Assembly: GCF_031127875.1 (NCBI RefSeq)
Contig: NZ_JARXIA010000005.1
Span: 124,001-188,000 of the forward strand
DNA from: Pelagicoccus sp. SDUM812005
GTDB taxonomy: Bacteria; Verrucomicrobiota; Verrucomicrobiia; Opitutales; Opitutaceae
Direction: 5' to 3'
Length of the DNA stretch: 64,000 nt
The notes under the pieces are model-generated. The model was not told where the DNA came from. It made no database searches and saw nothing but the letters and a program-made list of their open reading frames with translations. The stretch's first letter is position 1; each line of letters starts with the position of its first letter. The position numbers and the translations under genes are program-made. Below are positions 1-64,000 of the stretch, one piece after another.

Positions 1-84
1 ATCATCAAGATCCGCTTCCTGATCGCTTGCGGCATCACCGGCTTGCTCGGCATCCTCGGGTACGCCTACGTCTTCTTCCTCTGA
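1..84 (+). CDS. C-terminal end of a membrane protein (partial)
   Basis: Frame 1 is open from the window edge to a TGA at 82-84. It encodes about 27 residues that are almost entirely hydrophobic and end in YVFFL, which fits a final transmembrane helix. The start lies outside the window, so the family cannot be named. It sits 48 bases before the BrkB-family gene on the same strand. The reading frame is inferred from composition only. Confidence 0.5.
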   Translation: MIKIRFLIACGITGLLGILGYAYVFFL

Positions 85-132
85 TCGAGGCGGGGAGGCC
101 TCGCTCGAGCCCCTTCTACACACCTACCGGCC

Positions 133-1566
133 ATGAACCCACGTCTCCAAAAACTAGTATCCAACGCGCGGATACTGCAAAAGGAGATGTGGCGGCACCA
201 CCACAAAGCCGTTTCGAAGCGACGCAGCGCCGCCTTCGCCGTAGGAAGAGTGGTTGCCATCACCTTTTCCGGACTGAAGGAGAACCGCCTGCTCGCCCGC
301 GCGGCCGCTTTGAGCTTCAGCTCCCTGCTCGGACTCGGGCCCATGATCGCCCTCGCCGTGCTGCTCTCCGGTTTCGTGCTCAACCAAGCGGAACCAGGCA
401 TGGCCCAGGACACCATCGAGCGCATCGTTTCCTACATCGCCCCCCAAGTAACGCTCACCGAAGGCGAAGCCGCGACCGAGCAAAGCGGGTTGAGCAACCT
501 AATCTCCGACTTCATCGAAGCCAGCCAGTCCGGAGCGGTCGGGATCGGCGGAGCCCTCGTACTCGGCGTCATCGTCATCCAGCTTTTCATCACGATCGAA
601 GACGCATTCAACGACATTTGGGGCGTTTCCAAAGGCCGCAAGCTCGTCACTCGCATCATCCTCTACTGGACCATCATCACCCTGGGCACGGTCCTCGTGT
701 TCGCCGGTCTCGCCATCGCCGTCTCCAAGCTTATCGAGCTCAACAACCAGTTCATCGCCCTGACGGAAGGCCTCCCCGGCTCCGAAACCGTCAACAGCTG
801 GCTCTCGCTCTACGGCGTAAAGATCGCTAGCTTCCTCATCATCTCCTCCCTGCTCGCCGCCTTCTACCGCTTCATCCCCAATACCCAAGTCGAGTGGAAA
901 GCCGCTTTCGTAGGCGGCCTCTTCTCCGTAAGTTGCTTCGCGGCCAACAACGCCTTCGCTTTCCTCTACGTCGAACGCGTCGCCATGCAGCGGACTTTGT
1001 ACGGCTCGCTCAGCATCCTGCCGGTGCTCATGATCGGCCTCTTCACCTTCTGGATGTGCCTGCTGCTCGGAGGCCGCCTCTCCTTCGCCGTACAAAACGC
1101 CCGCTTCAAGAGCGGCAAGGTCGCTTGGGACGAGCTCAGCCAAGCTTCCCAAGAAAGCCTCTGCCTGCTCCTGCTGGCCCAGATCAGCCGCCGCTTCCGC
1201 GATTGCGGCGAGGCCTACTCCAGCACCGACCTCGCCGAACGCAACAACCTGCCGAGCCCCCTCGCCGGAGCCGCTCTCAACCGGCTCGTCGAACTGGGCC
1301 TCGCCTCCACCCTGCCGGCCAAGGAAAAGGACACCTACAACGCCTACCGCTACCAGCCCGCCCGTCCGCTCGAGAAGATCGCCCTGCTCGACTTCAAGAA
1401 GAAGTTCGAGTCCCACGGCACCAACCCGGACGACACCCTCTTCGACAACCGCGACCCGCTCGTTCGCCGCTACCACGAGCTCATCGACGAAGCCCGCCGC
1501 TCCAGCTTCCAGCAAATCAGCCTCGCCGAAGCCCTCGACGCCTTCGAGGAACCGCGAAAAGCCTGA
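133..1566 (+). CDS. YihY/virulence factor BrkB family membrane protein
   Basis: A 477-residue inner-membrane protein. About six hydrophobic segments lie between residues 55 and 320, including the family-typical stretch around residues 55-85 (ARAAALSFSSLLGLGP). After residue 325 a soluble region of about 150 residues looks like the winged-helix extension found in longer YihY/BrkB members. The family was once annotated as RNase BN, which is wrong, and its true role is unsettled. The ATG at 133 has a pyrimidine-rich leader and no Shine-Dalgarno, as is usual in this window. Family assignment is firm; function is not. Confidence 0.88.
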   Translation: MNPRLQKLVSNARILQKEMWRHHHKAVSKRRSAAFAVGRVVAITFSGLKENRLLARAAALSFSSLLGLGPMIALAVLLSGFVLNQAEPGMAQDTIERIVSYIAPQVTLTEGEAATEQSGLSNLISDFIEASQSGAVGIGGALVLGVIVIQLFITIEDAFNDIWGVSKGRKLVTRIILYWTIITLGTVLVFAGLAIAVSKLIELNNQFIALTEGLPGSETVNSWLSLYGVKIASFLIISSLLAAFYRFIPNTQVEWKAAFVGGLFSVSCFAANNAFAFLYVERVAMQRTLYGSLSILPVLMIGLFTFWMCLLLGGRLSFAVQNARFKSGKVAWDELSQASQESLCLLLLAQISRRFRDCGEAYSSTDLAERNNLPSPLAGAALNRLVELGLASTLPAKEKDTYNAYRYQPARPLEKIALLDFKKKFESHGTNPDDTLFDNRDPLVRRYHELIDEARRSSFQQISLAEALDAFEEPRKA

Positions 1567-1600
1567 GTCCATCCCCTTTTCCCAGAGGCGGTTTTGTCCA

Positions 1601-1628
1601 TTGACAGCTTAGGCGCCTAGCCTAGTTT
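1601..1628 (+). promoter_or_regulatory. candidate sigma70-type promoter for the SurA/PpiD-like gene
   Basis: A perfect TTGACA at 1601-1606 is followed after 16 bases by TAGTTT at 1623-1628, 27 bases before the ATG at 1655. The -35 is exact; the -10 matches only three of six positions. It lies in the only sizeable gap between the BrkB gene and the chaperone gene. Confidence 0.4.
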
Positions 1629-1654
1629 AGCCGCCTTTAATTGCGTATCCCCTT

Positions 1655-3289
1655 ATGATTTCCTGGCTACAAAACAAACTGCAGAAGCACCTGCTCCTCG
1701 TATTCATCATCTTCGCTGTCCTCATCATCGCGTTCATCGTGCAGATCGGCAACCAGGGACCGATTGGAGGCGGAAAGGAACAGACCGCTGACCTGTTCTT
1801 CTACGACACCCCCATGAACACCGAGGCCGCCCGCGTCCAGCTCATGCGCGACGCCCAACTCAGCGCCTCGCTCAGCCGCAATCCGCGCGCCAGCCAGAAC
1901 CTCCCCTTCGAGCGCGCGACCGCCCGCTACATCGCCAACGAGAACCTGATCCCCGAGCCGAGCGAAGAGCAGCTTCTCGAGTACATCAAGACCCTCCCCG
2001 CTTTCCAAAACCAGCTCGGCGAATTCGATTCCCAGGCCTACAACATGATCCTGGACAGCATCAGCCTCGGCGGCGCTTTCAGCAAAGCCGACCTCCGCCG
2101 CGTCCTCGTCGACGACTACCGCATCGCTAAGGTCTACACCGCTCTGCAAGGAGCCGGCTTCGTGCACGAGTCCGAAATCCTCGACAGCCTCAGCCAACGC
2201 CTCGCCAAGTGGTCCATCCTCGTCGCCGAAAGCGATCTGAACACCTACACGCCGGAGATCGAAATCACCGAGGAAATGCTCAAGCAGCACTACGAAGACT
2301 TCGATTTCCAATACCAGACCCCCGAGCGCCGCGTCGTAAACTACGTCGAAGTGGAAGCCGCCAACTACGTTGACGAAATCAAGCCTACCGAAGACGAGCT
2401 CATCACCTACTTCGAAGCCAACATCGACCGCTACCAGCCCGCTCCCGCCGAAGACCCCGACGCCGAGCCAGCCGAGCCCGTCACCTTCGAGCAAGCCCGC
2501 CTCGCCGTCCGCGAAGACTACCGCCTCGAAAAGGCCCGCGAAGTCGCAGCCGAACGCGCCTACGACCTCGTCGTGCAGATCCACGAAAACGAATTCTCCC
2601 GCGACTCCCAAGGCCTCAAGGACGCCATCGCCGCTATGAACTTGGAAGTGAAGACCGCCTCCTCCTTCTCCGCCAACGAAACGCCGATCGGCACCACGTG
2701 GGGACGCAACATGGTCAGCGAAGCCTTCAAGCTCACCGAGAACCGCTTCTACTCCGAACCGCTGCAGCACGGCGACAAGTCCATCGTACTCTTCTACGAC
2801 AAGGTCATCGAACCCACCATCCCGAGCTTCGAGACCCTCCGTCCCCGCATCGTCGCCGACGTTCGCGCCGAAAAGTACCGCGAAGCCCGTTCCGCCTACG
2901 CGATCGAGCTCCAGGAAAAGCTCGCCGCCGCAGCCGAGAGCGAAGACAGCTTCGGCGCCGCAGCCGAAGAAGCAGGGCTGACCGTCAGCTCCTACAGCGA
3001 CTTCACCTTGAGCGAACCGGCCGAAGGCCTCGACCGCCGCGCCCTTTCCGCCCTCCTCGAGCTCGAGACCGGAGAAGTGTCCGATTTCGTTCGCCTCAAC
3101 GGCGACAACCAAGGCGCCTACCTCTACGTCCTCTCCAAGGAAGTTCCCGAGGTCAGCAAGGAAGACCCGCAGTACGCACAAGTCGCGGACTCGCTCCAGA
3201 ACCTCTCCAAGCAGTTCTCCGCCCAGCAGTACATCAGCACCCTCACGGTGCAGGAGCAAATCCGCCTCGGATTCACGCAACAGAACTAG
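1655..3289 (+). CDS. SurA N-terminal domain protein, PpiD-like periplasmic chaperone
   Basis: A 544-residue protein with one N-terminal transmembrane segment (about residues 13-34, LLLVFIIFAVLIIAFIV). A long, charged, helix-rich part follows, as in SurA_N/PpiD folding factors. Such proteins are anchored in the inner membrane and bind unfolded outer-membrane proteins in the periplasm. I see no well-conserved parvulin core, so prolyl isomerase activity is doubtful; it may be a chaperone only. E. coli PpiD has 623 residues, so this one is somewhat short. It has its own candidate promoter, and the next gene follows after 9 bases. Confidence 0.78.
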   Translation: MISWLQNKLQKHLLLVFIIFAVLIIAFIVQIGNQGPIGGGKEQTADLFFYDTPMNTEAARVQLMRDAQLSASLSRNPRASQNLPFERATARYIANENLIPEPSEEQLLEYIKTLPAFQNQLGEFDSQAYNMILDSISLGGAFSKADLRRVLVDDYRIAKVYTALQGAGFVHESEILDSLSQRLAKWSILVAESDLNTYTPEIEITEEMLKQHYEDFDFQYQTPERRVVNYVEVEAANYVDEIKPTEDELITYFEANIDRYQPAPAEDPDAEPAEPVTFEQARLAVREDYRLEKAREVAAERAYDLVVQIHENEFSRDSQGLKDAIAAMNLEVKTASSFSANETPIGTTWGRNMVSEAFKLTENRFYSEPLQHGDKSIVLFYDKVIEPTIPSFETLRPRIVADVRAEKYREARSAYAIELQEKLAAAAESEDSFGAAAEEAGLTVSSYSDFTLSEPAEGLDRRALSALLELETGEVSDFVRLNGDNQGAYLYVLSKEVPEVSKEDPQYAQVADSLQNLSKQFSAQQYISTLTVQEQIRLGFTQQN

Positions 3290-3298
3290 CTCCCAGCC

Positions 3299-3547
3299 AT
3301 GCCCCTGCAGCGCTTCAGACCGCTATCCGGCCGCTGCAAGCTTTGCCGAGGCGAAGTGGAAATCCACCTCGCCTCCCATGAATCCGCCCCTGCGGAATGC
3401 CCGAAGTGCGGGCAGGACATCGAACCCTGCCCCACCCTCACGGCTCCGCAAATGAAGATCAACGTCAAGCCCTCGGTCAGCAACGCCAAGGCCGCCGGCT
3501 TCAAAGTCTTCAAGAAGCTCGACGGCGGAGAGCTCGAGCAACAATGA
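3299..3547 (+). CDS. small zinc-ribbon protein
   Basis: An 82-residue protein with two CxxC pairs (CKLC near residues 13-16 and CPKC near 38-41) spaced as in a zinc ribbon. The rest is short and basic with no recognisable catalytic part. Its TGA overlaps the ATG of the CPBP protease gene (ATGA at 3544-3547), so the two are probably translationally coupled. It lies 9 bases after the chaperone gene. Metal binding is inferred from the cysteine pattern; the role is unknown. Confidence 0.7.
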   Translation: MPLQRFRPLSGRCKLCRGEVEIHLASHESAPAECPKCGQDIEPCPTLTAPQMKINVKPSVSNAKAAGFKVFKKLDGGELEQQ

Positions 3548-4530
3548 AACGCGATCCCCAGCACCTGCTCTTCGGCCTTTCGGTCCAACAGTACTCGCTC
3601 AAAGGGCTCAACATGCTCTGCATCTTGTACGCAGGCAGCCTCGTCTTCGCCGCCCTTTCGAGCCCCGTTTTCTTCAAGCTGGTCCACGAGAGCGAAGCCT
3701 TCGGCAGCTTTCTCAGCCTTTTCGGCGAAGGAGTCGTGCCCTACCTCAAGGAGAAACCGCTGACCCGCCACTTCGACCGGGCCCGCCTGCTGGCCGTCAT
3801 CGTCATCCTCCCACTCCTCTTCAAGTACGCCAAGCTCTACTCCCTCAAAGCCGTCGGCTTCCGACGTCCCTTCAGCCAGTTTCCCATCTGGTATGCCTAC
3901 GGCCTCGGCATGATGGTCATCGTCTTGGCCGCGACCACCTTTTCCAGCGCCCTCAGCCCCGTTCCCGACTGGAGCTTCGAAATGCAAGCGAAGGCTACCG
4001 CGAGCGCCGTGATCGGCGCCACACTGCTCTCCCTATTCGAGGAAGTCATCTTCCGCGGACTCGTCTTCCGCCTCTTCTACTCCTTCCTCAAACCGATTCC
4101 CGCCATCCTGCTCTCATCGCTCTTCTTCGGCTCCCTCCACTTCAAGATGGACCCCAGCCTCATGAGCCACATCCCGGCGGCCGAAATCGGCTTCGACGAC
4201 GGGTTCAGGGTCGCCCTCGGCTACGTGACCGCCGTCGCGGACGGATTCACGATCATCCATTTCATCAACTACTGCCTGGTAGGCATCATCTTGCACCAAG
4301 TCTTCATCCTCAGCGGAAACCTCTGGAGCGCCATCGGCTTGCACGCCGGCTGGGTAACCGTGCTGCTCAGCCTCAACAAAACCTTCGAAGCCACCGAAAA
4401 CACCAACGTCTTCACCGGCTCAAACCGCGTCATCGACGGCTACTGGGTCACCATCGTGATGAGCCTCTTCGTCGCCTTCTTCGCCTACCTTCTCCACAAG
4501 CGCCGTTCGGCCGCTCCGGAGACCGATTAA
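3544..4530 (+). CDS. CPBP family intramembrane glutamic endopeptidase
   Basis: A 328-residue polytopic membrane protein. Near residues 168-173 it carries EEVIFRG, the EExxxR motif of CPBP (Rce1/Abi) proteases. Further motif histidines fit the family: one near 199 in the segment LFFGSLHF, and another within GLHAGW near residue 266. The frame is open upstream to 3397, but that extension overlaps the zinc-ribbon gene and has no signal or homology, so the ATGA-coupled start at 3544 is used. Substrate unknown. Confidence 0.82.
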   Translation: MKRDPQHLLFGLSVQQYSLKGLNMLCILYAGSLVFAALSSPVFFKLVHESEAFGSFLSLFGEGVVPYLKEKPLTRHFDRARLLAVIVILPLLFKYAKLYSLKAVGFRRPFSQFPIWYAYGLGMMVIVLAATTFSSALSPVPDWSFEMQAKATASAVIGATLLSLFEEVIFRGLVFRLFYSFLKPIPAILLSSLFFGSLHFKMDPSLMSHIPAAEIGFDDGFRVALGYVTAVADGFTIIHFINYCLVGIILHQVFILSGNLWSAIGLHAGWVTVLLSLNKTFEATENTNVFTGSNRVIDGYWVTIVMSLFVAFFAYLLHKRRSAAPETD

Positions 4531-4546
4531 GCCGCCCGTTCGCCCC

Positions 4547-4990
4547 ATGCTCCGCAAAATCGCCGTCATCTCCGACACCCACGGACGCGTGCCAGAGCGA
4601 TTGCTCGACCGCATCAGTTCCGCCGACGAGATCTGGCACCTCGGCGACGTGACCCGCCCCGAGATCCTCCTCCCCATCCAAAACCTCGGACGTCCCCTCT
4701 GCGTCGTGAAAGGCAATTGCGACCCCTACGGCTCCTGGCCCGAAACCCGCGACCTCGAGCGGGAAGGCTTCCGCTTCCGCCTGCAGCACCATCCTCCCCA
4801 CGGCTACCTGGAGAACACCACCGCCATTCTCTACGGGCATCTTCACCAACCCCTCGACGACTGCGAATTCGGTGTCCGGGCCCTCAATCCCGGAGCCGTC
4901 ACCGGCCCTCGCAACGGCAGCGCCGCCAGCTTCGCTTGGCTTACCTTTCCCGAAGAAGGAAAGTGGGAGTGGACGGTCGAAAAGCTCTAG
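4547..4990 (+). CDS. YfcE/MJ0936-type metallophosphoesterase
   Basis: A 147-residue calcineurin-like phosphoesterase of the small YfcE family. The metal and catalytic motifs appear in order: SDTHG near residue 9, HLGD near 32, GNCD near 56, HHPPHG near 80 and GHLH near 97. Relatives hydrolyse phosphodiesters in the cytoplasm; the substrate cannot be told. It starts 16 bases after the CPBP gene on the same strand and is probably cotranscribed. The helicase gene that follows is convergent. Confidence 0.85.
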   Translation: MLRKIAVISDTHGRVPERLLDRISSADEIWHLGDVTRPEILLPIQNLGRPLCVVKGNCDPYGSWPETRDLEREGFRFRLQHHPPHGYLENTTAILYGHLHQPLDDCEFGVRALNPGAVTGPRNGSAASFAWLTFPEEGKWEWTVEKL

Positions 4991-5035
4991 CCGCGGATCC
5001 GAACAACTCGGCCGACACACCCGCTTTCCCCAGCG

Positions 5036-7516
5036 TCACCACTTTCGCGGAAACCGCAGCCGGTGCTCGATCCGCCCGATCTGCGAGGGCTCCAGCGGCG
5101 GCAGGTCGTCCACCAACAAGCGCTGGTCATCAACCGCCAGAATCGACTTCGCGCAATCCTGCAGCTCCTGCCAGCGCTCGAATTCCAAACTGGGAGCGTT
5201 CACGATGTGACGCAGCAGGCTCAGCCATTCCTGCCTCGCCCGTTGCACGTCGCCGAACTTCAGGTCTTCGCCCAGCAGGCGCTTCCCCTTGCCGGCCGAC
5301 TCCGCCCAATCCGCAATCACCTCCGCAGCCCCATCGCCATAATGAGGCGGGAGTCCATGCTTCAAATATCCATCGTAGGTGCGATCCTGATACGCCACCC
5401 GGCACGCTCTCGAAAGCCGATGGCTGTACTGGGAGTGATCGTCGAACCGGTAACCCGCCCGCAAATTGGCGATATCCCGAGCGATCGCGTCCACCGCGTA
5501 ACTGCCGTCCTCCAAGGCAGCCGCCACCGCTAGGCCTTCGCCGCCCTGGAAGAGGCTGAAGATCCGTCCGCGCAAGGTTGGCCGCCCGCTTTCGTCGATC
5601 AAACCCAACTGCCGCCAAGCCAAGGCCGGACTGCGGGCAGGGCTCAATTCTCCTTCGCATACCGGCCGTTGCGGACAGCTTTGGCATTCGACCGGATAAG
5701 CCCGCCGCGTCTCCGGCTCGTGCAAGCAAACGCCCCACACGTCTCGATCGAAGAGGCCCACCGACTGAGCGTAATCGAAAACGCCGATCAGCCGAAAACC
5801 TTCCCGCTTCGTATTCACAAATTCCCCACAATCCGGTAACTTGCTCCAAGGCAACGCGGACAAGGCCTCGATCTCCTGCCGTTTTTCGATCGCGATCCCC
5901 TGCTCGGAAAACGCCGCCAACAACCACCCCGCTAGCTGCGCCCGAGATTTCTGCTTCCGATCGACGAAACCGATCATCCGCTTCTTTCCCCAATTCTCTC
6001 CGAGGCGAGCGAGTTTTCCGCCTCCCAGCTCCTTCACCACCGAAGCTTCTTTTAGAGCCGGCCGCAGCTCTTCTCCTACCCGAACCCGCGCCTCCGCCCA
6101 AGTGGCCTGCACCCTCTCCCCGCGAGGTTCCCACACGCCTTGAGAATTTAGAATCTCCTCGCTGTTGGCAGTGGCATGACGCGCTCGTTCCGCATCGACC
6201 TTCAGGCCGCACGGCATATCGGGAAACTGGATACTGTGCTCCGCGCCCACCTTCGCCGGCGATTCGCCAAAGAGCCGTTCGCAGGCCTTCACCACTTCCG
6301 GAAAGGCCTCCACGCCCCGCTCCGCGGCTACGTCCAAGATCCCGATCAAGCTGGGCCAATCCAGCAACTTGGGCCGTCGTACCGGCCGCTGCTTGCCTTC
6401 CCGCAGTCGCGGCCGATCGGGAGCCACCAAAGCGTAGCCGATCGTATCGAAGCCGCGACGCCCCGCCCGCCCAAACATTTGCAGCAGCTCGTCCGGACGG
6501 ATCAGCTGCTGAACGTTGCCCAAGGTGAACTGCGACTCCGTCACCAGGACCGAGCGCATGGAAAAATTCACCCCTGCCGCCAGCCCCGTCGTGGAAACCA
6601 CGATACGCAACTGCCCCGCTTTCGCGAGCGGCTCCACCAGCCCCGCTCGCTGCTGGTAGCTCAAGCCGCTGTGGTGGTAGGCCACCCGTTTGTTCAGCAG
6701 CTTCTCCAAGGTGCCGCCCGCTAGCCGCTTCTGCACCGGGCTCAGGGCCAAAGGATTCTCAATGGGCAAAGCCGCCGCCAGTTGACGCGCCAAGGACTCC
6801 GCCCCCTTGCGCTGCGGGGCGAAGATCAAAATCGGGCCCAAGTCCGCCATCAAGGCCCGCGCCACCAAGCGAGGCCAGAAGCCCGTCACCGAACGGGGCG
6901 GATTGAAGGAAAGCGCGTCGAGATGGATCTCCTCCAGCGGCACCGGGCGCTTATCGACCGAGATCAAGTGAGCCCGACGCCCGAGCCGTCCCAGCCAATC
7001 CACGATGTCTTGCGGATTGGATACGCTGCCGCTGAGCAGCAGAAGCTGGGTAGTCGGCGGCGCCAAGGCCACGCAAAGCTCGTAGTTCACCCCCCGCACC
7101 GCATCGCCGATCATCTGGTACTCGTCGATCACGAAAAGCCGAGGCCCCTTCCCGCGCAAGAAGCGCGGCTTCTGCGTCTCCAAAGTCGCCACCACGACCG
7201 GCGCCTCCGGGTCGATCGCCACATCGCCGGTCACGATTCCGACCCGCCAGCCCTTGCTGCGAAATTCCCGCAGCTTGTCGTTCGCCAAGGCTCGCGTCGG
7301 CACCGCCAGCACGATCTGCCCGTGCCGGTACGATTCCGCGATCAGCTCGACCAAATAGGTTTTGCCCGCCCCCGTAGGAGCGTTCACCACCACGTCCTCC
7401 CCCGCCTTGATGCGGTGCAAGGCGTCTTGCTGCCACAGGTCGGGAATCTTGAGGTGTATGTCTAAATCGCCGAAGGTGTTCACGGTCAGGATCGGTCTCT
7501 GCCTTAAACTTCCCAT
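5036..7516 (-). CDS. Ski2-like DEAD/DEAH-box helicase with a C-terminal cysteine cluster
   Basis: An 826-residue superfamily 2 helicase. Walker A is APTGAGKT (near residues 45-52), motif II is DEYQ (near 125), motif III is LSGS and motif VI is QMFGRAGRRG (near 342). The order and spacing resemble Ski2/Brr2-type helicases. Near residues 597-619 four cysteines form a C-x14-C-x2-C-x5-C pattern, suggesting a metal or Fe-S site that ordinary Ski2 helicases lack. The ATG at 7516 gives Walker A at the usual distance from the N terminus. It is divergent from the EEP phosphatase gene. DNA or RNA substrate is unknown. Confidence 0.82.
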   Translation of the reverse strand: MGSLRQRPILTVNTFGDLDIHLKIPDLWQQDALHRIKAGEDVVVNAPTGAGKTYLVELIAESYRHGQIVLAVPTRALANDKLREFRSKGWRVGIVTGDVAIDPEAPVVVATLETQKPRFLRGKGPRLFVIDEYQMIGDAVRGVNYELCVALAPPTTQLLLLSGSVSNPQDIVDWLGRLGRRAHLISVDKRPVPLEEIHLDALSFNPPRSVTGFWPRLVARALMADLGPILIFAPQRKGAESLARQLAAALPIENPLALSPVQKRLAGGTLEKLLNKRVAYHHSGLSYQQRAGLVEPLAKAGQLRIVVSTTGLAAGVNFSMRSVLVTESQFTLGNVQQLIRPDELLQMFGRAGRRGFDTIGYALVAPDRPRLREGKQRPVRRPKLLDWPSLIGILDVAAERGVEAFPEVVKACERLFGESPAKVGAEHSIQFPDMPCGLKVDAERARHATANSEEILNSQGVWEPRGERVQATWAEARVRVGEELRPALKEASVVKELGGGKLARLGENWGKKRMIGFVDRKQKSRAQLAGWLLAAFSEQGIAIEKRQEIEALSALPWSKLPDCGEFVNTKREGFRLIGVFDYAQSVGLFDRDVWGVCLHEPETRRAYPVECQSCPQRPVCEGELSPARSPALAWRQLGLIDESGRPTLRGRIFSLFQGGEGLAVAAALEDGSYAVDAIARDIANLRAGYRFDDHSQYSHRLSRACRVAYQDRTYDGYLKHGLPPHYGDGAAEVIADWAESAGKGKRLLGEDLKFGDVQRARQEWLSLLRHIVNAPSLEFERWQELQDCAKSILAVDDQRLLVDDLPPLEPSQIGRIEHRLRFPRKW

Positions 7517-7590
7517 GAAAGGTCGATCTAGGGCTTTCGTTGTTCGCGGAATTCGTTAGCTTATCTGGAGCGTTGCTAAAAGAAGTACAG

Positions 7591-8406
7591 ATGCGGATTC
7601 GGACACGAGAGATAAAGTTGATGACTTTCAACATCGCCCACGGGCGAGGCCTCTCGCTCTACCAAGGATTCAGCAGCGCCACCAGCATTTCCAAGAACCT
7701 GGACCGCATCGCCCACATCATCCGCGAGCAGCAGCCCGACGTCGTGGCCCTGCAGGAAATCGACGCCTCCTCCCACTGGAACAAGCACATAAACCTGCTC
7801 GACTACCTCCAGTCCGCCACCAACTACCCCCACGCCGTGCACGGCATCCACAACCAGCGCTTCGGGCGCAAGCCCCTCGCCTACGGAAACGCCTTCCTCT
7901 CCAAGTTCCCCGTCAAGAACTGGAAGGTCGAGTCCTTCGGCACCAAAAGCCTCGGCGAAAAAGGCTTCCTGGAAGCCTGCTTCCTCATGGACGAGGTCGA
8001 AGTCGACATCATCAACCTCCACCTCGACTTCCGCTCCCGTCGCACCCGGCTCCGCCAGGTCGACAAGCTGCTCTCCTCCATCCACGCCCGCAGCGACGCC
8101 GATCCCTACCACCTGCCCCCCATCATTTGCGGCGACTTCAATACCAGCTCCCGCTCTTCCCGCGACGCCTTGCACCAGCTCATCGAACGGGCCGCTGGAG
8201 ATGAGGACTACCAATACTTTCCCAAAAAGGAACGCACCTTCCCCGCCCACTTTCCCTCGCGCGGGCTCGACTTCATCCTGCTCGCCGCCCCCTTCGAAGC
8301 CGTCGAGACAGAGGTCATTAAAAGCTTCGCCTCCGACCACCTTCCCGTGCTCACCCGCATCGAAACGCCCCTCGCCACTCCCATCCGAGCGGCCGCCAAC
8401 TCCTAA
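7591..8406 (+). CDS. endonuclease/exonuclease/phosphatase (EEP) family hydrolase
   Basis: A 271-residue protein with the EEP metal-dependent core: MTFNIAHG at the N terminus, VVALQEID near residue 52, ICGDFNTSS near 180 and the closing SDHLPV near 250. Members hydrolyse phosphodiester or phosphomonoester bonds, and the substrate cannot be predicted here. The frame is open back to 7540, but homology-like sequence begins just after the ATG at 7591, which is therefore used. No signal peptide is seen, so a cytoplasmic site is likely. It converges on the HlyD gene 24 bases downstream. Confidence 0.8.
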   Translation: MRIRTREIKLMTFNIAHGRGLSLYQGFSSATSISKNLDRIAHIIREQQPDVVALQEIDASSHWNKHINLLDYLQSATNYPHAVHGIHNQRFGRKPLAYGNAFLSKFPVKNWKVESFGTKSLGEKGFLEACFLMDEVEVDIINLHLDFRSRRTRLRQVDKLLSSIHARSDADPYHLPPIICGDFNTSSRSSRDALHQLIERAAGDEDYQYFPKKERTFPAHFPSRGLDFILLAAPFEAVETEVIKSFASDHLPVLTRIETPLATPIRAAANS

Positions 8407-8430
8407 AGCCCGAGCCCCGCTGGGCCCGCC

Positions 8431-9546
8431 CTAGAAGATCATCTCCGTGGTGCGAACGCGGTCGCCCACCTTGAAGAGGTCGAGGTCTTCCACGATCACT
8501 TGATCGCCTTCCTTCAATCCGGAAAGGATCTCAACGTTGGTCATGCTGCCGAACCCCTTTTCGATCTGGCGCATCGAGACAAGACCGTCCTCCACCACGA
8601 AAACGCGGTCGCCGATTATCGCGGTGCCGGGTATGATCAATGCCCGGTCTCGCTCGTCGATCGTGATGGTCGCCTCCCCTGTCAGGCCGGGGAAAAGCTT
8701 CTCGGTTTCGATGTCCACGTCCAGGTGGACCGTGTAGCGCTGCGTCACCGGATCCGCCACCGGCAAGGTTTTGGAAACGGTCGCCGAAAAGGTCGACTCT
8801 CCATAGCCCAAGAACTTCACCCGAGCGATCTGCCCCAGCTCGATCCCGGAAAAGTTCTCCTCGCTCACCTTCACCTTCACGATGCGGTCGAGCGAGATCA
8901 TCCGAGCCACTTGCTGGCCTCCGGATATGAGGTCCCCGCGGTAGGCGAGCACCTCGGTGATGACCCCGTCCATGGGAGCCCGGATCGTCATCTTGTCGCG
9001 CGTACGCTCCAGCGACTTCAACTCATTTTCCAGCTGGGCTATGCGCACCTTCTTGGAATTGAGCTCCGCCTCGATCGCCAGTTCCGTGCTGGTAATGTCC
9101 CGCTCGCGGGCTTCTACCTCCGACTTGCTAGCGTCCCCCGCCTCGTGGCGGCGCTTGGTGTCCTCCAAGCGCTCCTGCAGGGTGATCAAGCTGAAGCGGC
9201 GGCTCGAACCTTGCTCCAAGATCAAGTCGGCCGCTTCCCGCTCGATCTGCAGCTTTTCGATCTGGATCTCCAAGTCCCCCAAATCCAGCGACATCAGCAC
9301 ATCGCCTTCCCTCACCGTGGCGCCCAGCTCGAGATTCGACTCGAGCACTCGGCCGTGCAGATCGCTCTTCACGCTCATCTCCCGCTCCGCCACTACCTGC
9401 AGCGTCCCCGGGACCGATCGCACCGCCACATGACGCTTCGTTTTCGCCACCGTAGCGACCGGCTTCATCGAGCTCACGAAATACACCCCACCCGCCACCA
9501 ATACGGCGACCACCGCGAGAGTTTTTAGTAGAAAACCTAGCTTCAT
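8431..9546 (-). CDS. HlyD/RND-type periplasmic adaptor (membrane fusion protein)
   Basis: A 371-residue adaptor with an N-terminal membrane anchor (residues 6-24), a lipoyl-like half near residues 50-90, a coiled-coil hairpin near 90-185, the second lipoyl half (IRAPMDGVITEV) near 190-200, and a beta-barrel and membrane-proximal part to the end. Such adaptors bridge an inner-membrane pump to a TolC channel. The start at 9546 removes a 12-residue leader with no hydrophobic character. It lies 39 bases after the TolC-like gene in the same operon. No ATPase, RND or MacB-type pump gene is adjacent. Confidence 0.85.
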   Translation of the reverse strand: MKLGFLLKTLAVVAVLVAGGVYFVSSMKPVATVAKTKRHVAVRSVPGTLQVVAEREMSVKSDLHGRVLESNLELGATVREGDVLMSLDLGDLEIQIEKLQIEREAADLILEQGSSRRFSLITLQERLEDTKRRHEAGDASKSEVEARERDITSTELAIEAELNSKKVRIAQLENELKSLERTRDKMTIRAPMDGVITEVLAYRGDLISGGQQVARMISLDRIVKVKVSEENFSGIELGQIARVKFLGYGESTFSATVSKTLPVADPVTQRYTVHLDVDIETEKLFPGLTGEATITIDERDRALIIPGTAIIGDRVFVVEDGLVSMRQIEKGFGSMTNVEILSGLKEGDQVIVEDLDLFKVGDRVRTTEMIF

Positions 9547-9585
9547 CTTATCACTGCAGATCGATTCGTCCCATGAGGCCACGCC

Positions 9586-10893
9586 TCACTCCAAGCCCAA
9601 CTCATTAGCGACCTGAGAGAGAGTATCAAGGTACGAAATGCGGGAGTCCTGGGTTCTGATCAAAGTATTGTCGTAGTCGCGCTGGGCTTTCTCCTCGGCG
9701 GAAACAGGAGCCCGCTGCTCCTCCACCGCAAGCTTCACCTGATCCAGCTCCTGCAAGGCGCTCTCCAAAACCCGCTCCTCGATCGCCAAGCCGCGCCCCT
9801 CGATCTCCAAGCGCCTCAGTAAGCGATCGAAGTTCAACACCAGCCGCTCCTCGCCCAAGCGCTTCGCCCGCTCCGCTCGCAGCAAGCGACTCAGGGCTTC
9901 CCGCGTCTTGCCTTGCTTGCGGAAGCCATCGAAGACGGTCCAACCCACGCTCAACCCGAAATAGGAATACTCCTGCTCCCGCCGCGTCCCGTCGAGGTCG
10001 AGCGCGTTCGAGCTCAAACCAAGTTCGGCATCCAGCTTAGGCAGCAGCGTTTTCCGGGCGATGTCGAGGTGGCGCTTGTTGGCCTCGATATCGAGCTCGC
10101 TCTGCTTGATGCGCTCGTCCTGCTCGATCGCCCGATCGTAGTAGGCCACCAAGCTGGCGATCTCCGCTTCCTGCAAAATCTCGACACGCGGCACGACGCC
10201 CACCGCCAAGCCTTCCAGCTTGTCCGCCGGCATCGCCGCAAAGTTCGCCAATTCCTCGAGGCGATACTCGAAGTCCGACTGGGCTCGCAGAGCATTCAAG
10301 TCCTTGCGCTCCACGTCCAACTCCAAGCGCAGCAAGGAACTCTCGCTCGCCGTTCCGGCCTTAACCTGCTCCCGCTGAAAATCCAATTGGGCAACCGCCT
10401 GCTCCAAATCCAAGCGAGCCCGGTCCCTGCGCTGCTTCGTCACGATCAGGCGCATGAAGTCCAAGCGGGCCTGAGCCACTACCTTCGAGGCCGTCACCTC
10501 CGTGTTCAGCCTTTCCGCCTCCCGCTGAAGCTCGCCCAATTCCTTTTCCGAGCGACGCGTCCCCCAGTGGTAGATCGGCTGGCTCACAGTCACGTTGTAA
10601 ACGACCCGATTCTCGTAGCCCGCCCCGTCGACATCCTCGAGATCCTTCTCCTGTCGGAAGGCCACGTTCGTGCGAAACGACGGCAGCACCGCGGCCCGGG
10701 CCGAGATGCGACGTCCCTCCGCCTCCTCCTCGAAATACTCGCGCAAAAGCATCGACTCGGACCCCTCCAGCGCGGCGGCGATCACTTCGTTAAGCTGCGG
10801 GATCAAATCCTCGGGTAGCCGCCCCTGCATTGGGTCGGCAGCGAAAGAACTCGTGCTCACGAAGCACGCGACAAGCAACAAAAACGGACGCAT
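9586..10893 (-). CDS. TolC family outer-membrane efflux channel
   Basis: A 435-residue outer-membrane efflux protein. A signal peptide (MRPFLLLVACFVSTSSFA) is followed by two repeated halves rich in long helices and NxA/LR-type heptads, as in OEP domains, near residues 35-225 and 235-430. The ATG at 10893 places the signal peptide correctly; the frame upstream to 10953 encodes proline/glycine-rich sequence and is rejected. It is the first gene of the pair with the HlyD adaptor. The trimeric channel would span the outer membrane and periplasm. Confidence 0.85.
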   Translation of the reverse strand: MRPFLLLVACFVSTSSFAADPMQGRLPEDLIPQLNEVIAAALEGSESMLLREYFEEEAEGRRISARAAVLPSFRTNVAFRQEKDLEDVDGAGYENRVVYNVTVSQPIYHWGTRRSEKELGELQREAERLNTEVTASKVVAQARLDFMRLIVTKQRRDRARLDLEQAVAQLDFQREQVKAGTASESSLLRLELDVERKDLNALRAQSDFEYRLEELANFAAMPADKLEGLAVGVVPRVEILQEAEIASLVAYYDRAIEQDERIKQSELDIEANKRHLDIARKTLLPKLDAELGLSSNALDLDGTRREQEYSYFGLSVGWTVFDGFRKQGKTREALSRLLRAERAKRLGEERLVLNFDRLLRRLEIEGRGLAIEERVLESALQELDQVKLAVEEQRAPVSAEEKAQRDYDNTLIRTQDSRISYLDTLSQVANELGLE

Positions 10894-11105
10894 AAGGAGA
10901 ATAAGGATCGGAATTTTCGAGCCTCCGCCAAGCAGCGGAAGCGGGACGCTCAAGCATGGGATGCTCGGTTCTGTGAGAAGCTCGAAACGCGATCAACACT
11001 ATTTCTAGAAGGGTCCGCCGAGCAGCCCGCCCGAGGGGAATTCCTGCAAATAAAAGGTTGATTTCGCCTCCAATGCGCGTCTTCTTCTCCGCTTTTCCGA
11101 TCGAT

Positions 11106-11190
11106 GCCCAGATGGCGGAATTGGTAGACGCGCTAGATTTAGGCTCTAGTGTCGAGAGACGTGCAGGTTCGACCCCTGTTCTGGGTACCA
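11106..11190 (+). tRNA. tRNA-Leu (anticodon UAG)
   Basis: An 85-base cloverleaf. The acceptor GCCCAGA pairs with TCTGGGT, there is a D-arm with GGTAGACGCG, an anticodon stem CTAGA/TCTAG enclosing the seven-base loop TTTAGGC (anticodon TAG), and a long class II variable arm. The T-arm contains GGTTCGACCCC and the encoded 3' end is ACCA. The long variable arm and anticodon both indicate leucine. A terminator hairpin follows 13 bases later. Confidence 0.97.
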
Positions 11191-11203
11191 TCGGAAAGGA
11201 AAT

Positions 11204-11232
11204 AGCCCGCTCCCTCGCAGCGGGCTTTTTTG
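11204..11232 (+). terminator. rho-independent terminator after tRNA-Leu
   Basis: AGCCCGC (11204-11210) and GCGGGCT (11220-11226) form a 7-bp GC-rich stem with a nine-base loop, followed at once by a run of T residues. It ends transcription of the tRNA gene. Confidence 0.85.
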
Positions 11233-11304
11233 CGGCCCTTGCCAAGGACGTGGACAGTAGCTGCAAGAGCCCTCCCCAGCCTCCGCGTCGAGCCCCCAAC
11301 AACC

Positions 11305-12252
11305 TTACCGCACCACTTTCAAGCCCGGGATGGCCCGTTCCAGGCGAGCGATGCCTTGGGGCGTCGCCTTCGTTCCGTGCAAGTAGATCCGCCGCAGGCC
11401 TTTCAGCCGGTGCAGCTTCGCCAATCCCGCATCGGTTACCGAAGTGCCAAAAAGGTTCAGGTACTCCAGGCCTTCCAGCTCGCCCACCGCCTCCAGCGCC
11501 GCATCCGTAACCGAGGTGTTTCGCAGATCGAGGTGGCTTACCTGCTTGAACTTCCCCAGCCCGGCCAGCTGCCCGTCCTCGACCTTGGAGCGAGCGAAGT
11601 TCAGCTTCACCACAGCTCCCGCCACCGGTTCCAGCAGGGAAAGCGAATACGCCTTTTGCTTCACCGCGTAGGTGTAGCTAACCTCCACGTAATTGGCATC
11701 GTGGTTCACGGTGTCCACCGCGAGCCCCATCGCCTCCAGCTTCTCTACCACGGCGGCCATCGTTTCCGGCATCTCGTAGGTCGCGGGCGGAAGCGGGAGG
11801 TCGTCGGTGTACTTGCTCCCAACCCCGCTGGGTGAAGGAACCGCGCCCGCCATGGCCATCATGCCTCCGCCCATATCCTCGCCAAAGTGCGCTCCTTCAT
11901 CGATCCAACGCTTCAGCAGCTGCTGCTCCGCTTTCGTCAAGCCCTTGCCTTTCGACGGCATGTAGTCGGGATCGTCCGGATCGAAGGTCGTCAGGTAATA
12001 AAGGGGACTATCATCCGCGTCGCCTGCCGTGAGGACCTTGCCGTTTTCGCTCCCGCGCAGGATCCAAGCGGGCGAATCGAGCCGAAGGTCGCCCTTCTGC
12101 TTCTCGTCGCTGTGACACTTAAAGCACCGCGCCTCGAAAATCGGAAAAACTTCCGTCTGAAAATCCACCGGAGCATCGCCGTAGCCGGTCGATGCCAAGA
12201 AAAGAACGCTCCCGCCGCAAAGGCCGAGAACTCTGCTGAACACTCGTGTCAT
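11305..12252 (-). CDS. secreted Planctomycete-type cytochrome C domain protein with leucine-rich repeats
   Basis: A 315-residue exported protein. A signal peptide runs to about residue 26. A PSCyt1-type cytochrome domain follows with the heme motif CFKCH near residues 38-42 and the family-typical ending MPSKGKGLTKAEQQLLKRWIDEGA near 95-115. The C-terminal third holds about four leucine-rich repeats (LNLFGTSVTDAGLAKL and similar). The ATG at 12252 is chosen because it starts the signal peptide. It is the last gene of a three-gene operon with the DUF1501 and DUF1549/DUF1553 genes. Substrate unknown. Confidence 0.82.
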   Translation of the reverse strand: MTRVFSRVLGLCGGSVLFLASTGYGDAPVDFQTEVFPIFEARCFKCHSDEKQKGDLRLDSPAWILRGSENGKVLTAGDADDSPLYYLTTFDPDDPDYMPSKGKGLTKAEQQLLKRWIDEGAHFGEDMGGGMMAMAGAVPSPSGVGSKYTDDLPLPPATYEMPETMAAVVEKLEAMGLAVDTVNHDANYVEVSYTYAVKQKAYSLSLLEPVAGAVVKLNFARSKVEDGQLAGLGKFKQVSHLDLRNTSVTDAALEAVGELEGLEYLNLFGTSVTDAGLAKLHRLKGLRRIYLHGTKATPQGIARLERAIPGLKVVR

Positions 12253-12283
12253 TGAAATCGTGATTCGTTTTCGCAACGGCGCT

Positions 12284-13576
12284 TCAGCCAAATAGGTCAA
12301 GGACAGGACGCCCCTTGTCGGCCACGCGGAACGGCCGCCCGGTCGGCGAGTAAACGGTCTTCTCGGTCGGCAAACCGAGGGCGTAGGCAATAGTGGCATT
12401 GAAATCAGGCACGTTCACCCGATTTTCGATCACGTTCTTGCCGCTCGTATCCGTCTTTCCATACACCTGTCCTCCACGAATGCCTCCTCCCGCGAGCACG
12501 CAGGAAAAGGCCGTCGGCGAATGGTCGCGTCCATCGTTCTCGTTGATCTTCGGCGTGCGTCCGAACTCCGTGGCCAAGACCACCATCGTCTCCTCCAGCA
12601 TGCCGCGCAGCTCCAGATCAGCCAGCAAGGTCGACATCGCCTTGTCGAGCACCGCCGCGTTCTCCTCCACCCGTTCGAAATTGTTCGTATGCGTATCCCA
12701 ATTACCAAGCGTCACTTCCACGAAACGAACGTCGTGCTCCACGAGGCGACGCGCCAGCAAGCACCCTTGTCCGAACGGATTCGCGCCATAGCTGTCCCGC
12801 AAATGCTTCGGTTCCTTGTCGATTTCGAATGCTGCCAGATCGCGGCTCCGCATGAGCTTCAAGGCGTCGTCGTACATTTCCGAATACGCCTCCACTTTCT
12901 TCTGCTGCTTGTAACGACCATGAAATTCCGCATCGAACGCATTGGTCAGGGAAACCATGTCGCGAAACTCTTCCTCCGACATATTCTGCCGGCGAGAGCT
13001 ATTCTGCAATCCCGCTTCGGGATTGCCGACCACCAAGGGGGCGTAGCGCTGCTCCAGAAAGCCGTTGCTGCCGCCAGGATTCGGACTGCCGATATGCACC
13101 ACTCCCGGCAGGTTGGGATTACGGTTTCCGTCAAACTTCACCAGCCAAGATCCAATCCCGGGATGTTGGATCGTGCCACGCTTGGTATAGCTGGAGTGCA
13201 TGAAGTAACGGCCTTCCTCGTGCGCCCCTTGGTTGGAGAACATGGAATTGATCACCGCCAGCTTGTCCATCTGCTGGGCTAAGCCCGGCAAGTAGGCGCT
13301 CATGCGCACTCCCGGCACGTTCGTCTTGATCGAGCGCGTCGCGCCCTGAAACTCAGTCCCTTGCTTGAGGTCGAACGTATCCAAATGGCTCATACCTCCA
13401 GCCATGTACAGGTAGATCACGTTCTTCGCCGTGGGACGACTCTCGGGCAGGTCCGCAGCGAAGGCGGTGGTACGGACCACCGAAGGCATCAAGCCCACCC
13501 CTAAAAACGCTTTTGCCGAGTAGGCGAGGAAATCGCGACGGTCCATGTCGGAGAGCTTGGTCAGAAAGGGTTTCAT
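12284..13576 (-). CDS. DUF1501 (sulfatase-like fold) exported protein
   Basis: A 430-residue DUF1501 protein. The N terminus MDRRDFLAYSAKAF (residues 11-24) carries a twin-arginine signal, so export of the folded protein is likely. Conserved blocks include LYMAGGMSHLDTFD near residue 57, NWDTHTNNF near 287 and TEFGRTPKINENDGRDH near 330. DUF1501 shares the alkaline phosphatase/sulfatase fold, but no biochemical role is established. Its partner in PVC genomes is almost always a DUF1549/DUF1553 cytochrome, which is the gene just upstream here (28 bases). Confidence 0.87.
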   Translation of the reverse strand: MKPFLTKLSDMDRRDFLAYSAKAFLGVGLMPSVVRTTAFAADLPESRPTAKNVIYLYMAGGMSHLDTFDLKQGTEFQGATRSIKTNVPGVRMSAYLPGLAQQMDKLAVINSMFSNQGAHEEGRYFMHSSYTKRGTIQHPGIGSWLVKFDGNRNPNLPGVVHIGSPNPGGSNGFLEQRYAPLVVGNPEAGLQNSSRRQNMSEEEFRDMVSLTNAFDAEFHGRYKQQKKVEAYSEMYDDALKLMRSRDLAAFEIDKEPKHLRDSYGANPFGQGCLLARRLVEHDVRFVEVTLGNWDTHTNNFERVEENAAVLDKAMSTLLADLELRGMLEETMVVLATEFGRTPKINENDGRDHSPTAFSCVLAGGGIRGGQVYGKTDTSGKNVIENRVNVPDFNATIAYALGLPTEKTVYSPTGRPFRVADKGRPVLDLFG

Positions 13577-13604
13577 AATCGTAATTTGGGGGGCTAAAAG
13601 GCGC

Positions 13605-15719
13605 TTATTGAATGAATCGGAATTCCTGCGAATTTAGGAGGGCCAGCAGGACTTGCTGGTAAGCTTTGCGGAGGCCGTGCTTCTCCAACTGGGCGGCCAC
13701 GAGCTCACGCTCCTGCTCGCTCGGAGGGCGGGCGTAGAAACTTTTGAATACAACATCGAGGCGACGCTTTCCGCCCGCCGACTGCATTTCCTGAACGAGC
13801 AATGACTGTTGCCCGTTGATTAGATTAAAGAGATTTCCGTTCAGCAAGGAGAGGGCCTGCGGGATGGCGGCCTCGTCCGTGGAGCTACCGATGATATCGC
13901 GATCGGACTCGCCGAACTCCCTAAGGAAGTGACCGGGAGGCGCTGGAGAAACCACTTCCGAAGCTCGGACCAAGTTTCTCCGCACCCGCTGCAAGCGCTT
14001 CGCATCCCGGCGATCCATTCCCTCGTAACTCTCGTCGTCCTCCGTTTCGGACAACTCCGCCAACATCTCGCGACGGTCGAAAGGCTCATTCCCCGTCGCC
14101 TTGGCCAGCAAGGTATCGACCGCTTCGTTCTTCTCCCTGCGAATCTCGTTAAACTCCCTCCGCAAGGCAGCTTTCGCCTGCCTGTCGTCCGTAGCGTTCA
14201 GCTTCTGCTGAAACTCCTTTTCCAGGTCCAGATAGTTTTCCTGCACGCTGCCTAGCCGCTTCACGATCGCGTACAGCTCCCTGCCGTCGAGCTCCTTCAC
14301 GTTCTCGACATGGCTCTTCATCTCCATTTCCCGAACCCGAAGGTTCGTCAACTGCGGATCTTCGCGGCCGCTCGCATCCAGGTCTGGTATTGCCAAAGTC
14401 AATACGGAGTCCCAGAGCTGCTCCGCCGTCATTCGACGCAGTACGGGCCCCGTGTAGTAGAACGGCTCGCCCGCCTCCGGCTCCCGGTCCGAAACATAGC
14501 TTTGGTAGGTTCGAGAATTAAAGATCGCCCGCAAGTACGCCTTCATGTCGAAACCGCTCTCGACCATCAGCGTTTCGAGGTAGTCCATCAACTCCGGGTG
14601 CGAGGGCACCGTGTCGTCCTTGATATCGTCAACCGGCTCGATCAAGCCCACTCCCATCGCCTTCTTCCATAGGCGATTCGCTATCGACTTAGCGAAACGG
14701 GGATTCTCGGGCGAGGTCAGCCAATTGGCGTATACCTCCTGAGCATTGTCCCGCCTGCCGACCTTCGCCTCCGGGCCAAAGGGCGTACGCGGCGCCATCA
14801 CTTGATTTGGCTTCGCGTCGTTGTAAGAGTAGTCCTCGGGCAACTTCAGCTTGCGATCGCTGACCGTAACCTCCGTCACGAGCGGTTCGAAGACGTCGCG
14901 AATCATCCGGCGCTCCCCCGGTGAAATTCCTCCTCGGTTCGAACGATCCATCGGGACGCCCTCCTTCAGCTGAGCTCGCCGCACGTAGCGGGCGACTTCC
15001 TGGAACGCCTCGAACTCCGGAATGTTCCTGTATCCATTTACCGATGACTTCACCCCAAAGGTGAAGGCTGCCATGTGATAATACTCTTGCTGGGTCCAGC
15101 GATCGAAAGGGTGGTCATGGCACTGGGCGCACTGCATCCGGGTTCCAAGAAAGACCTGAGCCGTATTAGACATGTTGTCCAAGGGCATGCCAGCGTCCCG
15201 CAAGTAATAACCCACCGCCGGATCGTCCCACACGAAACCGCTCGACGAGACCAGCTTGCGCACGAATTCGTCGTACGGCATGTTCTCGCTCAGCGTTTGC
15301 TTCACCCAATCCTGGTAGGAAACCATCACTGTCTTGCGCCCTCTGGATTTGATACGCAGCACGTCCTCCCAGTAGTTGTAGAAATGGCTCGCGTACCCAG
15401 GCGATTCCAAGAGCGAATCGATCAACTCCGCCCGCTTATCGGGTGAATCCGATGCCTCGAACGCCTCGACTTCGCGATAGGTCGGAATACGCCCCACGAT
15501 ATCGAGGTAGATGCGCCGCACGAAGGTGGCGTCATCCGTCAGGTCCTGACGCTGCAAGCCTTGTTCCCGCAAAGCGTTCTCTACCAGGGCATCGATACGG
15601 GCCGACGCCTCTTCCACCTTGCTTACCGCCAAACTGCTGGCCGCCAGCCCGCCGCAACAAAGGCAAAGCAAAAGGCTTCGATACACGGCTGAATAGGAAC
15701 GAACGCAGAATGCCTTCAT
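13605..15719 (-). CDS. DUF1549/DUF1553 (PSCyt2/PSD1) secreted cytochrome protein
   Basis: A 704-residue exported protein. A signal peptide covers about residues 1-30 after the ATG at 15719. The DUF1549 part (about 35-245) includes the heme motif CAQCHDHPFDRWTQ near residue 198. The DUF1553 part (about 330-700) includes RLWKKAMGVGLIEPVDD and FNSRTYQSY. An inserted charged helical region lies between. The frame upstream to 15821 lacks signal character and is rejected. It heads the operon with the DUF1501 and cytochrome/LRR genes. A redox or carbohydrate-related role is assumed for the family, not proven. Confidence 0.87.
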   Translation of the reverse strand: MKAFCVRSYSAVYRSLLLCLCCGGLAASSLAVSKVEEASARIDALVENALREQGLQRQDLTDDATFVRRIYLDIVGRIPTYREVEAFEASDSPDKRAELIDSLLESPGYASHFYNYWEDVLRIKSRGRKTVMVSYQDWVKQTLSENMPYDEFVRKLVSSSGFVWDDPAVGYYLRDAGMPLDNMSNTAQVFLGTRMQCAQCHDHPFDRWTQQEYYHMAAFTFGVKSSVNGYRNIPEFEAFQEVARYVRRAQLKEGVPMDRSNRGGISPGERRMIRDVFEPLVTEVTVSDRKLKLPEDYSYNDAKPNQVMAPRTPFGPEAKVGRRDNAQEVYANWLTSPENPRFAKSIANRLWKKAMGVGLIEPVDDIKDDTVPSHPELMDYLETLMVESGFDMKAYLRAIFNSRTYQSYVSDREPEAGEPFYYTGPVLRRMTAEQLWDSVLTLAIPDLDASGREDPQLTNLRVREMEMKSHVENVKELDGRELYAIVKRLGSVQENYLDLEKEFQQKLNATDDRQAKAALRREFNEIRREKNEAVDTLLAKATGNEPFDRREMLAELSETEDDESYEGMDRRDAKRLQRVRRNLVRASEVVSPAPPGHFLREFGESDRDIIGSSTDEAAIPQALSLLNGNLFNLINGQQSLLVQEMQSAGGKRRLDVVFKSFYARPPSEQERELVAAQLEKHGLRKAYQQVLLALLNSQEFRFIQ

Positions 15720-16032
15720 AGCGGTACTTGGGTAGATAAAAAACATACGCACGACGGGGGGATCGAGGGAACACTGTATCCAAACAACGTGAACACCTGC
15801 AAGCACCTCTCTCAAAAGCATCCTTGTTGCAGGCTTTGTGCCAGCACACCTCCTATTCCGCTAGATGCTCTTGATCAAAGCCTTACAAAACACACGCCAT
15901 CAGGGCTAGATCGCCAAAGCCTCCTTCTTTGGAATTATTCCCAAGGCACGATCCTCTCCCCTTTCCTGGCTTGGGAAAATTCCACCACTCCGCCACGCCG
16001 CAAGGCGCCCTCGCCGCGCGATTCCGAACCAG
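15720..16032. other. 313-base intergenic region between two leftward genes
   Basis: The stretch separates the SGNH hydrolase stop (16033) from the DUF1549/DUF1553 start (15719), both leftward, so it should hold the promoter of the operon below it. On the minus strand a GGATACAGT segment near 15768-15776 could be a weak -10. I see no tRNA, strong terminator, repeat or credible small gene; short open frames here are shadows. Confidence 0.5.
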
Positions 16033-17403
16033 CTATTCGGCCGGCGACAAAACGTAGCTTCGGGCCGGAACTTGGTTCGCCTCGTAGATCTTGTCCTCGA
16101 ACTCCAAAGCGAGCGCTTCGAGCTCCTCCAGCTTTCGGTAAAAGGCCTGCATGTCCGCATCGAAGCGGGACTTCCGGCTTTCGAAGTCGGGGTGCTCCGG
16201 GTTCTCCGTCAGCCACGCCTCTTCTTTGCGCAGCCTGCTCTTTCGATGCAGCCACTGGTCGCGCAGCGGCTTGATCGCCTGCTCGTTGCGGTCCTTGTTC
16301 AAGAGAGCCACCTCCATAGCCTGCTTGTACTGCGGAGCCTGCGAGTAGCCCTGCAAATCGACTCCGACTTCCAGCTCTCCTGCCGTGAAACGGGCGATCG
16401 GCACCAAATCGATCTTCAGTTCGTAGACGCCTGCCTTCAGGCCCACCACCCGCAGGAGATCCTGACTGAATCGCTCCCCCGCTTTCGCCAGCTCGTAGCC
16501 CTCGTGAGCAGCATGCGGCAAGACCCAAGGCAAGCCGGAGGACGTATAGTCAAAACGGATACGCCCCTTCTTCGCGACCAGGTTCTCCAGCTTTCCGCTC
16601 GCCGAAGAACTTTCGATACGCCCTTTCCTGTCCAAGGTGAGACTGATTTCCGACACAGGTTCGATCTGGAAGGCATCCGCCAGCATTGCCGCCGCCATCA
16701 CCACATGGCCCTTAGGCTCCGGGTGCACTGCATCCTTCGCGAAGGTAAAGCTTGGATCGACTCGCCGCTGCTCGAAGCTGAGGCGCCGCATCGGCGTCGC
16801 CATGTCCACAAAGTTAACGCCCGCCAACTGAGCCTGCTCCGCCAGCCACTCGGAATAGAATGCGAGCACCGAGGGATAGTAGTCCCGCATCGCTTCCCTC
16901 GTCTTCACCCATCTCGCCGCCTGTTCGCTCATCCGAACTGCTCGCGTGTCGAAATAGCTCGGCCCCATCGGAATCGCTTCCGCCCGCGTTCCAATCCTGC
17001 CCAAAAGCGCTTCCATTCCTTGCTCGTAGCGAGCGAAGACCTCGTGCTCGAAATGACGGTAGCGACCGTCGTTCATGCCCAACAAAACCGATACGTAGTC
17101 CGGCTCGAAGTCCGCTACGTCTTCGTCGAAGCGCAGCAGGGCATCGCTCGCCACGTCGCCGCTCACCCCCGCATTGCGAAAATGGATACGCCGCTCCGGA
17201 TAGCGCGTATAAAAATAGGTCTCCACGTACTGCGTGTAGAGGCATTGGTGCGTAATGCTGTCGCCGAGGAAGACAAAGCGATCCCCGTCTTCCAGCTCGA
17301 TCGGCTGGGCAAAAGCTGGAGGGGACTTTTCCGCAGCAGCGAACGCGAAAGCGGCGAAGAGGAAGCTCGCCAAGAGGGACAGCGTGGGGACAACTGTTTT
17401 CAT
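16033..17403 (-). CDS. secreted SGNH/GDSL-family hydrolase
   Basis: A 456-residue exported hydrolase. The signal peptide (MKTVVPTLSLLASFLFAAFAFA) begins at the ATG at 17403. The SGNH blocks are intact: GDSIT near residue 46, RNAGVSGD near 76, the GMND block near 107 and DAVH near 220. The last 180 residues are charged and helical and are probably an accessory region. SGNH hydrolases are esterases; in such genomes they often deacetylate polysaccharides. It is divergent from the large ThuA-cytochrome fusion gene, whose internal SGNH-like domain is related. Confidence 0.83.
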   Translation of the reverse strand: MKTVVPTLSLLASFLFAAFAFAAAEKSPPAFAQPIELEDGDRFVFLGDSITHQCLYTQYVETYFYTRYPERRIHFRNAGVSGDVASDALLRFDEDVADFEPDYVSVLLGMNDGRYRHFEHEVFARYEQGMEALLGRIGTRAEAIPMGPSYFDTRAVRMSEQAARWVKTREAMRDYYPSVLAFYSEWLAEQAQLAGVNFVDMATPMRRLSFEQRRVDPSFTFAKDAVHPEPKGHVVMAAAMLADAFQIEPVSEISLTLDRKGRIESSSASGKLENLVAKKGRIRFDYTSSGLPWVLPHAAHEGYELAKAGERFSQDLLRVVGLKAGVYELKIDLVPIARFTAGELEVGVDLQGYSQAPQYKQAMEVALLNKDRNEQAIKPLRDQWLHRKSRLRKEEAWLTENPEHPDFESRKSRFDADMQAFYRKLEELEALALEFEDKIYEANQVPARSYVLSPAE

Positions 17404-17565
17404 ACCCAGCGAACTATTCCCAGCCTCGCCCAAACCACAAGGCTGCAAAGCAGCCGGAATTCCGGAAATTGCCATCGACCTGCCCCCTTCCATCGTCAAG
17501 GGTTGGACGTCCCCCACCGTTCAACCCACCCAAAGAAAAACGCCCCTGCCATCCATCACCAAGCG

Positions 17566-20500
17566 ATGAATACACTTAGCCGCATTCTTCTTCTCTGCGC
17601 CCTCGCCTTCCACCTGCCGCTGAGCGCCGAAATCATCGACCACCTCGTATTCGAACCGCCGGCGCCCATCGCCAACGGGAAACGGATCGTGCTCGTGTCC
17701 GGCGACGAGGAATACCGCTCCGAAGAATCCTGCCCGATGTTGGCCAAGCTCCTGAGCCAACGCCACGGCTTCCATTGCACCGTCCTCTTCGCCATCGAGC
17801 CCGGCACCGACATCATCAACCCCAACCACACCCGCAACATCCCCCACCTCGAGTCGCTCTACGAGGCCGACCTCCTCATCCTCGCCACCCGCTGGCGCAC
17901 GCTTCCCGGCGAGCAGCTCCAGCCCATTCTCGACTACCTCAACGCCGGCAAACCCGTCTTCGCATTTCGCACCGCCACCCACGCATTCAAGAACGACGAC
18001 TTTTTCGGCGGCTACGACTGGCGCAACTTCGGCAAAAACGTGGTCGGCGAAAACTGGCTCAGCCACCACGGGAAACACAAAGTCCAAGGCGGCCGGGCCG
18101 TCATCGTTCCGGAAAACGTCGACCACCCCGTGCTCAACTCCGTTAAGGACATCTTCACCTGGAGCGATATCTACGGCATCCAACACCTCGACCAACAAGC
18201 CGCCACCGTATTGCTCCGCGGAGCCGTCACCGAAAGCCTCGAGCCGGATTCCGCCATCGTCGACGGTCCCCAAAACAAGCCAATGATGCCGCTCGCGTGG
18301 CTCAAAGACTACCCGACGCCCGACGGGAACGGCAGCGGTATCTGCTTCGCCACTACAGCGGGCGCCGCCTACGACCTGCAAGTCGAGGACCTCCGACGCC
18401 TCTTCGTAAATGCAGCCTACCACCTGCTCGACCTTCCCGTACCCGAAAAAGCCGACGTCACCCTGGTCGATCCTTACACCCCTTCCTTCTACGGCTTCCA
18501 AGCGAAGGATTACTTTCTCAAGCGCGGCCTGCGGGTCTCCGACTACCGCATGGGCCATTTCGCCCGCTCAATCCTGAGCGAAGACGAGCTCGAGACCCTC
18601 GACAAACAAACAAAAGCCCAAGCCGGCCTCCGCTTAAACAAAAACGCTAGAGTCGCAGTTCTAGGCAACGGCCTGAGCGAGCGCATGCTCTACCACGGCT
18701 TCTTCGAGACCGAACTCCACCTTCGCTTCCCAGAACACAAGCTATTCCTGCGCAACCTCAGCCGGTCGGGCTTCACCGCCGGCTTTCGGCCCCATCCCTC
18801 CCGCGACAGCCAATGGGCCTTTCCCGGCGCCGCGGCGTTCCATCCCGAGCTTCAGTACCACTCCGGCAAAGGGCATTTCCCCAGCGACGACCAATGGCTC
18901 GCCGACATCGATCCGGACCTCATCCTCGCCTGCTACGGCTTCAACGAATCCTTCGCGGGCCCCGACGGACTCGAGGCCTTTCGCGGCGAGCTCTCCGCAT
19001 TCATCGACCACACCCTTGCCCAAAACAAGAAAGGCGACGCCCCGCCCCAGCTCGCCCTCGTTTCCCCCATCGCGTTCCAAGACCTGTCCCGACACCGCGA
19101 CTTGGCGGACGGAGCAAGCGCCAACCGCAACCTCGCCCTCTACGCCGCCGCCATGCGCCAAGTGGCCGCCGAAAAAGGCGTCGCCTTCGTCGACCTTTTT
19201 TCTCCCACCCAGAGCTGGTTCGAAAGCAGCGACGAAGTCCTCACCGTCAACGGAGCCCACCTCAACAAAGCTGGCTACCGACGCCTCGCCCCGCTCCTCG
19301 CCGACGCCCTCTTCCCCGGTTCCCGCCGAGCTTCCTTTTCCGACGAGAAGACCGAAGCGCTGCGCCGCGCCGTCCTCGACAAAGACTGGTATTGGCTGCA
19401 CGACTACCAAATTCCCAACGGGGTGCACACCCATGGTCGCCGCTTCCAGCCGTTCGGCGACGAGAACTATCCCGAAGAAATCGAAAAGACTCGCCAGCTC
19501 ACCGCCAACCGCGACCGCGCCATTTGGAGCCTCCTCGCCGACGAGCCCTTCGACCTCGCCGCAGCCGACGCGGCGACCCGGCCCCTCAGTCCCATAAGGA
19601 CCAACGCCCCCGACCGCGCCGTCAAGAACCCCTACCGTTACGGCCAGGACGCCCTCGACTCCATCGCCACCGCCGAAGGCTACCGCATCGAGCTCTTCGC
19701 CTCCGAAGTCGAATTCCCCGACCTCGCCAATCCCGTGCAGCTATCCTTCGACAACAAGGGCCGTCTCTGGGTCGCGGTCATGCCCAGCTACCCGCACTAC
19801 AAACCAGGCGACCCCAAACCCAACGACAAGCTCCTCATCCTGGAAGACACCGACGGCGACGGCAAAGCGGACAAGCAAACCGTATTTGCGGACCAACTAC
19901 ACCTCCCAACCGGATTCGAGCTCGCCCCCGAAGGGGTTTACCTATCGCAGGCGCCCAACCTTGTCCTTTTGCGCGACTTGGACGGCGACGACCGCGCCGA
20001 CTCCCGCGAGATCATCCTGTCCGGATTCGATACCCACGATACCCACCACGCCATATCCGCATTTCACGCCGATCCCGCAGGCGGCATCCTCATGAGCGAA
20101 GGCGTATACTTGCACACCAACGTCGAAACCGCATACGGCCCCATTCGCGGAGTTAACGGAGGCGTCTTCCGATTCGACCCGAACCGGCAGGAACTCCGCC
20201 GTCTCGTGCAAAGCCACCTGCCAAACCCGTGGGGCATCGCCACCGACCAGTGGGGGCAAGACTTCATCCTAGCCACCTCCCATTCCGACCTATTCTGGAT
20301 GCTGCCTATCCAGGTGAAGACCCGCTACGGCCAAATTACCTTCGGTACCGAGAGTCTCATCCCCCAAAAACACCGTGTGCGCCCCACCTCTGGACTCGAA
20401 TTCGTCTCCAGCCGTCACTTCCCCGACGAAGTGCAAGGCGACTACCTGCTCAACAATTGCATCGGCTTCCTCGGCGCCAAGCAACACAGTATCCAAAACG

Positions 20501-21702
20501 ACGGTACAGGCTACCGCAGCGAGTTCCGACAAAACCTGTTTCGCTCCTCCGATCCAAATTTCCGGGCGGTCGACCTCGAATTCGCGCCTGATGGATCCCT
20601 CTACCTCGTCGACTGGCACAACCAGCTCGTCGGGCACATGCAACACAATGCCCGCGACCCCCTCCGCGACCATGCCCACGGCCGCATCTATCGAGTCACC
20701 CACAAAGAACGGCCGCTCGTCGATCCCGCCCCCATCCACGGAGCCACTATCGCAAGTCTCCTCGACAACCTGAAGCTTCCCGAAATCAGAACCCGCTACC
20801 GCACACGACGCGAGCTGCGCGGACGCAATGCCACGGAGCTGCTCCCCGCCCTAAAAAGCTGGATCGAAAACTTGGATACAAGCCATCCTGAGCACGAGCG
20901 CTTCCTGCTTGAAGCCCTTTGGGTTTCCTGGGGTATCAATAGGATCGATACCGACCTGCTTCGCCAGCTCCTTCAGTCTCGCACTCCCGAAGTCCGCTCT
21001 GCCGCCGTCCGCGCCCTCGGCTACCACCTCGATGAATTCCCCGATCACAGCGAGCTCCTGCAAGCCGCGGCCTCAGATCCCCACGGCCGCGTCCGCCTAG
21101 AAGCCATCGTTGCCGCGTCTTGGCTCGACAACCCTGACGCCCGCAAAGCTATCGAGCTCGCCGGCCAGAAGCCCCTCGATGCTTGGACGCAAAACGCCTA
21201 CCAGCAAAGCCTCGCCAACCTGGGCGGCGAAGCTCGACAAGCAGTAACAAAGGGCGACCCAGCCCCGGCCCACCTCGACGCAGCCAGCCGAGAATCGTGG
21301 GAACGAGGAGCCGAGATCTACCGCCGCGAAGGACACTGCGCAACTTGCCACCAAGCCGACGGGCTCGGCCTCCCCGCCGCTCAGTTCCCTCCACTCGATG
21401 GAACGAAATGGGTCAACGGCTCCGCGGAACGCCTCATCGACCTCACCCTCCACGGCCTGCTCGGTCCCGTGGAAGTCAACGGCGTCCGCTACCCCGGGCA
21501 CGTGCCCATGACCCAATTCGCAGGCATCCTTTCGGACCAGGAGATCGCAGACGTGCTCACCTACGTTCGCAATGCCTGGAGCAACGGAGCCAACCCGATC
21601 TCCCCGGAGCAGGTCGCCAAGGTCCGCTCCAGCAGTTCTGACAAGGTCGGCTTTTGGACCGCTGAAGAACTTTCAAAAAAGTATCCAGAAAACAACGACT
21701 AA
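17566..21702 (+). CDS. multidomain secreted protein: ThuA-like, SGNH-like, PVC dehydrogenase propeller, HEAT, cytochrome c
   Basis: A 1378-residue exported protein. Signal peptide residues 1-20; ThuA-like domain about 25-250; SGNH-like domain about 355-590; PVC-type membrane-bound dehydrogenase beta-propeller about 695-1075 (GYRIELFASEVEFPDLANP to FAPDGSLYLVDWHN); HEAT-like repeats about 1085-1230; cytochrome c about 1245-1340 with CATCH near residue 1258. In the SGNH-like part the nucleophile position reads GNGLS instead of GDSIT, so the serine seems lost. The ATG at 17566 begins the signal peptide; the frame is open for 1.5 kb upstream only because it is antisense to the SGNH gene. The fusion probably oxidises a carbohydrate in the periplasm and passes electrons to its own heme. 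Confidence 0.85.
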   Translation: MNTLSRILLLCALAFHLPLSAEIIDHLVFEPPAPIANGKRIVLVSGDEEYRSEESCPMLAKLLSQRHGFHCTVLFAIEPGTDIINPNHTRNIPHLESLYEADLLILATRWRTLPGEQLQPILDYLNAGKPVFAFRTATHAFKNDDFFGGYDWRNFGKNVVGENWLSHHGKHKVQGGRAVIVPENVDHPVLNSVKDIFTWSDIYGIQHLDQQAATVLLRGAVTESLEPDSAIVDGPQNKPMMPLAWLKDYPTPDGNGSGICFATTAGAAYDLQVEDLRRLFVNAAYHLLDLPVPEKADVTLVDPYTPSFYGFQAKDYFLKRGLRVSDYRMGHFARSILSEDELETLDKQTKAQAGLRLNKNARVAVLGNGLSERMLYHGFFETELHLRFPEHKLFLRNLSRSGFTAGFRPHPSRDSQWAFPGAAAFHPELQYHSGKGHFPSDDQWLADIDPDLILACYGFNESFAGPDGLEAFRGELSAFIDHTLAQNKKGDAPPQLALVSPIAFQDLSRHRDLADGASANRNLALYAAAMRQVAAEKGVAFVDLFSPTQSWFESSDEVLTVNGAHLNKAGYRRLAPLLADALFPGSRRASFSDEKTEALRRAVLDKDWYWLHDYQIPNGVHTHGRRFQPFGDENYPEEIEKTRQLTANRDRAIWSLLADEPFDLAAADAATRPLSPIRTNAPDRAVKNPYRYGQDALDSIATAEGYRIELFASEVEFPDLANPVQLSFDNKGRLWVAVMPSYPHYKPGDPKPNDKLLILEDTDGDGKADKQTVFADQLHLPTGFELAPEGVYLSQAPNLVLLRDLDGDDRADSREIILSGFDTHDTHHAISAFHADPAGGILMSEGVYLHTNVETAYGPIRGVNGGVFRFDPNRQELRRLVQSHLPNPWGIATDQWGQDFILATSHSDLFWMLPIQVKTRYGQITFGTESLIPQKHRVRPTSGLEFVSSRHFPDEVQGDYLLNNCIGFLGAKQHSIQNDGTGYRSEFRQNLFRSSDPNFRAVDLEFAPDGSLYLVDWHNQLVGHMQHNARDPLRDHAHGRIYRVTHKERPLVDPAPIHGATIASLLDNLKLPEIRTRYRTRRELRGRNATELLPALKSWIENLDTSHPEHERFLLEALWVSWGINRIDTDLLRQLLQSRTPEVRSAAVRALGYHLDEFPDHSELLQAAASDPHGRVRLEAIVAASWLDNPDARKAIELAGQKPLDAWTQNAYQQSLANLGGEARQAVTKGDPAPAHLDAASRESWERGAEIYRREGHCATCHQADGLGLPAAQFPPLDGTKWVNGSAERLIDLTLHGLLGPVEVNGVRYPGHVPMTQFAGILSDQEIADVLTYVRNAWSNGANPISPEQVAKVRSSSSDKVGFWTAEELSKKYPENND

Positions 21703-21734
21703 AGCGGGCCTCACGCCTCCGCGGTCGCCTGAGC

Positions 21735-24152
21735 TCAGGTTTTGCTAGCTAGCCAACGGTCGAGCACCGATACCAAACCGAGCTTTGAAATCGGCTTGGT
21801 GATGTGATCGTCCATGCCTGCCTCGATACATTTGTTGCGATCCGCTTCCATCGCATTCGCCGTCACCGCCACGATCGGAACATCCGAACGCAGCACTCCG
21901 GAGGCCTTGTCTCGAATTATGGCAGTCGCCTCGATCCCATCCAAGATCGGCATCTGCATGTCCATCAGCACCAAGTCGTAAGCCTTTTCCTTCATCCGAT
22001 CGACCGCCTCCTGTCCATTGTTGGCGATGTCGCAATTGATGCCTAGCTTCTTGAGAATTCCCTTCACCACAATCTGGTTGGTCAAGGTGTCTTCCGCCAC
22101 CAACACGGCCACGTCGCGATCCGAAAAGTCGAACTCGCGGCTCTTGGCGCTTTCCAAGGTCACCATACTCGACTCCGACGCGTCCCTACCCTTCTCCATT
22201 GCCATCGTCAGCGTTAGGAAAAGTTCCTCGTGGCGAACCGGCTTGCAGAGGTAGCCTACGAAGCCGACTTGCTCGCACTGCCGCATCTCGCCGCCCCCGT
22301 CGACCGAAGTGAGCATCACCAGCTTCAAGTCCGGCGCATCGATCTGCTTCGCCAATTCCAGACCACTCATCTCCGGCATCTGCATATCCACGATCGCCAA
22401 ATCAAATGCGTCAGGCTTTATCAGGGCCAATGCGTCGCGTCCACTTTCAGCTAGTGTCGTCTCCATGCCCCACGAACGCAGCCTAACGGACAAATACTCT
22501 CGATTCGTTTCGTTGTCGTCCACTAGCAAGACCCGCAACCCGGACAGATTCGAACTTTCCCGGACCTTGCGTACCCAATTTCGTTGCAACGCGAAACGGG
22601 CCGTAAACCAGAACTCCGATCCCGGTCCTCCTTTTGTGGATACACCCTTTCTTTCCACGGGACTGATCACTCCCGTGTCGCCTCCCATCATCTCTGCCAG
22701 CTGCCGCGAAATCGCCAAGCCTAACCCCGTCCCTCCATACTTGCGAGTATGGGACGCATCCAGCTGCGAAAATTTCCCGAACAGCTTGTCTCGCTTCTCC
22801 TCCGGAATTCCGATCCCCGTGTCCCGTACCGAAAAGCGGAGCGTCGCCTCGGTATCGCTCGACTCCTCCAGAGTCACCGAAACAACGACCTCTCCCTCAT
22901 CGGTGAACTTGATCGCGTTCCCGACTAGATTCACCAAGATCTGCCGCAAGCGGCCCGGATCGCCCCTCAGGTGATGCGGAACGACCGGATCCGCTCCACA
23001 AACCAACTCTAGGCCCTTGTCCAAAGCGCTCAAACTGAGCGTCGAGGAGACATCGTCCAGCACGTTCAGAAGCTCGAAATCGATAGTCTCGATGTCCAAC
23101 ATGCCCGCCTCGATCTTGGAAAAGTCGAGGATGTCGTTGAGGATGTAGAGCAAGGACTCGCTGCTCTGCTTCACGCTCTTGGCGTAGCGATACTGCTCCG
23201 GCTCGAGCTTCGTTTCCAGCAAGAGATCCGTCATGCCGATCACCCCGTTCATGGGAGTGCGGATCTCATGGCTCATATTCGCCAAAAACTCAGATTTCGC
23301 GTTGTTCGCCACTTCAGCGGCGTCGCGGGCCGTTTCCAGGCTGGAGCGCGTCTCGCGCAAGGAAGCAGTCATCTGGTTGAAAAAACGGCCCAGCCGGGCC
23401 AACTCGCTCTTTCCGGATACTTCGATCTGAGCTTCCAGATCTCCTTGCTCGATCGCGCGCATTCCCTCTTCCAGGGAGGCGATTTGGCGGCCGATTTTCG
23501 AAATAACCCGAGCCACCAGCAGCAAGGCGATAACCGAGCCAAATAAACCGAGGTAGAGCGTGCTCCGACTCATGCGATCCAAGTCCTCCGACAAGGTCTG
23601 CCGGTAGGCTTCACTTTGCTTCTCCAGCTCGAAAAGCAAACCGTGCACATGCAACTCGACCGCCCGGCTCACCGACTCCAGATCCTGCTTCAGCTCCGCC
23701 AACCTAAGCAAGGTATCCTCGACGTCGTAGGGGTTTTCCAAATACGGCAATCGCTCCATCGCTTCCTGGACAATCTCCAACTGTCGTCGGGTCTGCGAGA
23801 TCAAGCTCTCGTCCGCAGGGACGAAACGTTCAGCCGCGAGAACGGAAAGGTCCACGCTTCTCAACGTATCGTTGATGAAAGGCAGCTCCACCTCTACCAA
23901 GCCCTTCAAGCGAGACTGCTCCTCGAGCGTAAACGAGCCTGAGTCGTTGATCCGCTTTACTAGCAGGAGCTGCAGCTCGCTGTTCGCTTGCTTGAGTTTC
24001 CTGAGAAGCTCGACCACCGGCTCGATGTCGTTCTTGTAGCTCTCGAAACTCTCCTTCGCGTCGGTAGCGACCACACGGTTGAACCAAACGATCGAGACGA
24101 TGATCGCGAACATGAGGCCAAAGGCCAAGGACAGCTTCGTACGAATCTTCAT
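21735..24152 (-). CDS. hybrid sensor histidine kinase with HAMP and two receiver domains
   Basis: An 805-residue sensor. A transmembrane segment (about 9-27) leads to a helical periplasmic sensor region (about 30-195), a second transmembrane segment (about 197-217), HAMP (about 218-270) and HisKA with the phospho-acceptor in NMSHEIRTP near residue 295. HATPase follows with [16 protein letters not shown] and GGTGLGLAI (about 410-520). REC1 has its Asp near 586 and REC2 near 729 (both DMQMP). No DNA-binding part is present, so output passes to another protein. It lies 6 bases after the periplasmic binding-protein gene, which suggests that protein presents the ligand. Confidence 0.92.
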
Positions 24153-24158
24153 CGGCGC

Positions 24159-25280
24159 CTAACGCTTCACCTTCTCCACGATTCCCGGGCCTCGAACCAC
24201 GTAAAGCGAGAAGTAGATGCCGCGCGAACTCCCGTCCGCCTTGATCGCCAAATTGCCGCAAACGCCTTGGTAGTAGTTGATCCCATGCAGTCCGCGCTTG
24301 AGCCATTCCACCAAGGGTTCATCGCTCTCGCGCCCTCCCGCCCGGATCACGCTGAGAAGCATGTTGGCCGCATCGTAGGCCTGCATCGGCGGCCAAACCG
24401 AAAACGGCTCCTGCCCGTAAGCCGCTTGATAGCGGTCTAGGAACTGGTGGCCCAAAATGTAGTTTCCGTCGTTCGCCGTGAAAAAGGAAAATTCGGTTCC
24501 CTCCAAGGTTCCCTCGGAGTTCTCGTAGTAACCGTCGCCCAAGGTCGTGGTCGACGCGAAAAAAGGCGCCTCCATGCCCAGCTCACGGGCCTGCTTCATG
24601 GCGAAGCCAAGATTCTTGTATCCAAAAAATGCGAGCGCATCGCATCCGTCCGCCTGGAACGCTTTCAATTCAGCCTCGAAGTCGACCTTCGAGATAGCTA
24701 CTGGCAAGAGCTCGACCTCCACCCCACGACGCTGCAAATGCTCGGAAAACGCGGTCGCGGAGATCGTCATGAAAGAGTTCGTCACGTAAAAGCCGCCCAC
24801 CTTCGTCTTGCCCAGCTCCTCCACGCGGGCCGCCACCAACTGCGCCGCCTCCTCCGTTTTCTTCCCGATGACGAAGGTGTTTTCGTTCATGGCCGAAAGC
24901 AGCTCGTCATTGTTGAGCGAATTCACCAAAAGGACCCCGTCCGCCAAAACCTTTTCCTGCAGGGCGGTCGTCCCATCGGAATGGCTGATGAAAAGGACGT
25001 CTATGTCGTGCTCCTTCCGCAGCTTGTCGTAGAGGGGGACCGCATTCGCTCCGTCCCAACCGTCGTCCTCGAAGGCGAAAGCCACCAAGGGATCCCTCGG
25101 GCCGCGCGACTCGTTGTATTCGCGAATAGCCAGCGCGATCGCCTTGGACGGCGCCAAGCCGAGGTCCACCGCGTTGCCCGACAGGGGACCGATAAAGCCA
25201 ACGCTCACCGTATCCGCCTCCTTCGGACCGCAGCCCGCAAGCAAGCAAAGGCAAAGCCCTAGAACGATTTTCCTCAACAT
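24159..25280 (-). CDS. lipoprotein periplasmic ligand-binding protein (branched-chain amino acid ABC type)
   Basis: A 373-residue type I periplasmic binding protein. The signal ends in a lipobox LLAGC (Cys 17), so it should be anchored in a membrane. The start of the fold, VSVGFIGPLSGNAVDLG, is typical of LivJ/Peripla_BP_6 proteins. No permease or ATPase gene is near. Instead it sits between a beta-barrel-like gene and a hybrid kinase (6-base gap), so sensing rather than transport is likely. This is the only start I found with a good Shine-Dalgarno (AAGGAG, nine bases before the ATG). Confidence 0.85.
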   Translation of the reverse strand: MLRKIVLGLCLCLLAGCGPKEADTVSVGFIGPLSGNAVDLGLAPSKAIALAIREYNESRGPRDPLVAFAFEDDGWDGANAVPLYDKLRKEHDIDVLFISHSDGTTALQEKVLADGVLLVNSLNNDELLSAMNENTFVIGKKTEEAAQLVAARVEELGKTKVGGFYVTNSFMTISATAFSEHLQRRGVEVELLPVAISKVDFEAELKAFQADGCDALAFFGYKNLGFAMKQARELGMEAPFFASTTTLGDGYYENSEGTLEGTEFSFFTANDGNYILGHQFLDRYQAAYGQEPFSVWPPMQAYDAANMLLSVIRAGGRESDEPLVEWLKRGLHGINYYQGVCGNLAIKADGSSRGIYFSLYVVRGPGIVEKVKR

Positions 25281-25289
25281 ACGTACATA

Positions 25290-25295
25290 CTCCTT
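25290..25295 (-). promoter_or_regulatory. Shine-Dalgarno of the periplasmic binding-protein gene
   Basis: On the minus strand AAGGAG lies nine bases before the ATG at 25280. It is notable because almost every other start in the window lacks such a motif. It supports the chosen start and may give this gene higher translation than its operon partners. Confidence 0.7.
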
Positions 25296-25316
25296 AACTT
25301 AGCTGCTCTCGCAAGC

Positions 25317-26057
25317 CTACCAACGATAAACATACTGGATCCCGATCCCCAAGTTCTTGGTAGAGGCCCTCCTGTATTCGTTAATCCTATACTCGGCCAC
25401 CAGATTCCAGTCTCCCGTCAAACGACATCCCAACTGCGCTTCGCCCACGATCGGGGCGTCCGGATACCCCGCCGGCAGGTCCTCCCCGAAGGTATGGTCC
25501 ACGAAGCCAGCCAGGTAGAGGCGATCCGAAATGTCAGGAAAGGTCTTACGGAACGCATGCTCCATTTGCCAAACGTCCGCATCCTCGTGGTCGAGCTGCA
25601 CCAAGTGGAAATTCACCGAGTAGCTCAAATGGATCGACTCAAAAAAAGATTCCCAAGGCTTCACGTCGCTGGCCCGCAAGCGCAGCCCGAAACGGATCCG
25701 CTCCTTGTCCTTGCCCGATCTGAAATTCCACTGGGTAGTCAGGTCCCACGGCTGGTCTTCCTTGATCGCCCAACGAAGGTTTTGCTCCGTGTAGTACTTG
25801 TAGTGTCCCGATAGCTCCTTGCCCGACTCAGCGTTGATGATGTTGGTCAGGCTGAAGTAATGGAAGCGTCCGGGCAGCTTCGAAAAGAGGTTAACCGTAG
25901 CCACCGAGTCCCGGTTCTCCTCCGTCAACACCGGATAAAAGTTGAAGTCCGCAAAACCGCCGCCCCAGAGCGAGCCGGGCAGGCAAATAAGGCAGAGCAA
26001 GGTCAGGCGAAGCCTCCGCGTCGCGAAGGAACGAGATACGTAAGTCTGAATAGGCAC
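25317..26057 (-). CDS. exported beta-strand-rich protein, probable outer-membrane barrel
   Basis: A 246-residue protein I do not recognise. After a signal peptide (cleavage near residue 33) the sequence alternates polar and aromatic residues with repeated strand-turn patterns (LRWAIKEDQPWDLTTQWNF, IQYVYRW at the C terminus). The C-terminal aromatic residue is typical of outer-membrane barrels. It is the first gene of the operon with the binding protein (36 bases downstream) and the hybrid kinase, so it may admit the sensed compound. The start could also be one of several later codons. Confidence 0.6.
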   Translation of the reverse strand: MPIQTYVSRSFATRRLRLTLLCLICLPGSLWGGGFADFNFYPVLTEENRDSVATVNLFSKLPGRFHYFSLTNIINAESGKELSGHYKYYTEQNLRWAIKEDQPWDLTTQWNFRSGKDKERIRFGLRLRASDVKPWESFFESIHLSYSVNFHLVQLDHEDADVWQMEHAFRKTFPDISDRLYLAGFVDHTFGEDLPAGYPDAPIVGEAQLGCRLTGDWNLVAEYRINEYRRASTKNLGIGIQYVYRW

Positions 26058-26149
26058 GCAAAAACCTACGCAAAGTTTTTCAGGTGTCTAATTTCGTGAA
26101 CTCTTGACTCGCTTTTGACAAGACCAGCCGCAACTACGGCGATTTCCGC

Positions 26150-26602
26150 CTACTTTCCCGTGCTGCCGAAGCCGCCGCTGCCGCGCGTCGTTTCGCTGAG
26201 TTCCGCCACCAATTCGTAGGAAATTGGCGAACAATCGGGAAAGATCAGCTGGAACAGCCGTGTGCCCGCTTCCACCACGTAAGGCTCGCTCTTCACGTTG
26301 TCCACCGCCGCCATGATCTGACCGCGATAGCCGCCGTCGATCAGGCCGATCGAGTTCGCCATGCGAAGCGGCGTCTTGGAGATGGAGGAGCGGGGAATCA
26401 GGAAATAGGCCTTCCCGTTGGTCGGTTGGCAGGAGATGCCGAACTCGATGAACTTGGTCTCGCCCGGCTCCACCCGCAGTTCCTCAAGGGTGTAGAGGTC
26501 CAATCCGGCATCCCCGTCATGGAAATGGCCGTGGTTTTGGTAGCGCTCTTTGGCAGCGTCGTTCAAAGGCTTGATCAGGAGATTCGCAGAGGACTGGGAC
26601 AT
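26150..26602 (-). CDS. dut: deoxyuridine 5'-triphosphate nucleotidohydrolase
   Basis: A 150-residue trimeric dUTPase. All five motifs are visible: DAGLDLY near residue 29, PRSSIS near 70, NSIGLIDGGYRGQI near 82-95, GTRLFQLIF near 112 and the C-terminal RGSGGFGSTG near 139-148, which closes over the active site. It converts dUTP to dUMP and pyrophosphate, supplying dTMP precursor and keeping uracil out of DNA. Length is normal. It lies 92 bases before the beta-barrel gene on the same strand. Confidence 0.96.
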   Translation of the reverse strand: MSQSSANLLIKPLNDAAKERYQNHGHFHDGDAGLDLYTLEELRVEPGETKFIEFGISCQPTNGKAYFLIPRSSISKTPLRMANSIGLIDGGYRGQIMAAVDNVKSEPYVVEAGTRLFQLIFPDCSPISYELVAELSETTRGSGGFGSTGK

Positions 26603-26802
26603 GCCCGCAATACGAAAGCAAAAACCGTCGCTGGCAAGCTCCGAGCCTGCTTGCGTCCCTTTCGAGCATGAAGCGCTCCCTCCCCGTCCAAGCCGCTCTT
26701 TTACGCTTTAAATCGAACGCTCCGCCTCGATACTGCAAGCACCCTAAGGCGAACGGCCCTCCGTCGCTTCGCTAACGTATCCAAAACCCAACTATCCCCC
26801 CT

Positions 26803-27774
26803 ATGAAACGCAGAGACTTCGTTCGCCACGGCCTCCTAGCCGGAGCCGCCCTCGCCACCGCACCCCTCTTCCCCCCAAGCCTCAGAGCCGCCAGCAACAG
26901 CCCTTCCCCTTTCAAGCTTCGCTACGCGCCCCATCCCGGCATGTTCAAAGCCTCCGCCGGCGAGGACATCATCGAGCAAATCAAATTCGCAGCCGACCAG
27001 GGCTTCACCGCCTGGGAAGACAACGGCCTCGCCAAGCGCCCCGTGGAGCTACAGGCCCAGATCGGCCAAACCCTCGAAAGCCTCGGGATGAAAATGGGCG
27101 TCTTCGTCGCCTACGTCAGCTTCGACAGGCCAACCTTCGTGCGACCGGATCCGGAATCGACGGAAGAAATTCTCGCCCAAATCCGCAGCGCCGTGGAAGT
27201 CGCCAAACGCGTCAACGCTAGCCACGTTACCGTCGTGCCGGGATCCGTAGACCAGCAGTACGCCGACCAAGGGCAATGGAAGCGCTCGGGCGGCAGCCGC
27301 CTCTCCGAAGGCTACCAAACCGCCAACGCCATCGATATGCTGCGTCGCTGCGCCGAGATCCTCGAGCCGCACGACATCGCCATGGTGCTCGAGCCGCTCA
27401 ACTGGCACGCCAACCACGGCGGCGTTTTCCTCGAGCGTTCCGACCAAGCCTTCGCCCTCTGTCGGGCCGTCGACAGCCCGGCTTGCAAGATCCTATTCGA
27501 CATCTACCATCAGCAGATTTCGGAAGGGAACCTCATCCCCAACATCGAAAAGTGCTGGAGCGAGATCGGCTATTTCCAAGCGGGCGACAACCCCGGACGC
27601 AAGGAGCCCGGCACCGGTGAAATCAACTACCGCAAGGTTTTCCAGTACATCCACGAGCGCAGCAAAGCCGAGGGGAAAGACTTCGTCATCGGCATGGAAC
27701 ACGGAAACTCCATCAAAGGCGCGGAAGGCGAAAAGGCCGTGATCGAAGCCTACCGCCAAGCAGACTCCTACTAA
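26803..27774 (+). CDS. Tat-exported TIM-barrel protein of the hydroxypyruvate isomerase-like group
   Basis: A 323-residue protein. A twin-arginine signal (MKRRDFVRHGLLAGAALA) is followed by an AP-endonuclease-2-type TIM barrel. Metal-site blocks typical of Hyi-like isomerases are present: VLEPLNWHANHGG near residue 193, LFDIYHQQISEGN near 234, AGDNPGRKEPGTGEINY near 264 and GMEHGN near 299. Hyi itself is cytoplasmic, so the exported version must act on a periplasmic substrate, probably a sugar or sugar acid. A hairpin right after the stop separates it from the convergent next gene. Confidence 0.82.
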   Translation: MKRRDFVRHGLLAGAALATAPLFPPSLRAASNSPSPFKLRYAPHPGMFKASAGEDIIEQIKFAADQGFTAWEDNGLAKRPVELQAQIGQTLESLGMKMGVFVAYVSFDRPTFVRPDPESTEEILAQIRSAVEVAKRVNASHVTVVPGSVDQQYADQGQWKRSGGSRLSEGYQTANAIDMLRRCAEILEPHDIAMVLEPLNWHANHGGVFLERSDQAFALCRAVDSPACKILFDIYHQQISEGNLIPNIEKCWSEIGYFQAGDNPGRKEPGTGEINYRKVFQYIHERSKAEGKDFVIGMEHGNSIKGAEGEKAVIEAYRQADSY

Positions 27775-27801
27775 GCCTGTATTTTAGTTTCAAATACAGG
27801 C
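27775..27801. terminator. hairpin between convergent genes, probable bidirectional terminator
   Basis: GCCTGTATTT (27775-27784) and AAATACAGGC (27792-27801) form a perfect 10-bp stem with a seven-base loop, starting immediately after the TAA of the TIM-barrel gene and ending 22 bases before the convergent gene's stop. There is no long T run, but the symmetric position suggests it serves both strands. Confidence 0.55.
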
Positions 27802-27823
27802 CCAATCGCTCCCACCAGGCAGC

Positions 27824-28975
27824 CTATTGAAGCGCCAACCCGATCCAACGTCCTCTCGCAAAGGCAGTTCCGTCCCCTTCCGGAATCTTCCCGTTGGTAA
27901 CCGCGTTCGACTCCACCGATACGACATCCCCCGGATTCAGGGTCACCTGCGGGATCGTAAAGGTAACCTCCTTGTAGTCTTCGCTCGTTTCCGGGTTCTT
28001 GAAGCTTCCGATCAGCTTGTCGTTAATCAGAACTCTGTATTCACTTTCTCCATCCGTTTCGGCAAGCGTCACCAAGGCGAGGTCAACGGTTTGCGCTTTC
28101 TTTCGGCTAAATACCTTGCTCGCACGAGCGAACTTATTGCGGTACTCCAGCTTGGTTGCGTCAATGGCGAGCGCCCCCTTTTGCTGGTGCAGATAGTAGG
28201 GAACGGCGGCGGAGCTATCGATTTCGAAATCCTCCGTCGCGTGCCAAAGGTATCGGTAGTTCTTGATATCCACGAAACGGGTACGCTCCGGAAGAGGCGC
28301 CGGTTCGTAGCGAGTGGCCTCCGGACCGACGCCCTCCGGTCGGAACGACTCGTCTCGGGAGAGGACGATCTTATCGAGCTCGATCCCGTCTTCCCGCATC
28401 GAGAGCATTAGGGTGTGCTGCCCCGCTTCCGCGATATCCACCCAAAGCGTCAAAGGCGTCCCGCAGTGATTCTCCGGACGCCGCTGGGCCGACGACCAAG
28501 TCCACTGCTCCTTGCCTTGGCAAAACTGCAAGCGCCGGCTGCTCTCCGGCCACGCTCCGTCGAGCCCGAAGTGAGCCCCGTTGTCCTCCGGCCCCGTACT
28601 GAAGGCCCGACCCCAGATGTAGTAGCGGCCGGGCTGGTCCACCCAAATCGGATAGGTCAAGACGCACATCTGCCCCGGCTCCGGACTGAAATTGACACCC
28701 TTGATCAAAGGCTCGTCGTGATTGGTTCGCGTATCGGGAAGGATCTCGATGTAGGCGCCACCGCTGGCCCCTTCCACGTGCACGTCGTCCGCGTCCGCGT
28801 AGGAATGCGGCGGAGTCGAGGCGTCGAAACGGAACCAACGCCGTAGGTCAGCCTGCGTCTGGGAAGCGAAATCCTCCGCTTCGATCGAGATCAGCCCATC
28901 CTTTTCAAGGTAGCCTTGGCTAAAGGATACGGCAGGCGACAAGAGGGAGAGGCAAAACAGCAACGGGGTTTTCAT
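27824..28975 (-). CDS. secreted carbohydrate-binding-type protein (two beta-rich domains)
   Basis: A 383-residue exported protein. The signal peptide begins at the ATG at 28975 (MKTPLLFCLSLLSPAVSFS). Domain one (about 25-225) starts with the CBM/malectin-like pattern GLISIEAEDFA and includes DQPGRYYIWGRAFSTGPEDN and MREDGIELDKIVLSRD. Domain two (about 235-383) is another beta-sandwich-like part. I see no catalytic motif, so it probably binds glycans at the surface. Its promoter carries one of three copies of the element I assign to the XylR-like regulator, which ties it to the 31-44 kb sugar genes. Confidence 0.68.
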   Translation of the reverse strand: MKTPLLFCLSLLSPAVSFSQGYLEKDGLISIEAEDFASQTQADLRRWFRFDASTPPHSYADADDVHVEGASGGAYIEILPDTRTNHDEPLIKGVNFSPEPGQMCVLTYPIWVDQPGRYYIWGRAFSTGPEDNGAHFGLDGAWPESSRRLQFCQGKEQWTWSSAQRRPENHCGTPLTLWVDIAEAGQHTLMLSMREDGIELDKIVLSRDESFRPEGVGPEATRYEPAPLPERTRFVDIKNYRYLWHATEDFEIDSSAAVPYYLHQQKGALAIDATKLEYRNKFARASKVFSRKKAQTVDLALVTLAETDGESEYRVLINDKLIGSFKNPETSEDYKEVTFTIPQVTLNPGDVVSVESNAVTNGKIPEGDGTAFARGRWIGLALQ

Positions 28976-29030
28976 AATGTTCGGGTAAGTATAAAACAAG
29001 GAGCAGCTCGCACACGCGAACCACGCTCCC

Positions 29031-29080
29031 ATACTACTCCGCTCCCCCTGAAGCGCCCATGTTTTTTTACTCAATTAAAG
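29031..29080 (-). promoter_or_regulatory. XylR-type element plus -10, copy C (carbohydrate-binding protein gene)
   Basis: On the minus strand a 23-nt element at 29080-29058 (core TTAATTGAGTAAA, then AAACAT) matches copy A at 18 of 23 positions. A TAGTAT hexamer (29036-29031) begins 44 bases after the element start, the same distance as in copies A and B. A transcript from here would start about 49 bases before the ATG at 28975. Confidence 0.6.
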
Positions 29081-29122
29081 TGTGATTTTACAGCATCCAG
29101 CTCCGCACCGAATCCGTTCTCC

Positions 29123-29140
29123 CATTACAATAATGTAATG
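29123..29140. promoter_or_regulatory. 18-base palindrome upstream of the DUF6515-like gene, candidate operator
   Basis: CATTACA and TGTAATG face each other across ATAA, 59 bases before the ATG at 29199. A weak promoter (TTGCAG then GATACG) lies between. The AT-rich symmetry contrasts with the surrounding sequence and suits a dimeric regulator; which one is unknown. Confidence 0.4.
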
Positions 29141-29198
29141 AAACGACTACATCTGTTGCAGGGTCTAGTTCGTACTCTGATACGAAACCATAATCATC

Positions 29199-29876
29199 AT
29201 GAATACGAAACCTGCCAAAACGCTTCTCGTCGCGGCCCTGCTCGCCACCGCCGCCTTCTCTCCAGCCTTGCTTCCCGAAACACATGCGAATCCGCGGGTT
29301 TCGATCGGAGCAAACATCGGCCTTAGCCTCCCTAACGGAGCGATCTCCGTCCACGTCGGCAACGAACGCTACCACTACCATGAGGGACGCTACTTCAAGA
29401 AAACGCCGCGCGGCTACGTCAGCGTCAAGGCCCCTCGAGGCGCCGCAATCCGCAAGCTCCCGCGCGGCTACGCCAAAGTCGTGATCGGCGGCCACACCTA
29501 CTACCGCTACGGAACCGTCTACTACGTCAAGCGGGCCGACCGCTACATCGTCGTCGACGAGCCCGAGATCGTAGTCGTCGAAAAGGAGAGCTCCGCGCCC
29601 GCCGTCGCAGCCGATGCGACCCCAGCCGTAACGCCCTACTCCGTCTGGGTGGACGGCGAAAGGGAACTGGTCATGAAAAACGGCCAGTTCTTCCGCAAAA
29701 GCCCCCAGGGCTTGATCTGGGTCGCCCTTCCCGTTGGCGCCACCGCCAAGGAGCTACCCGCCGACTCGGTCCCCACTTGGTATCAAGAAATCGAATACTT
29801 CGAAAAAAACGGCGTCTACTTCAAGAAGACTCCCGACGGCTACCAAGTCATCCTTCCCCCATGGGAAGCGAGCTGA
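29199..29876 (+). CDS. exported DUF6515-like repeat protein
   Basis: A 225-residue protein with a signal peptide (about 1-30). Three related units follow of the form YxxGxYFKKxPxGYxxVxxPxGAxxxxLP: near residues 50-85, 88-125 and 150-205, the last with FFRKSPQGLIWVALPVGATAKELP. Such tyrosine/glycine-rich units occur in DUF6515 and related envelope proteins of unknown function. It stands alone, with a palindrome upstream and a strong hairpin downstream. The repeats fit a small secreted or periplasmic beta-structure; no enzymatic motif is seen. Confidence 0.7.
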   Translation: MNTKPAKTLLVAALLATAAFSPALLPETHANPRVSIGANIGLSLPNGAISVHVGNERYHYHEGRYFKKTPRGYVSVKAPRGAAIRKLPRGYAKVVIGGHTYYRYGTVYYVKRADRYIVVDEPEIVVVEKESSAPAVAADATPAVTPYSVWVDGERELVMKNGQFFRKSPQGLIWVALPVGATAKELPADSVPTWYQEIEYFEKNGVYFKKTPDGYQVILPPWEAS

Positions 29877-29904
29877 TCAACATTTTCTAAACTTGTTCCT
29901 TAAC

Positions 29905-29935
29905 TAGGCGGCCCATCGATTCGGTGGGCCGCCTA
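29905..29935 (+). terminator. terminator hairpin after the DUF6515-like gene
   Basis: TAGGCGGCCCA (29905-29915) and TGGGCCGCCTA (29925-29935) form a perfect 11-bp stem with a nine-base loop, 28 bases after the stop codon. A short TTTT run lies just beyond. It sits between convergent genes and may act on both strands. Confidence 0.65.
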
Positions 29936-29981
29936 CAAGTTTTCCGGGGCGCCCTCCTCGGCCGGCACCCCCTCCAGCCCA

Positions 29982-30569
29982 CTAAGAATCCAAGGGCTCC
30001 TGCACGAAGGCTTCCTCGGCCGGCGTTTCGAAGTGCTTGTTCAGCTCGTTGAACATCTGCGTCAAAGCATCTTCCATGGTCCTTACGAACACCTGCTCCG
30101 AGCGCTCGTAATTGCTCATCACGCTCGGCATTTCATGGCTGGTAAAGGTGCCCAAGGTATTCAATTCTCCGTAGCGCTCTAGCTTGGCCTTCAAAGTCAC
30201 CTTGATCTCTCCCATTCGATCCTGCTCCCACCTCACCGCAAAGAGCTCCAGCAAAGGGCCCTCGCCGGGCGACTCCAGCTCTTCCAGCAGATAGACGTCC
30301 ATCGGGAAGCGGTAGATCTGCAGCAGCGAACGCATAGACGTAAGGTACTGCTCGTAGCGTCGCTCCTTTACCGTCTCCGAGAGCTCGGGGTAGGCCTGCT
30401 CCATCATCAAGTCCGGGGCAATGATCATCCGGACGTATAGCGTCTCCTCCGGATCTAGAAAAATGAAAGTATCGCTATCCGGCGTTTCCTGGAAGGTCTC
30501 GCAGCCCGCGAGAAACAGCAGCGTCGCGAGCGAAAGGATGCGGGGTAAAACGTTTTTTAGGGGGCTCAT
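29982..30569 (-). CDS. hypothetical lipoprotein
   Basis: A 195-residue protein with a lipoprotein signal: hydrophobic core ILSLATLLFLAGC, lipobox Cys near residue 22. The remainder is acidic and helix-rich (YPELSETVKERRYEQYL, MEDALTQMFNELNKHF) and matches no family I can name. The ATG at 30569 is chosen because it is closest to a normal lipoprotein signal. It is divergent from the CorA-like gene and convergent with the DUF6515-like gene. Confidence 0.65.
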   Translation of the reverse strand: MSPLKNVLPRILSLATLLFLAGCETFQETPDSDTFIFLDPEETLYVRMIIAPDLMMEQAYPELSETVKERRYEQYLTSMRSLLQIYRFPMDVYLLEELESPGEGPLLELFAVRWEQDRMGEIKVTLKAKLERYGELNTLGTFTSHEMPSVMSNYERSEQVFVRTMEDALTQMFNELNKHFETPAEEAFVQEPLDS

Positions 30570-30726
30570 CACAAACAACATACATAGAGAGCTTACGGCC
30601 AAACCGCAAATTTAGTTGCAAAGGAGTCCGCAATCCCTCCTCCCCGGAACTTCGCTCGCCCCCTGCTCGGCCGCCTCCTGCAGGAAAGCTTGCCCATCGA
30701 TACGTATTTGGCCATCAACCGGTTCC

Positions 30727-31458
30727 ATGCCCCGCAAAGCTTACGACTGGCACCTCCCTCCCGAAATCGAGTCCCGCCTCAGCGAAGATTCCTACGGCCC
30801 GCAGCGAGCCATCCTGGAAGCCGACCACCTCCTGCTCGTCCTGCACCGTCCGCCCAACGAAGACGACCTCCGCCGCGAGCACATCCTCTTCCTCCTCACC
30901 CCCGACGAGCAGCTCCTCTGCAACGGCAAGCCCGACGGCGTCGCCCAACTCAACCAGCTCATCGCCGACTACCGGGCCCGCTGGGAAGAGCTGGAAAACC
31001 GCTACAAGCTCGACTCCGGCGCCGCCGAACTCTTCGACCTCATCGAAGCGGTCACCCCCCTCAAGCGCTCTTCCGCCAACATGGCCAGCGCCATGCAGCG
31101 CGCCCGCGAGCTGACCAAAGACTACCGCTACTTCATCGGCGTGCGCGACTCCGCCATGGACGTCTCCCGCGCCTTCGAAATCCTCCTCGCCGACCTCCGG
31201 GCCGCCCTCGACTTCCGCATCGCCCAAAAGGCCGAGCAACAGTACGTCCGCTCCGAAGAAATCGCAGCCGCCCAGCACAAGCTCAACGTGCTCGCCGCCT
31301 TCACCTTTCCCGTCATGGCCTTCGCCACCTTGCTCGGCATGAACCTGCGCCACGGCTTCGAAAAGCAAAGCCCCTTCATCTTCTGGGGCGTGCTCACCAC
31401 CGGCGTGCTCATCGGCGTCTTCGTCAAAAGCTGGATCCTAAAAAAGCCGAAACCCTAG
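30727..31458 (+). CDS. CorA-like divalent metal ion transporter family protein
   Basis: A 243-residue protein built like a CorA subunit: a soluble, largely helical N-terminal part (1-185) and two C-terminal transmembrane helices (about 187-207 and 218-238). GMN (in LLGMNLRHG, near residue 205) lies at the end of the first helix, the CorA signature for the ion-pore mouth. It is shorter than E. coli CorA (316 residues), mainly in the N-terminal domain. The ATG at 30727 begins the homologous part; the open frame upstream is low-complexity. Ion specificity cannot be told. Confidence 0.72.
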   Translation: MPRKAYDWHLPPEIESRLSEDSYGPQRAILEADHLLLVLHRPPNEDDLRREHILFLLTPDEQLLCNGKPDGVAQLNQLIADYRARWEELENRYKLDSGAAELFDLIEAVTPLKRSSANMASAMQRARELTKDYRYFIGVRDSAMDVSRAFEILLADLRAALDFRIAQKAEQQYVRSEEIAAAQHKLNVLAAFTFPVMAFATLLGMNLRHGFEKQSPFIFWGVLTTGVLIGVFVKSWILKKPKP

Positions 31459-31550
31459 GCCCCGCTCCGCATCGCCTAAACCGGGCCGACGCTCCAGCCC
31501 CAAGGCGCCAGCCCTTCCATCCGCGATCTCCACTGCATTTGCGGATAAGC

Positions 31551-31582
31551 AAAAAAAGCGGCCCACCCTCCGGTGAGCCGCT
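31551..31582 (-). terminator. rho-independent terminator of the DUF5060 gene
   Basis: Read on the minus strand, an 11-bp stem with one mismatch (31572-31582 with 31557-31567) and a four-base loop is followed by seven T residues, 38 bases after the stop of the DUF5060 gene. Confidence 0.85.
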
Positions 31583-31620
31583 CCTACCCTATCGAAATGT
31601 AATTTATAAGCGGATACGGC

Positions 31621-33543
31621 TTAACGAGTAACTAGGATCGCCCAGTCTTCGCTCGGATCCGCCGGAGCCTTCCCCAAGGAAACCTTGCCTCCGCCTTCGA
31701 CCCTCTTGACCGAGCCCTTCAGCAGCTTGCCGCCTTCACGCGGATTGAACCAATCCACCTTGAACTTGCCGCTGGCGCCGCTCAGATCGAGCTTCACTTC
31801 GCCGCCTTCCGGCAAGTAGACCAAGTACGCATTGCCCGCTTCCGCCAGGCAGAAGTTCCCGTTCTTGCGTTCCGGGTTGCCCACCAAGGCATCCGCATTG
31901 CGCATGCGCTCGAAGGGAAGCCCGCTCTCCTGGAAGAAATCGATAGCGATGCGCCCGTACTTCCAGGACTGATGGCGGCTGCGGTAATCCTGCGCCACCA
32001 AATCGTTCTCAGGTAGCTTGTATCCAAAATAGTACTCCACGCCAGCTCCGCCCGCCATGAGATTGCCCCACAGCGTCAGCTTGCGCACGTCGTGCAAATC
32101 GTACGATTCGCCATGACGGCCAGTCGCCATGCCGTCGAAGCCCTTGTATCCGGGATCGGGAGGCACGCCCATCCCTGCAGGACCTTGCTCGTCGTTCGGA
32201 CAAACCCAAGGCTTGCCGGCCAATTCGGACGCCTCGATCCACTGCAGCGTACGGCGATGCGCGTCGTTCCACTCGTTTTGCAGCGAAGCTCCCACAAGAG
32301 CGCTCTGCGTCCCCAACAGGCGAGGATAGACGTCGTCCTGCTGGTTTGGATACGTGTGGATCACGATCGGGTGATCGTACGCATCAATAGAATCGAGAAA
32401 GTGCGCCATATCGCGCTGCTCCTCGTAAGTCTGCGTATTCTCCTCTCCCAGGTTCCAATTCAAGGCGAGGTGATGCCCAAAGCGGGCCACCAGCTCGCGA
32501 TAGTAAAGCTTGCGCTCCGGCCCCAGCAGGCCTCCGTCCAAGGCTTCCGGGATGTCTCGCTCTTCTCGCTTCGCCTGAAAACGTTGATCGTCATTCTCCG
32601 TTTCCTGAGTCTTGAAGTGCAGGAACAGGCCTAGGCTTTGAGCATGGCTGAAAACGACGTTCCATTGATCCAGCTTCGAACAATCGTAGACGAACTTGTC
32701 GTTACGCTCTACGAAAGGCCAAACGTTGTCGCCGTCGCCGCCCGCGTTGTAGGTCAGGAAGGATACCGAGTTAGCGCCCGCCTCGTTCAAGTAGTTCATG
32801 GCCCCGATCAAGGCCTTTCCGCGCCCTTCGCCCCAAGTCGGGTCGCCCGGCTTCCAGTCGCCCAAGTGCGGCGACCAGTCCTTGAGCGGGCCCTTCTTTT
32901 CCTTGAAGGTCACCGTGTTGTCGAAATCCGTGTAGGCGAGCATCGTCTCCGGCGCATCCGGCCCAGCCTTGAAAAAGTAGGAGCCGTCCCCGGCGAAGCG
33001 CAGGTAACGCTGGCCCACGTACTGCAAGCGGCCTTGCGCCCGAAAGTCCGGAGCCGCCTTCTTCGACGCCGTCACGACGAAGCTTCCGCTCACCCCATCG
33101 TAGGGAGCCAAGGGCTTTCCCGCCGCTGGATCGACCGCAACGTCCTCGCCCTGCGCGAAGTGCGTGCGGTAACGCCAAGTCCCCGTCTTGCTGGGCGACA
33201 AGTGAGCGCGCCAAACCGTCCCCGCATCCGCCGAAGTGTTGCCCGCGTCGCCGTCCGCCGCAAAGTAGCCAGGCACCGTGTAGCTCGGCACTCCCGACTC
33301 ATGGGTAAACGTTACGAAAAACGAGTAGTCGCGGAAGGTGCGAGGAGCCGTGTCCCCCTCCTTCGCATACGGGCCGGCCAGGTCCAAGGTGACCGCGTGC
33401 CACTGGCTAAGTTCGCCCGCCACCACCACGGATCCATCTCCGTGGTCTCGCGCGGAAGCGAAGATGCTGGCTCCGAAGGAGCCAAGTACGAGGGCAGCCG
33501 TACGTAGGCGACGCCCAGCTAGAAAAGCTAGATTTTGATTCAT
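31621..33543 (-). CDS. secreted DUF5060 glycoside hydrolase-like protein
   Basis: A 640-residue exported protein. Signal peptide about 1-30 after the ATG at 33543. DUF5060 beta domain about 35-160. A (beta/alpha)8 barrel (about 175-530) has a candidate acid/base Glu in NWNLGEENTQ near residue 361 and a candidate nucleophile in CPNDEQG near 447, followed by a C-terminal beta domain with collagen-binding-type features. Such proteins are retaining glycosidases acting on plant or algal polysaccharides; specificity is unknown. Its promoter carries the shared XylR-type element and its 3' end a clean terminator. The regulator gene lies directly upstream on the same strand. Confidence 0.78.
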   Translation of the reverse strand: MNQNLAFLAGRRLRTAALVLGSFGASIFASARDHGDGSVVVAGELSQWHAVTLDLAGPYAKEGDTAPRTFRDYSFFVTFTHESGVPSYTVPGYFAADGDAGNTSADAGTVWRAHLSPSKTGTWRYRTHFAQGEDVAVDPAAGKPLAPYDGVSGSFVVTASKKAAPDFRAQGRLQYVGQRYLRFAGDGSYFFKAGPDAPETMLAYTDFDNTVTFKEKKGPLKDWSPHLGDWKPGDPTWGEGRGKALIGAMNYLNEAGANSVSFLTYNAGGDGDNVWPFVERNDKFVYDCSKLDQWNVVFSHAQSLGLFLHFKTQETENDDQRFQAKREERDIPEALDGGLLGPERKLYYRELVARFGHHLALNWNLGEENTQTYEEQRDMAHFLDSIDAYDHPIVIHTYPNQQDDVYPRLLGTQSALVGASLQNEWNDAHRRTLQWIEASELAGKPWVCPNDEQGPAGMGVPPDPGYKGFDGMATGRHGESYDLHDVRKLTLWGNLMAGGAGVEYYFGYKLPENDLVAQDYRSRHQSWKYGRIAIDFFQESGLPFERMRNADALVGNPERKNGNFCLAEAGNAYLVYLPEGGEVKLDLSGASGKFKVDWFNPREGGKLLKGSVKRVEGGGKVSLGKAPADPSEDWAILVTR

Positions 33544-33624
33544 TGGGTTGGGGGAAATGTAGCGAACGCTTCGTCCCATCGGCCAGGTAACGACAGCGCC
33601 GGATCGGACAAAAACTCACCGCCC

Positions 33625-33674
33625 ATCATAGCGCGGATGGCGATGGCTCGAAATGTTTATTTGCTCAATTAATC
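33625..33674 (-). promoter_or_regulatory. XylR-type element plus -10, copy A (DUF5060 gene)
   Basis: On the minus strand the 23-nt element at 33674-33652 reads GATTAATT, G, AGCAAAT, AA, ACATT. A TATGAT hexamer (33630-33625, five of six consensus positions) begins 44 bases after the element start. It lies between the regulator stop and the DUF5060 ATG, about 110-130 bases upstream of the latter. Confidence 0.7.
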
Positions 33675-33716
33675 TGTATTTTTGCATCGAAATCCGCAAA
33701 AGAACCAACGAGTGCT

Positions 33717-34859
33717 TCAGCGTTGCTCTCGCGAGCGATAATCGCGCGGGCTTTCGCCGAAAATCCGCTTGAAGGCGACTGTCAGGTATTCTGGATACTC
33801 GTAGCCCGCGCTTTCCGCGATGGCGCTGATCGGCAGGGAGCTGCGTACCAGCAGTTCCTTCACCCGCTCCATGCGCACCCGCTCGATCTGCTCGCGGGGC
33901 GTACGCCCCAGGAACTTGCGAAACTGCCGCTCGAGCTGGGTACGAGCCATCGGCACCTTGGCCAAGACGTCCTGCACGGAAATCCCTTGGCAGGCATGCT
34001 TCTGGATAAAGGTCACAGCCGCCGAAATCTTCGGATCGTCGATCGCCACCAAGTCCGTGGACTGGCGCTTGGCGATCCCAACCGGAGAAATACGCTTCAC
34101 CATTTCCACCCGCTCGCCCGTCATCACCTTGCGCAGCACCGCCGCCGCCTCGTATCCAGCCAAGCGAGCGTTGGGAATCACGCTCGAAAGCGGTGGATCG
34201 CACAGCTCGCACAGGATCTCGTCGTTGTGGATTCCCAAAACCGCCAAGTCGTCCGGCGCCCGCAAGCCCGCCTCCCGAGCCGCCTCCAGCACCTCCTGCC
34301 CGCGAATGTCGTAGCAAGCCAACACCCCCGTACGCGGCGGCAAGGTCTTCAGCCACTTCGCCAGCCGACCGATCTCCGTATCCGGTTTGCTGGCACGCGA
34401 AGATCGCACCAAAGGCCGCTTGCCCTCGCTCTCCAAAATGCTGCTAAAGTGCTGCTCCCGCACCCGCGACCAATGAAAGCTCCGGTCCCCGCAAAACGCG
34501 AAGTCCACAATGCCCAACTCCTTGAAATGCTCGATCGCCAAGCGGATCACTTCCTCGCTGTTCGTCACCACGCGCGGGAACAACGGCTGCTCCAAGCCGG
34601 CGCTCACGTCCACCACCGGCACCCCCAAGCTTTGCAAAGCCGATCCGATCCGCTCGTTTTCCACGCGGGCAATAATCCCGTCCCCTTCCCAGCCCTCCAG
34701 CCAATCCGGCGCCACCGCGCCGCGCCCCTGCTCCACCAGCCGAAAGGACCAGTTCGCGTCGTTGGCCCCAGCCCAGGAGTGAATCCCGCGCAGCAGCTCG
34801 CGGCCGTACACGTTGGAGGTTTCGATCAAGAGAGCGATGCGGGAACGTTTTTGGGGCAT
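33717..34859 (-). CDS. XylR-like AraC-family transcriptional regulator with LacI-type sugar-binding domain
   Basis: A 380-residue regulator. Residues about 8-270 form a LacI/periplasmic-binding-like ligand domain starting RIALLIETSNVYGRELLRGI, typical of the XylR group. Residues about 275-378 are an AraC-type double helix-turn-helix (ISVQDVLAKVPMARTQLERQFRKFLGRTP, then YPEYLTVAFKRIFGESP). The ligand is likely a sugar or sugar acid. It is divergent from the nine-gene sugar-acid operon and 173 bases upstream of the DUF5060 gene. Three promoters nearby carry a common element at AraC class II position, which I infer to be its binding site. Confidence 0.88.
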   Translation of the reverse strand: MPQKRSRIALLIETSNVYGRELLRGIHSWAGANDANWSFRLVEQGRGAVAPDWLEGWEGDGIIARVENERIGSALQSLGVPVVDVSAGLEQPLFPRVVTNSEEVIRLAIEHFKELGIVDFAFCGDRSFHWSRVREQHFSSILESEGKRPLVRSSRASKPDTEIGRLAKWLKTLPPRTGVLACYDIRGQEVLEAAREAGLRAPDDLAVLGIHNDEILCELCDPPLSSVIPNARLAGYEAAAVLRKVMTGERVEMVKRISPVGIAKRQSTDLVAIDDPKISAAVTFIQKHACQGISVQDVLAKVPMARTQLERQFRKFLGRTPREQIERVRMERVKELLVRSSLPISAIAESAGYEYPEYLTVAFKRIFGESPRDYRSREQR

Positions 34860-34930
34860 AGGCAAAACAGCAGCGGCTACGCTCCGGCAACCCGCCGAAA
34901 AACACAAGCCTGCTCTGCCGCATTTCCTCC

Positions 34931-34980
34931 GATTAATTAAGCAAATGCACATTGCTGATTTTTGGACCCAGCGCTACTCT
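34931..34980 (+). promoter_or_regulatory. XylR-type element plus -10, copy B (sugar-acid operon)
   Basis: The 23-nt element at 34931-34953 reads GATTAATT, A, AGCAAAT, GC, ACATT and matches copy A at 20 of 23 positions. TTGCTG (34952-34957) overlaps its end as a -35, and TACTCT (34975-34980) follows after 17 bases, again 44 bases from the element start. Transcription would begin almost at the ATG at 34989, implying a leaderless or near-leaderless mRNA. Confidence 0.65.
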
Positions 34981-34988
34981 CCCACGCC

Positions 34989-36041
34989 ATGCCCTCCTAC
35001 AAGATAGCTGTCCTCCCCGGCGACGGAATTGGTCCCGAAGTCATCGGCGCCACCGAATCCGTCCTCAAAGCGTGCTGCCAAAACTCCCCCGAACTCACCC
35101 TCGAGCTCGAGCACTTTTCGGTCGGCGCCGGCGAATACCTCAAAAGCGGCGACCCTCTCCCCGAGGCGACCCTGGAAGCGATCAAGGCCTACGACGCCGT
35201 GCTCCTCGGCGCTATGGGCCTGCCGAGCGTTCGCTGGTCCAACGGCGTAGAAATGACTCCACAGATCGACCTGCGCGAGAAGCTCGACCTCTACCAAGGC
35301 GTACGCCCCATCAAGCTCTACCACAATTGCCACAGCCCGCTACGCGTCCCCGAAGGCAAGACCATCGACTTCGTGCTCATGCGGGAAAATTGCGAGGGCC
35401 TCTTCTCCGACCGCCTCGAACCGCGTCCCCAAGGGCGTAATTTCGAAACGGATACAATGAAGATAACGGAAGCCGGAGCCGAGCGCATCTGCCGCGCCTC
35501 CTTCGAGCTGGCCATGACCCGCCGCAAGAAACTGGCCCTTGTCGACAAGGCAAACGTGCTCCAGTCCATGGCCTTCTTCCGCCGCGTCTTCGAACGCGTC
35601 GCCAAGGACTACCCGGAGGTCGAAACCGAATGCGTCTACGTCGACGCCATGGCCCTCTTCCTGGTCCAGGACCCGTACCGCTACGACGTCATGGTCACCG
35701 AAAACATGTTCGGCGACATCCTCTCCGACCTCGCTGCCGGCCTCGTCGGCGGTATGGGCATGGCCCCGTCGGGAGATATTGGAGACAAGTACGGTCTCTT
35801 CCAGCCCTCCCACGGCTCCGGCCCAACCATCGCCGGCAAAGGCATCGCCAACCCGATCGCCACCATCCTATCCGGCGCCCTCATGCTCCGCTGGCTCGGC
35901 GACCCCGCCGCCGTGAGCGCTGCGGAGCAAATCGAAGCCGCCGTCGAAAAGACCCTTTCCGATCCTGCAAATCGAACAGTCGACCTCGGCGGGGAAATGT
36001 CTACCGTCGCCATGACCGACAAAATCATCGAGAACCTTTAA
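34989..36041 (+). CDS. isocitrate/isopropylmalate dehydrogenase family beta-decarboxylating dehydrogenase
   Basis: A 350-residue enzyme of the IMDH/tartrate dehydrogenase family. [10 protein letters not shown] lies near residue 8, LVDKANVLQ near 183, the metal-binding segment [12 protein letters not shown] near 237 and the NAD-site block [20 protein letters not shown] near 276. Members oxidise a 2-hydroxy acid and decarboxylate it. LeuB is unlikely because no leuACD genes are near and a TTT importer and a four-carbon acid kinase follow. Tartrate/malate or a phosphorylated tetronate are better guesses. The ATG at 34989 matches the family start and lies 8 bases after a promoter. Confidence 0.83.
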
Positions 36042-36095
36042 CGACAGGTGCGGCCTCGCTCGCTCCCTCTTGACCTTCCACCCTTCCCCCGCCCC

Positions 36096-36722
36096 ATGCT
36101 CATCGACCTCACCCTCCCAGTTCGCCCCGGAATGCGCGGAGTCGACGCGCGTCCGAAATACCTGCTCGAGCGCGACGGGTGGAACGCCGCCACTTGGGAA
36201 CTCTACTCCCACTCCGGCACCCACGTGGACGCCCCCATCCACTTCGGCGCCCATCCCATCACCATCGACCAAATGCCGCTCGAGCTGTTCTGCGGGCCAG
36301 CTTGGGTCGCCCACATCGAAAACGTCGCCCCCAAGCAACTCCTCGTCCCCAGCGACCTCGGCCCCGTGCAGGATACCTTCGAAGCAGGAGGCTGCCTGCT
36401 CCTTCACACCGGCTGGAGCGAGCACGTGGAGAATACCGCCCTCTACCGCGACGGACTCCCGCGCATCAGCGACGAACTCGCCGAATGGTGCGTCGAGCGC
36501 AAGGTCAAGCTCCTCGGCGTGGAGCCCCCGTCCGTCGCCGACGTCAACGATCTCCCCGAAGTCACCCGTATCCACAAAACCTTACTGGGCGCCCAAATCA
36601 CCATCGTGGAAGGCCTTTGCAACCTAGACCAACTCGGCGACCGCTGCCACTTCCAAGCCTTCCCCCTAAAGCTCCAAGCCGGAGACGGCTGCCCCGTCCG
36701 CGCCGTCGCAACCCCTTGTTGA
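36096..36722 (+). CDS. cyclase family (kynurenine formamidase-like) metal-dependent hydrolase
   Basis: A 208-residue protein with the cyclase-family signature SHSGTHVDAPIHF near residues 38-50, which supplies the metal-binding His and Asp residues. LLHTGWSEH lies near 107 and LGVEPPSVAD near 142. Relatives hydrolyse amides or lactones. In this operon opening of a sugar lactone would fit, but that is inference. The ATG at 36096 starts the conserved MLIDLTLPV; the frame to 36048 is rejected. It lies 54 bases after the dehydrogenase gene. Confidence 0.8.
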   Translation: MLIDLTLPVRPGMRGVDARPKYLLERDGWNAATWELYSHSGTHVDAPIHFGAHPITIDQMPLELFCGPAWVAHIENVAPKQLLVPSDLGPVQDTFEAGGCLLLHTGWSEHVENTALYRDGLPRISDELAEWCVERKVKLLGVEPPSVADVNDLPEVTRIHKTLLGAQITIVEGLCNLDQLGDRCHFQAFPLKLQAGDGCPVRAVATPC

Positions 36723-36769
36723 CCGCATAGACCACCCACTCTAAGTCATAAAGCCTCGTTACATAAACT

Positions 36770-37801
36770 ATGAAGAATACCCTTTTCCGCCTCGTCGCTG
36801 GCCTCACCCTTAGCTCCGCAGCCCTGTTTCTTTCTGGCTGCGGCCCCGCTTCGAATTCCGCAGAAACCGATAGCTGGCCTACCAAGCCGATAACCATATC
36901 CTGCTTCGCAGCTGCAGGCGGCGGCACGGACCTCATCAGCCGCATGGTCGCTCAAGCCATGGAGCCAGAGCTGGGCGTCAAAGTTAACGTCATCAACCGC
37001 ACAGGCGGACGAGGGGGCGCGGCGATAAACCACGTTTGGTCGCGTCCAAGAGATGGATACGAATGGGGCGGATTTTCCGAATCGGTCATCCCTGCATCCG
37101 TCCTCGGTATCACGGAAACAACTACTAAAGATTGGGCCTACTTCATGGTTGCAGGAGCCCCCGGCGTCATTTCCGTCGCTCCCGATTCTCCATTCAAGTC
37201 GCTGGAGGATCTCGTCGCCGCGCTCAAGGCAAACCCAAAGTCCGTCAAGGCGGCCGCAGGCCTCACCGGCGGACTCTGGCACACCAAGCTGCTCGCCCTC
37301 GAGGAAGCGGCAGGCGTGCAGTTCCAATTCATTCCCTACAAAGGCAGCCAACCGAGCCAACTCGCAGTGCTCACCCAAGAAGTCGACGTCGTGCTAACCT
37401 CCATTTCCGAGCAAGCCGAGCTGATCCGCGGCGGCCGCGTCCGCCCCTTGGCTATGGTGGAAATGGCCCCCAAGGAGCTCGATGGCTTCGGCACCATCCC
37501 CGCAGCGGGCGTCAACTACCCAGGCCTATCCGCCTTGCCGGTCGGGCAATTCCTTGGCTTCGCGCTCCCAGCCGATACCCCCACTGATATACTCGCTCGC
37601 ATCACCTCCGCCTTCGAAAAGATCATGCAAGACAAGGAGCTCATTTCCTACTGCGACGAGCAACTCCTCGATCTCATGGGAATCCACGGAGAAGAGTCGC
37701 TCGCCATGACCCTCAAAGCGGAACGCGTATGGACATGGAAACTACATGAACTCGGAATCACCGTAAAATCCCCAGCCGACCTGGGAATCGCCCGGCCTTA
37801 G
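36770..37801 (+). CDS. tripartite tricarboxylate transporter substrate-binding lipoprotein (TctC/Bug type)
   Basis: A 343-residue TctC/Bug receptor. The signal ends in a lipobox LSGC (Cys 24). The Bug fold follows from WPTKPITISCFAAAGGGTDLISRM near residue 32, with VNVINRTGGRGGAAINHVWS near 67 and the loop GLTGGLWHTKLLALEEAAGVQFQFIPYKG near 166. Bug proteins bind carboxylic acids and deliver them to TctA/TctB, which are the next two genes. A lipidated form is less usual than a free periplasmic one. The ligand is probably a small sugar acid or dicarboxylate. Confidence 0.9.
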   Translation: MKNTLFRLVAGLTLSSAALFLSGCGPASNSAETDSWPTKPITISCFAAAGGGTDLISRMVAQAMEPELGVKVNVINRTGGRGGAAINHVWSRPRDGYEWGGFSESVIPASVLGITETTTKDWAYFMVAGAPGVISVAPDSPFKSLEDLVAALKANPKSVKAAAGLTGGLWHTKLLALEEAAGVQFQFIPYKGSQPSQLAVLTQEVDVVLTSISEQAELIRGGRVRPLAMVEMAPKELDGFGTIPAAGVNYPGLSALPVGQFLGFALPADTPTDILARITSAFEKIMQDKELISYCDEQLLDLMGIHGEESLAMTLKAERVWTWKLHELGITVKSPADLGIARP

Positions 37802-37824
37802 TCCATGCCGTATTCCATGCTGCC

Positions 37825-38421
37825 ATGATCGAGGAAAAACCACTTCGCAAGCTCGACGTCCTGACTGGGGGCGCTCTCGGCCTGCTCGGCGGAGCAATCA
37901 TAGCAGGCGCCCTGCAAATGCCGATCGGCGGTACTTACGGCGGAGTAGACAACCCCTGGTACGCCTCCCCTGCCGCCATGCCGCTGCTCATCGGCAGCGC
38001 CCTCCTCGCCTGCGCCCTAACCATCATTTTCCAAGCCGTAAAACGAGGCGGCCACCTCGGCCTGCCGAATTTCCTGAACGCGTTTTGGAAAAGCTCGATC
38101 CTCACGCTCGACGCAGCTCGCGGGGCCATGGCCTGGGGCAGCCTGCTGGTCTACGCGCTCGCTTTGCAACTCCAGCCTTTCGCCTCCCTGAGTTATCCGC
38201 TACGACGGATTGGGGCCACCGACCTGCTCGCCGATTCCAACGGACTGAACTACATACTATGCAGCGCCCTCTTCCTCCTGGCCTTTGCTTTGGCGTTCCT
38301 GCGCCCAAGCGGAAGGTTCCCCAGCCTGCGTTACATCGCCGTCCTCTCTGCTGGCAGCCTAGTCGCCGCCGTGCTCGTGGCGTGGACCTTCTCTGAACTG
38401 CTTCGCGTACCGCTTCCCTAG
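37825..38421 (+). CDS. tripartite tricarboxylate transporter small membrane subunit (TctB family)
   Basis: A 198-residue protein with four hydrophobic segments (about 14-34, 50-72, 95-118 and 142-196 including two spans), the TctB layout. GGALGLLGGAIIAGALQMPIG near residues 13-33 matches the family start. It lies 23 bases after the receptor gene and 2 bases before the large subunit gene, so the three form one transporter operon. The sequence of TctB proteins varies, so the call rests partly on position. Confidence 0.85.
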   Translation: MIEEKPLRKLDVLTGGALGLLGGAIIAGALQMPIGGTYGGVDNPWYASPAAMPLLIGSALLACALTIIFQAVKRGGHLGLPNFLNAFWKSSILTLDAARGAMAWGSLLVYALALQLQPFASLSYPLRRIGATDLLADSNGLNYILCSALFLLAFALAFLRPSGRFPSLRYIAVLSAGSLVAAVLVAWTFSELLRVPLP

Positions 38422-38423
38422 AA

Positions 38424-39929
38424 ATGGCTGCTTTCTCGGACTTTTTCCAGCACCTATACCTGATCGTCACCCCGACGAACTTCGCCCTGCTCATGGGCAC
38501 CGTTCTGCTCGGAATCATCTTCGGAGCCCTCCCTGGCCTGACCGCGACCCTCGGTATAGCTTTATTAACGACAGTCACCTTTAGCTTAGACCTACCGATC
38601 GAGTCAGCCATGGTCGCCCTTATGGGCGTCTACGTTGGAGCTATCTACGGCGGGTCGCATCCAGCCATCTTGCTCAATATTCCAGGAACCGCCGCCGGAG
38701 CCGCCACCGCCCTCGAAGGCCACCGCCTTTGCCAAAACGGTCGCGGGGGAGAAACCATCGCCACCGCCACCGTCATGTCCTTCATCGGAACCATCTTCGG
38801 CGTACTGGCGATGCTGCTGCTGATTCCCCTGCTCACCAAGCTAGCGCTCCAGTTCCAGTCCACGGAGACCTTCCTTCTCGCCCTCTTCGGAGTCCTGATC
38901 TGTGGATCGCTCACCGCTCCGGATACCGTCGTCAAAGGTTGGGTGGCCGGGCTCTTCGGCATGCTGCTCGCGACTGTAGGCATGGATCCAATACACGGAT
39001 TCCAACGCTTCACTTTCGATCTCCCTGCCCTTGCCGACGGCATCAAGCCAATACCCGTCATCCTCGGAGCCTTCGCCATACCGCAAATCATCCGCGCCAT
39101 GCAGAAGCCCAAAGCGCCCGACGCGCCCGCGCTCAAGCTCGGATCCTTGATGCCAAAGCTCTCAAACCTTAAACGACACCTCAAAGTCACCATCCGCTCC
39201 GGCCTCATCGGAGTAGGAGTCGGATCCATCCCGGGCGTAGGAGAAGACATTGCCGCTTGGCTCTCCTACGACACTGCCAAGCGCACCAGCAAACATCCGG
39301 ACGAGTACAAGGAAGGCAGCCTCGAAGGCGTCGTCGCAGCCGAGACCGCCAACAACGCCTGCATCGGCGGCGCCCTCATTCCCCTTCTGACTCTCGGCGT
39401 CCCCGGCTCCCCGCCAGCCATGATGCTGCTCAGCGCCATCATGCTCTACCACATCGTGCCTGGCCCACGGCTCCCTGAGCAACACCCGGAGTTCATTCCC
39501 CAAATGTGCGCCATCCTCACCTGGGCCGCCGCCGCCATGCTCGCCTGCGGCTCCCTAGTCAGCCGAATCTCCGTGCATGTTCTGCGCGTGCCGCCGCCGA
39601 TCCTGATGGGCTTCGTCGCCATGTTTACCGTCATCGGCTCCTACGCCTTCGACTTCAGCCTCTTCAACGTATGGCTCATGCTCGGACTAGGACTCATCGC
39701 ATGGGCCATGGAAGAGACAGGCTACCCCGTGGCTCCGCTCGTCATCGGCATCATCCTCGGCCCCATGGCTGAAGAAAACCTTCGCCGAGCGCTGATCGAT
39801 CATGGCGGGAGCATCCTACCGTTCTTCACTCGGCCCATCGCCATCGTATTCGTAATCCTAATACTCGTCTCAATCTTTTTCAAACGCCGTAGCCCAAATA
39901 CTGCTACCAGCGAGACAACATCCTCATGA
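38424..39929 (+). CDS. tripartite tricarboxylate transporter large permease subunit (TctA family)
   Basis: A 501-residue TctA with about 12 transmembrane segments. Family blocks include FGALPGLTATLGIALL near residue 32, YGGSHPAILLNIPGTAAGAATALEGHRL near 73-100, VGSIPGVGEDIAAWLSYDTAKR near 266 and LGVPGSPPAMMLLSA near 318. It forms the translocation path with TctB, driven by an ion gradient. Its stop overlaps the start of the Gfo/Idh gene by four bases (ATGA at 39926-39929). Confidence 0.95.
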   Translation: MAAFSDFFQHLYLIVTPTNFALLMGTVLLGIIFGALPGLTATLGIALLTTVTFSLDLPIESAMVALMGVYVGAIYGGSHPAILLNIPGTAAGAATALEGHRLCQNGRGGETIATATVMSFIGTIFGVLAMLLLIPLLTKLALQFQSTETFLLALFGVLICGSLTAPDTVVKGWVAGLFGMLLATVGMDPIHGFQRFTFDLPALADGIKPIPVILGAFAIPQIIRAMQKPKAPDAPALKLGSLMPKLSNLKRHLKVTIRSGLIGVGVGSIPGVGEDIAAWLSYDTAKRTSKHPDEYKEGSLEGVVAAETANNACIGGALIPLLTLGVPGSPPAMMLLSAIMLYHIVPGPRLPEQHPEFIPQMCAILTWAAAAMLACGSLVSRISVHVLRVPPPILMGFVAMFTVIGSYAFDFSLFNVWLMLGLGLIAWAMEETGYPVAPLVIGIILGPMAEENLRRALIDHGGSILPFFTRPIAIVFVILILVSIFFKRRSPNTATSETTSS

Positions 39930-40963
39930 ATTCCGCCTCTCCCCTACGCGGCGTCTGCCTAGGCGCTGGATACTTCAGCCAATTCCAATACGAAGCTTGG
40001 ACCCGAATACCCGAGGTCGAGATCGTTGCCTGCTGCAACCGCACCCAGGACAAGGCCCAAAAAGTCGCCGACCAATACGGCATCCCCAAGGCCTACGGCT
40101 GGGACGAGCTGGAGAAGATGTTCGACACCGAAAAACCGGATTTCGTCGACATCATCACTCCCCCCGAGACCCACCTCGACGTCGTCGAGCTTGCTGCCAA
40201 ACGCGGCATCGCCATCATCTGCCAAAAGCCCCTCGCCCCCACTCGGGAAGAGAGCGAGAAAATCGTTCGCGTCGCTGCCGCAGCGCAAGTCCCCTTCCTC
40301 GTGCACGAAAACTGGCGCTGGCAGCCTTGGTACCGCGAGATCAAACGCCAGCTCGACGCCGACTCTATCGGCGAGCTCTTCTCCATCTCCGTACGCATGC
40401 GCATGGGCGACGGCTGGCCCAAGGACGCTTACCTCGCCCGCCAAGCTTTCTTTCGCGACTACCCACGCCTGCTCATCTACGAAACCGGTGTCCACTTTCT
40501 CGATACCTTCCGCTTCCTCGGCGGTGAGGTCGAATCCGTCTACGCGCGCCTCCAGCAACGCAACCCCGACATCAAAGGCGAAGACGCCGGCCAAGTCATA
40601 GTCGGCTTCAAAAACGGCGGCACCGCCATTCTCGACGGCAGCCGCTACAACGAAAGCGAAGCCAAGGACCCGCGCTACACCTTCGGTACCGTACGCGTCG
40701 ACGGCAGCAAAGGACACATCGAGCTCGACTTCGACGGGAGCCTCACCCTCAAGAAGCTCGGCGAAGCGCCACAGGAAATCGAATACAAGCACGTGCGGAG
40801 AAACTTCGCCGGCGACTGCGTCTACACGCTGCAACGCCACTTCGTCGACTGTATCCAAAACGGCACTCCCTTCGAAAGCACCGGCGAGGACTACCTCAAA
40901 ACCGTCGCCCTCGTCGAAGCCTGCTACCAATCCAACAAAACCAACCAAGTCGTAAAACTGTAG
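39926..40963 (+). CDS. Gfo/Idh/MocA family NAD(P)-dependent oxidoreductase
   Basis: A 345-residue enzyme. The N-terminal Rossmann fold shows GAGYFSQFQY near residue 13 and ICQKPLAPT near 95, where the usual EKP motif reads QKP. The C-terminal substrate domain holds HENWRWQPWYREIK near 125 and ETGVHFLDTFRFLGG near 183, with the His likely catalytic. Such enzymes oxidise a hydroxyl group on sugars, inositols or sugar acids. Translational coupling to tctA places it in the sugar-acid operon. Confidence 0.9.
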   Translation: MNSASPLRGVCLGAGYFSQFQYEAWTRIPEVEIVACCNRTQDKAQKVADQYGIPKAYGWDELEKMFDTEKPDFVDIITPPETHLDVVELAAKRGIAIICQKPLAPTREESEKIVRVAAAAQVPFLVHENWRWQPWYREIKRQLDADSIGELFSISVRMRMGDGWPKDAYLARQAFFRDYPRLLIYETGVHFLDTFRFLGGEVESVYARLQQRNPDIKGEDAGQVIVGFKNGGTAILDGSRYNESEAKDPRYTFGTVRVDGSKGHIELDFDGSLTLKKLGEAPQEIEYKHVRRNFAGDCVYTLQRHFVDCIQNGTPFESTGEDYLKTVALVEACYQSNKTNQVVKL

Positions 40964-41005
40964 GCCGGCTCCTCGGGCTGCGCCGCCACCCCCTTCTCCA
41001 TCGCC

Positions 41006-41398
41006 ATGAAACACAACGGACTCGACCACTTCGCCATCGCCGTCAAAGACACCGAAGCCGCCCTCAAGATCTGGCGCGACACCATGGGCTTCCCCTTGCT
41101 CTACTCGGAAGTCGTCAACGACGGAGCCGTGCGCCTCACCCACCTCGATCTCGGCAACACCCAGCTCCAGCTGGTCGAGCCGCTCGTCGAAGGCCATCCC
41201 CTGCACCAATGGATCGCCGACCACGGCGGGGCCGGCCTGCACCACGTTTGCCTCAACGTCGACGACGTCGAAGCCTCCATGAAGGACTCGCCCGTGCCCA
41301 CCGCCCCCGCCCCGCATCAAGGCACCAAAGGCAAGAAAGCCGTCTTCCTCGACGCCCAATCCACCGCAGGCTGCCTTTGGGAACTCACCGGAAAATGA
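41006..41398 (+). CDS. VOC superfamily protein, methylmalonyl-CoA epimerase-like
   Basis: A 130-residue protein with two beta-alpha-beta-beta-beta units. Likely metal ligands lie in LDHFAIAV near residue 8, LQLVEP near 55, GLHHVCLNV near 78 and CLWELTG near 124, the His-Gln/Glu-His-Glu set of methylmalonyl-CoA epimerase and glyoxalase relatives. In this operon an epimerase or isomerase step on a sugar acid is possible. Its TGA overlaps the ATG of the kinase gene by four bases. Confidence 0.85.
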   Translation: MKHNGLDHFAIAVKDTEAALKIWRDTMGFPLLYSEVVNDGAVRLTHLDLGNTQLQLVEPLVEGHPLHQWIADHGGAGLHHVCLNVDDVEASMKDSPVPTAPAPHQGTKGKKAVFLDAQSTAGCLWELTGK

Positions 41399-42801
41399 GC
41401 GACTACCCCGACGCAGAACAAGTCCTCGCCCAGCTGCCAGCCCCTTGGCCCGAGGAAGCACTCATCGGCATCCGTCGGGCCTTGCGCTCGTCGCCTCGAA
41501 AAGTGGTCGTGCTGGATGACGACCCCACCGGCACCCAAACCGTCGAAGACATCACCGTCGTTACCCAATGGGACCCGCAAACCCTGCGGGAGGCTTTCGA
41601 AGAAACCAACCTCGGCTTCTTCATCCTAACCAACTCCAGAGCTCTCACCGAAACTGGTACCATCGAGCTGCATCGCGAAATCCTAGCCAATCTGGAAGAG
41701 GCCGCCAACGGGCAACCCTACACCATCGTGAGCCGCAGCGACTCCACCCTGCGCGGCCACTTTCTCGCCGAATCGAAAACCATCGCAGCCTTTCGCGGCC
41801 CCTTCGACCTGACCGTCATCGCCCCCTTCTTCCAAGCGGGCCAACGCCTCACCCTCGACGACACCCACTACCTCATCGACCAAGGCAAGCTCATCCCCTG
41901 CCACGAGACCCCCTTCGCCGAAGATAAGGTTTTTGGATACAAGGCCTCGCACCTCCCCACCTGGGTTGAAGAAAAGACCCACGGCGAAACGCCTGCAACC
42001 GAAGTCATAAGCATCCCTCTCGACCTCATTCGCAGCAAGGGCCCCGACGGCGTATTCGAAATTCTGACACAAGCGCCCAAGGGCTCCACCTGCATCGTCA
42101 ACGCCTGCGCCCAGAAAGACATGGAAGTCTTCGCCGCGGCAGCCCTCAGGTTCGAAGACTCCGGACGCAACGTGCTGTACCGCACCGCTGCCGCCTTCGT
42201 CGCCGCTCGTTTCGGCATCCGCCCGCCACCCCCGCTCCTTCCCGAATTCATTTCCAACAGCAAGGAACGCGGCGGCCTGGTCGTCGTCGGCTCCTACGTC
42301 CCCAAGTCGAGCGAGCAACTCGCCAAGCTCCTCGAGCTCGGCGAACTCAAAGCCATCGAGCTCAACGTCAACGAACTGCTCAAGTCCGCCGATCCCGACC
42401 GCTACCTGCAATCGCTCGGCGATTCCCTCGAATCCGCTCTCGCGGCAGGCGACGACGTCGTGCTCTACACCAGTCGCGGGCTCGTGTTCAGCGACGCCAA
42501 GGAACAAAACCTGGACATCGGAGGACGCGTAGCCGTCGCCCTCGTTTCCCTGGTTAAAAGCCTGAAGAAGAGCCCCGGCTTCGTCATCGCAAAAGGCGGC
42601 ATCACCTCCAGCACCATCGCCACCGACGCCCTCGGGATCCGCAAGGCCCAGGTGCTCGGCCAGCTCGTCCCCGGCGTTCCCGTCTGGCGAGCCGCCGACG
42701 ACTCCCGGTTTCCCGAAATCGACCTCGTCATCTTTCCCGGAAACGTCGGCGGACCGGATTCCCTTTGCGAGGCCTACCGCAAGCTGAAACGTGTCCGCTA
42801 A
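41395..42801 (+). CDS. four-carbon acid sugar kinase family (DUF1537) protein
   Basis: A 468-residue DUF1537 kinase. N-terminal substrate domain: VVVLDDDPTGTQTVEDI near residue 34 and VSRSDSTLRGHF near 111. C-terminal nucleotide domain: VLYTSRGLV near 356, FVIAKGGITSSTIATDALGI near 395 and IFPGNVGGPDSL near 444. Characterised members (OtnK, DtnK, LtnK-type, OiaK) phosphorylate tetronates, 3-oxo-tetronates or 3-oxo-isoapionate. It starts within the stop of the VOC gene (ATGA), so coupling is expected. This gene gives the best clue to the operon's substrate class. Confidence 0.9.
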   Translation: MSDYPDAEQVLAQLPAPWPEEALIGIRRALRSSPRKVVVLDDDPTGTQTVEDITVVTQWDPQTLREAFEETNLGFFILTNSRALTETGTIELHREILANLEEAANGQPYTIVSRSDSTLRGHFLAESKTIAAFRGPFDLTVIAPFFQAGQRLTLDDTHYLIDQGKLIPCHETPFAEDKVFGYKASHLPTWVEEKTHGETPATEVISIPLDLIRSKGPDGVFEILTQAPKGSTCIVNACAQKDMEVFAAAALRFEDSGRNVLYRTAAAFVAARFGIRPPPPLLPEFISNSKERGGLVVVGSYVPKSSEQLAKLLELGELKAIELNVNELLKSADPDRYLQSLGDSLESALAAGDDVVLYTSRGLVFSDAKEQNLDIGGRVAVALVSLVKSLKKSPGFVIAKGGITSSTIATDALGIRKAQVLGQLVPGVPVWRAADDSRFPEIDLVIFPGNVGGPDSLCEAYRKLKRVR

Positions 42802-42902
42802 GCCAACGATGTAGCTTGTCCTCCCAGCTCGCATGCACCATCCTCCCATCCCTGAATTCAACGAGCAATCCGCTCCAACCGTTTAGCCGTACCCGAAATC
42901 CA

Positions 42903-43877
42903 ATGACAAAGTTCCTGAAGTCTAGCCTGCTGCTCCTGGCATTCGCCCCCTTCGCGCACGCCGAATGGGAAACCCTCCAGACGAACGGCGAACCCGTCGC
43001 CCGCCACGAAGCCGGTTTCATCGACGTCGCCGACAAGGCCTACCTAGTAGGCGGCCGGCGCATCAACCCCGTCAGCATCTACGACCCCGCCACCAAGACG
43101 TGGACCCAAGGCGCCCCCTCCCCCATCGAGATCCACCATTTCCAGCCCCTCGCCTACAAGGGCGAAATTTGGGTCGTCGGAGCCATGACCGGCCGCTACC
43201 CCAGAGAGACCCCCGTCGAAAAGATCCTCATCTACAACCCCGAAAAAGACGCATGGCGCTGGGGCCCTGCCATTCCCGAAGGCCGCGCCCGCGGCGGAGC
43301 CGGAGTAAGCTTCTACCAAGGAAAAATCTACCTGAGCGCCGGCATCACCCGCGGCCACATGGGCGGCTTCATTCCTTGGCACGATTCCTTCGACCCGGAA
43401 ACCGGCGAGTGGGAACAGCTCCCCGACGCCCCGCACGCCCGCGACCACTTCCAATCCGCCGTGCTCGACGGAAAGCTCTACCTCGCCGGCGGACGCCAAA
43501 CCTCCCGCGAGACCGACGAAGTCTTCTCCCGCACCGTCGCCGCCGTCGACGTCTACGACTTCGCCACCCAAACCTGGACCACCCTCGGGAAGGACCTGCC
43601 CACCCCTCGAGCCGGCAACACCACCTTCTCCTTCGGACACAAGGTCATCGTCATCGGCGGCGAAACCGGCCATAGCGATACCGCCCACGCGGAAGTTGAA
43701 GCCTACGACGTCGACGCGAAGGACTGGACCGCCCTGCCCTCCCTAAATCGCGGGCGCCACGGCACCGGCGTCGCCATCATCGACTGCACGATCTACACCG
43801 CCTCCGGCTCCGGAAACCGAGGCGGCAAACCCGAGCTCACCGACATCGAAGCCGCCAGCTGCGAGCACTTCAAATAG
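42903..43877 (+). CDS. exported kelch-repeat protein
   Basis: A 324-residue protein. A signal peptide (MTKFLKSSLLLLAFAPFAHA) is followed by about six kelch motifs, for example KAYLVGGRRINPVSIYDP, KIYLSAGITRG, KLYLAGGRQ and KVIVIGGETGH, forming one beta-propeller. Kelch propellers in this setting may be sugar mutarotases or binding proteins; no catalytic residues can be assigned. The ATG at 42903 starts the signal peptide. It is the last gene of the nine-gene operon, 101 bases after the kinase and 48 bases before a strong terminator. Confidence 0.82.
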   Translation: MTKFLKSSLLLLAFAPFAHAEWETLQTNGEPVARHEAGFIDVADKAYLVGGRRINPVSIYDPATKTWTQGAPSPIEIHHFQPLAYKGEIWVVGAMTGRYPRETPVEKILIYNPEKDAWRWGPAIPEGRARGGAGVSFYQGKIYLSAGITRGHMGGFIPWHDSFDPETGEWEQLPDAPHARDHFQSAVLDGKLYLAGGRQTSRETDEVFSRTVAAVDVYDFATQTWTTLGKDLPTPRAGNTTFSFGHKVIVIGGETGHSDTAHAEVEAYDVDAKDWTALPSLNRGRHGTGVAIIDCTIYTASGSGNRGGKPELTDIEAASCEHFK

Positions 43878-43924
43878 CGCCCCGCTCGCCCTCGGGCTAA
43901 CGCTCCGCCCAACTTTTTTGATCG

Positions 43925-43965
43925 CCCCAGATTGAGCAATCCTATGCTCTCTGGGGTTTCTTATT
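43925..43965 (+). terminator. terminator ending the nine-gene sugar-acid operon
   Basis: Nested stems CCCCAGA/TCTGGGG (43925-43931 with 43950-43956) and GAGCA/TGCTC (43934-43938 with 43945-43949) form one hairpin followed by TTTCTTATT. It covers two possible early starts of the next gene (43932 and 43944), which argues for the later start at 43980. Confidence 0.88.
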
Positions 43966-43979
43966 CGAATTTGCTCTCT

Positions 43980-45239
43980 ATGCCGACGACCGCCAAAGCT
44001 CCTTTCCACGTGATGACCAAGCCCATCGGGCCGATCTGCAATCTCGACTGCAAGTATTGCTTCTACCTGGAAAAGGAAGCCCTCTACACCGACGGCAAAT
44101 GGCGCATGGCGCCCGACCTTCTGGAAAACTACATCCGCCAGTACATCGAAGCCCAACCCACTCAACACGTTAGCTTCGCCTGGCAAGGCGGCGAACCCAC
44201 GCTGCTCGGCGTCAATTTCTTCCGCAAGGTCGTGGAGCTGCAAAAACAGTACGCCAACGGCAAGACCATCGAAAACGCCTTCCAGACCAACGCCACCCTG
44301 CTCGACGACGAATGGGCCGCCTTCCTCAAGGAAAACGACTTCCTCGTCGGCGTCTCCATCGACGGCCCCAAGGAAATCCACGATGCCAACCGCGTGGACA
44401 AAAAAGGCAACTCCACCTTCGACGAAGTGATGCGCGGCATCGAAGTCCTGCAAAAGGGCGAGGTCCGCTTCAACACCCTCACTTGCCTCAACCGCGTCAC
44501 CTCCAAGAAGCCGCTGGAAGTCTACCGCTTCCTCAAAGGCATCGGCAGCGACTTCCAGCAGTTCATCCCCATCGTCGAACGTCGCCCCGGCCAGCAGGCC
44601 AAGCAATGGGGGCTCGACCTCGCCGCTCCGGAAGAAGGCGTCGTCGACGACGAAAAGCTGCCCGTCTTCGGCTGGAGCGTTCTCCCCGAAGACTTCGGCG
44701 ACTTCTACATAAAGATATTCGATAAGTGGATACGAAAGGATGTTGGCACCATCTTCATCCAGATGTTCGAAACCGCCCTCAGCAAATGGATCGGAGCCCC
44801 TGGCGGCATTTGCGTGCACGCCGAAACCTGCGGCGACGCCCTCGCCATCGAGCACAACGGGGACCTCTACTCCTGCGACCACTTCGTGTATCCACAATAC
44901 AAGCTCGGCAACCTGAAGGACACGCCCCTCGTCGACCTCGTCAGCCTGCCCAAGCAGCGGCAGTTCGGCCTCAACAAGCGCGACAGCCTGCCCGACTACT
45001 GCAAGCGGTGCGAAGTCCGCTTCGCCTGCAACGGCGGCTGCCCCAAGGACCGCTTCCTGCACACGCCCGACGGCCAGCCCGGCCTGCACTACCTTTGCAA
45101 AGGCTACCGCAAATTCTTCAACCACATCGACGCGCCCATGCGGGCCATGGCCCACCTCAACCGCAACCGCCGCCCCGCAACCGAGGTCATGGAGCTCGTC
45201 ATCAACAAAAAGCTCCCCGGCTACAAGCCGATGAAGTAG
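43980..45239 (+). CDS. radical SAM/SPASM anaerobic sulfatase maturase-like enzyme
   Basis: A 419-residue enzyme. The radical SAM cluster motif CNLDCKYC (Cys 20, 24, 27) is followed by YLEKE, typical of anSME. SAM-binding blocks QGGEPTLLG and SIDGPKEIHD follow. The C-terminal SPASM region binds two more clusters (CVHAETCGDALAIEHNGDLYSCDHF and CKRCEVRFACNGGCPKD). anSME converts an active-site Cys or Ser of sulfatases to formylglycine. No sulfatase gene lies in the window, so targets must be elsewhere. The start after the terminator is preferred. Confidence 0.9.
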   Translation: MPTTAKAPFHVMTKPIGPICNLDCKYCFYLEKEALYTDGKWRMAPDLLENYIRQYIEAQPTQHVSFAWQGGEPTLLGVNFFRKVVELQKQYANGKTIENAFQTNATLLDDEWAAFLKENDFLVGVSIDGPKEIHDANRVDKKGNSTFDEVMRGIEVLQKGEVRFNTLTCLNRVTSKKPLEVYRFLKGIGSDFQQFIPIVERRPGQQAKQWGLDLAAPEEGVVDDEKLPVFGWSVLPEDFGDFYIKIFDKWIRKDVGTIFIQMFETALSKWIGAPGGICVHAETCGDALAIEHNGDLYSCDHFVYPQYKLGNLKDTPLVDLVSLPKQRQFGLNKRDSLPDYCKRCEVRFACNGGCPKDRFLHTPDGQPGLHYLCKGYRKFFNHIDAPMRAMAHLNRNRRPATEVMELVINKKLPGYKPMK

Positions 45240-45257
45240 CGCCGTCTCACGCTCGAC

Positions 45258-46151
45258 TTAAACCGCCACCCCTAGCAAGTCGCCCACCTTGGCGTAAACT
45301 TCGAGCTGCTTGGCTCCGTTTTCCGCCAAGTCCGCCGCCAGCAGCACACGGTCGCGCTCGAACAAAGTGATCACGCAGGAACCGCCAAAAGCGAAATAGC
45401 CGAGCTCGCCGCCCTTCTCCACCGTGTCGCCTTCCTTAGCCGTCATGAAAATGGAGCCCACGCAGGTTGCCCCGATCGCCACGAAACAAACCTTCCCCAG
45501 GTCCGGCGTCTCGATCACCGTGAGCACCCGCTTGTTCTCCCACAAGTAGCCCATCGATTGCCGCAAGGCGATCGGGCTCACGCTGTAGAGCGGCCCGTTG
45601 ATCAAGCGCTGCTCCACGATCTTGCCGGCGACCGGCGAGTGGTAGCGATGGTAATCCACCGGACAAAGCCGCGAGATCACTGCCGTGCCGCGCGGGTAGG
45701 TGTCAGCCAAGGACACGCTGCCCAAGAGAGCCTTCAGGTCGAAAAATTGCCCTTTGGCAAACAAGCCCTCGACTTCGCCAAGATTCGAAATTCCCAGATG
45801 CCGGGCATCCGCTGGCAACGCGATTTCCTTCTCCCCCTTTACCAACGGGCGAGCAGAGTCCTTGAGTTTGCGATAGAAGAAGTCGTTGAAACTTGAATAC
45901 GATTCTACCGGATCGAGAAACTCGTCCTCTACCAGCCCGTACTGCTTTATAAACGGGCGTATCCGCTCCGCGCTGACCGGCTTGTTCATCCGCCAGCCGT
46001 ACCAATGCGAAAAGATCGCCCGCTTGGCCAAGAGCCAAAGGCCGATCTTGCCCATCGTCGTTTCGTAAGTCCAACGAAGGAAGCCCTCGCCGTAGACCAC
46101 CTCTATTTCCTCCTGTCCGCTGTAGCGGTTATAAAATCTAATTTCTGACAT
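45258..46151 (-). CDS. psd: phosphatidylserine decarboxylase
   Basis: A 297-residue proenzyme. The catalytic His block is CPVDYHRYHSPVAG near residues 160-173. Near 265 FGGSCVITLFE holds the serine that is cleaved to form the pyruvoyl group, in a GGS context where many family members have LGST or GSS followed by a small residue. It makes phosphatidylethanolamine in the inner membrane. Its extra N-terminal part (1-100) resembles longer, eukaryote-like and Bdellovibrio-type PSDs. The ATG at 46151 lies 42 bases after the asnS stop in the same operon. Confidence 0.9.
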   Translation of the reverse strand: MSEIRFYNRYSGQEEIEVVYGEGFLRWTYETTMGKIGLWLLAKRAIFSHWYGWRMNKPVSAERIRPFIKQYGLVEDEFLDPVESYSSFNDFFYRKLKDSARPLVKGEKEIALPADARHLGISNLGEVEGLFAKGQFFDLKALLGSVSLADTYPRGTAVISRLCPVDYHRYHSPVAGKIVEQRLINGPLYSVSPIALRQSMGYLWENKRVLTVIETPDLGKVCFVAIGATCVGSIFMTAKEGDTVEKGGELGYFAFGGSCVITLFERDRVLLAADLAENGAKQLEVYAKVGDLLGVAV

Positions 46152-46193
46152 CGGTTTCTCTGCTGTGGTCAATAACGACTCCGGACCTCCACC

Positions 46194-47579
46194 TCAAAAC
46201 TCCGCATGGCCCGGCACGCGTGGATACGGGATCACGTCGCGAATGTTCCCGACGCCCGTGATGAACATCAGCAGCCGCTCGAATCCGAGGCCGAAGCCGG
46301 CATGCGGTACGCTGCCGTAGCGGCGCAGATCCACGTACCACCAGTAGTCTTCCTCGGAAATGCCATGGGCCTTCATGTTCTCCAGCAGCAGCTCCAGGCG
46401 TTCCTCGCGCTGGCTACCGCCCACGATTTCGCCGATCCCCGGCACCAGCACGTCCATGGCCGCCACCGTCTTGCCGTCGTCATTAGCCCTCATGTAGAAG
46501 GGCTTCAGGTTCTTAGGATAATCGTACACCGTGACCGGGCTCTTGAAATGCTCCTCCGTCAAATAGCGCTCGTGCTCCGACTGCAGGTTCACGCCCCACT
46601 CGACCCGATTGTCGAACGTCTTGCCCGACGCCAAAAGAATCTCCACCGCCTCGGTATACGTAACCCGCTGGAAGGGACGCGAGAGCACGAACTCGAGACG
46701 CTGCTTCAGCTCCTTGTCCACGAAGTTGAAAAACAACGACAAGTCCTCCGCGCAGGTCTCCATGACCTCCGCGATGACCGACTTCACGAAGTCTTCCGCC
46801 AAGTCCATATCCGCCGCGAGATCGCAAAACGCCATCTCCGGCTCGATCATCCAAAACTCGCTGGCATGGCGGCTCGTATGGGAATTTTCAGCACGAAAGG
46901 TCGGACCGAAGGTGTAGATGTTCCCCAGGGCCGTTGCATAAGTCTCGCCTTCCAGCTGTCCGCTCACCGTCAAGTAAGCGGCTCGACCGAAGAAGTCCTC
47001 CTTGAAGTCTACCTCCCCGTCCTCGGTGAGCGGAGGCGATTTCGGGTCCAAGGTAGAAACGCGAAACAATTCCCCCGCCCCCTCGCAGTCGCTAGCAGTT
47101 ACGATCGGCGTGTGCACGTAAAAGAACTGGCGATCGTTGAAGAAGCGATGGATCGCGAAAGCCAGCTTGCTCCGGATTCTGAATACAGCGCCAAAAAGGT
47201 TGGTACGCGGGCGCAAGTGGGCGATCTCTCGCAAGTATTCGTTGGAGTGACGCTTCTTTTGCAGCGGAAAACTCTCGTCCGCGCCGCCGACCAGTTCCAG
47301 CGATTCCGCTTGGATCTCCCACATCTGCCCCTTGCCCTGCGAGCGTACGAGACGCCCTTTCACCGAAACCGATGCCCCGGTGGTAACGCCCTTCGAGTCC
47401 GCGTAGCCCTCCGCGTCTTCATTGACGACCACCTGCATGGACTTGAGGCAGGAACCGTCGTTCACCTCCAAAAAGAAGAAGGTCTTCGAATCGCGACGAG
47501 TACGGACCCAGCCCTGCAAGAGGACCTCGTTCCGCTCCCCCTCGCTCCTCATCAAATCGGCAATCAACAATCGCTTCAT
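46194..47579 (-). CDS. asnS: asparaginyl-tRNA synthetase
   Basis: A 461-residue class IIb synthetase. The N-terminal OB-fold anticodon-binding domain (about 15-100) contains [21 protein letters not shown]. Motif 2 is the [24 protein letters not shown] block near residues 229-252, and motif 3 is [27 protein letters not shown] near 425-452. The ending matches AsnRS rather than AspRS, which has a long insertion. Length is normal. It heads the operon with psd and is divergent from the giant glycoside hydrolase gene. Confidence 0.96.
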
Positions 47580-47858
47580 AAGGCCCCAAGCGAACCGAAT
47601 TTCCCCGCAGATGCAAGACCCGTAGCGCGGAGCTTCCCCGACCGAGGAAGCCTAGACTAAAGAGCACGCCCGAGTGACTCAACGCTTTCGAAACATACCT
47701 GTTTCCCAGCAAGCCTCAATCAGGCTATTCGATCTCTCCCTAAGGCAAAAACCTAGTGCAATGCAGGGAGGGCAAACGGCTTCTCGACTTGTGTCAGTAC
47801 CAACTCATGCGTTTCCTTACACTGATTTAGCCTTTTTTTACTCATTTTCCCTAACTCG

Positions 47859-50800
47859 ATGCCTCTCTCCTCACTGCCATCGCGCGTTACCCATGCCTTA
47901 TCGCTGACAGCCGTCAGCTCACTCGCGCTGACGCACACCGAAGCCTCACTCACTTTCGATTCCGATTCCAACCCAAGGTTATACGACGAGATAAAATTCG
48001 CGGAAAACTTCGAGGGTGAAATCGAAACAAACAAGGACTTCACCGACGGCAGCTTGACCAATGAGAGTCCCCTCATAGGCGAAACCTCCCTCAAGTTGGA
48101 AGACGCTCAGTACTTCAATTCTCCTTCCCTCACTGGCAATAAAACCTACCTCCTCCAATTCACCTACCAATTTGTCACCTCCAACACCGAAGGAATTCCC
48201 TTCAAAGTAGCTGGAAACTGGGAAGAAGCAGGTTCCCAAAAATCATACGATCTGCCTTATATCGATATAGCCTCCTCGCCGAGCAAAGGTTCGATTCGAT
48301 ACTTCCTCCAGTTCGGCAATGTCGAAAACGCGCACTTCTCCATCACTTCGACTTCTGACGTAAGCCTCACCATCGACGAGATCTACCTTTTCGAACGAAC
48401 CATAACGCATAGCGCAAACGAGTTAAGGTATCCGCGACACCAATTTCCCCGTCTCGCCAAGCAGCTCGCAAGCACCGCCCCCAGCTACGCCAATACCCAT
48501 GGCAAAACATTGGAGCAAAGCATCGAGGAACTTTCCCGGTTCGACTTGCTGGCTGGATTCGACGGAGACCAAACACAAGGAATCGAGTGGATCCAGTCTA
48601 TCAAGGAACAGAACACGCAAATACAACTTCTTCCGGCAATCGACCTATCAAAAGCCGACCTCTCATTAAGCGCCTCGGGCGGCGCTCCTGCGAACGGACT
48701 CCTCTCCTCAAAAATATCCAACGACTGGATACTCGTCGACGCAAGCGGAACACCTATCGTCCATAGACATGCCCCTTCCCATACTTACCTGAATATTGGA
48801 TCGGATGCAGCAAGCGCCTGGGGTGATGTACTCGGCACCCACGTAAAGGATAACATTTTCAAAGGAGACCTCTTCGATGGACTCATTCTAAATTCAGCAA
48901 ACGTCCTACCAAATCACCTAGACTTCACTACTTTCGACAATCAAACAGAAACCGCCCTTCCCGACCTCGATCGAGACGGAACCAGCGACTCCGCTGTAGC
49001 CGCGATGCAAGCTTGGCATAGCGGATTGAATGCGACCCTTCAAAGCGCGCAAAAACATCTGCCATCGAACATACAACTCGTAGACCATCCAGATTCACTC
49101 GCCCAAGCAGATGCTCGTTCCACCGAACGTCATAGCCTCATATTCAACGGATCTCCCTTCAAGATTGCAACGGGAACGACGTGGGACACCTCCTCAGACG
49201 CGAATTTCCAAGCTTTACGACGATCCTGGAACCTAGCGCAGGAAAACAGCCAAGCGCCTCGCAGCCCGACCATCTCCTTCAATGGCTCAGGGCTGGGAAC
49301 ACCCAATGGCCAAGTTACTCCACTTGGCAACCTCGATAGGCTCCCTACACCCAGTGCCCAAGATCTCCGACGCGTCCGCTTCGGACTCGCGTCAGCCCTC
49401 TTGCACGACGCCTACTTTTCCTACGATTGGGTCGACGCCAGCTCGCCAATCGCCTGGTTCGACGAATACGCAGTAGCCAAGGACGGAGTCGCTACACTCT
49501 CTCGATTCGGTCAGGATTACCTCGGGCAACCAATCACCGACACACAATCAATCAACCTTACCGATTCCCATCCAGCTCCCATATCAATCGACTTGACTGA
49601 CGCCACCACACTCGAGCTCGATGCCCAACTTCTGGATGACCCACGTCGATCTCTCGACAATCAGCCGACCATTGCCGTCGAACTCAACTCGGACGCAGCA
49701 CCGAAAGAATTTCTCCGCTACCAACTCGATTCCAATCAAGTCCAAGGCGGCAAAGCCTACCGAATCAGCTTCGACTACCGTGTTGAACAGTCCTCTCCTG
49801 AAACGCTAGCACCACTGCTAAGCCTAGGGTTTTCCGACCATGCCTACCAGCTCGAAATCCCCGTATACCAATCCCACGCCGCCGAAAGCGACCATCAATC
49901 GATCGAAGCTCTTTTCCTCATTCCCGATTCCGCAGAATTTCCAAAGCTCATCGGAAAAATCCAACAAGCATCAACCATACTTGTAGCCAATATCCAAATA
50001 CAGGAATCCGGAGCTCAAATTATTCGCCGTGATTTCGAAAACGGCTTCGTATTGCTCAATCCAGGTCCCTTGGAAGCGAGCCTTTCTCAAACGCAAACTC
50101 TCGGATCTCTGAATCGCCAACAACCGCGGCGTATACAAGGAACACAAGCTCCAGAAACCAACAGCGGCGAGGTCCTAAACTCCGGAATAGATATCCCCGC
50201 CGGTGATGCCATAATCCTTCTCGCCAATAGAATAGCAGCAACTCGCGTTTCCTTGCCTCCTAACGGCTTCGCTGTTGTCCCCTCAGGGCCGTCAGCCGAT
50301 AGCGCCACGTTTATCCACCAACTGGAACTTCAAGCAAATATTCAGCTGCTCGCCCTTGAATACGGGCTGGCCGACGGAGAGCTTACCGAATTCGCCTACT
50401 TCCACCCTAAACAGGCTATAACCTTAAGAGGACTCGCCCCGAATACAGCTTACCAAGCGAGATTGCGCACCATCGACGTTTCCGGATACGAAAGTCCAGC
50501 AAGCTCCACAGTTCGTTTCGTCACCGGCGAGCAAGCTTCTCCGCTTCCCTCTATCTTATCCGTCAACACGCTCACCCCAAAACGCGGTGAAGCAATTCTC
50601 TTGCATCACAGCGGACTCGAAATCGAAGAACCGCAGACCTACTCCTACCCATTCCCCTACTCCCACGGCGAAATCTCCGTTCGGATCAATGGTCAAGCCG
50701 CCCCCATCCTCGCAGTAGACACCGACACACTTAGCATAGTCGTCCCCGAATCCCTAACTCCTGGCGAACTTGCAACGCTGCGTATTTTCAAGTCAACTAC

Positions 50801-53800
50801 AGCAGGACCCTCCGCACGACTCGCGATCCAAGACCCCAACGAACAGAAACCAGATACCCTCACCTCAATCCAAATCCAAGAAGTTGGAGCTCTGTTCAAT
50901 TTCGCCAATAGCGCTTCTATCCAAGTCGACATAGTCGAATCAGGTGTCGTACGTATTCGCCAATTCGCAGCAGGCACCTCCTCCCCGTCCGATTCCGGCA
51001 CCGTTCAAACAGCAACCCTACAGTCCCCTACGGTCACAATCCACGACGAGCCGAACCACATCACGCTCGACTCCGAGAACATTCGGGTCCACGTAACGAA
51101 ATCGCCCTTCTCCATACAAACCTATGACGCGAACGGCAGCCTCCTCACAGATGACACGGAACTCGGATTTCTTTGGCGAACAGATCAATCCCTTGTATCC
51201 ACTCGCCTGAGCGCCCCGGAAGGGCGCCACTACTTCGGACTCGGCCTTCGAGGCGGTCCCTTGGATCGTCGCGGAGAACGTATCATCCTTCAAAATCGAG
51301 ATTTCGCCGGGTACGAGGAATTCGACGGACCGCTCTACTCCAGCACTCCTTTCTATTTGGCCGCAACCGATCGAACCTTCCATGGCGTATTCGTTGATGC
51401 TCCCGCTCATTCCTATATCGACCTAGACGCAAACCGAACAGGCGCAGTCGAATTCGGCAGCAAACAACCCAGTCTCGATTACTACGTACTCGCGGGGCCG
51501 CTTCCCTCCTCGGTGATGAAATCCTACCACACTCTCACCGGATCCGCTCCACTCCCACCCCTATGGTCGCTCGGATTTCACCAATCCCGATACGGCTACT
51601 ACTCCTGGGATATCGTCGAAAACGTAGCCAACACCTTTCGATCGCAGGAGATACCAGCCGACGCCATTTATCTCGATATCGATTGGATGCAAAACTACGA
51701 ACCCTTCCAATGGAACCAAACCTACTTCAATAGCCCCAAGCTCCACCTAGACGCGCTTCGCGACCAAGGATTCAGGATCGTCAATATCGTAGACCCCTTC
51801 GTCCCCCAAGACATGCCCACCTGGCAACACCTCGCGAACCTAAACGGTCTGGTCGAAAACGAATCCGGCTCGCCTTACCAAAGCGAAATTTTCCTGGGCA
51901 AGGTCGGCTGGATGGACTTCTTCAAAGAAGATACCGCCACTTGGTACCGCAACGGAGTCAAAAGCTTGTTAGACGCATCCGTATCCGGAATCTGGAACGA
52001 TCTCAACGAACCGGCAGACAACTTCCTCGTCGGGGCCCGCTTCGGAGACGGCGAAAACCAGCTAGACGAATCCCAGGCCCGCAACCTCTTCGCGCTTACT
52101 GAACTCGCTCAAACCCAACAAGCCATGCTCGAGGCGCGGCCGAACGAACGGCCTTTCATCCTAACCCGAGCTGGTTATCCTGGGTTCCATCGCTACGCAG
52201 CCTCCTGGAGCGGCGACACGTCCAGCTCGTTTGACGCCTTACGCGTTTCCATCCAAACGAGCCTCCACATGTCGCTAAGCGGCTCCCCTCAATTCGGACA
52301 CGACGTCGGCGGATTCCTTGGATCTCCTAATTCCGAACTCTTTCTCCGCTGGCTCCACTTCGCGAGCTATACACCTTTTTTCCGTAATCATGCCCACCGC
52401 ATCACCGAGCTCCGAGAACCTTGGCAATTCGACGACGAAACAACCGCCACCGCCCGATCTATAATTGAACAACGCTACCGGCTGCTACCCTACTGGTATT
52501 CGCTATTCCATCAAGCGCAGCAAAATAGCGCCGCGACCCTCGGGCCTACCTTCGAGCGCTTTCCCTACGATTCCAAAACCTTTAGCCAAAGCACGGAGTT
52601 CATGGTCGGCCCCTACCTTCTCGTGGCCCCAATTTACGAGGCCGGCGCCACCGAACGCTCCCTCTACCTCCCCAGCGGCTACGCCTGGTACGACCGCCGC
52701 ACCAACCAACGGTTCCAGGGCGGCCAAACCATCACCGTCAGCGCCCCCATTGGCCAACTCCCAGTCTTCGCGCGCGCCGACGCGATCATCCCCAGCGGCC
52801 CAGTTCGCCAACACTCCGGGCAATCGCTCGAGAGCGAAAGCCTCACGATCGACATTTACCCAGACGACGGAAGCTCATTCACGCTATACGAAGACGACGG
52901 AATCAGCTTCGACTATAAAGCGGGCGAATACCTAACAACGAAAGTATCAAGCCAAACCGAAGACCTGAGGCGCCACATCCACTTCCAATACGAGGGAGAA
53001 TGGGAACCGCAGGAGCGCTCCATTTGGCTGAACTTGCACGATTCTTCCTCCGATATCGAACTAGCATTGGTCGACGGAAAGCTGTACCATTCTAGCGGCA
53101 GTATCCAGAAGCTCGCTACCGTGCCCATTGGCTGGTACCGATCTGAAGAGACCAACATCACAACCCTCCGCATTCCCCAAGGGACGGATTCCGTCACCTT
53201 GCTCTATTCGAAACAGATACCCGATACCCTCGCCCAACTCGTTTTCGAAGACAAAGACGGAGACTTACAAGGCGACCCGAACGCCCCCTATATCGTATTT
53301 TCGAACGACCCAATCTTCGGCCTCGTCGGAAATGCTACCGACCTCGACGACAACGACTACAGCCTTAGAAGCCCGCATCGCCAAAGAAACGGACGCAGCA
53401 TAAGCGCTCCCATCCCGCTCGAGACCGGAAACACAGAAGCGCTTTTGAAGTTCGCCCGAGATATCGGAGTTGACGCCCTATCCTTCCAGTTGGACTGGCA
53501 AGAAATCGACAACCCGGACTCGCCACACTCCCTTGCCGCCTTGGCCAACGCGCTTGCCAAAATCCCCGACAATTGGTCGCTCGACCTCAGCTTTGGCCCT
53601 ATCCTAGAAGGACAGCGTAACGTGCCGTCGGAATTCGCCGAAACGCCCTTTGACAACCAAGCTCTAGCAATCAGCTACGCTGACCGACTCGAGCAAATTC
53701 AGGCCACCCTAGACGGTCGCCCTCTTCGACACCTCACCATCGGAGAACTAGTCCTACAACCCGAACTGGCGGACTCGCTACCAGCTTTCCATTCATTCAT

Positions 53801-56800
53801 CGACCAAGCGAGCAGCGACGCCCAAGCACTCTTCCTCCCTTCCCCTAGCATAGGAGTTAGCGTCTACCTCGAAAACGCAGCCGCCATAGAAAACGCGAGC
53901 GAGGTAGACCTTCTCTCTCAGAATGTCGACTGGATAGCCATCAATTACCTCCCTTGGCCTAACGAACAGAGCATCACCCTCAGCTCGACCCTCTGGCGTC
54001 AACAAATGGAAACCTTCCTCGACGCTTACCCAAGCACGCTTTTTCACCTCGGACCGATCGCGTATCCATCCTCTTCCGGCACCTACAGCTCAAACCTCAA
54101 GCAATCCTACTTTATCAGCGACCTATTCTCCCTCTGGGATAAATACTCCGACCAAATTCCGCACCTCCGCCTATCCGATTTAATTGATCGCAATCCAGCC
54201 GAGGCAAAAATTTTCGCCGAAAAAAGCGCCAAATACCACGGCTCCGACTTCCTCTTGAGCCAACGCGAATCCCTTGCCGCTTCTACAGGCCTCCTCGGTA
54301 CCTACCTCGACCCCAAACCAGCTTACGCAACCTTCCGCAACGCAACCTTCGAACGCGGATGGGACGTCCTTCCAGAAGTCTCGCGACGCAGTATCCAACT
54401 TGGACTCACCACAGATCCCTACGACTTGAACCCCGGCGACGAGGACCCCACTCAGCCATTCATCGACTCAGTCCTAGACGATATTTTCGAAATGGCAGAA
54501 AGCCACGCCGACCTGCTCGAATTCCATTTCGATAAAGGTGTACCTTGGATCGAGGCGCTCTCGGACGATTTCTCCAGCGAACAGCTACCCTACAGCCAAA
54601 ACGTTCGCAGCCATTGGGAAAGCCTTCGATCTCGCGACACCGGCTCCAAAAACATAATGGTATCCATCAACGCATTAGGCCTCCCACGAAAACATCCGGC
54701 AGCATACTGGGGCTACGGAGAAGGCTTCTATCAGGACGACAACGGCAACCGCGTCGCGAACGGAATTTTCCAAGACTACAACCAACGCATCCCGCCCGGC
54801 CTCTGGAAAAACCGAAAGATCAATCACGAATCCACCAAGCGAGCCTTCCTCAACTACGCCAAGCGAAGCATCGACTACTTCCAACCCGAATACCTCAACC
54901 TAGCGGTAGAAGCCAATGAAGCGATCGAAGGGGGAACCACCTTTTTCAACCAGTACCTAGAGCTTCACTCCTACGTCTACGAAGCTCTTAAATCGGACCC
55001 GCGCTACGCAGACGTTAAGATAGTAACCTCCTTCAGCGCCGAATACTTCATGCGCGACGAACGAGGCATTCCCTACCTCGTCTCCGCAATCAAGGACCCA
55101 AACCTAGTAAACACGCACTACGGCATGCTCCATGCTTTACTGCCCTATACCGACATCGTCGGGCTTTCCCTGCATCCAATAAAGATGCGCTTTCCAAACG
55201 AAAGCCTCCCCATGGAATCCTTCCGAAGACTATTCGCCGAATTGCGTCAAGTTACGCACCAGCCACTCGCCATCACCGAGACTGGCTATCCCGCAGACTC
55301 CTTCAAGATCGGAACCCTCGAATACGAATCCAGCCAAGAGAAACAGGCGAAGTACATGAAGATGCTCTTCGCTCTCGCAGAAGAAGCAGGGGGCTTCGAA
55401 TTCATTCTCAACTACGGGATAAAAGACTTCACCCCACGCCTCGACAAGCTGAGGCTTCGAGCGCAAGAAACTCCGCCCTTCACCTCTCCAGCCCTAACCG
55501 AATTCTTCAAAATATTCGAAAGCATTGGTTTGTATGAAGAAAACGGTGACAGCCGACCTGCTACCAGTATCTGGACCCACTATCGTGATCTGCCTCGAAT
55601 CGAAGCGCAGATCCCCGAACGGATACTCGAACTCTCTAGCCCCAACCAAAACTTGCAAGCTCGCTTCGGTATCGACAGCGCCAATAACCTGTACCTCTCC
55701 CTAAACCACGGAAACGTTCAAGTGCTTGGAAAATCCGAACTCGGCATTGAGATTGGCGAGCACAAACTCGGAGCCGGGCTGCTCCGCCTCACCCTGCAGG
55801 ACTTAGGTACAGTCGACGCTTCCTACAGAACAGTGGCCAACGGCCCGCTCCTGCGTAGCCACTACCGAAGCTATACTATCAAAGCCTACAGCATCGACTT
55901 CGACGCTCCAACCCTTGCACTGGAGATCCGCCTCTTCGACGACGGACTCGCATACCGCTACCAAATCCCCAACCTCGAAGGAAGCCAGCGAATAAAGGGC
56001 GAATCGTCTTCATGGAATTTCCCCCAAGACACGACTCTCTGGTTTCAAAACAGCACCAGCAACTACGAAGGCCAATTTCGCTCACTTAAGATTGGTTTGC
56101 TAAACGAAGATATTGGCGGACAGGCCCTCGCCCAGCTCCCAGAATCAAGCCACTACCTATTCGTATCCGAAGCCTCACTACGCGAATACAGCGGTATGAC
56201 CCTAAGAGCAAGCTTCACGAATACCGCCCTCAGGGCCAGTTTCCTGGACGATACGCAGTGGGCAATCCCAGCGTCCAGACTCAGTCCTTGGCGCTACACC
56301 GTAGTCGCCCCTGATCTAGACACGTTAGTAAATTCGGCGCTCTCCACCCACCTCAACGAACCGCCAGCGGCAGAGTTCTTTCCTAACGGGGCCAGCGAGA
56401 AATGGATACGCCCCGGCAAAGCGCTCTGGTCTTGGTGGAGCGATCAAGATTCAGGCGGTGACTTCCACCGTCAGCTTGAATTCGTGGACTGGGCAGCCGC
56501 GAGAGGAATGGACTACGTCGTTATCGACATCCACTGGGAAAGCGGGTTCGCGACCGAGAATAAGGACGCGTTCCAACGACTCGCCGAACTCGTCGACTAT
56601 GCCCGGTCCGACTACCGGCAGATCGGCATTTGGATTTGGAAGGACCTTTCCGAAGTCCGAGATCCGATCACGCGCGAATCCTTCTTAGACCAAGCTCAAG
56701 CTGCTGGCGTCGTTGGCATCAAGTTCGACCTTATCTATGGCGACGATAGCGAATCGCTCGCTAACGTAATCCTTCACGAAGAGCTCCTAAAAGCCTGCGC

Positions 56801-57947
56801 CGCACGGAAGCTTATGGTCAACTTCCACGGTACCCATAAAGCTCACGGCCTACACCGCACCTACCCTAACGAAATTACTCGAGAAGGCCTATCCGGCTTG
56901 GAAAACGTCGGCGTACTATGGGAGGACTCCCCAGATTTACTCATCCCGCCTTCCCACAACGTCATACTCCCTTTCGCCCGATTCCCAGCCGGCCCCGGCG
57001 ACTACACTCCAGTCACCCTCGACTCCCGAAAAACCGGAGACACCACACTGGCCCACCAAGTAGCGATGGCTGGCCTAGCTACGTCTCCACTTCTCCACTA
57101 CGCGGATTCTCCAGAAGTTCTCTTTTCGAACGACACGGCCGACGACCTACTGTCCCACATGCCGACTGTCTGGGACCAAACGAAAGTTCTCGCCCACAGC
57201 CAACTAGGAGAGTCCGCCGTGATCGCTCGACGTAAAGCCAGCGACTGGTGGCTATTCGCCGCCAACGGCTCCAGCTCAGCCCCGCTCTCAATCCAACGAC
57301 TAGACCTGAGCTTCCTCGAGGCATTCCGCTACGACTTAACTCTTCTCACTGATACCGATTCGCAAACCCTAGCACGCACCGAGCATAGCGATATCGGTAG
57401 CGAAAGCGACATTTCGCTCCACCTTCTGCCTGGTGGCGGAGCCACCCTACGCTTCATCGCCCAACAAAGCTACCAAAGCTGGAGCGCGATTCGACACGGA
57501 GCAGCCCCAGAACTAGCCGACCCAGCCGCCGACCCTGACCTCGACGGCTGGCCCAACCGCTTCGAGTACGCCTTCGACCTAGACCCGTTCAGCGCCGACG
57601 AAGACCCGTCGCCCATCATCCACTCTGAGCCAGACGGAAAGGGAAACCTTGTAATCATCCTCCCAGGAGCCGCATCTCACGATGAATGGGAGAAGATAGA
57701 CTGGATCCAGAATGGTCTTCCTAACAAAGGCCTGACCTACCAGTTGCAGATTTCCCAAAACCTGCAGGAATGGGACCCGCTACTCCCTCTCCCTGCCCCC
57801 GAAGGCCCCTTCTACCGAGACACCAATGGAGTCCTACGAAACGCATGGGCCTACCCTATTCTCGACGACTCCAATTCTTCCATCTTTATCCGAATAGAAT
57901 TAGGCGAACGCTCCCCAGAAGCAGCCAACCACGAAACTAAAGACTAG
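47859..57947 (+). CDS. giant secreted multi-module glycoside hydrolase (GHL15-like, GH31, two clan-A-like barrels, GH97)
   Basis: A 3362-residue protein. Modules in order: weak signal and a CBM-like domain (to about 185); putative glycoside hydrolase of the GHL15 type (about 190-560); FnIII (about 810-895); IPT/TIG (about 900-1000); GH31 (about 1010-1720) with nucleophile Asp in WNDLNEP near 1381 and acid/base Asp in WSGDTSS near 1452; a degenerate clan-A-like barrel (about 1840-2150); an intact one (about 2160-2560) with Glu in VEANEA near 2353 and ITETGYP near 2473; GH97 (about 2570-3190) with WSWWSD near 2854, GIKFD near 2956 and YPNEITREG near 3003. A Ca-binding-like DPDLDGWPNRFEY segment and a C-terminal beta domain close it. 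One uninterrupted frame; it appears to lead the exopolysaccharide cluster. Confidence 0.85.
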   Translation: MPLSSLPSRVTHALSLTAVSSLALTHTEASLTFDSDSNPRLYDEIKFAENFEGEIETNKDFTDGSLTNESPLIGETSLKLEDAQYFNSPSLTGNKTYLLQFTYQFVTSNTEGIPFKVAGNWEEAGSQKSYDLPYIDIASSPSKGSIRYFLQFGNVENAHFSITSTSDVSLTIDEIYLFERTITHSANELRYPRHQFPRLAKQLASTAPSYANTHGKTLEQSIEELSRFDLLAGFDGDQTQGIEWIQSIKEQNTQIQLLPAIDLSKADLSLSASGGAPANGLLSSKISNDWILVDASGTPIVHRHAPSHTYLNIGSDAASAWGDVLGTHVKDNIFKGDLFDGLILNSANVLPNHLDFTTFDNQTETALPDLDRDGTSDSAVAAMQAWHSGLNATLQSAQKHLPSNIQLVDHPDSLAQADARSTERHSLIFNGSPFKIATGTTWDTSSDANFQALRRSWNLAQENSQAPRSPTISFNGSGLGTPNGQVTPLGNLDRLPTPSAQDLRRVRFGLASALLHDAYFSYDWVDASSPIAWFDEYAVAKDGVATLSRFGQDYLGQPITDTQSINLTDSHPAPISIDLTDATTLELDAQLLDDPRRSLDNQPTIAVELNSDAAPKEFLRYQLDSNQVQGGKAYRISFDYRVEQSSPETLAPLLSLGFSDHAYQLEIPVYQSHAAESDHQSIEALFLIPDSAEFPKLIGKIQQASTILVANIQIQESGAQIIRRDFENGFVLLNPGPLEASLSQTQTLGSLNRQQPRRIQGTQAPETNSGEVLNSGIDIPAGDAIILLANRIAATRVSLPPNGFAVVPSGPSADSATFIHQLELQANIQLLALEYGLADGELTEFAYFHPKQAITLRGLAPNTAYQARLRTIDVSGYESPASSTVRFVTGEQASPLPSILSVNTLTPKRGEAILLHHSGLEIEEPQTYSYPFPYSHGEISVRINGQAAPILAVDTDTLSIVVPESLTPGELATLRIFKSTTAGPSARLAIQDPNEQKPDTLTSIQIQEVGALFNFANSASIQVDIVESGVVRIRQFAAGTSSPSDSGTVQTATLQSPTVTIHDEPNHITLDSENIRVHVTKSPFSIQTYDANGSLLTDDTELGFLWRTDQSLVSTRLSAPEGRHYFGLGLRGGPLDRRGERIILQNRDFAGYEEFDGPLYSSTPFYLAATDRTFHGVFVDAPAHSYIDLDANRTGAVEFGSKQPSLDYYVLAGPLPSSVMKSYHTLTGSAPLPPLWSLGFHQSRYGYYSWDIVENVANTFRSQEIPADAIYLDIDWMQNYEPFQWNQTYFNSPKLHLDALRDQGFRIVNIVDPFVPQDMPTWQHLANLNGLVENESGSPYQSEIFLGKVGWMDFFKEDTATWYRNGVKSLLDASVSGIWNDLNEPADNFLVGARFGDGENQLDESQARNLFALTELAQTQQAMLEARPNERPFILTRAGYPGFHRYAASWSGDTSSSFDALRVSIQTSLHMSLSGSPQFGHDVGGFLGSPNSELFLRWLHFASYTPFFRNHAHRITELREPWQFDDETTATARSIIEQRYRLLPYWYSLFHQAQQNSAATLGPTFERFPYDSKTFSQSTEFMVGPYLLVAPIYEAGATERSLYLPSGYAWYDRRTNQRFQGGQTITVSAPIGQLPVFARADAIIPSGPVRQHSGQSLESESLTIDIYPDDGSSFTLYEDDGISFDYKAGEYLTTKVSSQTEDLRRHIHFQYEGEWEPQERSIWLNLHDSSSDIELALVDGKLYHSSGSIQKLATVPIGWYRSEETNITTLRIPQGTDSVTLLYSKQIPDTLAQLVFEDKDGDLQGDPNAPYIVFSNDPIFGLVGNATDLDDNDYSLRSPHRQRNGRSISAPIPLETGNTEALLKFARDIGVDALSFQLDWQEIDNPDSPHSLAALANALAKIPDNWSLDLSFGPILEGQRNVPSEFAETPFDNQALAISYADRLEQIQATLDGRPLRHLTIGELVLQPELADSLPAFHSFIDQASSDAQALFLPSPSIGVSVYLENAAAIENASEVDLLSQNVDWIAINYLPWPNEQSITLSSTLWRQQMETFLDAYPSTLFHLGPIAYPSSSGTYSSNLKQSYFISDLFSLWDKYSDQIPHLRLSDLIDRNPAEAKIFAEKSAKYHGSDFLLSQRESLAASTGLLGTYLDPKPAYATFRNATFERGWDVLPEVSRRSIQLGLTTDPYDLNPGDEDPTQPFIDSVLDDIFEMAESHADLLEFHFDKGVPWIEALSDDFSSEQLPYSQNVRSHWESLRSRDTGSKNIMVSINALGLPRKHPAAYWGYGEGFYQDDNGNRVANGIFQDYNQRIPPGLWKNRKINHESTKRAFLNYAKRSIDYFQPEYLNLAVEANEAIEGGTTFFNQYLELHSYVYEALKSDPRYADVKIVTSFSAEYFMRDERGIPYLVSAIKDPNLVNTHYGMLHALLPYTDIVGLSLHPIKMRFPNESLPMESFRRLFAELRQVTHQPLAITETGYPADSFKIGTLEYESSQEKQAKYMKMLFALAEEAGGFEFILNYGIKDFTPRLDKLRLRAQETPPFTSPALTEFFKIFESIGLYEENGDSRPATSIWTHYRDLPRIEAQIPERILELSSPNQNLQARFGIDSANNLYLSLNHGNVQVLGKSELGIEIGEHKLGAGLLRLTLQDLGTVDASYRTVANGPLLRSHYRSYTIKAYSIDFDAPTLALEIRLFDDGLAYRYQIPNLEGSQRIKGESSSWNFPQDTTLWFQNSTSNYEGQFRSLKIGLLNEDIGGQALAQLPESSHYLFVSEASLREYSGMTLRASFTNTALRASFLDDTQWAIPASRLSPWRYTVVAPDLDTLVNSALSTHLNEPPAAEFFPNGASEKWIRPGKALWSWWSDQDSGGDFHRQLEFVDWAAARGMDYVVIDIHWESGFATENKDAFQRLAELVDYARSDYRQIGIWIWKDLSEVRDPITRESFLDQAQAAGVVGIKFDLIYGDDSESLANVILHEELLKACAARKLMVNFHGTHKAHGLHRTYPNEITREGLSGLENVGVLWEDSPDLLIPPSHNVILPFARFPAGPGDYTPVTLDSRKTGDTTLAHQVAMAGLATSPLLHYADSPEVLFSNDTADDLLSHMPTVWDQTKVLAHSQLGESAVIARRKASDWWLFAANGSSSAPLSIQRLDLSFLEAFRYDLTLLTDTDSQTLARTEHSDIGSESDISLHLLPGGGATLRFIAQQSYQSWSAIRHGAAPELADPAADPDLDGWPNRFEYAFDLDPFSADEDPSPIIHSEPDGKGNLVIILPGAASHDEWEKIDWIQNGLPNKGLTYQLQISQNLQEWDPLLPLPAPEGPFYRDTNGVLRNAWAYPILDDSNSSIFIRIELGERSPEAANHETKD

Positions 57948-57996
57948 CCTCATTCCAATTCGGCTCCATACAAGACCGACTCACCTTCCTTCTCTT

Positions 57997-60900
57997 ATGT
58001 CAGTTCACCAGACGTTCAATCGGTTCATTTGCCGCACCGCTACGTGCTTCGCGATAGCGGGCTGTGGGCTCTCGGCAGCCGATTCGTCAGAAGCAGCAGC
58101 GGAGAGTTGGAAACCAATAGGCCCCTACCTTACCACCGCATTCGCCTACGCCCTCGACCCCTTCGACCAGGATCGCGTCATGATCGGGACATTCTTCAAC
58201 GGCGTCTACCTGAGCGAAAACGGCGGCCTGAACTGGCAAAGCATCGGAGCGGAATTCAGCTCAGCTTTCGTACAAGACATTGAAGCCGACCCGAGCACCG
58301 AGAACACTTTCTATGCCGCTACGTTCGAACGGGGAATCTACAAGACGCAAGACGGAGGCCAAAGCTGGACTCCAGCCAACGAGGGGCTCCCAAACCTCAA
58401 TATACGAGGCATCAGCATCTCTCCTCTCAATCCACAACTACTCATCTCCTGCTCCTTCGACGGTCCCTACTTCTCCGCAGACGGAGGCGACTACTGGCTC
58501 CCGTCCAACCGAGACAACCTTCCGTGTATAAGCGCTCTGCATTCCCGTACCTTTTCACCAGTCGCCTACCTTGGAACCGACGGACTCGGCGTATGGCGTA
58601 CCATCGACGGGGGCGCGAATTGGGAGCCGTGGAATGAAGGAATCGAAAACCACGTTGTCTTCGACCTCGTCTCCGACCCTAGCGTCGGAGAAGTCCTCTA
58701 CGCTGCAACCAACAAAGGGGTTTTCATCCGAGGAGCGAGCGACGAATCCTGGAGTTCCCTCAAACACAATCTTCCCGACGCCAATGTGGACCACCTCGTC
58801 TTCCACCCCGACGGACGGCTCCTCGCGTCCAGTGGCGTTGGCGTCTTCTACCTAGAAGGCGCGGACGACGACATCTGGGACCTCTGGAATTCGCAGCCAA
58901 CCCGCTTAGTGATTCCCTTTCCGGAAACGGAAGGGAAATTTATCCTAGCCGGATTCGAGGACACTCTCGACCTCACGCTCGATGACGGCAAGACCCTCAC
59001 AAATGTATCCCAAGGCGTTCAAAACAACTTTCCCGACGCCCTCGCTTCACTCGTCCACGAAGATAAATCCTACGTTTTGGCAGGACTCGATAGCGGAGTA
59101 TGGCGGGCCGAAGACGACGGCGCCGATTCCACGCTGGACTGGAGCCAAGCCCCAAGCATGAAGGACCACCTCATCTTCGAGCTTACCCCGCACCCAACCC
59201 GCTCCGGACATGTGTACGCCGGAACTGAGCGAGCCGGCGTTTGGTTCAGCGAAGACGCAGGCCTTACCTGGACCCAACGCTCAGAAGGCATCTACCCTAC
59301 CAGCATCCACGATATCGACCAATCTAGCCTGGGCAGCCAAACCTTCTATTGCGCAACGGAAGTTGGCATTTTCATAAGCAAAGACAATGGGCGTAATTGG
59401 AAAATGGGGACAAACGTTGCCGTACCATCCCTGATAACCGCCGTCGAAGTCGACCCGGTCAAGGAAGGCTTCGCATACTACGGAAGTGCAGCAGGAAACA
59501 TATTCTTCACCACAAACGACCGCGACTTTCAGCCCGGACCAACCCTAGCCAGCGGGATCAAAGCGATTCGAGCTGTCCCCTTCGAAGGCCTATATATCGT
59601 AACCTTCGACGGAAATGTGTATTCCTCTCGCAACGACAGTTTAAACCTCGCACCACGGCAGGTCGGACTTAACCACCGCGTCTTAGACATTCAAGTCGAT
59701 CCAGAGCTCAGTGAAGTCGCTTATGCCGCCACCGCTGGCGGTGGGATTTACAAAACCCTATCCGAGGGCTCCGAGTGGGCAGCGAGCTCAACAGGCATGG
59801 AAGAAGAGTATATATTCTCGTTGTCCATCGATCCCTTCGACAGACAATCTCTCGCCGCAGCTGCCCAAGGCGCCACTTATCTCAGCGAAAACGCCGGCGA
59901 ATCTTGGCAACGCTATACCGGCACCCTTCCTGAAGGAAAAAACGTTACTCACATCCTCCATAGCCGCACGACGGAAAACCTCCTCTTTTGCTCAGTTGAA
60001 AACCTCGGAGCATTCCGCTCCCTGGATGGAGGAAAAACCTGGGAAAGCCTAGGACTTCCGCCCGAGGAAACAGTCGGAAATTTGCCGATAGCTCTGTCCG
60101 CTGTGGACAACGAAGAACTCTTCGTGGGAAGTCGTGGCCTTGGCCTACAACGGCTCGATAGCGAAACAAACGACTGGAAACGGAGCTCGAGTGGCATAAC
60201 CGACCTCGTTCGCGGAATCGCTATCGGAAAGGAAACGCCGGATCTGCTTTTCGCAGCGACTCTGAATAGCGGCATGTTCAAATCCGAGGACGCCGGACTG
60301 AGCTGGGCCAGGACAGGTCTACAGGATCAAAGACTGCTTCACGTCGAAATGAACCCGGAGAATGACAAGGAGGTTTACGCCGGGACCACCATCGGTCTGG
60401 CAGTCACGCGAAACCAAGGCCAAACTTGGAACATGCTTGGCCAAAAGGTGGCCTACTCAACCGCGTTCTCCATCCAATCCACTCCCACACCCAGCTACTA
60501 CGTCGGCGGCGCTGGCGGCGTACTTTATGCTTCCGAAGATGAAGGCATTTCCTGGAGAAATGCAGCTGAAAACCTGCCTTCCAACGAAATCACATTCCTG
60601 AAATCGGCTGGAGCCAACCTCTTCGCCGCAGTCGATGCAGCAGGCTTGTACCGAAAACCAGATTCAAGCTCACCGTGGAGCCTCATTTCCAGCGACCGTT
60701 TCGACGCCGACAAGATTGTAGCGATCGAAGCGGACCCCTACTTTGAACAGCTCTTCGTTGCCGCTCAAAGAGAGGGACTCTATCTAGCTGACTTTAGCGG
60801 CGCAAGCTGGCAAAATCTGGAACTCCCGCACGCAAGCTACGAGCTCAACCCAATCACAAGCATCCTCCAAGATCCTCTCAATCCGGACCGCTTCTACCTT

Positions 60901-62127
60901 ACAAGAGCGAACAACGACGGTGGGCTTCCCGCCATCCACATTTCCGAAAATCGCGGACAAAGCTGGACTAGCCGAGGAACTGAATCCGGACTCGAATCCT
61001 CTGTCGCCTATCACATCGCCGCATCGAATCTAGTCGTTGATACACTTCTATGCGGAACAAGTGAAGGAGTGTTCCGCTCGACCGACGGGGGCTCGACATG
61101 GGCATCGACCGCTATCCATGGAGCCGATGCCAACTATGTAGCGTTCGATCCTTTCCAGAAGAATACAGCCTATGCTTCCACCGTGGAATTCGGCTTCTTC
61201 GTCAGCGAAGACCGAGGCCTAAGCTGGACTCCTACGGACCTGCCATCCGACCTAGTCGTATCGTCCCTACAGCAACGCGGCCACCCAGGCGAACTCGCTG
61301 CCAGCACCTATTCGAACGGACTGTATTTCAGCGACGACTACGGGAAATCGTGGAGCGGAGGCATCACGCCCTTACGCTCCCGTAACACCGTCGGATTCGT
61401 CTCCATCGATCCCGCCCAACCCAGCACTATATTCTGCGCGACCACCCAAGCTGGAATTCTTCGGTCCTACGATTCAGGACGATCGTTCGAAGCCATTAAC
61501 GACGGGCTAGGTAGCCACCTCACTCTGCTAACCGTCTTGATCGACCCTAGCAACCCTCACACCCTCTATGCAGGCACCATAACGGACGGCGTCTACCTCA
61601 GCGAAAACCAAGGCGACACTTGGACGCCCATACGGGAAGGCATGCCCCACGAACTCACAATTTCATTAGCCGCCCATCCAACGCAAAAAGGGATCGTCTA
61701 CGCCGGCGTAGAAGGTGGAGGCGTCTTCCGCATTGATCGCGAAGTCTCCCCTTTGGCAGCCCTCGTCGACTACGATGCGGACGGTATCCCCACAATATGG
61801 GAATCGTTTTTTCAACTCGACCCTCTCGCGGCTGATTCCGCGGCGGTTCGACGATTAGGCCCACCTTATATTTCGACAAAAGACGGGATGAGAGAAATCG
61901 CATGGTATCAACCAGCAATCGAAAGTGAAAGTTCTCCCAGACTTGAGATCGATACCAGCGACGATTTGGTTGATTGGCATGCCCTACCCTCCGAAGCGAT
62001 TCAAAGTGCAATTCTCGAACTCGAAAGCAGAAACAAACCAGTCAAGATCCTCCACCAACGCATCAACCTTGAAGTCGACAACAATGCGAAGTCCCGCTTT
62101 TTCCGCTTCATCCTCCATCAGCAATAG
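57997..62127 (+). CDS. large exported Asp-box (BNR/VPS10-like) beta-propeller protein
   Basis: A 1376-residue protein. The N terminus has a short hydrophobic part ending in IAGC (Cys 23), possibly a lipobox. I count at least 17 Asp-box motifs of the form S/T-x-D/N-x-G-x-x-W (SENGGLNW, TQDGGQSW, SEDAGLTW, SENQGDTW and others), spread over residues 50-1230. That is enough for two or three propellers, as in GH74 or VPS10 proteins. No GH74 catalytic pair can be placed. It ends with DYDADGIPTIWESFFQLDP and a C-terminal beta domain like that of the giant hydrolase, 49 bases upstream. Probably surface glycan binding. Confidence 0.78.
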   Translation: MSVHQTFNRFICRTATCFAIAGCGLSAADSSEAAAESWKPIGPYLTTAFAYALDPFDQDRVMIGTFFNGVYLSENGGLNWQSIGAEFSSAFVQDIEADPSTENTFYAATFERGIYKTQDGGQSWTPANEGLPNLNIRGISISPLNPQLLISCSFDGPYFSADGGDYWLPSNRDNLPCISALHSRTFSPVAYLGTDGLGVWRTIDGGANWEPWNEGIENHVVFDLVSDPSVGEVLYAATNKGVFIRGASDESWSSLKHNLPDANVDHLVFHPDGRLLASSGVGVFYLEGADDDIWDLWNSQPTRLVIPFPETEGKFILAGFEDTLDLTLDDGKTLTNVSQGVQNNFPDALASLVHEDKSYVLAGLDSGVWRAEDDGADSTLDWSQAPSMKDHLIFELTPHPTRSGHVYAGTERAGVWFSEDAGLTWTQRSEGIYPTSIHDIDQSSLGSQTFYCATEVGIFISKDNGRNWKMGTNVAVPSLITAVEVDPVKEGFAYYGSAAGNIFFTTNDRDFQPGPTLASGIKAIRAVPFEGLYIVTFDGNVYSSRNDSLNLAPRQVGLNHRVLDIQVDPELSEVAYAATAGGGIYKTLSEGSEWAASSTGMEEEYIFSLSIDPFDRQSLAAAAQGATYLSENAGESWQRYTGTLPEGKNVTHILHSRTTENLLFCSVENLGAFRSLDGGKTWESLGLPPEETVGNLPIALSAVDNEELFVGSRGLGLQRLDSETNDWKRSSSGITDLVRGIAIGKETPDLLFAATLNSGMFKSEDAGLSWARTGLQDQRLLHVEMNPENDKEVYAGTTIGLAVTRNQGQTWNMLGQKVAYSTAFSIQSTPTPSYYVGGAGGVLYASEDEGISWRNAAENLPSNEITFLKSAGANLFAAVDAAGLYRKPDSSSPWSLISSDRFDADKIVAIEADPYFEQLFVAAQREGLYLADFSGASWQNLELPHASYELNPITSILQDPLNPDRFYLTRANNDGGLPAIHISENRGQSWTSRGTESGLESSVAYHIAASNLVVDTLLCGTSEGVFRSTDGGSTWASTAIHGADANYVAFDPFQKNTAYASTVEFGFFVSEDRGLSWTPTDLPSDLVVSSLQQRGHPGELAASTYSNGLYFSDDYGKSWSGGITPLRSRNTVGFVSIDPAQPSTIFCATTQAGILRSYDSGRSFEAINDGLGSHLTLLTVLIDPSNPHTLYAGTITDGVYLSENQGDTWTPIREGMPHELTISLAAHPTQKGIVYAGVEGGGVFRIDREVSPLAALVDYDADGIPTIWESFFQLDPLAADSAAVRRLGPPYISTKDGMREIAWYQPAIESESSPRLEIDTSDDLVDWHALPSEAIQSAILELESRNKPVKILHQRINLEVDNNAKSRFFRFILHQQ

Positions 62128-62143
62128 CTCCTTCTATTGAACT

Positions 62144-62893
62144 ATGAGTAACACACACAAAGATCCTATCAGCAAGTCGCTCTATGCAGGTCTTCGCACC
62201 GAAGCGCAGGAACGCCTAGAACTGCGAGACTATACAGATCACAATCTCAACGAACGCCTGCGATCGACCGGCGTCGAAGCCAAGGAGATCATTAACCTTA
62301 GCGTGCGTCCCGATAATTGGATACCCGGCGTCGAGCTGATGCCGCGCCGCGTTCACAGGCAACGCCAGCGCGGACATTTCGGCGAGATAGTCAGGCTTGA
62401 AGAGAACCTAATGCAAAAGATGGGCTTCTCTCCAAAGCAATGGTCCTCCGCGCTCATGTATTCAGGAACGATGAAGGGTTTCCATATCCATCCCCCCTAC
62501 GTCCCGCCCGACCATAAACCTGAAGATTGGTTTCGCAGGCAATTCATCGACGAACCAGAAAACTACAGCCTCCGAGACTACCGCAAAGAACAATGGGAAA
62601 TGTCGTTTTTCCTACTAGGCACCGTAGAACTATTTCTCGTCGACGAACGAGCAGGAATGCCCCGACGACAGATGCGCGTCGTTATCGACGGCGACGATTC
62701 TCCTGGCGACAACAATGCAGGTGTCATCATTCCCCCTGGAGTTGCCCATGCATTTCGCGCTGAAGGCTCTGCAGACCTCCTTCTCGTCTATGGAACCTCC
62801 ACTACTTTTCGGGCAGAGTTCGAGGGACGCCTGGTCAGCAGCGTAGAGCGCGCGGAAATAGACGGCGACTGGATCGAGTACCTCGGAAAATAA
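62144..62893 (+). CDS. cupin protein related to dTDP-4-dehydrorhamnose 3,5-epimerase (RmlC fold)
   Basis: A 249-residue protein. The RmlC-like core includes GTMKGFHIHPPYVPP near residue 107 (cf. LRGLHYQ in RmlC), EQWEMSFFLLGTVELFLVDER near 148, VIIPPGVAHAFRAEGSADLLLVYGTS near 198 and a C-terminal FEGRLVSS. RmlC epimerises a nucleotide sugar on the way to dTDP-rhamnose. The sequence is divergent and longer than usual, so the exact reaction is uncertain. It begins 16 bases after the propeller gene and is followed by polysaccharide export genes, so nucleotide-sugar modification for exopolysaccharide is the likely role. Confidence 0.75.
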   Translation: MSNTHKDPISKSLYAGLRTEAQERLELRDYTDHNLNERLRSTGVEAKEIINLSVRPDNWIPGVELMPRRVHRQRQRGHFGEIVRLEENLMQKMGFSPKQWSSALMYSGTMKGFHIHPPYVPPDHKPEDWFRRQFIDEPENYSLRDYRKEQWEMSFFLLGTVELFLVDERAGMPRRQMRVVIDGDDSPGDNNAGVIIPPGVAHAFRAEGSADLLLVYGTSTTFRAEFEGRLVSSVERAEIDGDWIEYLGK

Positions 62894-62959
62894 TCAAGCC
62901 TCCTCGAAGATTCTGTACACACCGTCCCACTGCCGCAAACCTCCTTTCCTTCTGAAGCC

Positions 62960-63721
62960 ATGATTTCCATTTCCTCTCTTGAACGCGTCCAGATACGGAA
63001 CCGCTTGTACCGCTACGCGGCGCTAGCCCTAGCAAGCCTTTGCCTCAGCGGATGCACCACTCCCCATCCAACTAGAAACAGCTTTCGCGGAGAACTTCAG
63101 CCCGCCTCCATGTACTCCCAAAGCGCAAGCCCGTATCGCTATGCGATCCAGCCGGGTGACGTACTACGAATCGATTTCGCGACCGAACTGAGTGGAAACC
63201 GCGACATCACCGTTCAACCGGACGGCTGGATATCCCCACCGCACATACCTGCCTTCCAGGCCTCGAGGCTTACGCTCGAAGAGCTGGAGGACAAACTTGA
63301 GAACGCATACGCCAAAGTGCTACGCTTTTCCGACCTCACGCTAGACCTCGTAAGCAGCCACCCACTTTACATTTACGTCGGCGGCGAGGTAACGCTCAAC
63401 GGTCGCCTTCCTTACCAAGAAGGCACCACGGTACGGCAGGCGATCCTGCAAGCGGGAGGCACTCGCAAGGGAGCTGCCCTCAAAAAAGCCTTCGTGATAA
63501 GGGATACTGGGAAAGACATACCGGCATACCTGGTTTTTGACTTCAACAACCTAGACCCCGCTCCTTATCACGACCTTTACCTACAGCCTAAAGACATCGT
63601 CATCGTACCCAAAACAGGCATCTCGAAGTTCTCCCACTTCATAGACTCGTACATCAATGAAATCCTTCCCTTTTCTCGCAGTGTGAATGCCAACTACTAC
63701 AGCGAGGACCTCAAACGATGA
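62960..63721 (+). CDS. Wza-type polysaccharide export outer-membrane lipoprotein
   Basis: A 253-residue protein. The signal ends in a lipobox LSGC (Cys 32). The Poly_export domain starts YAIQPGDVLRIDFATELSGNRDITVQPDGWISPP near residue 56, and an SLBB domain follows (VYVGGEVTLNGRLPYQEGTTVRQAILQAGGT near 137-165). Wza-like proteins form the outer-membrane channel for capsule or exopolysaccharide. It is shorter than E. coli Wza (379 residues), with one SLBB domain instead of two. Its TGA overlaps the ATG of the chain-length gene. Confidence 0.9.
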   Translation: MISISSLERVQIRNRLYRYAALALASLCLSGCTTPHPTRNSFRGELQPASMYSQSASPYRYAIQPGDVLRIDFATELSGNRDITVQPDGWISPPHIPAFQASRLTLEELEDKLENAYAKVLRFSDLTLDLVSSHPLYIYVGGEVTLNGRLPYQEGTTVRQAILQAGGTRKGAALKKAFVIRDTGKDIPAYLVFDFNNLDPAPYHDLYLQPKDIVIVPKTGISKFSHFIDSYINEILPFSRSVNANYYSEDLKR

Positions 63722-64000
63722 ACACCAGCCACATTACCACGATCGAAAAGGACGCCGGACCATCCATTGAGGACCTGAGCGAAGACATTCTAGGTGTCGC
63801 TAAGCGGAAGAAGAAATTGATAGCATCCGTCGTCATCCTCACCACGCTCCTCGCATACGTCGGACTCCAATTCAAAAGCGACCTGTACGATACCACAGCC
63901 TCGCTCATCGTTTCCCTAGGGCCTGAAAACGCCGATGTACCTATTGCCGTCGACAAAGGAACGGTGCACCGCCAAGGCGTAATGAAGGAGGAAATCAATA
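63718..64000 (+). CDS. Wzz/GumC-type chain-length determinant (N-terminal part, cut by window end)
   Basis: The first 94 residues are visible. After a charged cytoplasmic leader (EDLSEDILGVAKRKKKL) comes a transmembrane segment (about 36-52). A periplasmic start, YDTTASLIVSLGPENADVP, is typical of Wzz/GumC proteins, which control polysaccharide chain length and work with the Wza channel. The start overlaps the export gene by four bases (ATGA), as is common for this pair. The kinase part, if any, lies beyond the window. Confidence 0.85.
   Translation, partial: MNTSHITTIEKDAGPSIEDLSEDILGVAKRKKKLIASVVILTTLLAYVGLQFKSDLYDTTASLIVSLGPENADVPIAVDKGTVHRQGVMKEEIN

Follow-up and report, generated by a model that had tools for sequence, protein, structure and literature searches.

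A fused multi-module glycoside hydrolase protein at the head of a putative exopolysaccharide island in Pelagicoccus

Results

The window analysed here is a stretch of 64,000 nucleotides (C74:124001-188000) from the 6.65 Mb genome of Pelagicoccus sp. SDUM812005, which is assembled in 118 contigs. It contains the gene for a protein of 3362 aa, termed P1, which joins GHL15-like, GH31, clan GH-A-like and GH97 modules in one chain. The modules have the following window coordinates:

47859..57947, plus strand: P1, fused multi-module protein (open reading frame, Pfam, codon-position G+C, check of the joints)
48432..49598, plus strand: GHL15-like module, aa 192-580, below the Pfam cut-off in P1; its ortholog is a separate gene in the proteobacterial locus L032
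50256..50828, plus strand: parts resembling Fn3 and IPT/Soli_cterm, aa 800-990, with which the L032 gene aligns colinearly (alignment A7)
50919..53042, plus strand: GH31 module, aa 1021-1728, with nucleophile D1381 and acid/base D1453 kept (Pfam, alignment, tree)
53385..54440, plus strand: B1, first clan GH-A-like barrel, aa 1843-2194, without catalytic pair (model, alignments, profile comparison)
54441..55598, plus strand: B2, second predicted clan GH-A barrel, aa 2195-2580, with E2351 after strand 4 and E2474 on strand 7 (model, alignments, fold and profile searches)
55632..57455, plus strand: GH97 module, aa 2592-3199, predicted retaining type, with D2957 and E3009 kept (Pfam, structure-based columns, tree)
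57474..57944, plus strand: C-terminal part without Pfam match

The coding sequence of P1 is a single ATG-to-stop frame with exact boundaries, in agreement with the one 10-kb frame proposed by the first-pass annotation of this DNA. Its codon-position G+C is coherent across twelve 900-nt steps, in every one of which both other forward frames contain stops. No ATG occurs at the fusion joints (aa 960-1060 and 1740-1843); GTG or TTG codons are absent from the first joint and lie near the second at aa 1755 and 1781. The genome being a 118-contig assembly, an error of assembly or annotation that joined separate genes into P1 has to be considered. We regard such an error as highly improbable: P1 aligns to its relatives right up to the joints, and the two intergenic regions could not have been removed by a single base error. 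Because the codon-position G+C is coherent and the joints lack both ATG and stop, we reject the artefact reading. The module order read in the first pass (GHL15-like, GH31, two clan-A barrels, GH97) is recovered by Pfam, AlphaFold2 and the fold and profile searches. The same annotation had named a failure of HMMs to put GH31 and GH97 in one frame as its refutation; the search was run, and Pfam places both families there. The complete catalytic pair is kept in only three of the five P1 barrels, namely GH31, B2 and GH97.

The families GHL1-GHL15 were recognised in 2011 as likely TIM-barrel glycoside hydrolases which, save GHL1, were then yet uncharacterised, according to PMC5765458. The N-terminal module of P1 stays below the PF14885 (GHL15) gathering cut-off of 27, scoring 14.9 bits in the whole protein and 18.8 bits as the module alone. 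We name it GHL15-like because its L032 ortholog passes with 32.4 bits. At position 345 P1 has Asn where this ortholog has Asp; that the Asp is a catalytic residue is our guess, and the catalytic pair of the module in P1 is doubtful. A model of the module built from two sequences reached a pLDDT of 34 and was discarded as a basis for its fold. In the following region Soli_cterm scores 22 bits in P1 (cut-off 29), and an fn3 domain lies above the cut-off in the L032 ortholog. A single-sequence search of the PDB with P1 aa 1-874, and with the middle barrels, gave no match up to E 10.

The GH31 module is recognised by four Pfam domains, all above cut-off: the barrel with 324 bits and the accessory domains with 98, 77 and 56 bits. 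The motifs WNDLNEP and WSGDTSS, noted in the first pass, are both present; they contain D1381 and D1453, which we take to be the nucleophile and the acid/base, and both residues are also found in the ortholog at L049. Against the MalA alpha-glucosidase model the module scores 383 bits, with the cut-off at 800. In a tree of 14 rows it is the sister of the GH31 from the Aquabacterium cluster described below (support 100/98).

The GH97_N, barrel and C domains of the GH97 module score 134, 163 and 49 bits in Pfam, all above cut-off. D2957 aligns with the nucleophile column of 3a24/5e1q, occupied by Asp in 3a24 and by Gly in the 5e1q chain, and E3009 with the acid/base column, the Glu of LNFEG. The GIKFD motif that the first pass read in this module is also present. 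The same pair is kept in the proteobacterial relatives L031, L032 and L034, and L033 is cut before these positions. The module is closest to retaining alpha-galactosidases, as the first pass had suggested. It shares with the enzyme of 3a24 and 5e1q the fold family and both catalytic columns, at 161 bits only, and that enzyme is free-standing, unlike the P1 module. The NCBIfam equivalog for retaining alpha-galactosidases (NF053844) gives 202 bits vs a cut-off of 800. In a tree of 19 rows P1, P2 (a second island protein, see below) and the proteobacterial GH97 sequences form one clade (95/94), apart from the sampled GH97 of the host phylum. The exact places in the GH31 and GH97 trees are less sure, given the long branch of P2 and the unusual letter make-up flagged for several key rows.

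Neither middle barrel of P1 has a match in Pfam. B1 is preceded by a linker which we take to be thrombospondin-3-like. AlphaFold2, run on an alignment of 15 sequences, models B1-B2 as two (beta/alpha)8 barrels (pLDDT 81.6, pTM 0.83), and the fold and profile searches are likewise in line with the tandem of clan-A-like barrels seen in the first pass. In a Foldseek search of the PDB the first five matches are Klotho chains, followed by GH53, GH1, GH2, GH39 and PslG (5bx9, rank 40, E 1.1e-7). Klotho, a tandem GH1 pseudo-enzyme of animals, resembles B1-B2 in carrying tandem clan GH-A barrels in one chain. Superposed over both barrels, the two fit loosely (TM about 0.35, rmsd 12-15), no common sequence family is seen and B2 keeps its catalytic pair; the likeness is one of architecture only.

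For B2 the VIA Z score is about 23-25 against GH1, GH5 and GH53 (model residues 378-786), in a comparison that barely covers B1. A PDB search with the B2 profile retrieves GH53 (7osk, E 4.7e-8). E2351 (model residue 557) follows the strand at 551-555 and E2474 (680) lies on the strand at 676-681, the places of the clan GH-A catalytic pair. Both Glu are invariant in 15 of 15 rows of alignment A6 and in the 14 non-Bx rows of an 18-row set. The fold and profile searches thus place the predicted B2 barrel in clan GH-A. Among proteins of known structure, GH53 beta-1,4-galactanases are nearest in sequence to the B2 profile, and they likewise have two Glu at strands 4 and 7. They differ in that B2 itself has no PF07745 (GH53) match at a maximal E of 10; only P3, a third island protein, reached this cut-off among the relatives scanned (24.2 vs 24). 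None of the 16 B2-type members matches an NCBIfam model.

B1 appears to be a clan GH-A-like barrel, judging by the model, the Foldseek matches that span both barrels and its profile match to B2 (97%). Searched against the PDB, the B1 profile gives only short, weak matches to clan GH-A enzymes (best E 0.00086). After strand 4 P1 has E1963, and its strand 7 lacks an acidic residue; among nine B1 rows no catalytic pair is conserved, and in two of them, L051 and L054, acidic residues occur close to both positions. In a further barrel type, Bx, all four copies carry Gln instead of the nucleophile Glu, and three keep the acid/base Glu (L031:7869-8882, L032:7029-8042, L034:13106-14095 and L013:7666-8628). 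On the strength of models and alignments we call B1-B2 an unclassified, putative clan GH-A tandem unmatched in Pfam.

P1 is the first gene of an island. To its left lie a gene that we recognise from its sequence as asnS and a gene for phosphatidylserine decarboxylase. The island and the genes that follow P1 in the window are:

47629..64000, no strand: left part of the 37.8-kb island C74:171,629-209,441, which runs on to the right of the window (congener comparison, G+C)
57997..62127, plus strand: VPS10/BNR beta-propeller protein (Pfam), starting 50 nt after P1; 32% identical to the Aquabacterium gene that comes next after B1-B2-GH97-Bx
62144..62893, plus strand: cupin-like protein, both Pfam matches below cut-off
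62960..63721, plus strand: Wza-like Poly_export/SLBB lipoprotein-like protein (Pfam); Wzz- and Wzy-like genes and P2 come next, outside the window

We compared the locus with four of its seven congeners (G001, G002, G003 and G007). In all four, 18 to 226 bases separate the asnS stretch from the sequence homologous to C74 from 209,442-209,461 on. They lack the 37,813 bases in between (171,629-209,441), which contain the genes described here from P1 on. The G+C of the island pieces is 0.544, 0.523 and 0.514 vs 0.604, 0.585 and 0.603 in the flanks. Beyond the Wza-like gene the island encodes a Wzz/GNVR protein, a Wzy_C protein, P2, two fused epimerases, a sugar transferase and a GT4. Further along come a short protein without Pfam match, the lipoprotein-like, GH53-like P3, a flippase-like protein (no Pfam match, 29% identity with the flippase gene of Aquabacterium), a methyltransferase, a GT2 and another GT4. 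This gene content identifies the island as a predicted Wzx/Wzy-type exopolysaccharide (EPS) synthesis locus, and the gene of P1 lies inside it.

Besides P1 the island contains two more barrel proteins, P2 and P3. P2 (L013:5614-11370, right of the window, 1918 aa) consists of a GH97 and three barrels, and its order GH97-Bx-B1-B2 presents the same modules as P1, permuted. Both catalytic residues of the P2 GH97 are exchanged, D to E and E to D. Among the 16 island ORFs scanned there is no Pfam-recognised sugar importer. At a cut-off of 1e-30 none of the 99 other genomes searched in the family matches the BNR gene, no tRNA was found in L013 or L014, and the promoter and terminator scans gave no excess.

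A pattern-based scan of a named genome collection with the B2 profile recovered 14 loci. Four of them are Proteobacteria with B1-B2-GH97 (L031, L032, L033 and, in Aquabacterium, L034); the other ten have B2-type barrels without GH97. The stop-to-stop frames measure 1881 aa in L031, 1884 aa in L032 and 1845 aa in L034, and the L033 frame is cut inside GH97. L031 and L032 are 94% identical and therefore close relatives, so that the four genomes include two close relatives and one truncated contig. L031 is 37% identical to P1 along aa 1798-3208. In L032 the B1-B2-GH97-Bx gene is followed by a separate GHL15-Fn3 protein (1246-aa stop-to-stop frame, 31% identical along P1 aa 192-990) and then, on the other strand, by a GH31 gene truncated where the contig ends. 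At the Aquabacterium locus the true multi-hydrolase gene is L034 8585-14119. A 3058-aa frame at L034:8677-17850 was rejected, as it ends in the BNR protein and is before that a wrong-frame reading of high-G+C DNA.

The Aquabacterium contig L034/L049 carries B1-B2-GH97-Bx, BNR, epimerase, Wza, B1-B2, GH31, methyltransferase, GT2, Wzy and Wzz, and a second contig, L050, carries GT4, P3-like and flippase genes. The identities of L049/L050 to the island proteins are 29% (Wzz), 38% (Wzy), 50% (GT2), 51% (methyltransferase), 42% (GT4), 38% (GH31), 34% (P3), 29% (flippase) and 32% (Wza). Full synteny with the synthesis genes is known from this one genome, a MAG in which the locus lies on two contigs. 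In the stretches of Aquabacterium that were read, GHL15 was not found; its gene was seen beside the other parts in one MAG contig, L032. The parts of P1 are separate neighbouring genes in Proteobacteria, and P1 is therefore a fusion of genes from a shared set: the comparison resolves it into [GHL15-Fn3-IPT], [GH31] and [B1-B2-GH97(-Bx)]. By gene content these parts belong to a rare, predicted EPS locus common to two phyla.

The middle barrels were found in one of 200 genomes of the host family, the host's own. The system occurs in one of 300 genomes of the order of Aquabacterium, which is Aquabacterium itself. In the class of the proteobacterial MAG G551 some match was found in 10 of 369 genomes, and both barrels are covered only in G551. 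Five other long GH31 or GH97 frames of the host phylum (L078-L082) have one family each in Pfam; none has both. The first pass knew of no described architecture joining GH31, GH97 and clan-A modules. Among the genomes searched, the full GHL15+GH31+B1-B2+GH97 fusion was found only here; its B1-B2-GH97 part is not unique, being present in the four proteobacterial genomes.

Two proteobacterial MAGs have second B1-B2 genes:

L051:7995-10607 (G551): located among housekeeping genes, not EPS genes
L054:9116-11530 (G552): no island gene besides B1-B2 recognised nearby, the neighbours being compared with island proteins only

The B1-B2 search row of G552 has one in-frame TAG. In two Chloroflexi MAGs two P3-like barrel matches stand side by side (L037:8769-10978 and L038:8829-10930).

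Discussion

We favour, with some reserve, the view that P1 is an enzyme that is secreted, is produced together with the EPS that its own island would build and export, and acts on this polymer. Because it sits in an EPS-building island, P1 probably trims the EPS of its host and not a food glycan. The one branched glycan of the first-pass annotation, left unspecified there, can thus be replaced by the putative product of an EPS-synthesis island that reaches beyond the window. Two further proposals of that annotation have to be narrowed. Its suggestion that all modules could act counts too many, as the P1 B1 lacks the strand-7 acid and a conserved pair and the GHL15 match is weak, with Asn for Asp. 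An alpha-linked glycan as the substrate does not suit B2, which groups with retaining beta-type clan GH-A enzymes.

Secretion, action on the own EPS and the bonds cut are inferred. The polymer made by Wzy would leave the cell via the Wza-like exporter. There GH97 may remove alpha-galactosyl-type and GH31 alpha-glucosyl-type side residues, and B2 may cut a beta-linkage of the backbone, assignments suggested by family resemblance only. B1 and the N- and C-terminal parts could hold the chain, and the fusion would keep the activities together at the cell surface. The EPS would thereby be trimmed, controlled in length or released, effects that PslG, PelA and PgaB each bring about on their own. The N-terminal signal peptide of P1 is weakly hydrophobic, which counts against this reading, and a strict EPS role is weakened because the second B1-B2 gene of G551 sits among housekeeping genes. 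The lack of recognised island genes other than B1-B2 near the one of G552 also counts against it, as does the absence of any excess in the promoter and terminator scans.

The lone B1-B2 gene of G551, outside any EPS cluster, would also suit a digestive role, with P1 a multi-activity fusion for an external branched glycan that came to lie beside EPS genes by chance. GH31 and GH97 are common in the phylum: a GH31-tail/GH97 query, with at most two candidates per genome among the matches listed and no test for the middle barrels, matches at least 238 of 387 genomes. A GHL15-GH31 query at 1e-20 matches at least 194 of 374, the GHL15 part being matched in no other genome among the matches listed. 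In at least one relative GH31 and GH97 adjoin as separate frames (G223:C36:9449-13282). We nevertheless consider a nutritional role unlikely, given that the fusion, its paralogs P2 and P3 and the EPS genes share one island, that the link with orthologous synthesis genes is kept in Aquabacterium, and that none of the 16 scanned island ORFs is a recognised sugar importer. P1 could instead be mainly a large surface matrix protein with several sugar-binding, partly non-catalytic barrels, somewhat like Klotho, the pseudo-glycosidase tandem that gave the best fold matches of B1-B2. The absence of a conserved pair from the nine B1 rows, the Gln of all Bx copies and the exchanged residues of the P2 GH97 point in this direction. 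As GH31, B2 and GH97 of P1 each keep both catalytic residues, we think a mainly structural role rather improbable.

The EPS-trimming role that we favour has partial parallels. PslG, a GH39 enzyme, is, like P1, a clan GH-A hydrolase encoded within an EPS synthesis cluster, the Psl operon of Pseudomonas aeruginosa; unlike P1 it has a single catalytic domain of another family, without GH31, GH97 or a partner barrel. PMC9894940 gives PslG a role in dispersal, describes glycoside hydrolase or lyase genes as common in EPS operons, and calls the physiological role of these hydrolases unclear. The same article covers PelA (GH166 and deacetylase) and PgaB (deacetylase and hydrolase), which resemble P1 as multi-domain EPS-editing enzymes within an EPS operon and differ from it in having two domains, of other families, where P1 has five barrels. 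The putative EPS cluster wps-1 of Actinoplanes missouriensis likewise contains the gene of a glycoside hydrolase, WpsE (PMC13390465), which differs from P1 in its single GH26 domain; the terms GH31 and GH97 are absent from the main text of that article. Literature on GH97 and EPS clusters, on multi-module GH31+GH97 proteins and on Verrucomicrobia or Wzy-type clusters with glycoside hydrolases yielded no such protein in titles and abstract openings. In the passages of PMC5352709 that were checked the terms GH31, GH97 and 'multimodular' are unrelated, and the same holds for PMC8072126.

On a bolder and distinctly tentative reading, the locus might represent a rare cross-phylum EPS system with its own hydrolase set: a GHL15-like protein, GH31, retaining GH97 and the unclassified clan GH-A tandem with a front barrel lacking the catalytic pair. 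Here a single surface enzyme of 3362 aa would remodel the finished polymer by multi-specific editing after polymerisation, and B1-B2 would be a new glycoside hydrolase family. Such multi-specificity editing was found described for no Wzy-type EPS in the literature searched. Single hydrolases in EPS operons are already known, and several specificities in one locus are what is added. As such a locus also occurs naturally in split as well as fused form and has barrels that keep or lack a catalytic pair, it would make the order, place and purpose of EPS editing directly testable. The P1 locus also offers candidate enzymes for EPS and a putative clan GH-A tandem outside Pfam.

Two side observations concern other regions of the window. 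A protein of 1876 aa at 16072-21702 joins a GDSL lipase-like domain, DUF7133, HEAT repeats and cytochrome c. At 36770-42801, tripartite tricarboxylate transporter genes (TctC, TctA) lie beside genes for a Gfo/Idh/MocA oxidoreductase and an SBD_N/NBD_C sugar-acid kinase-like protein.
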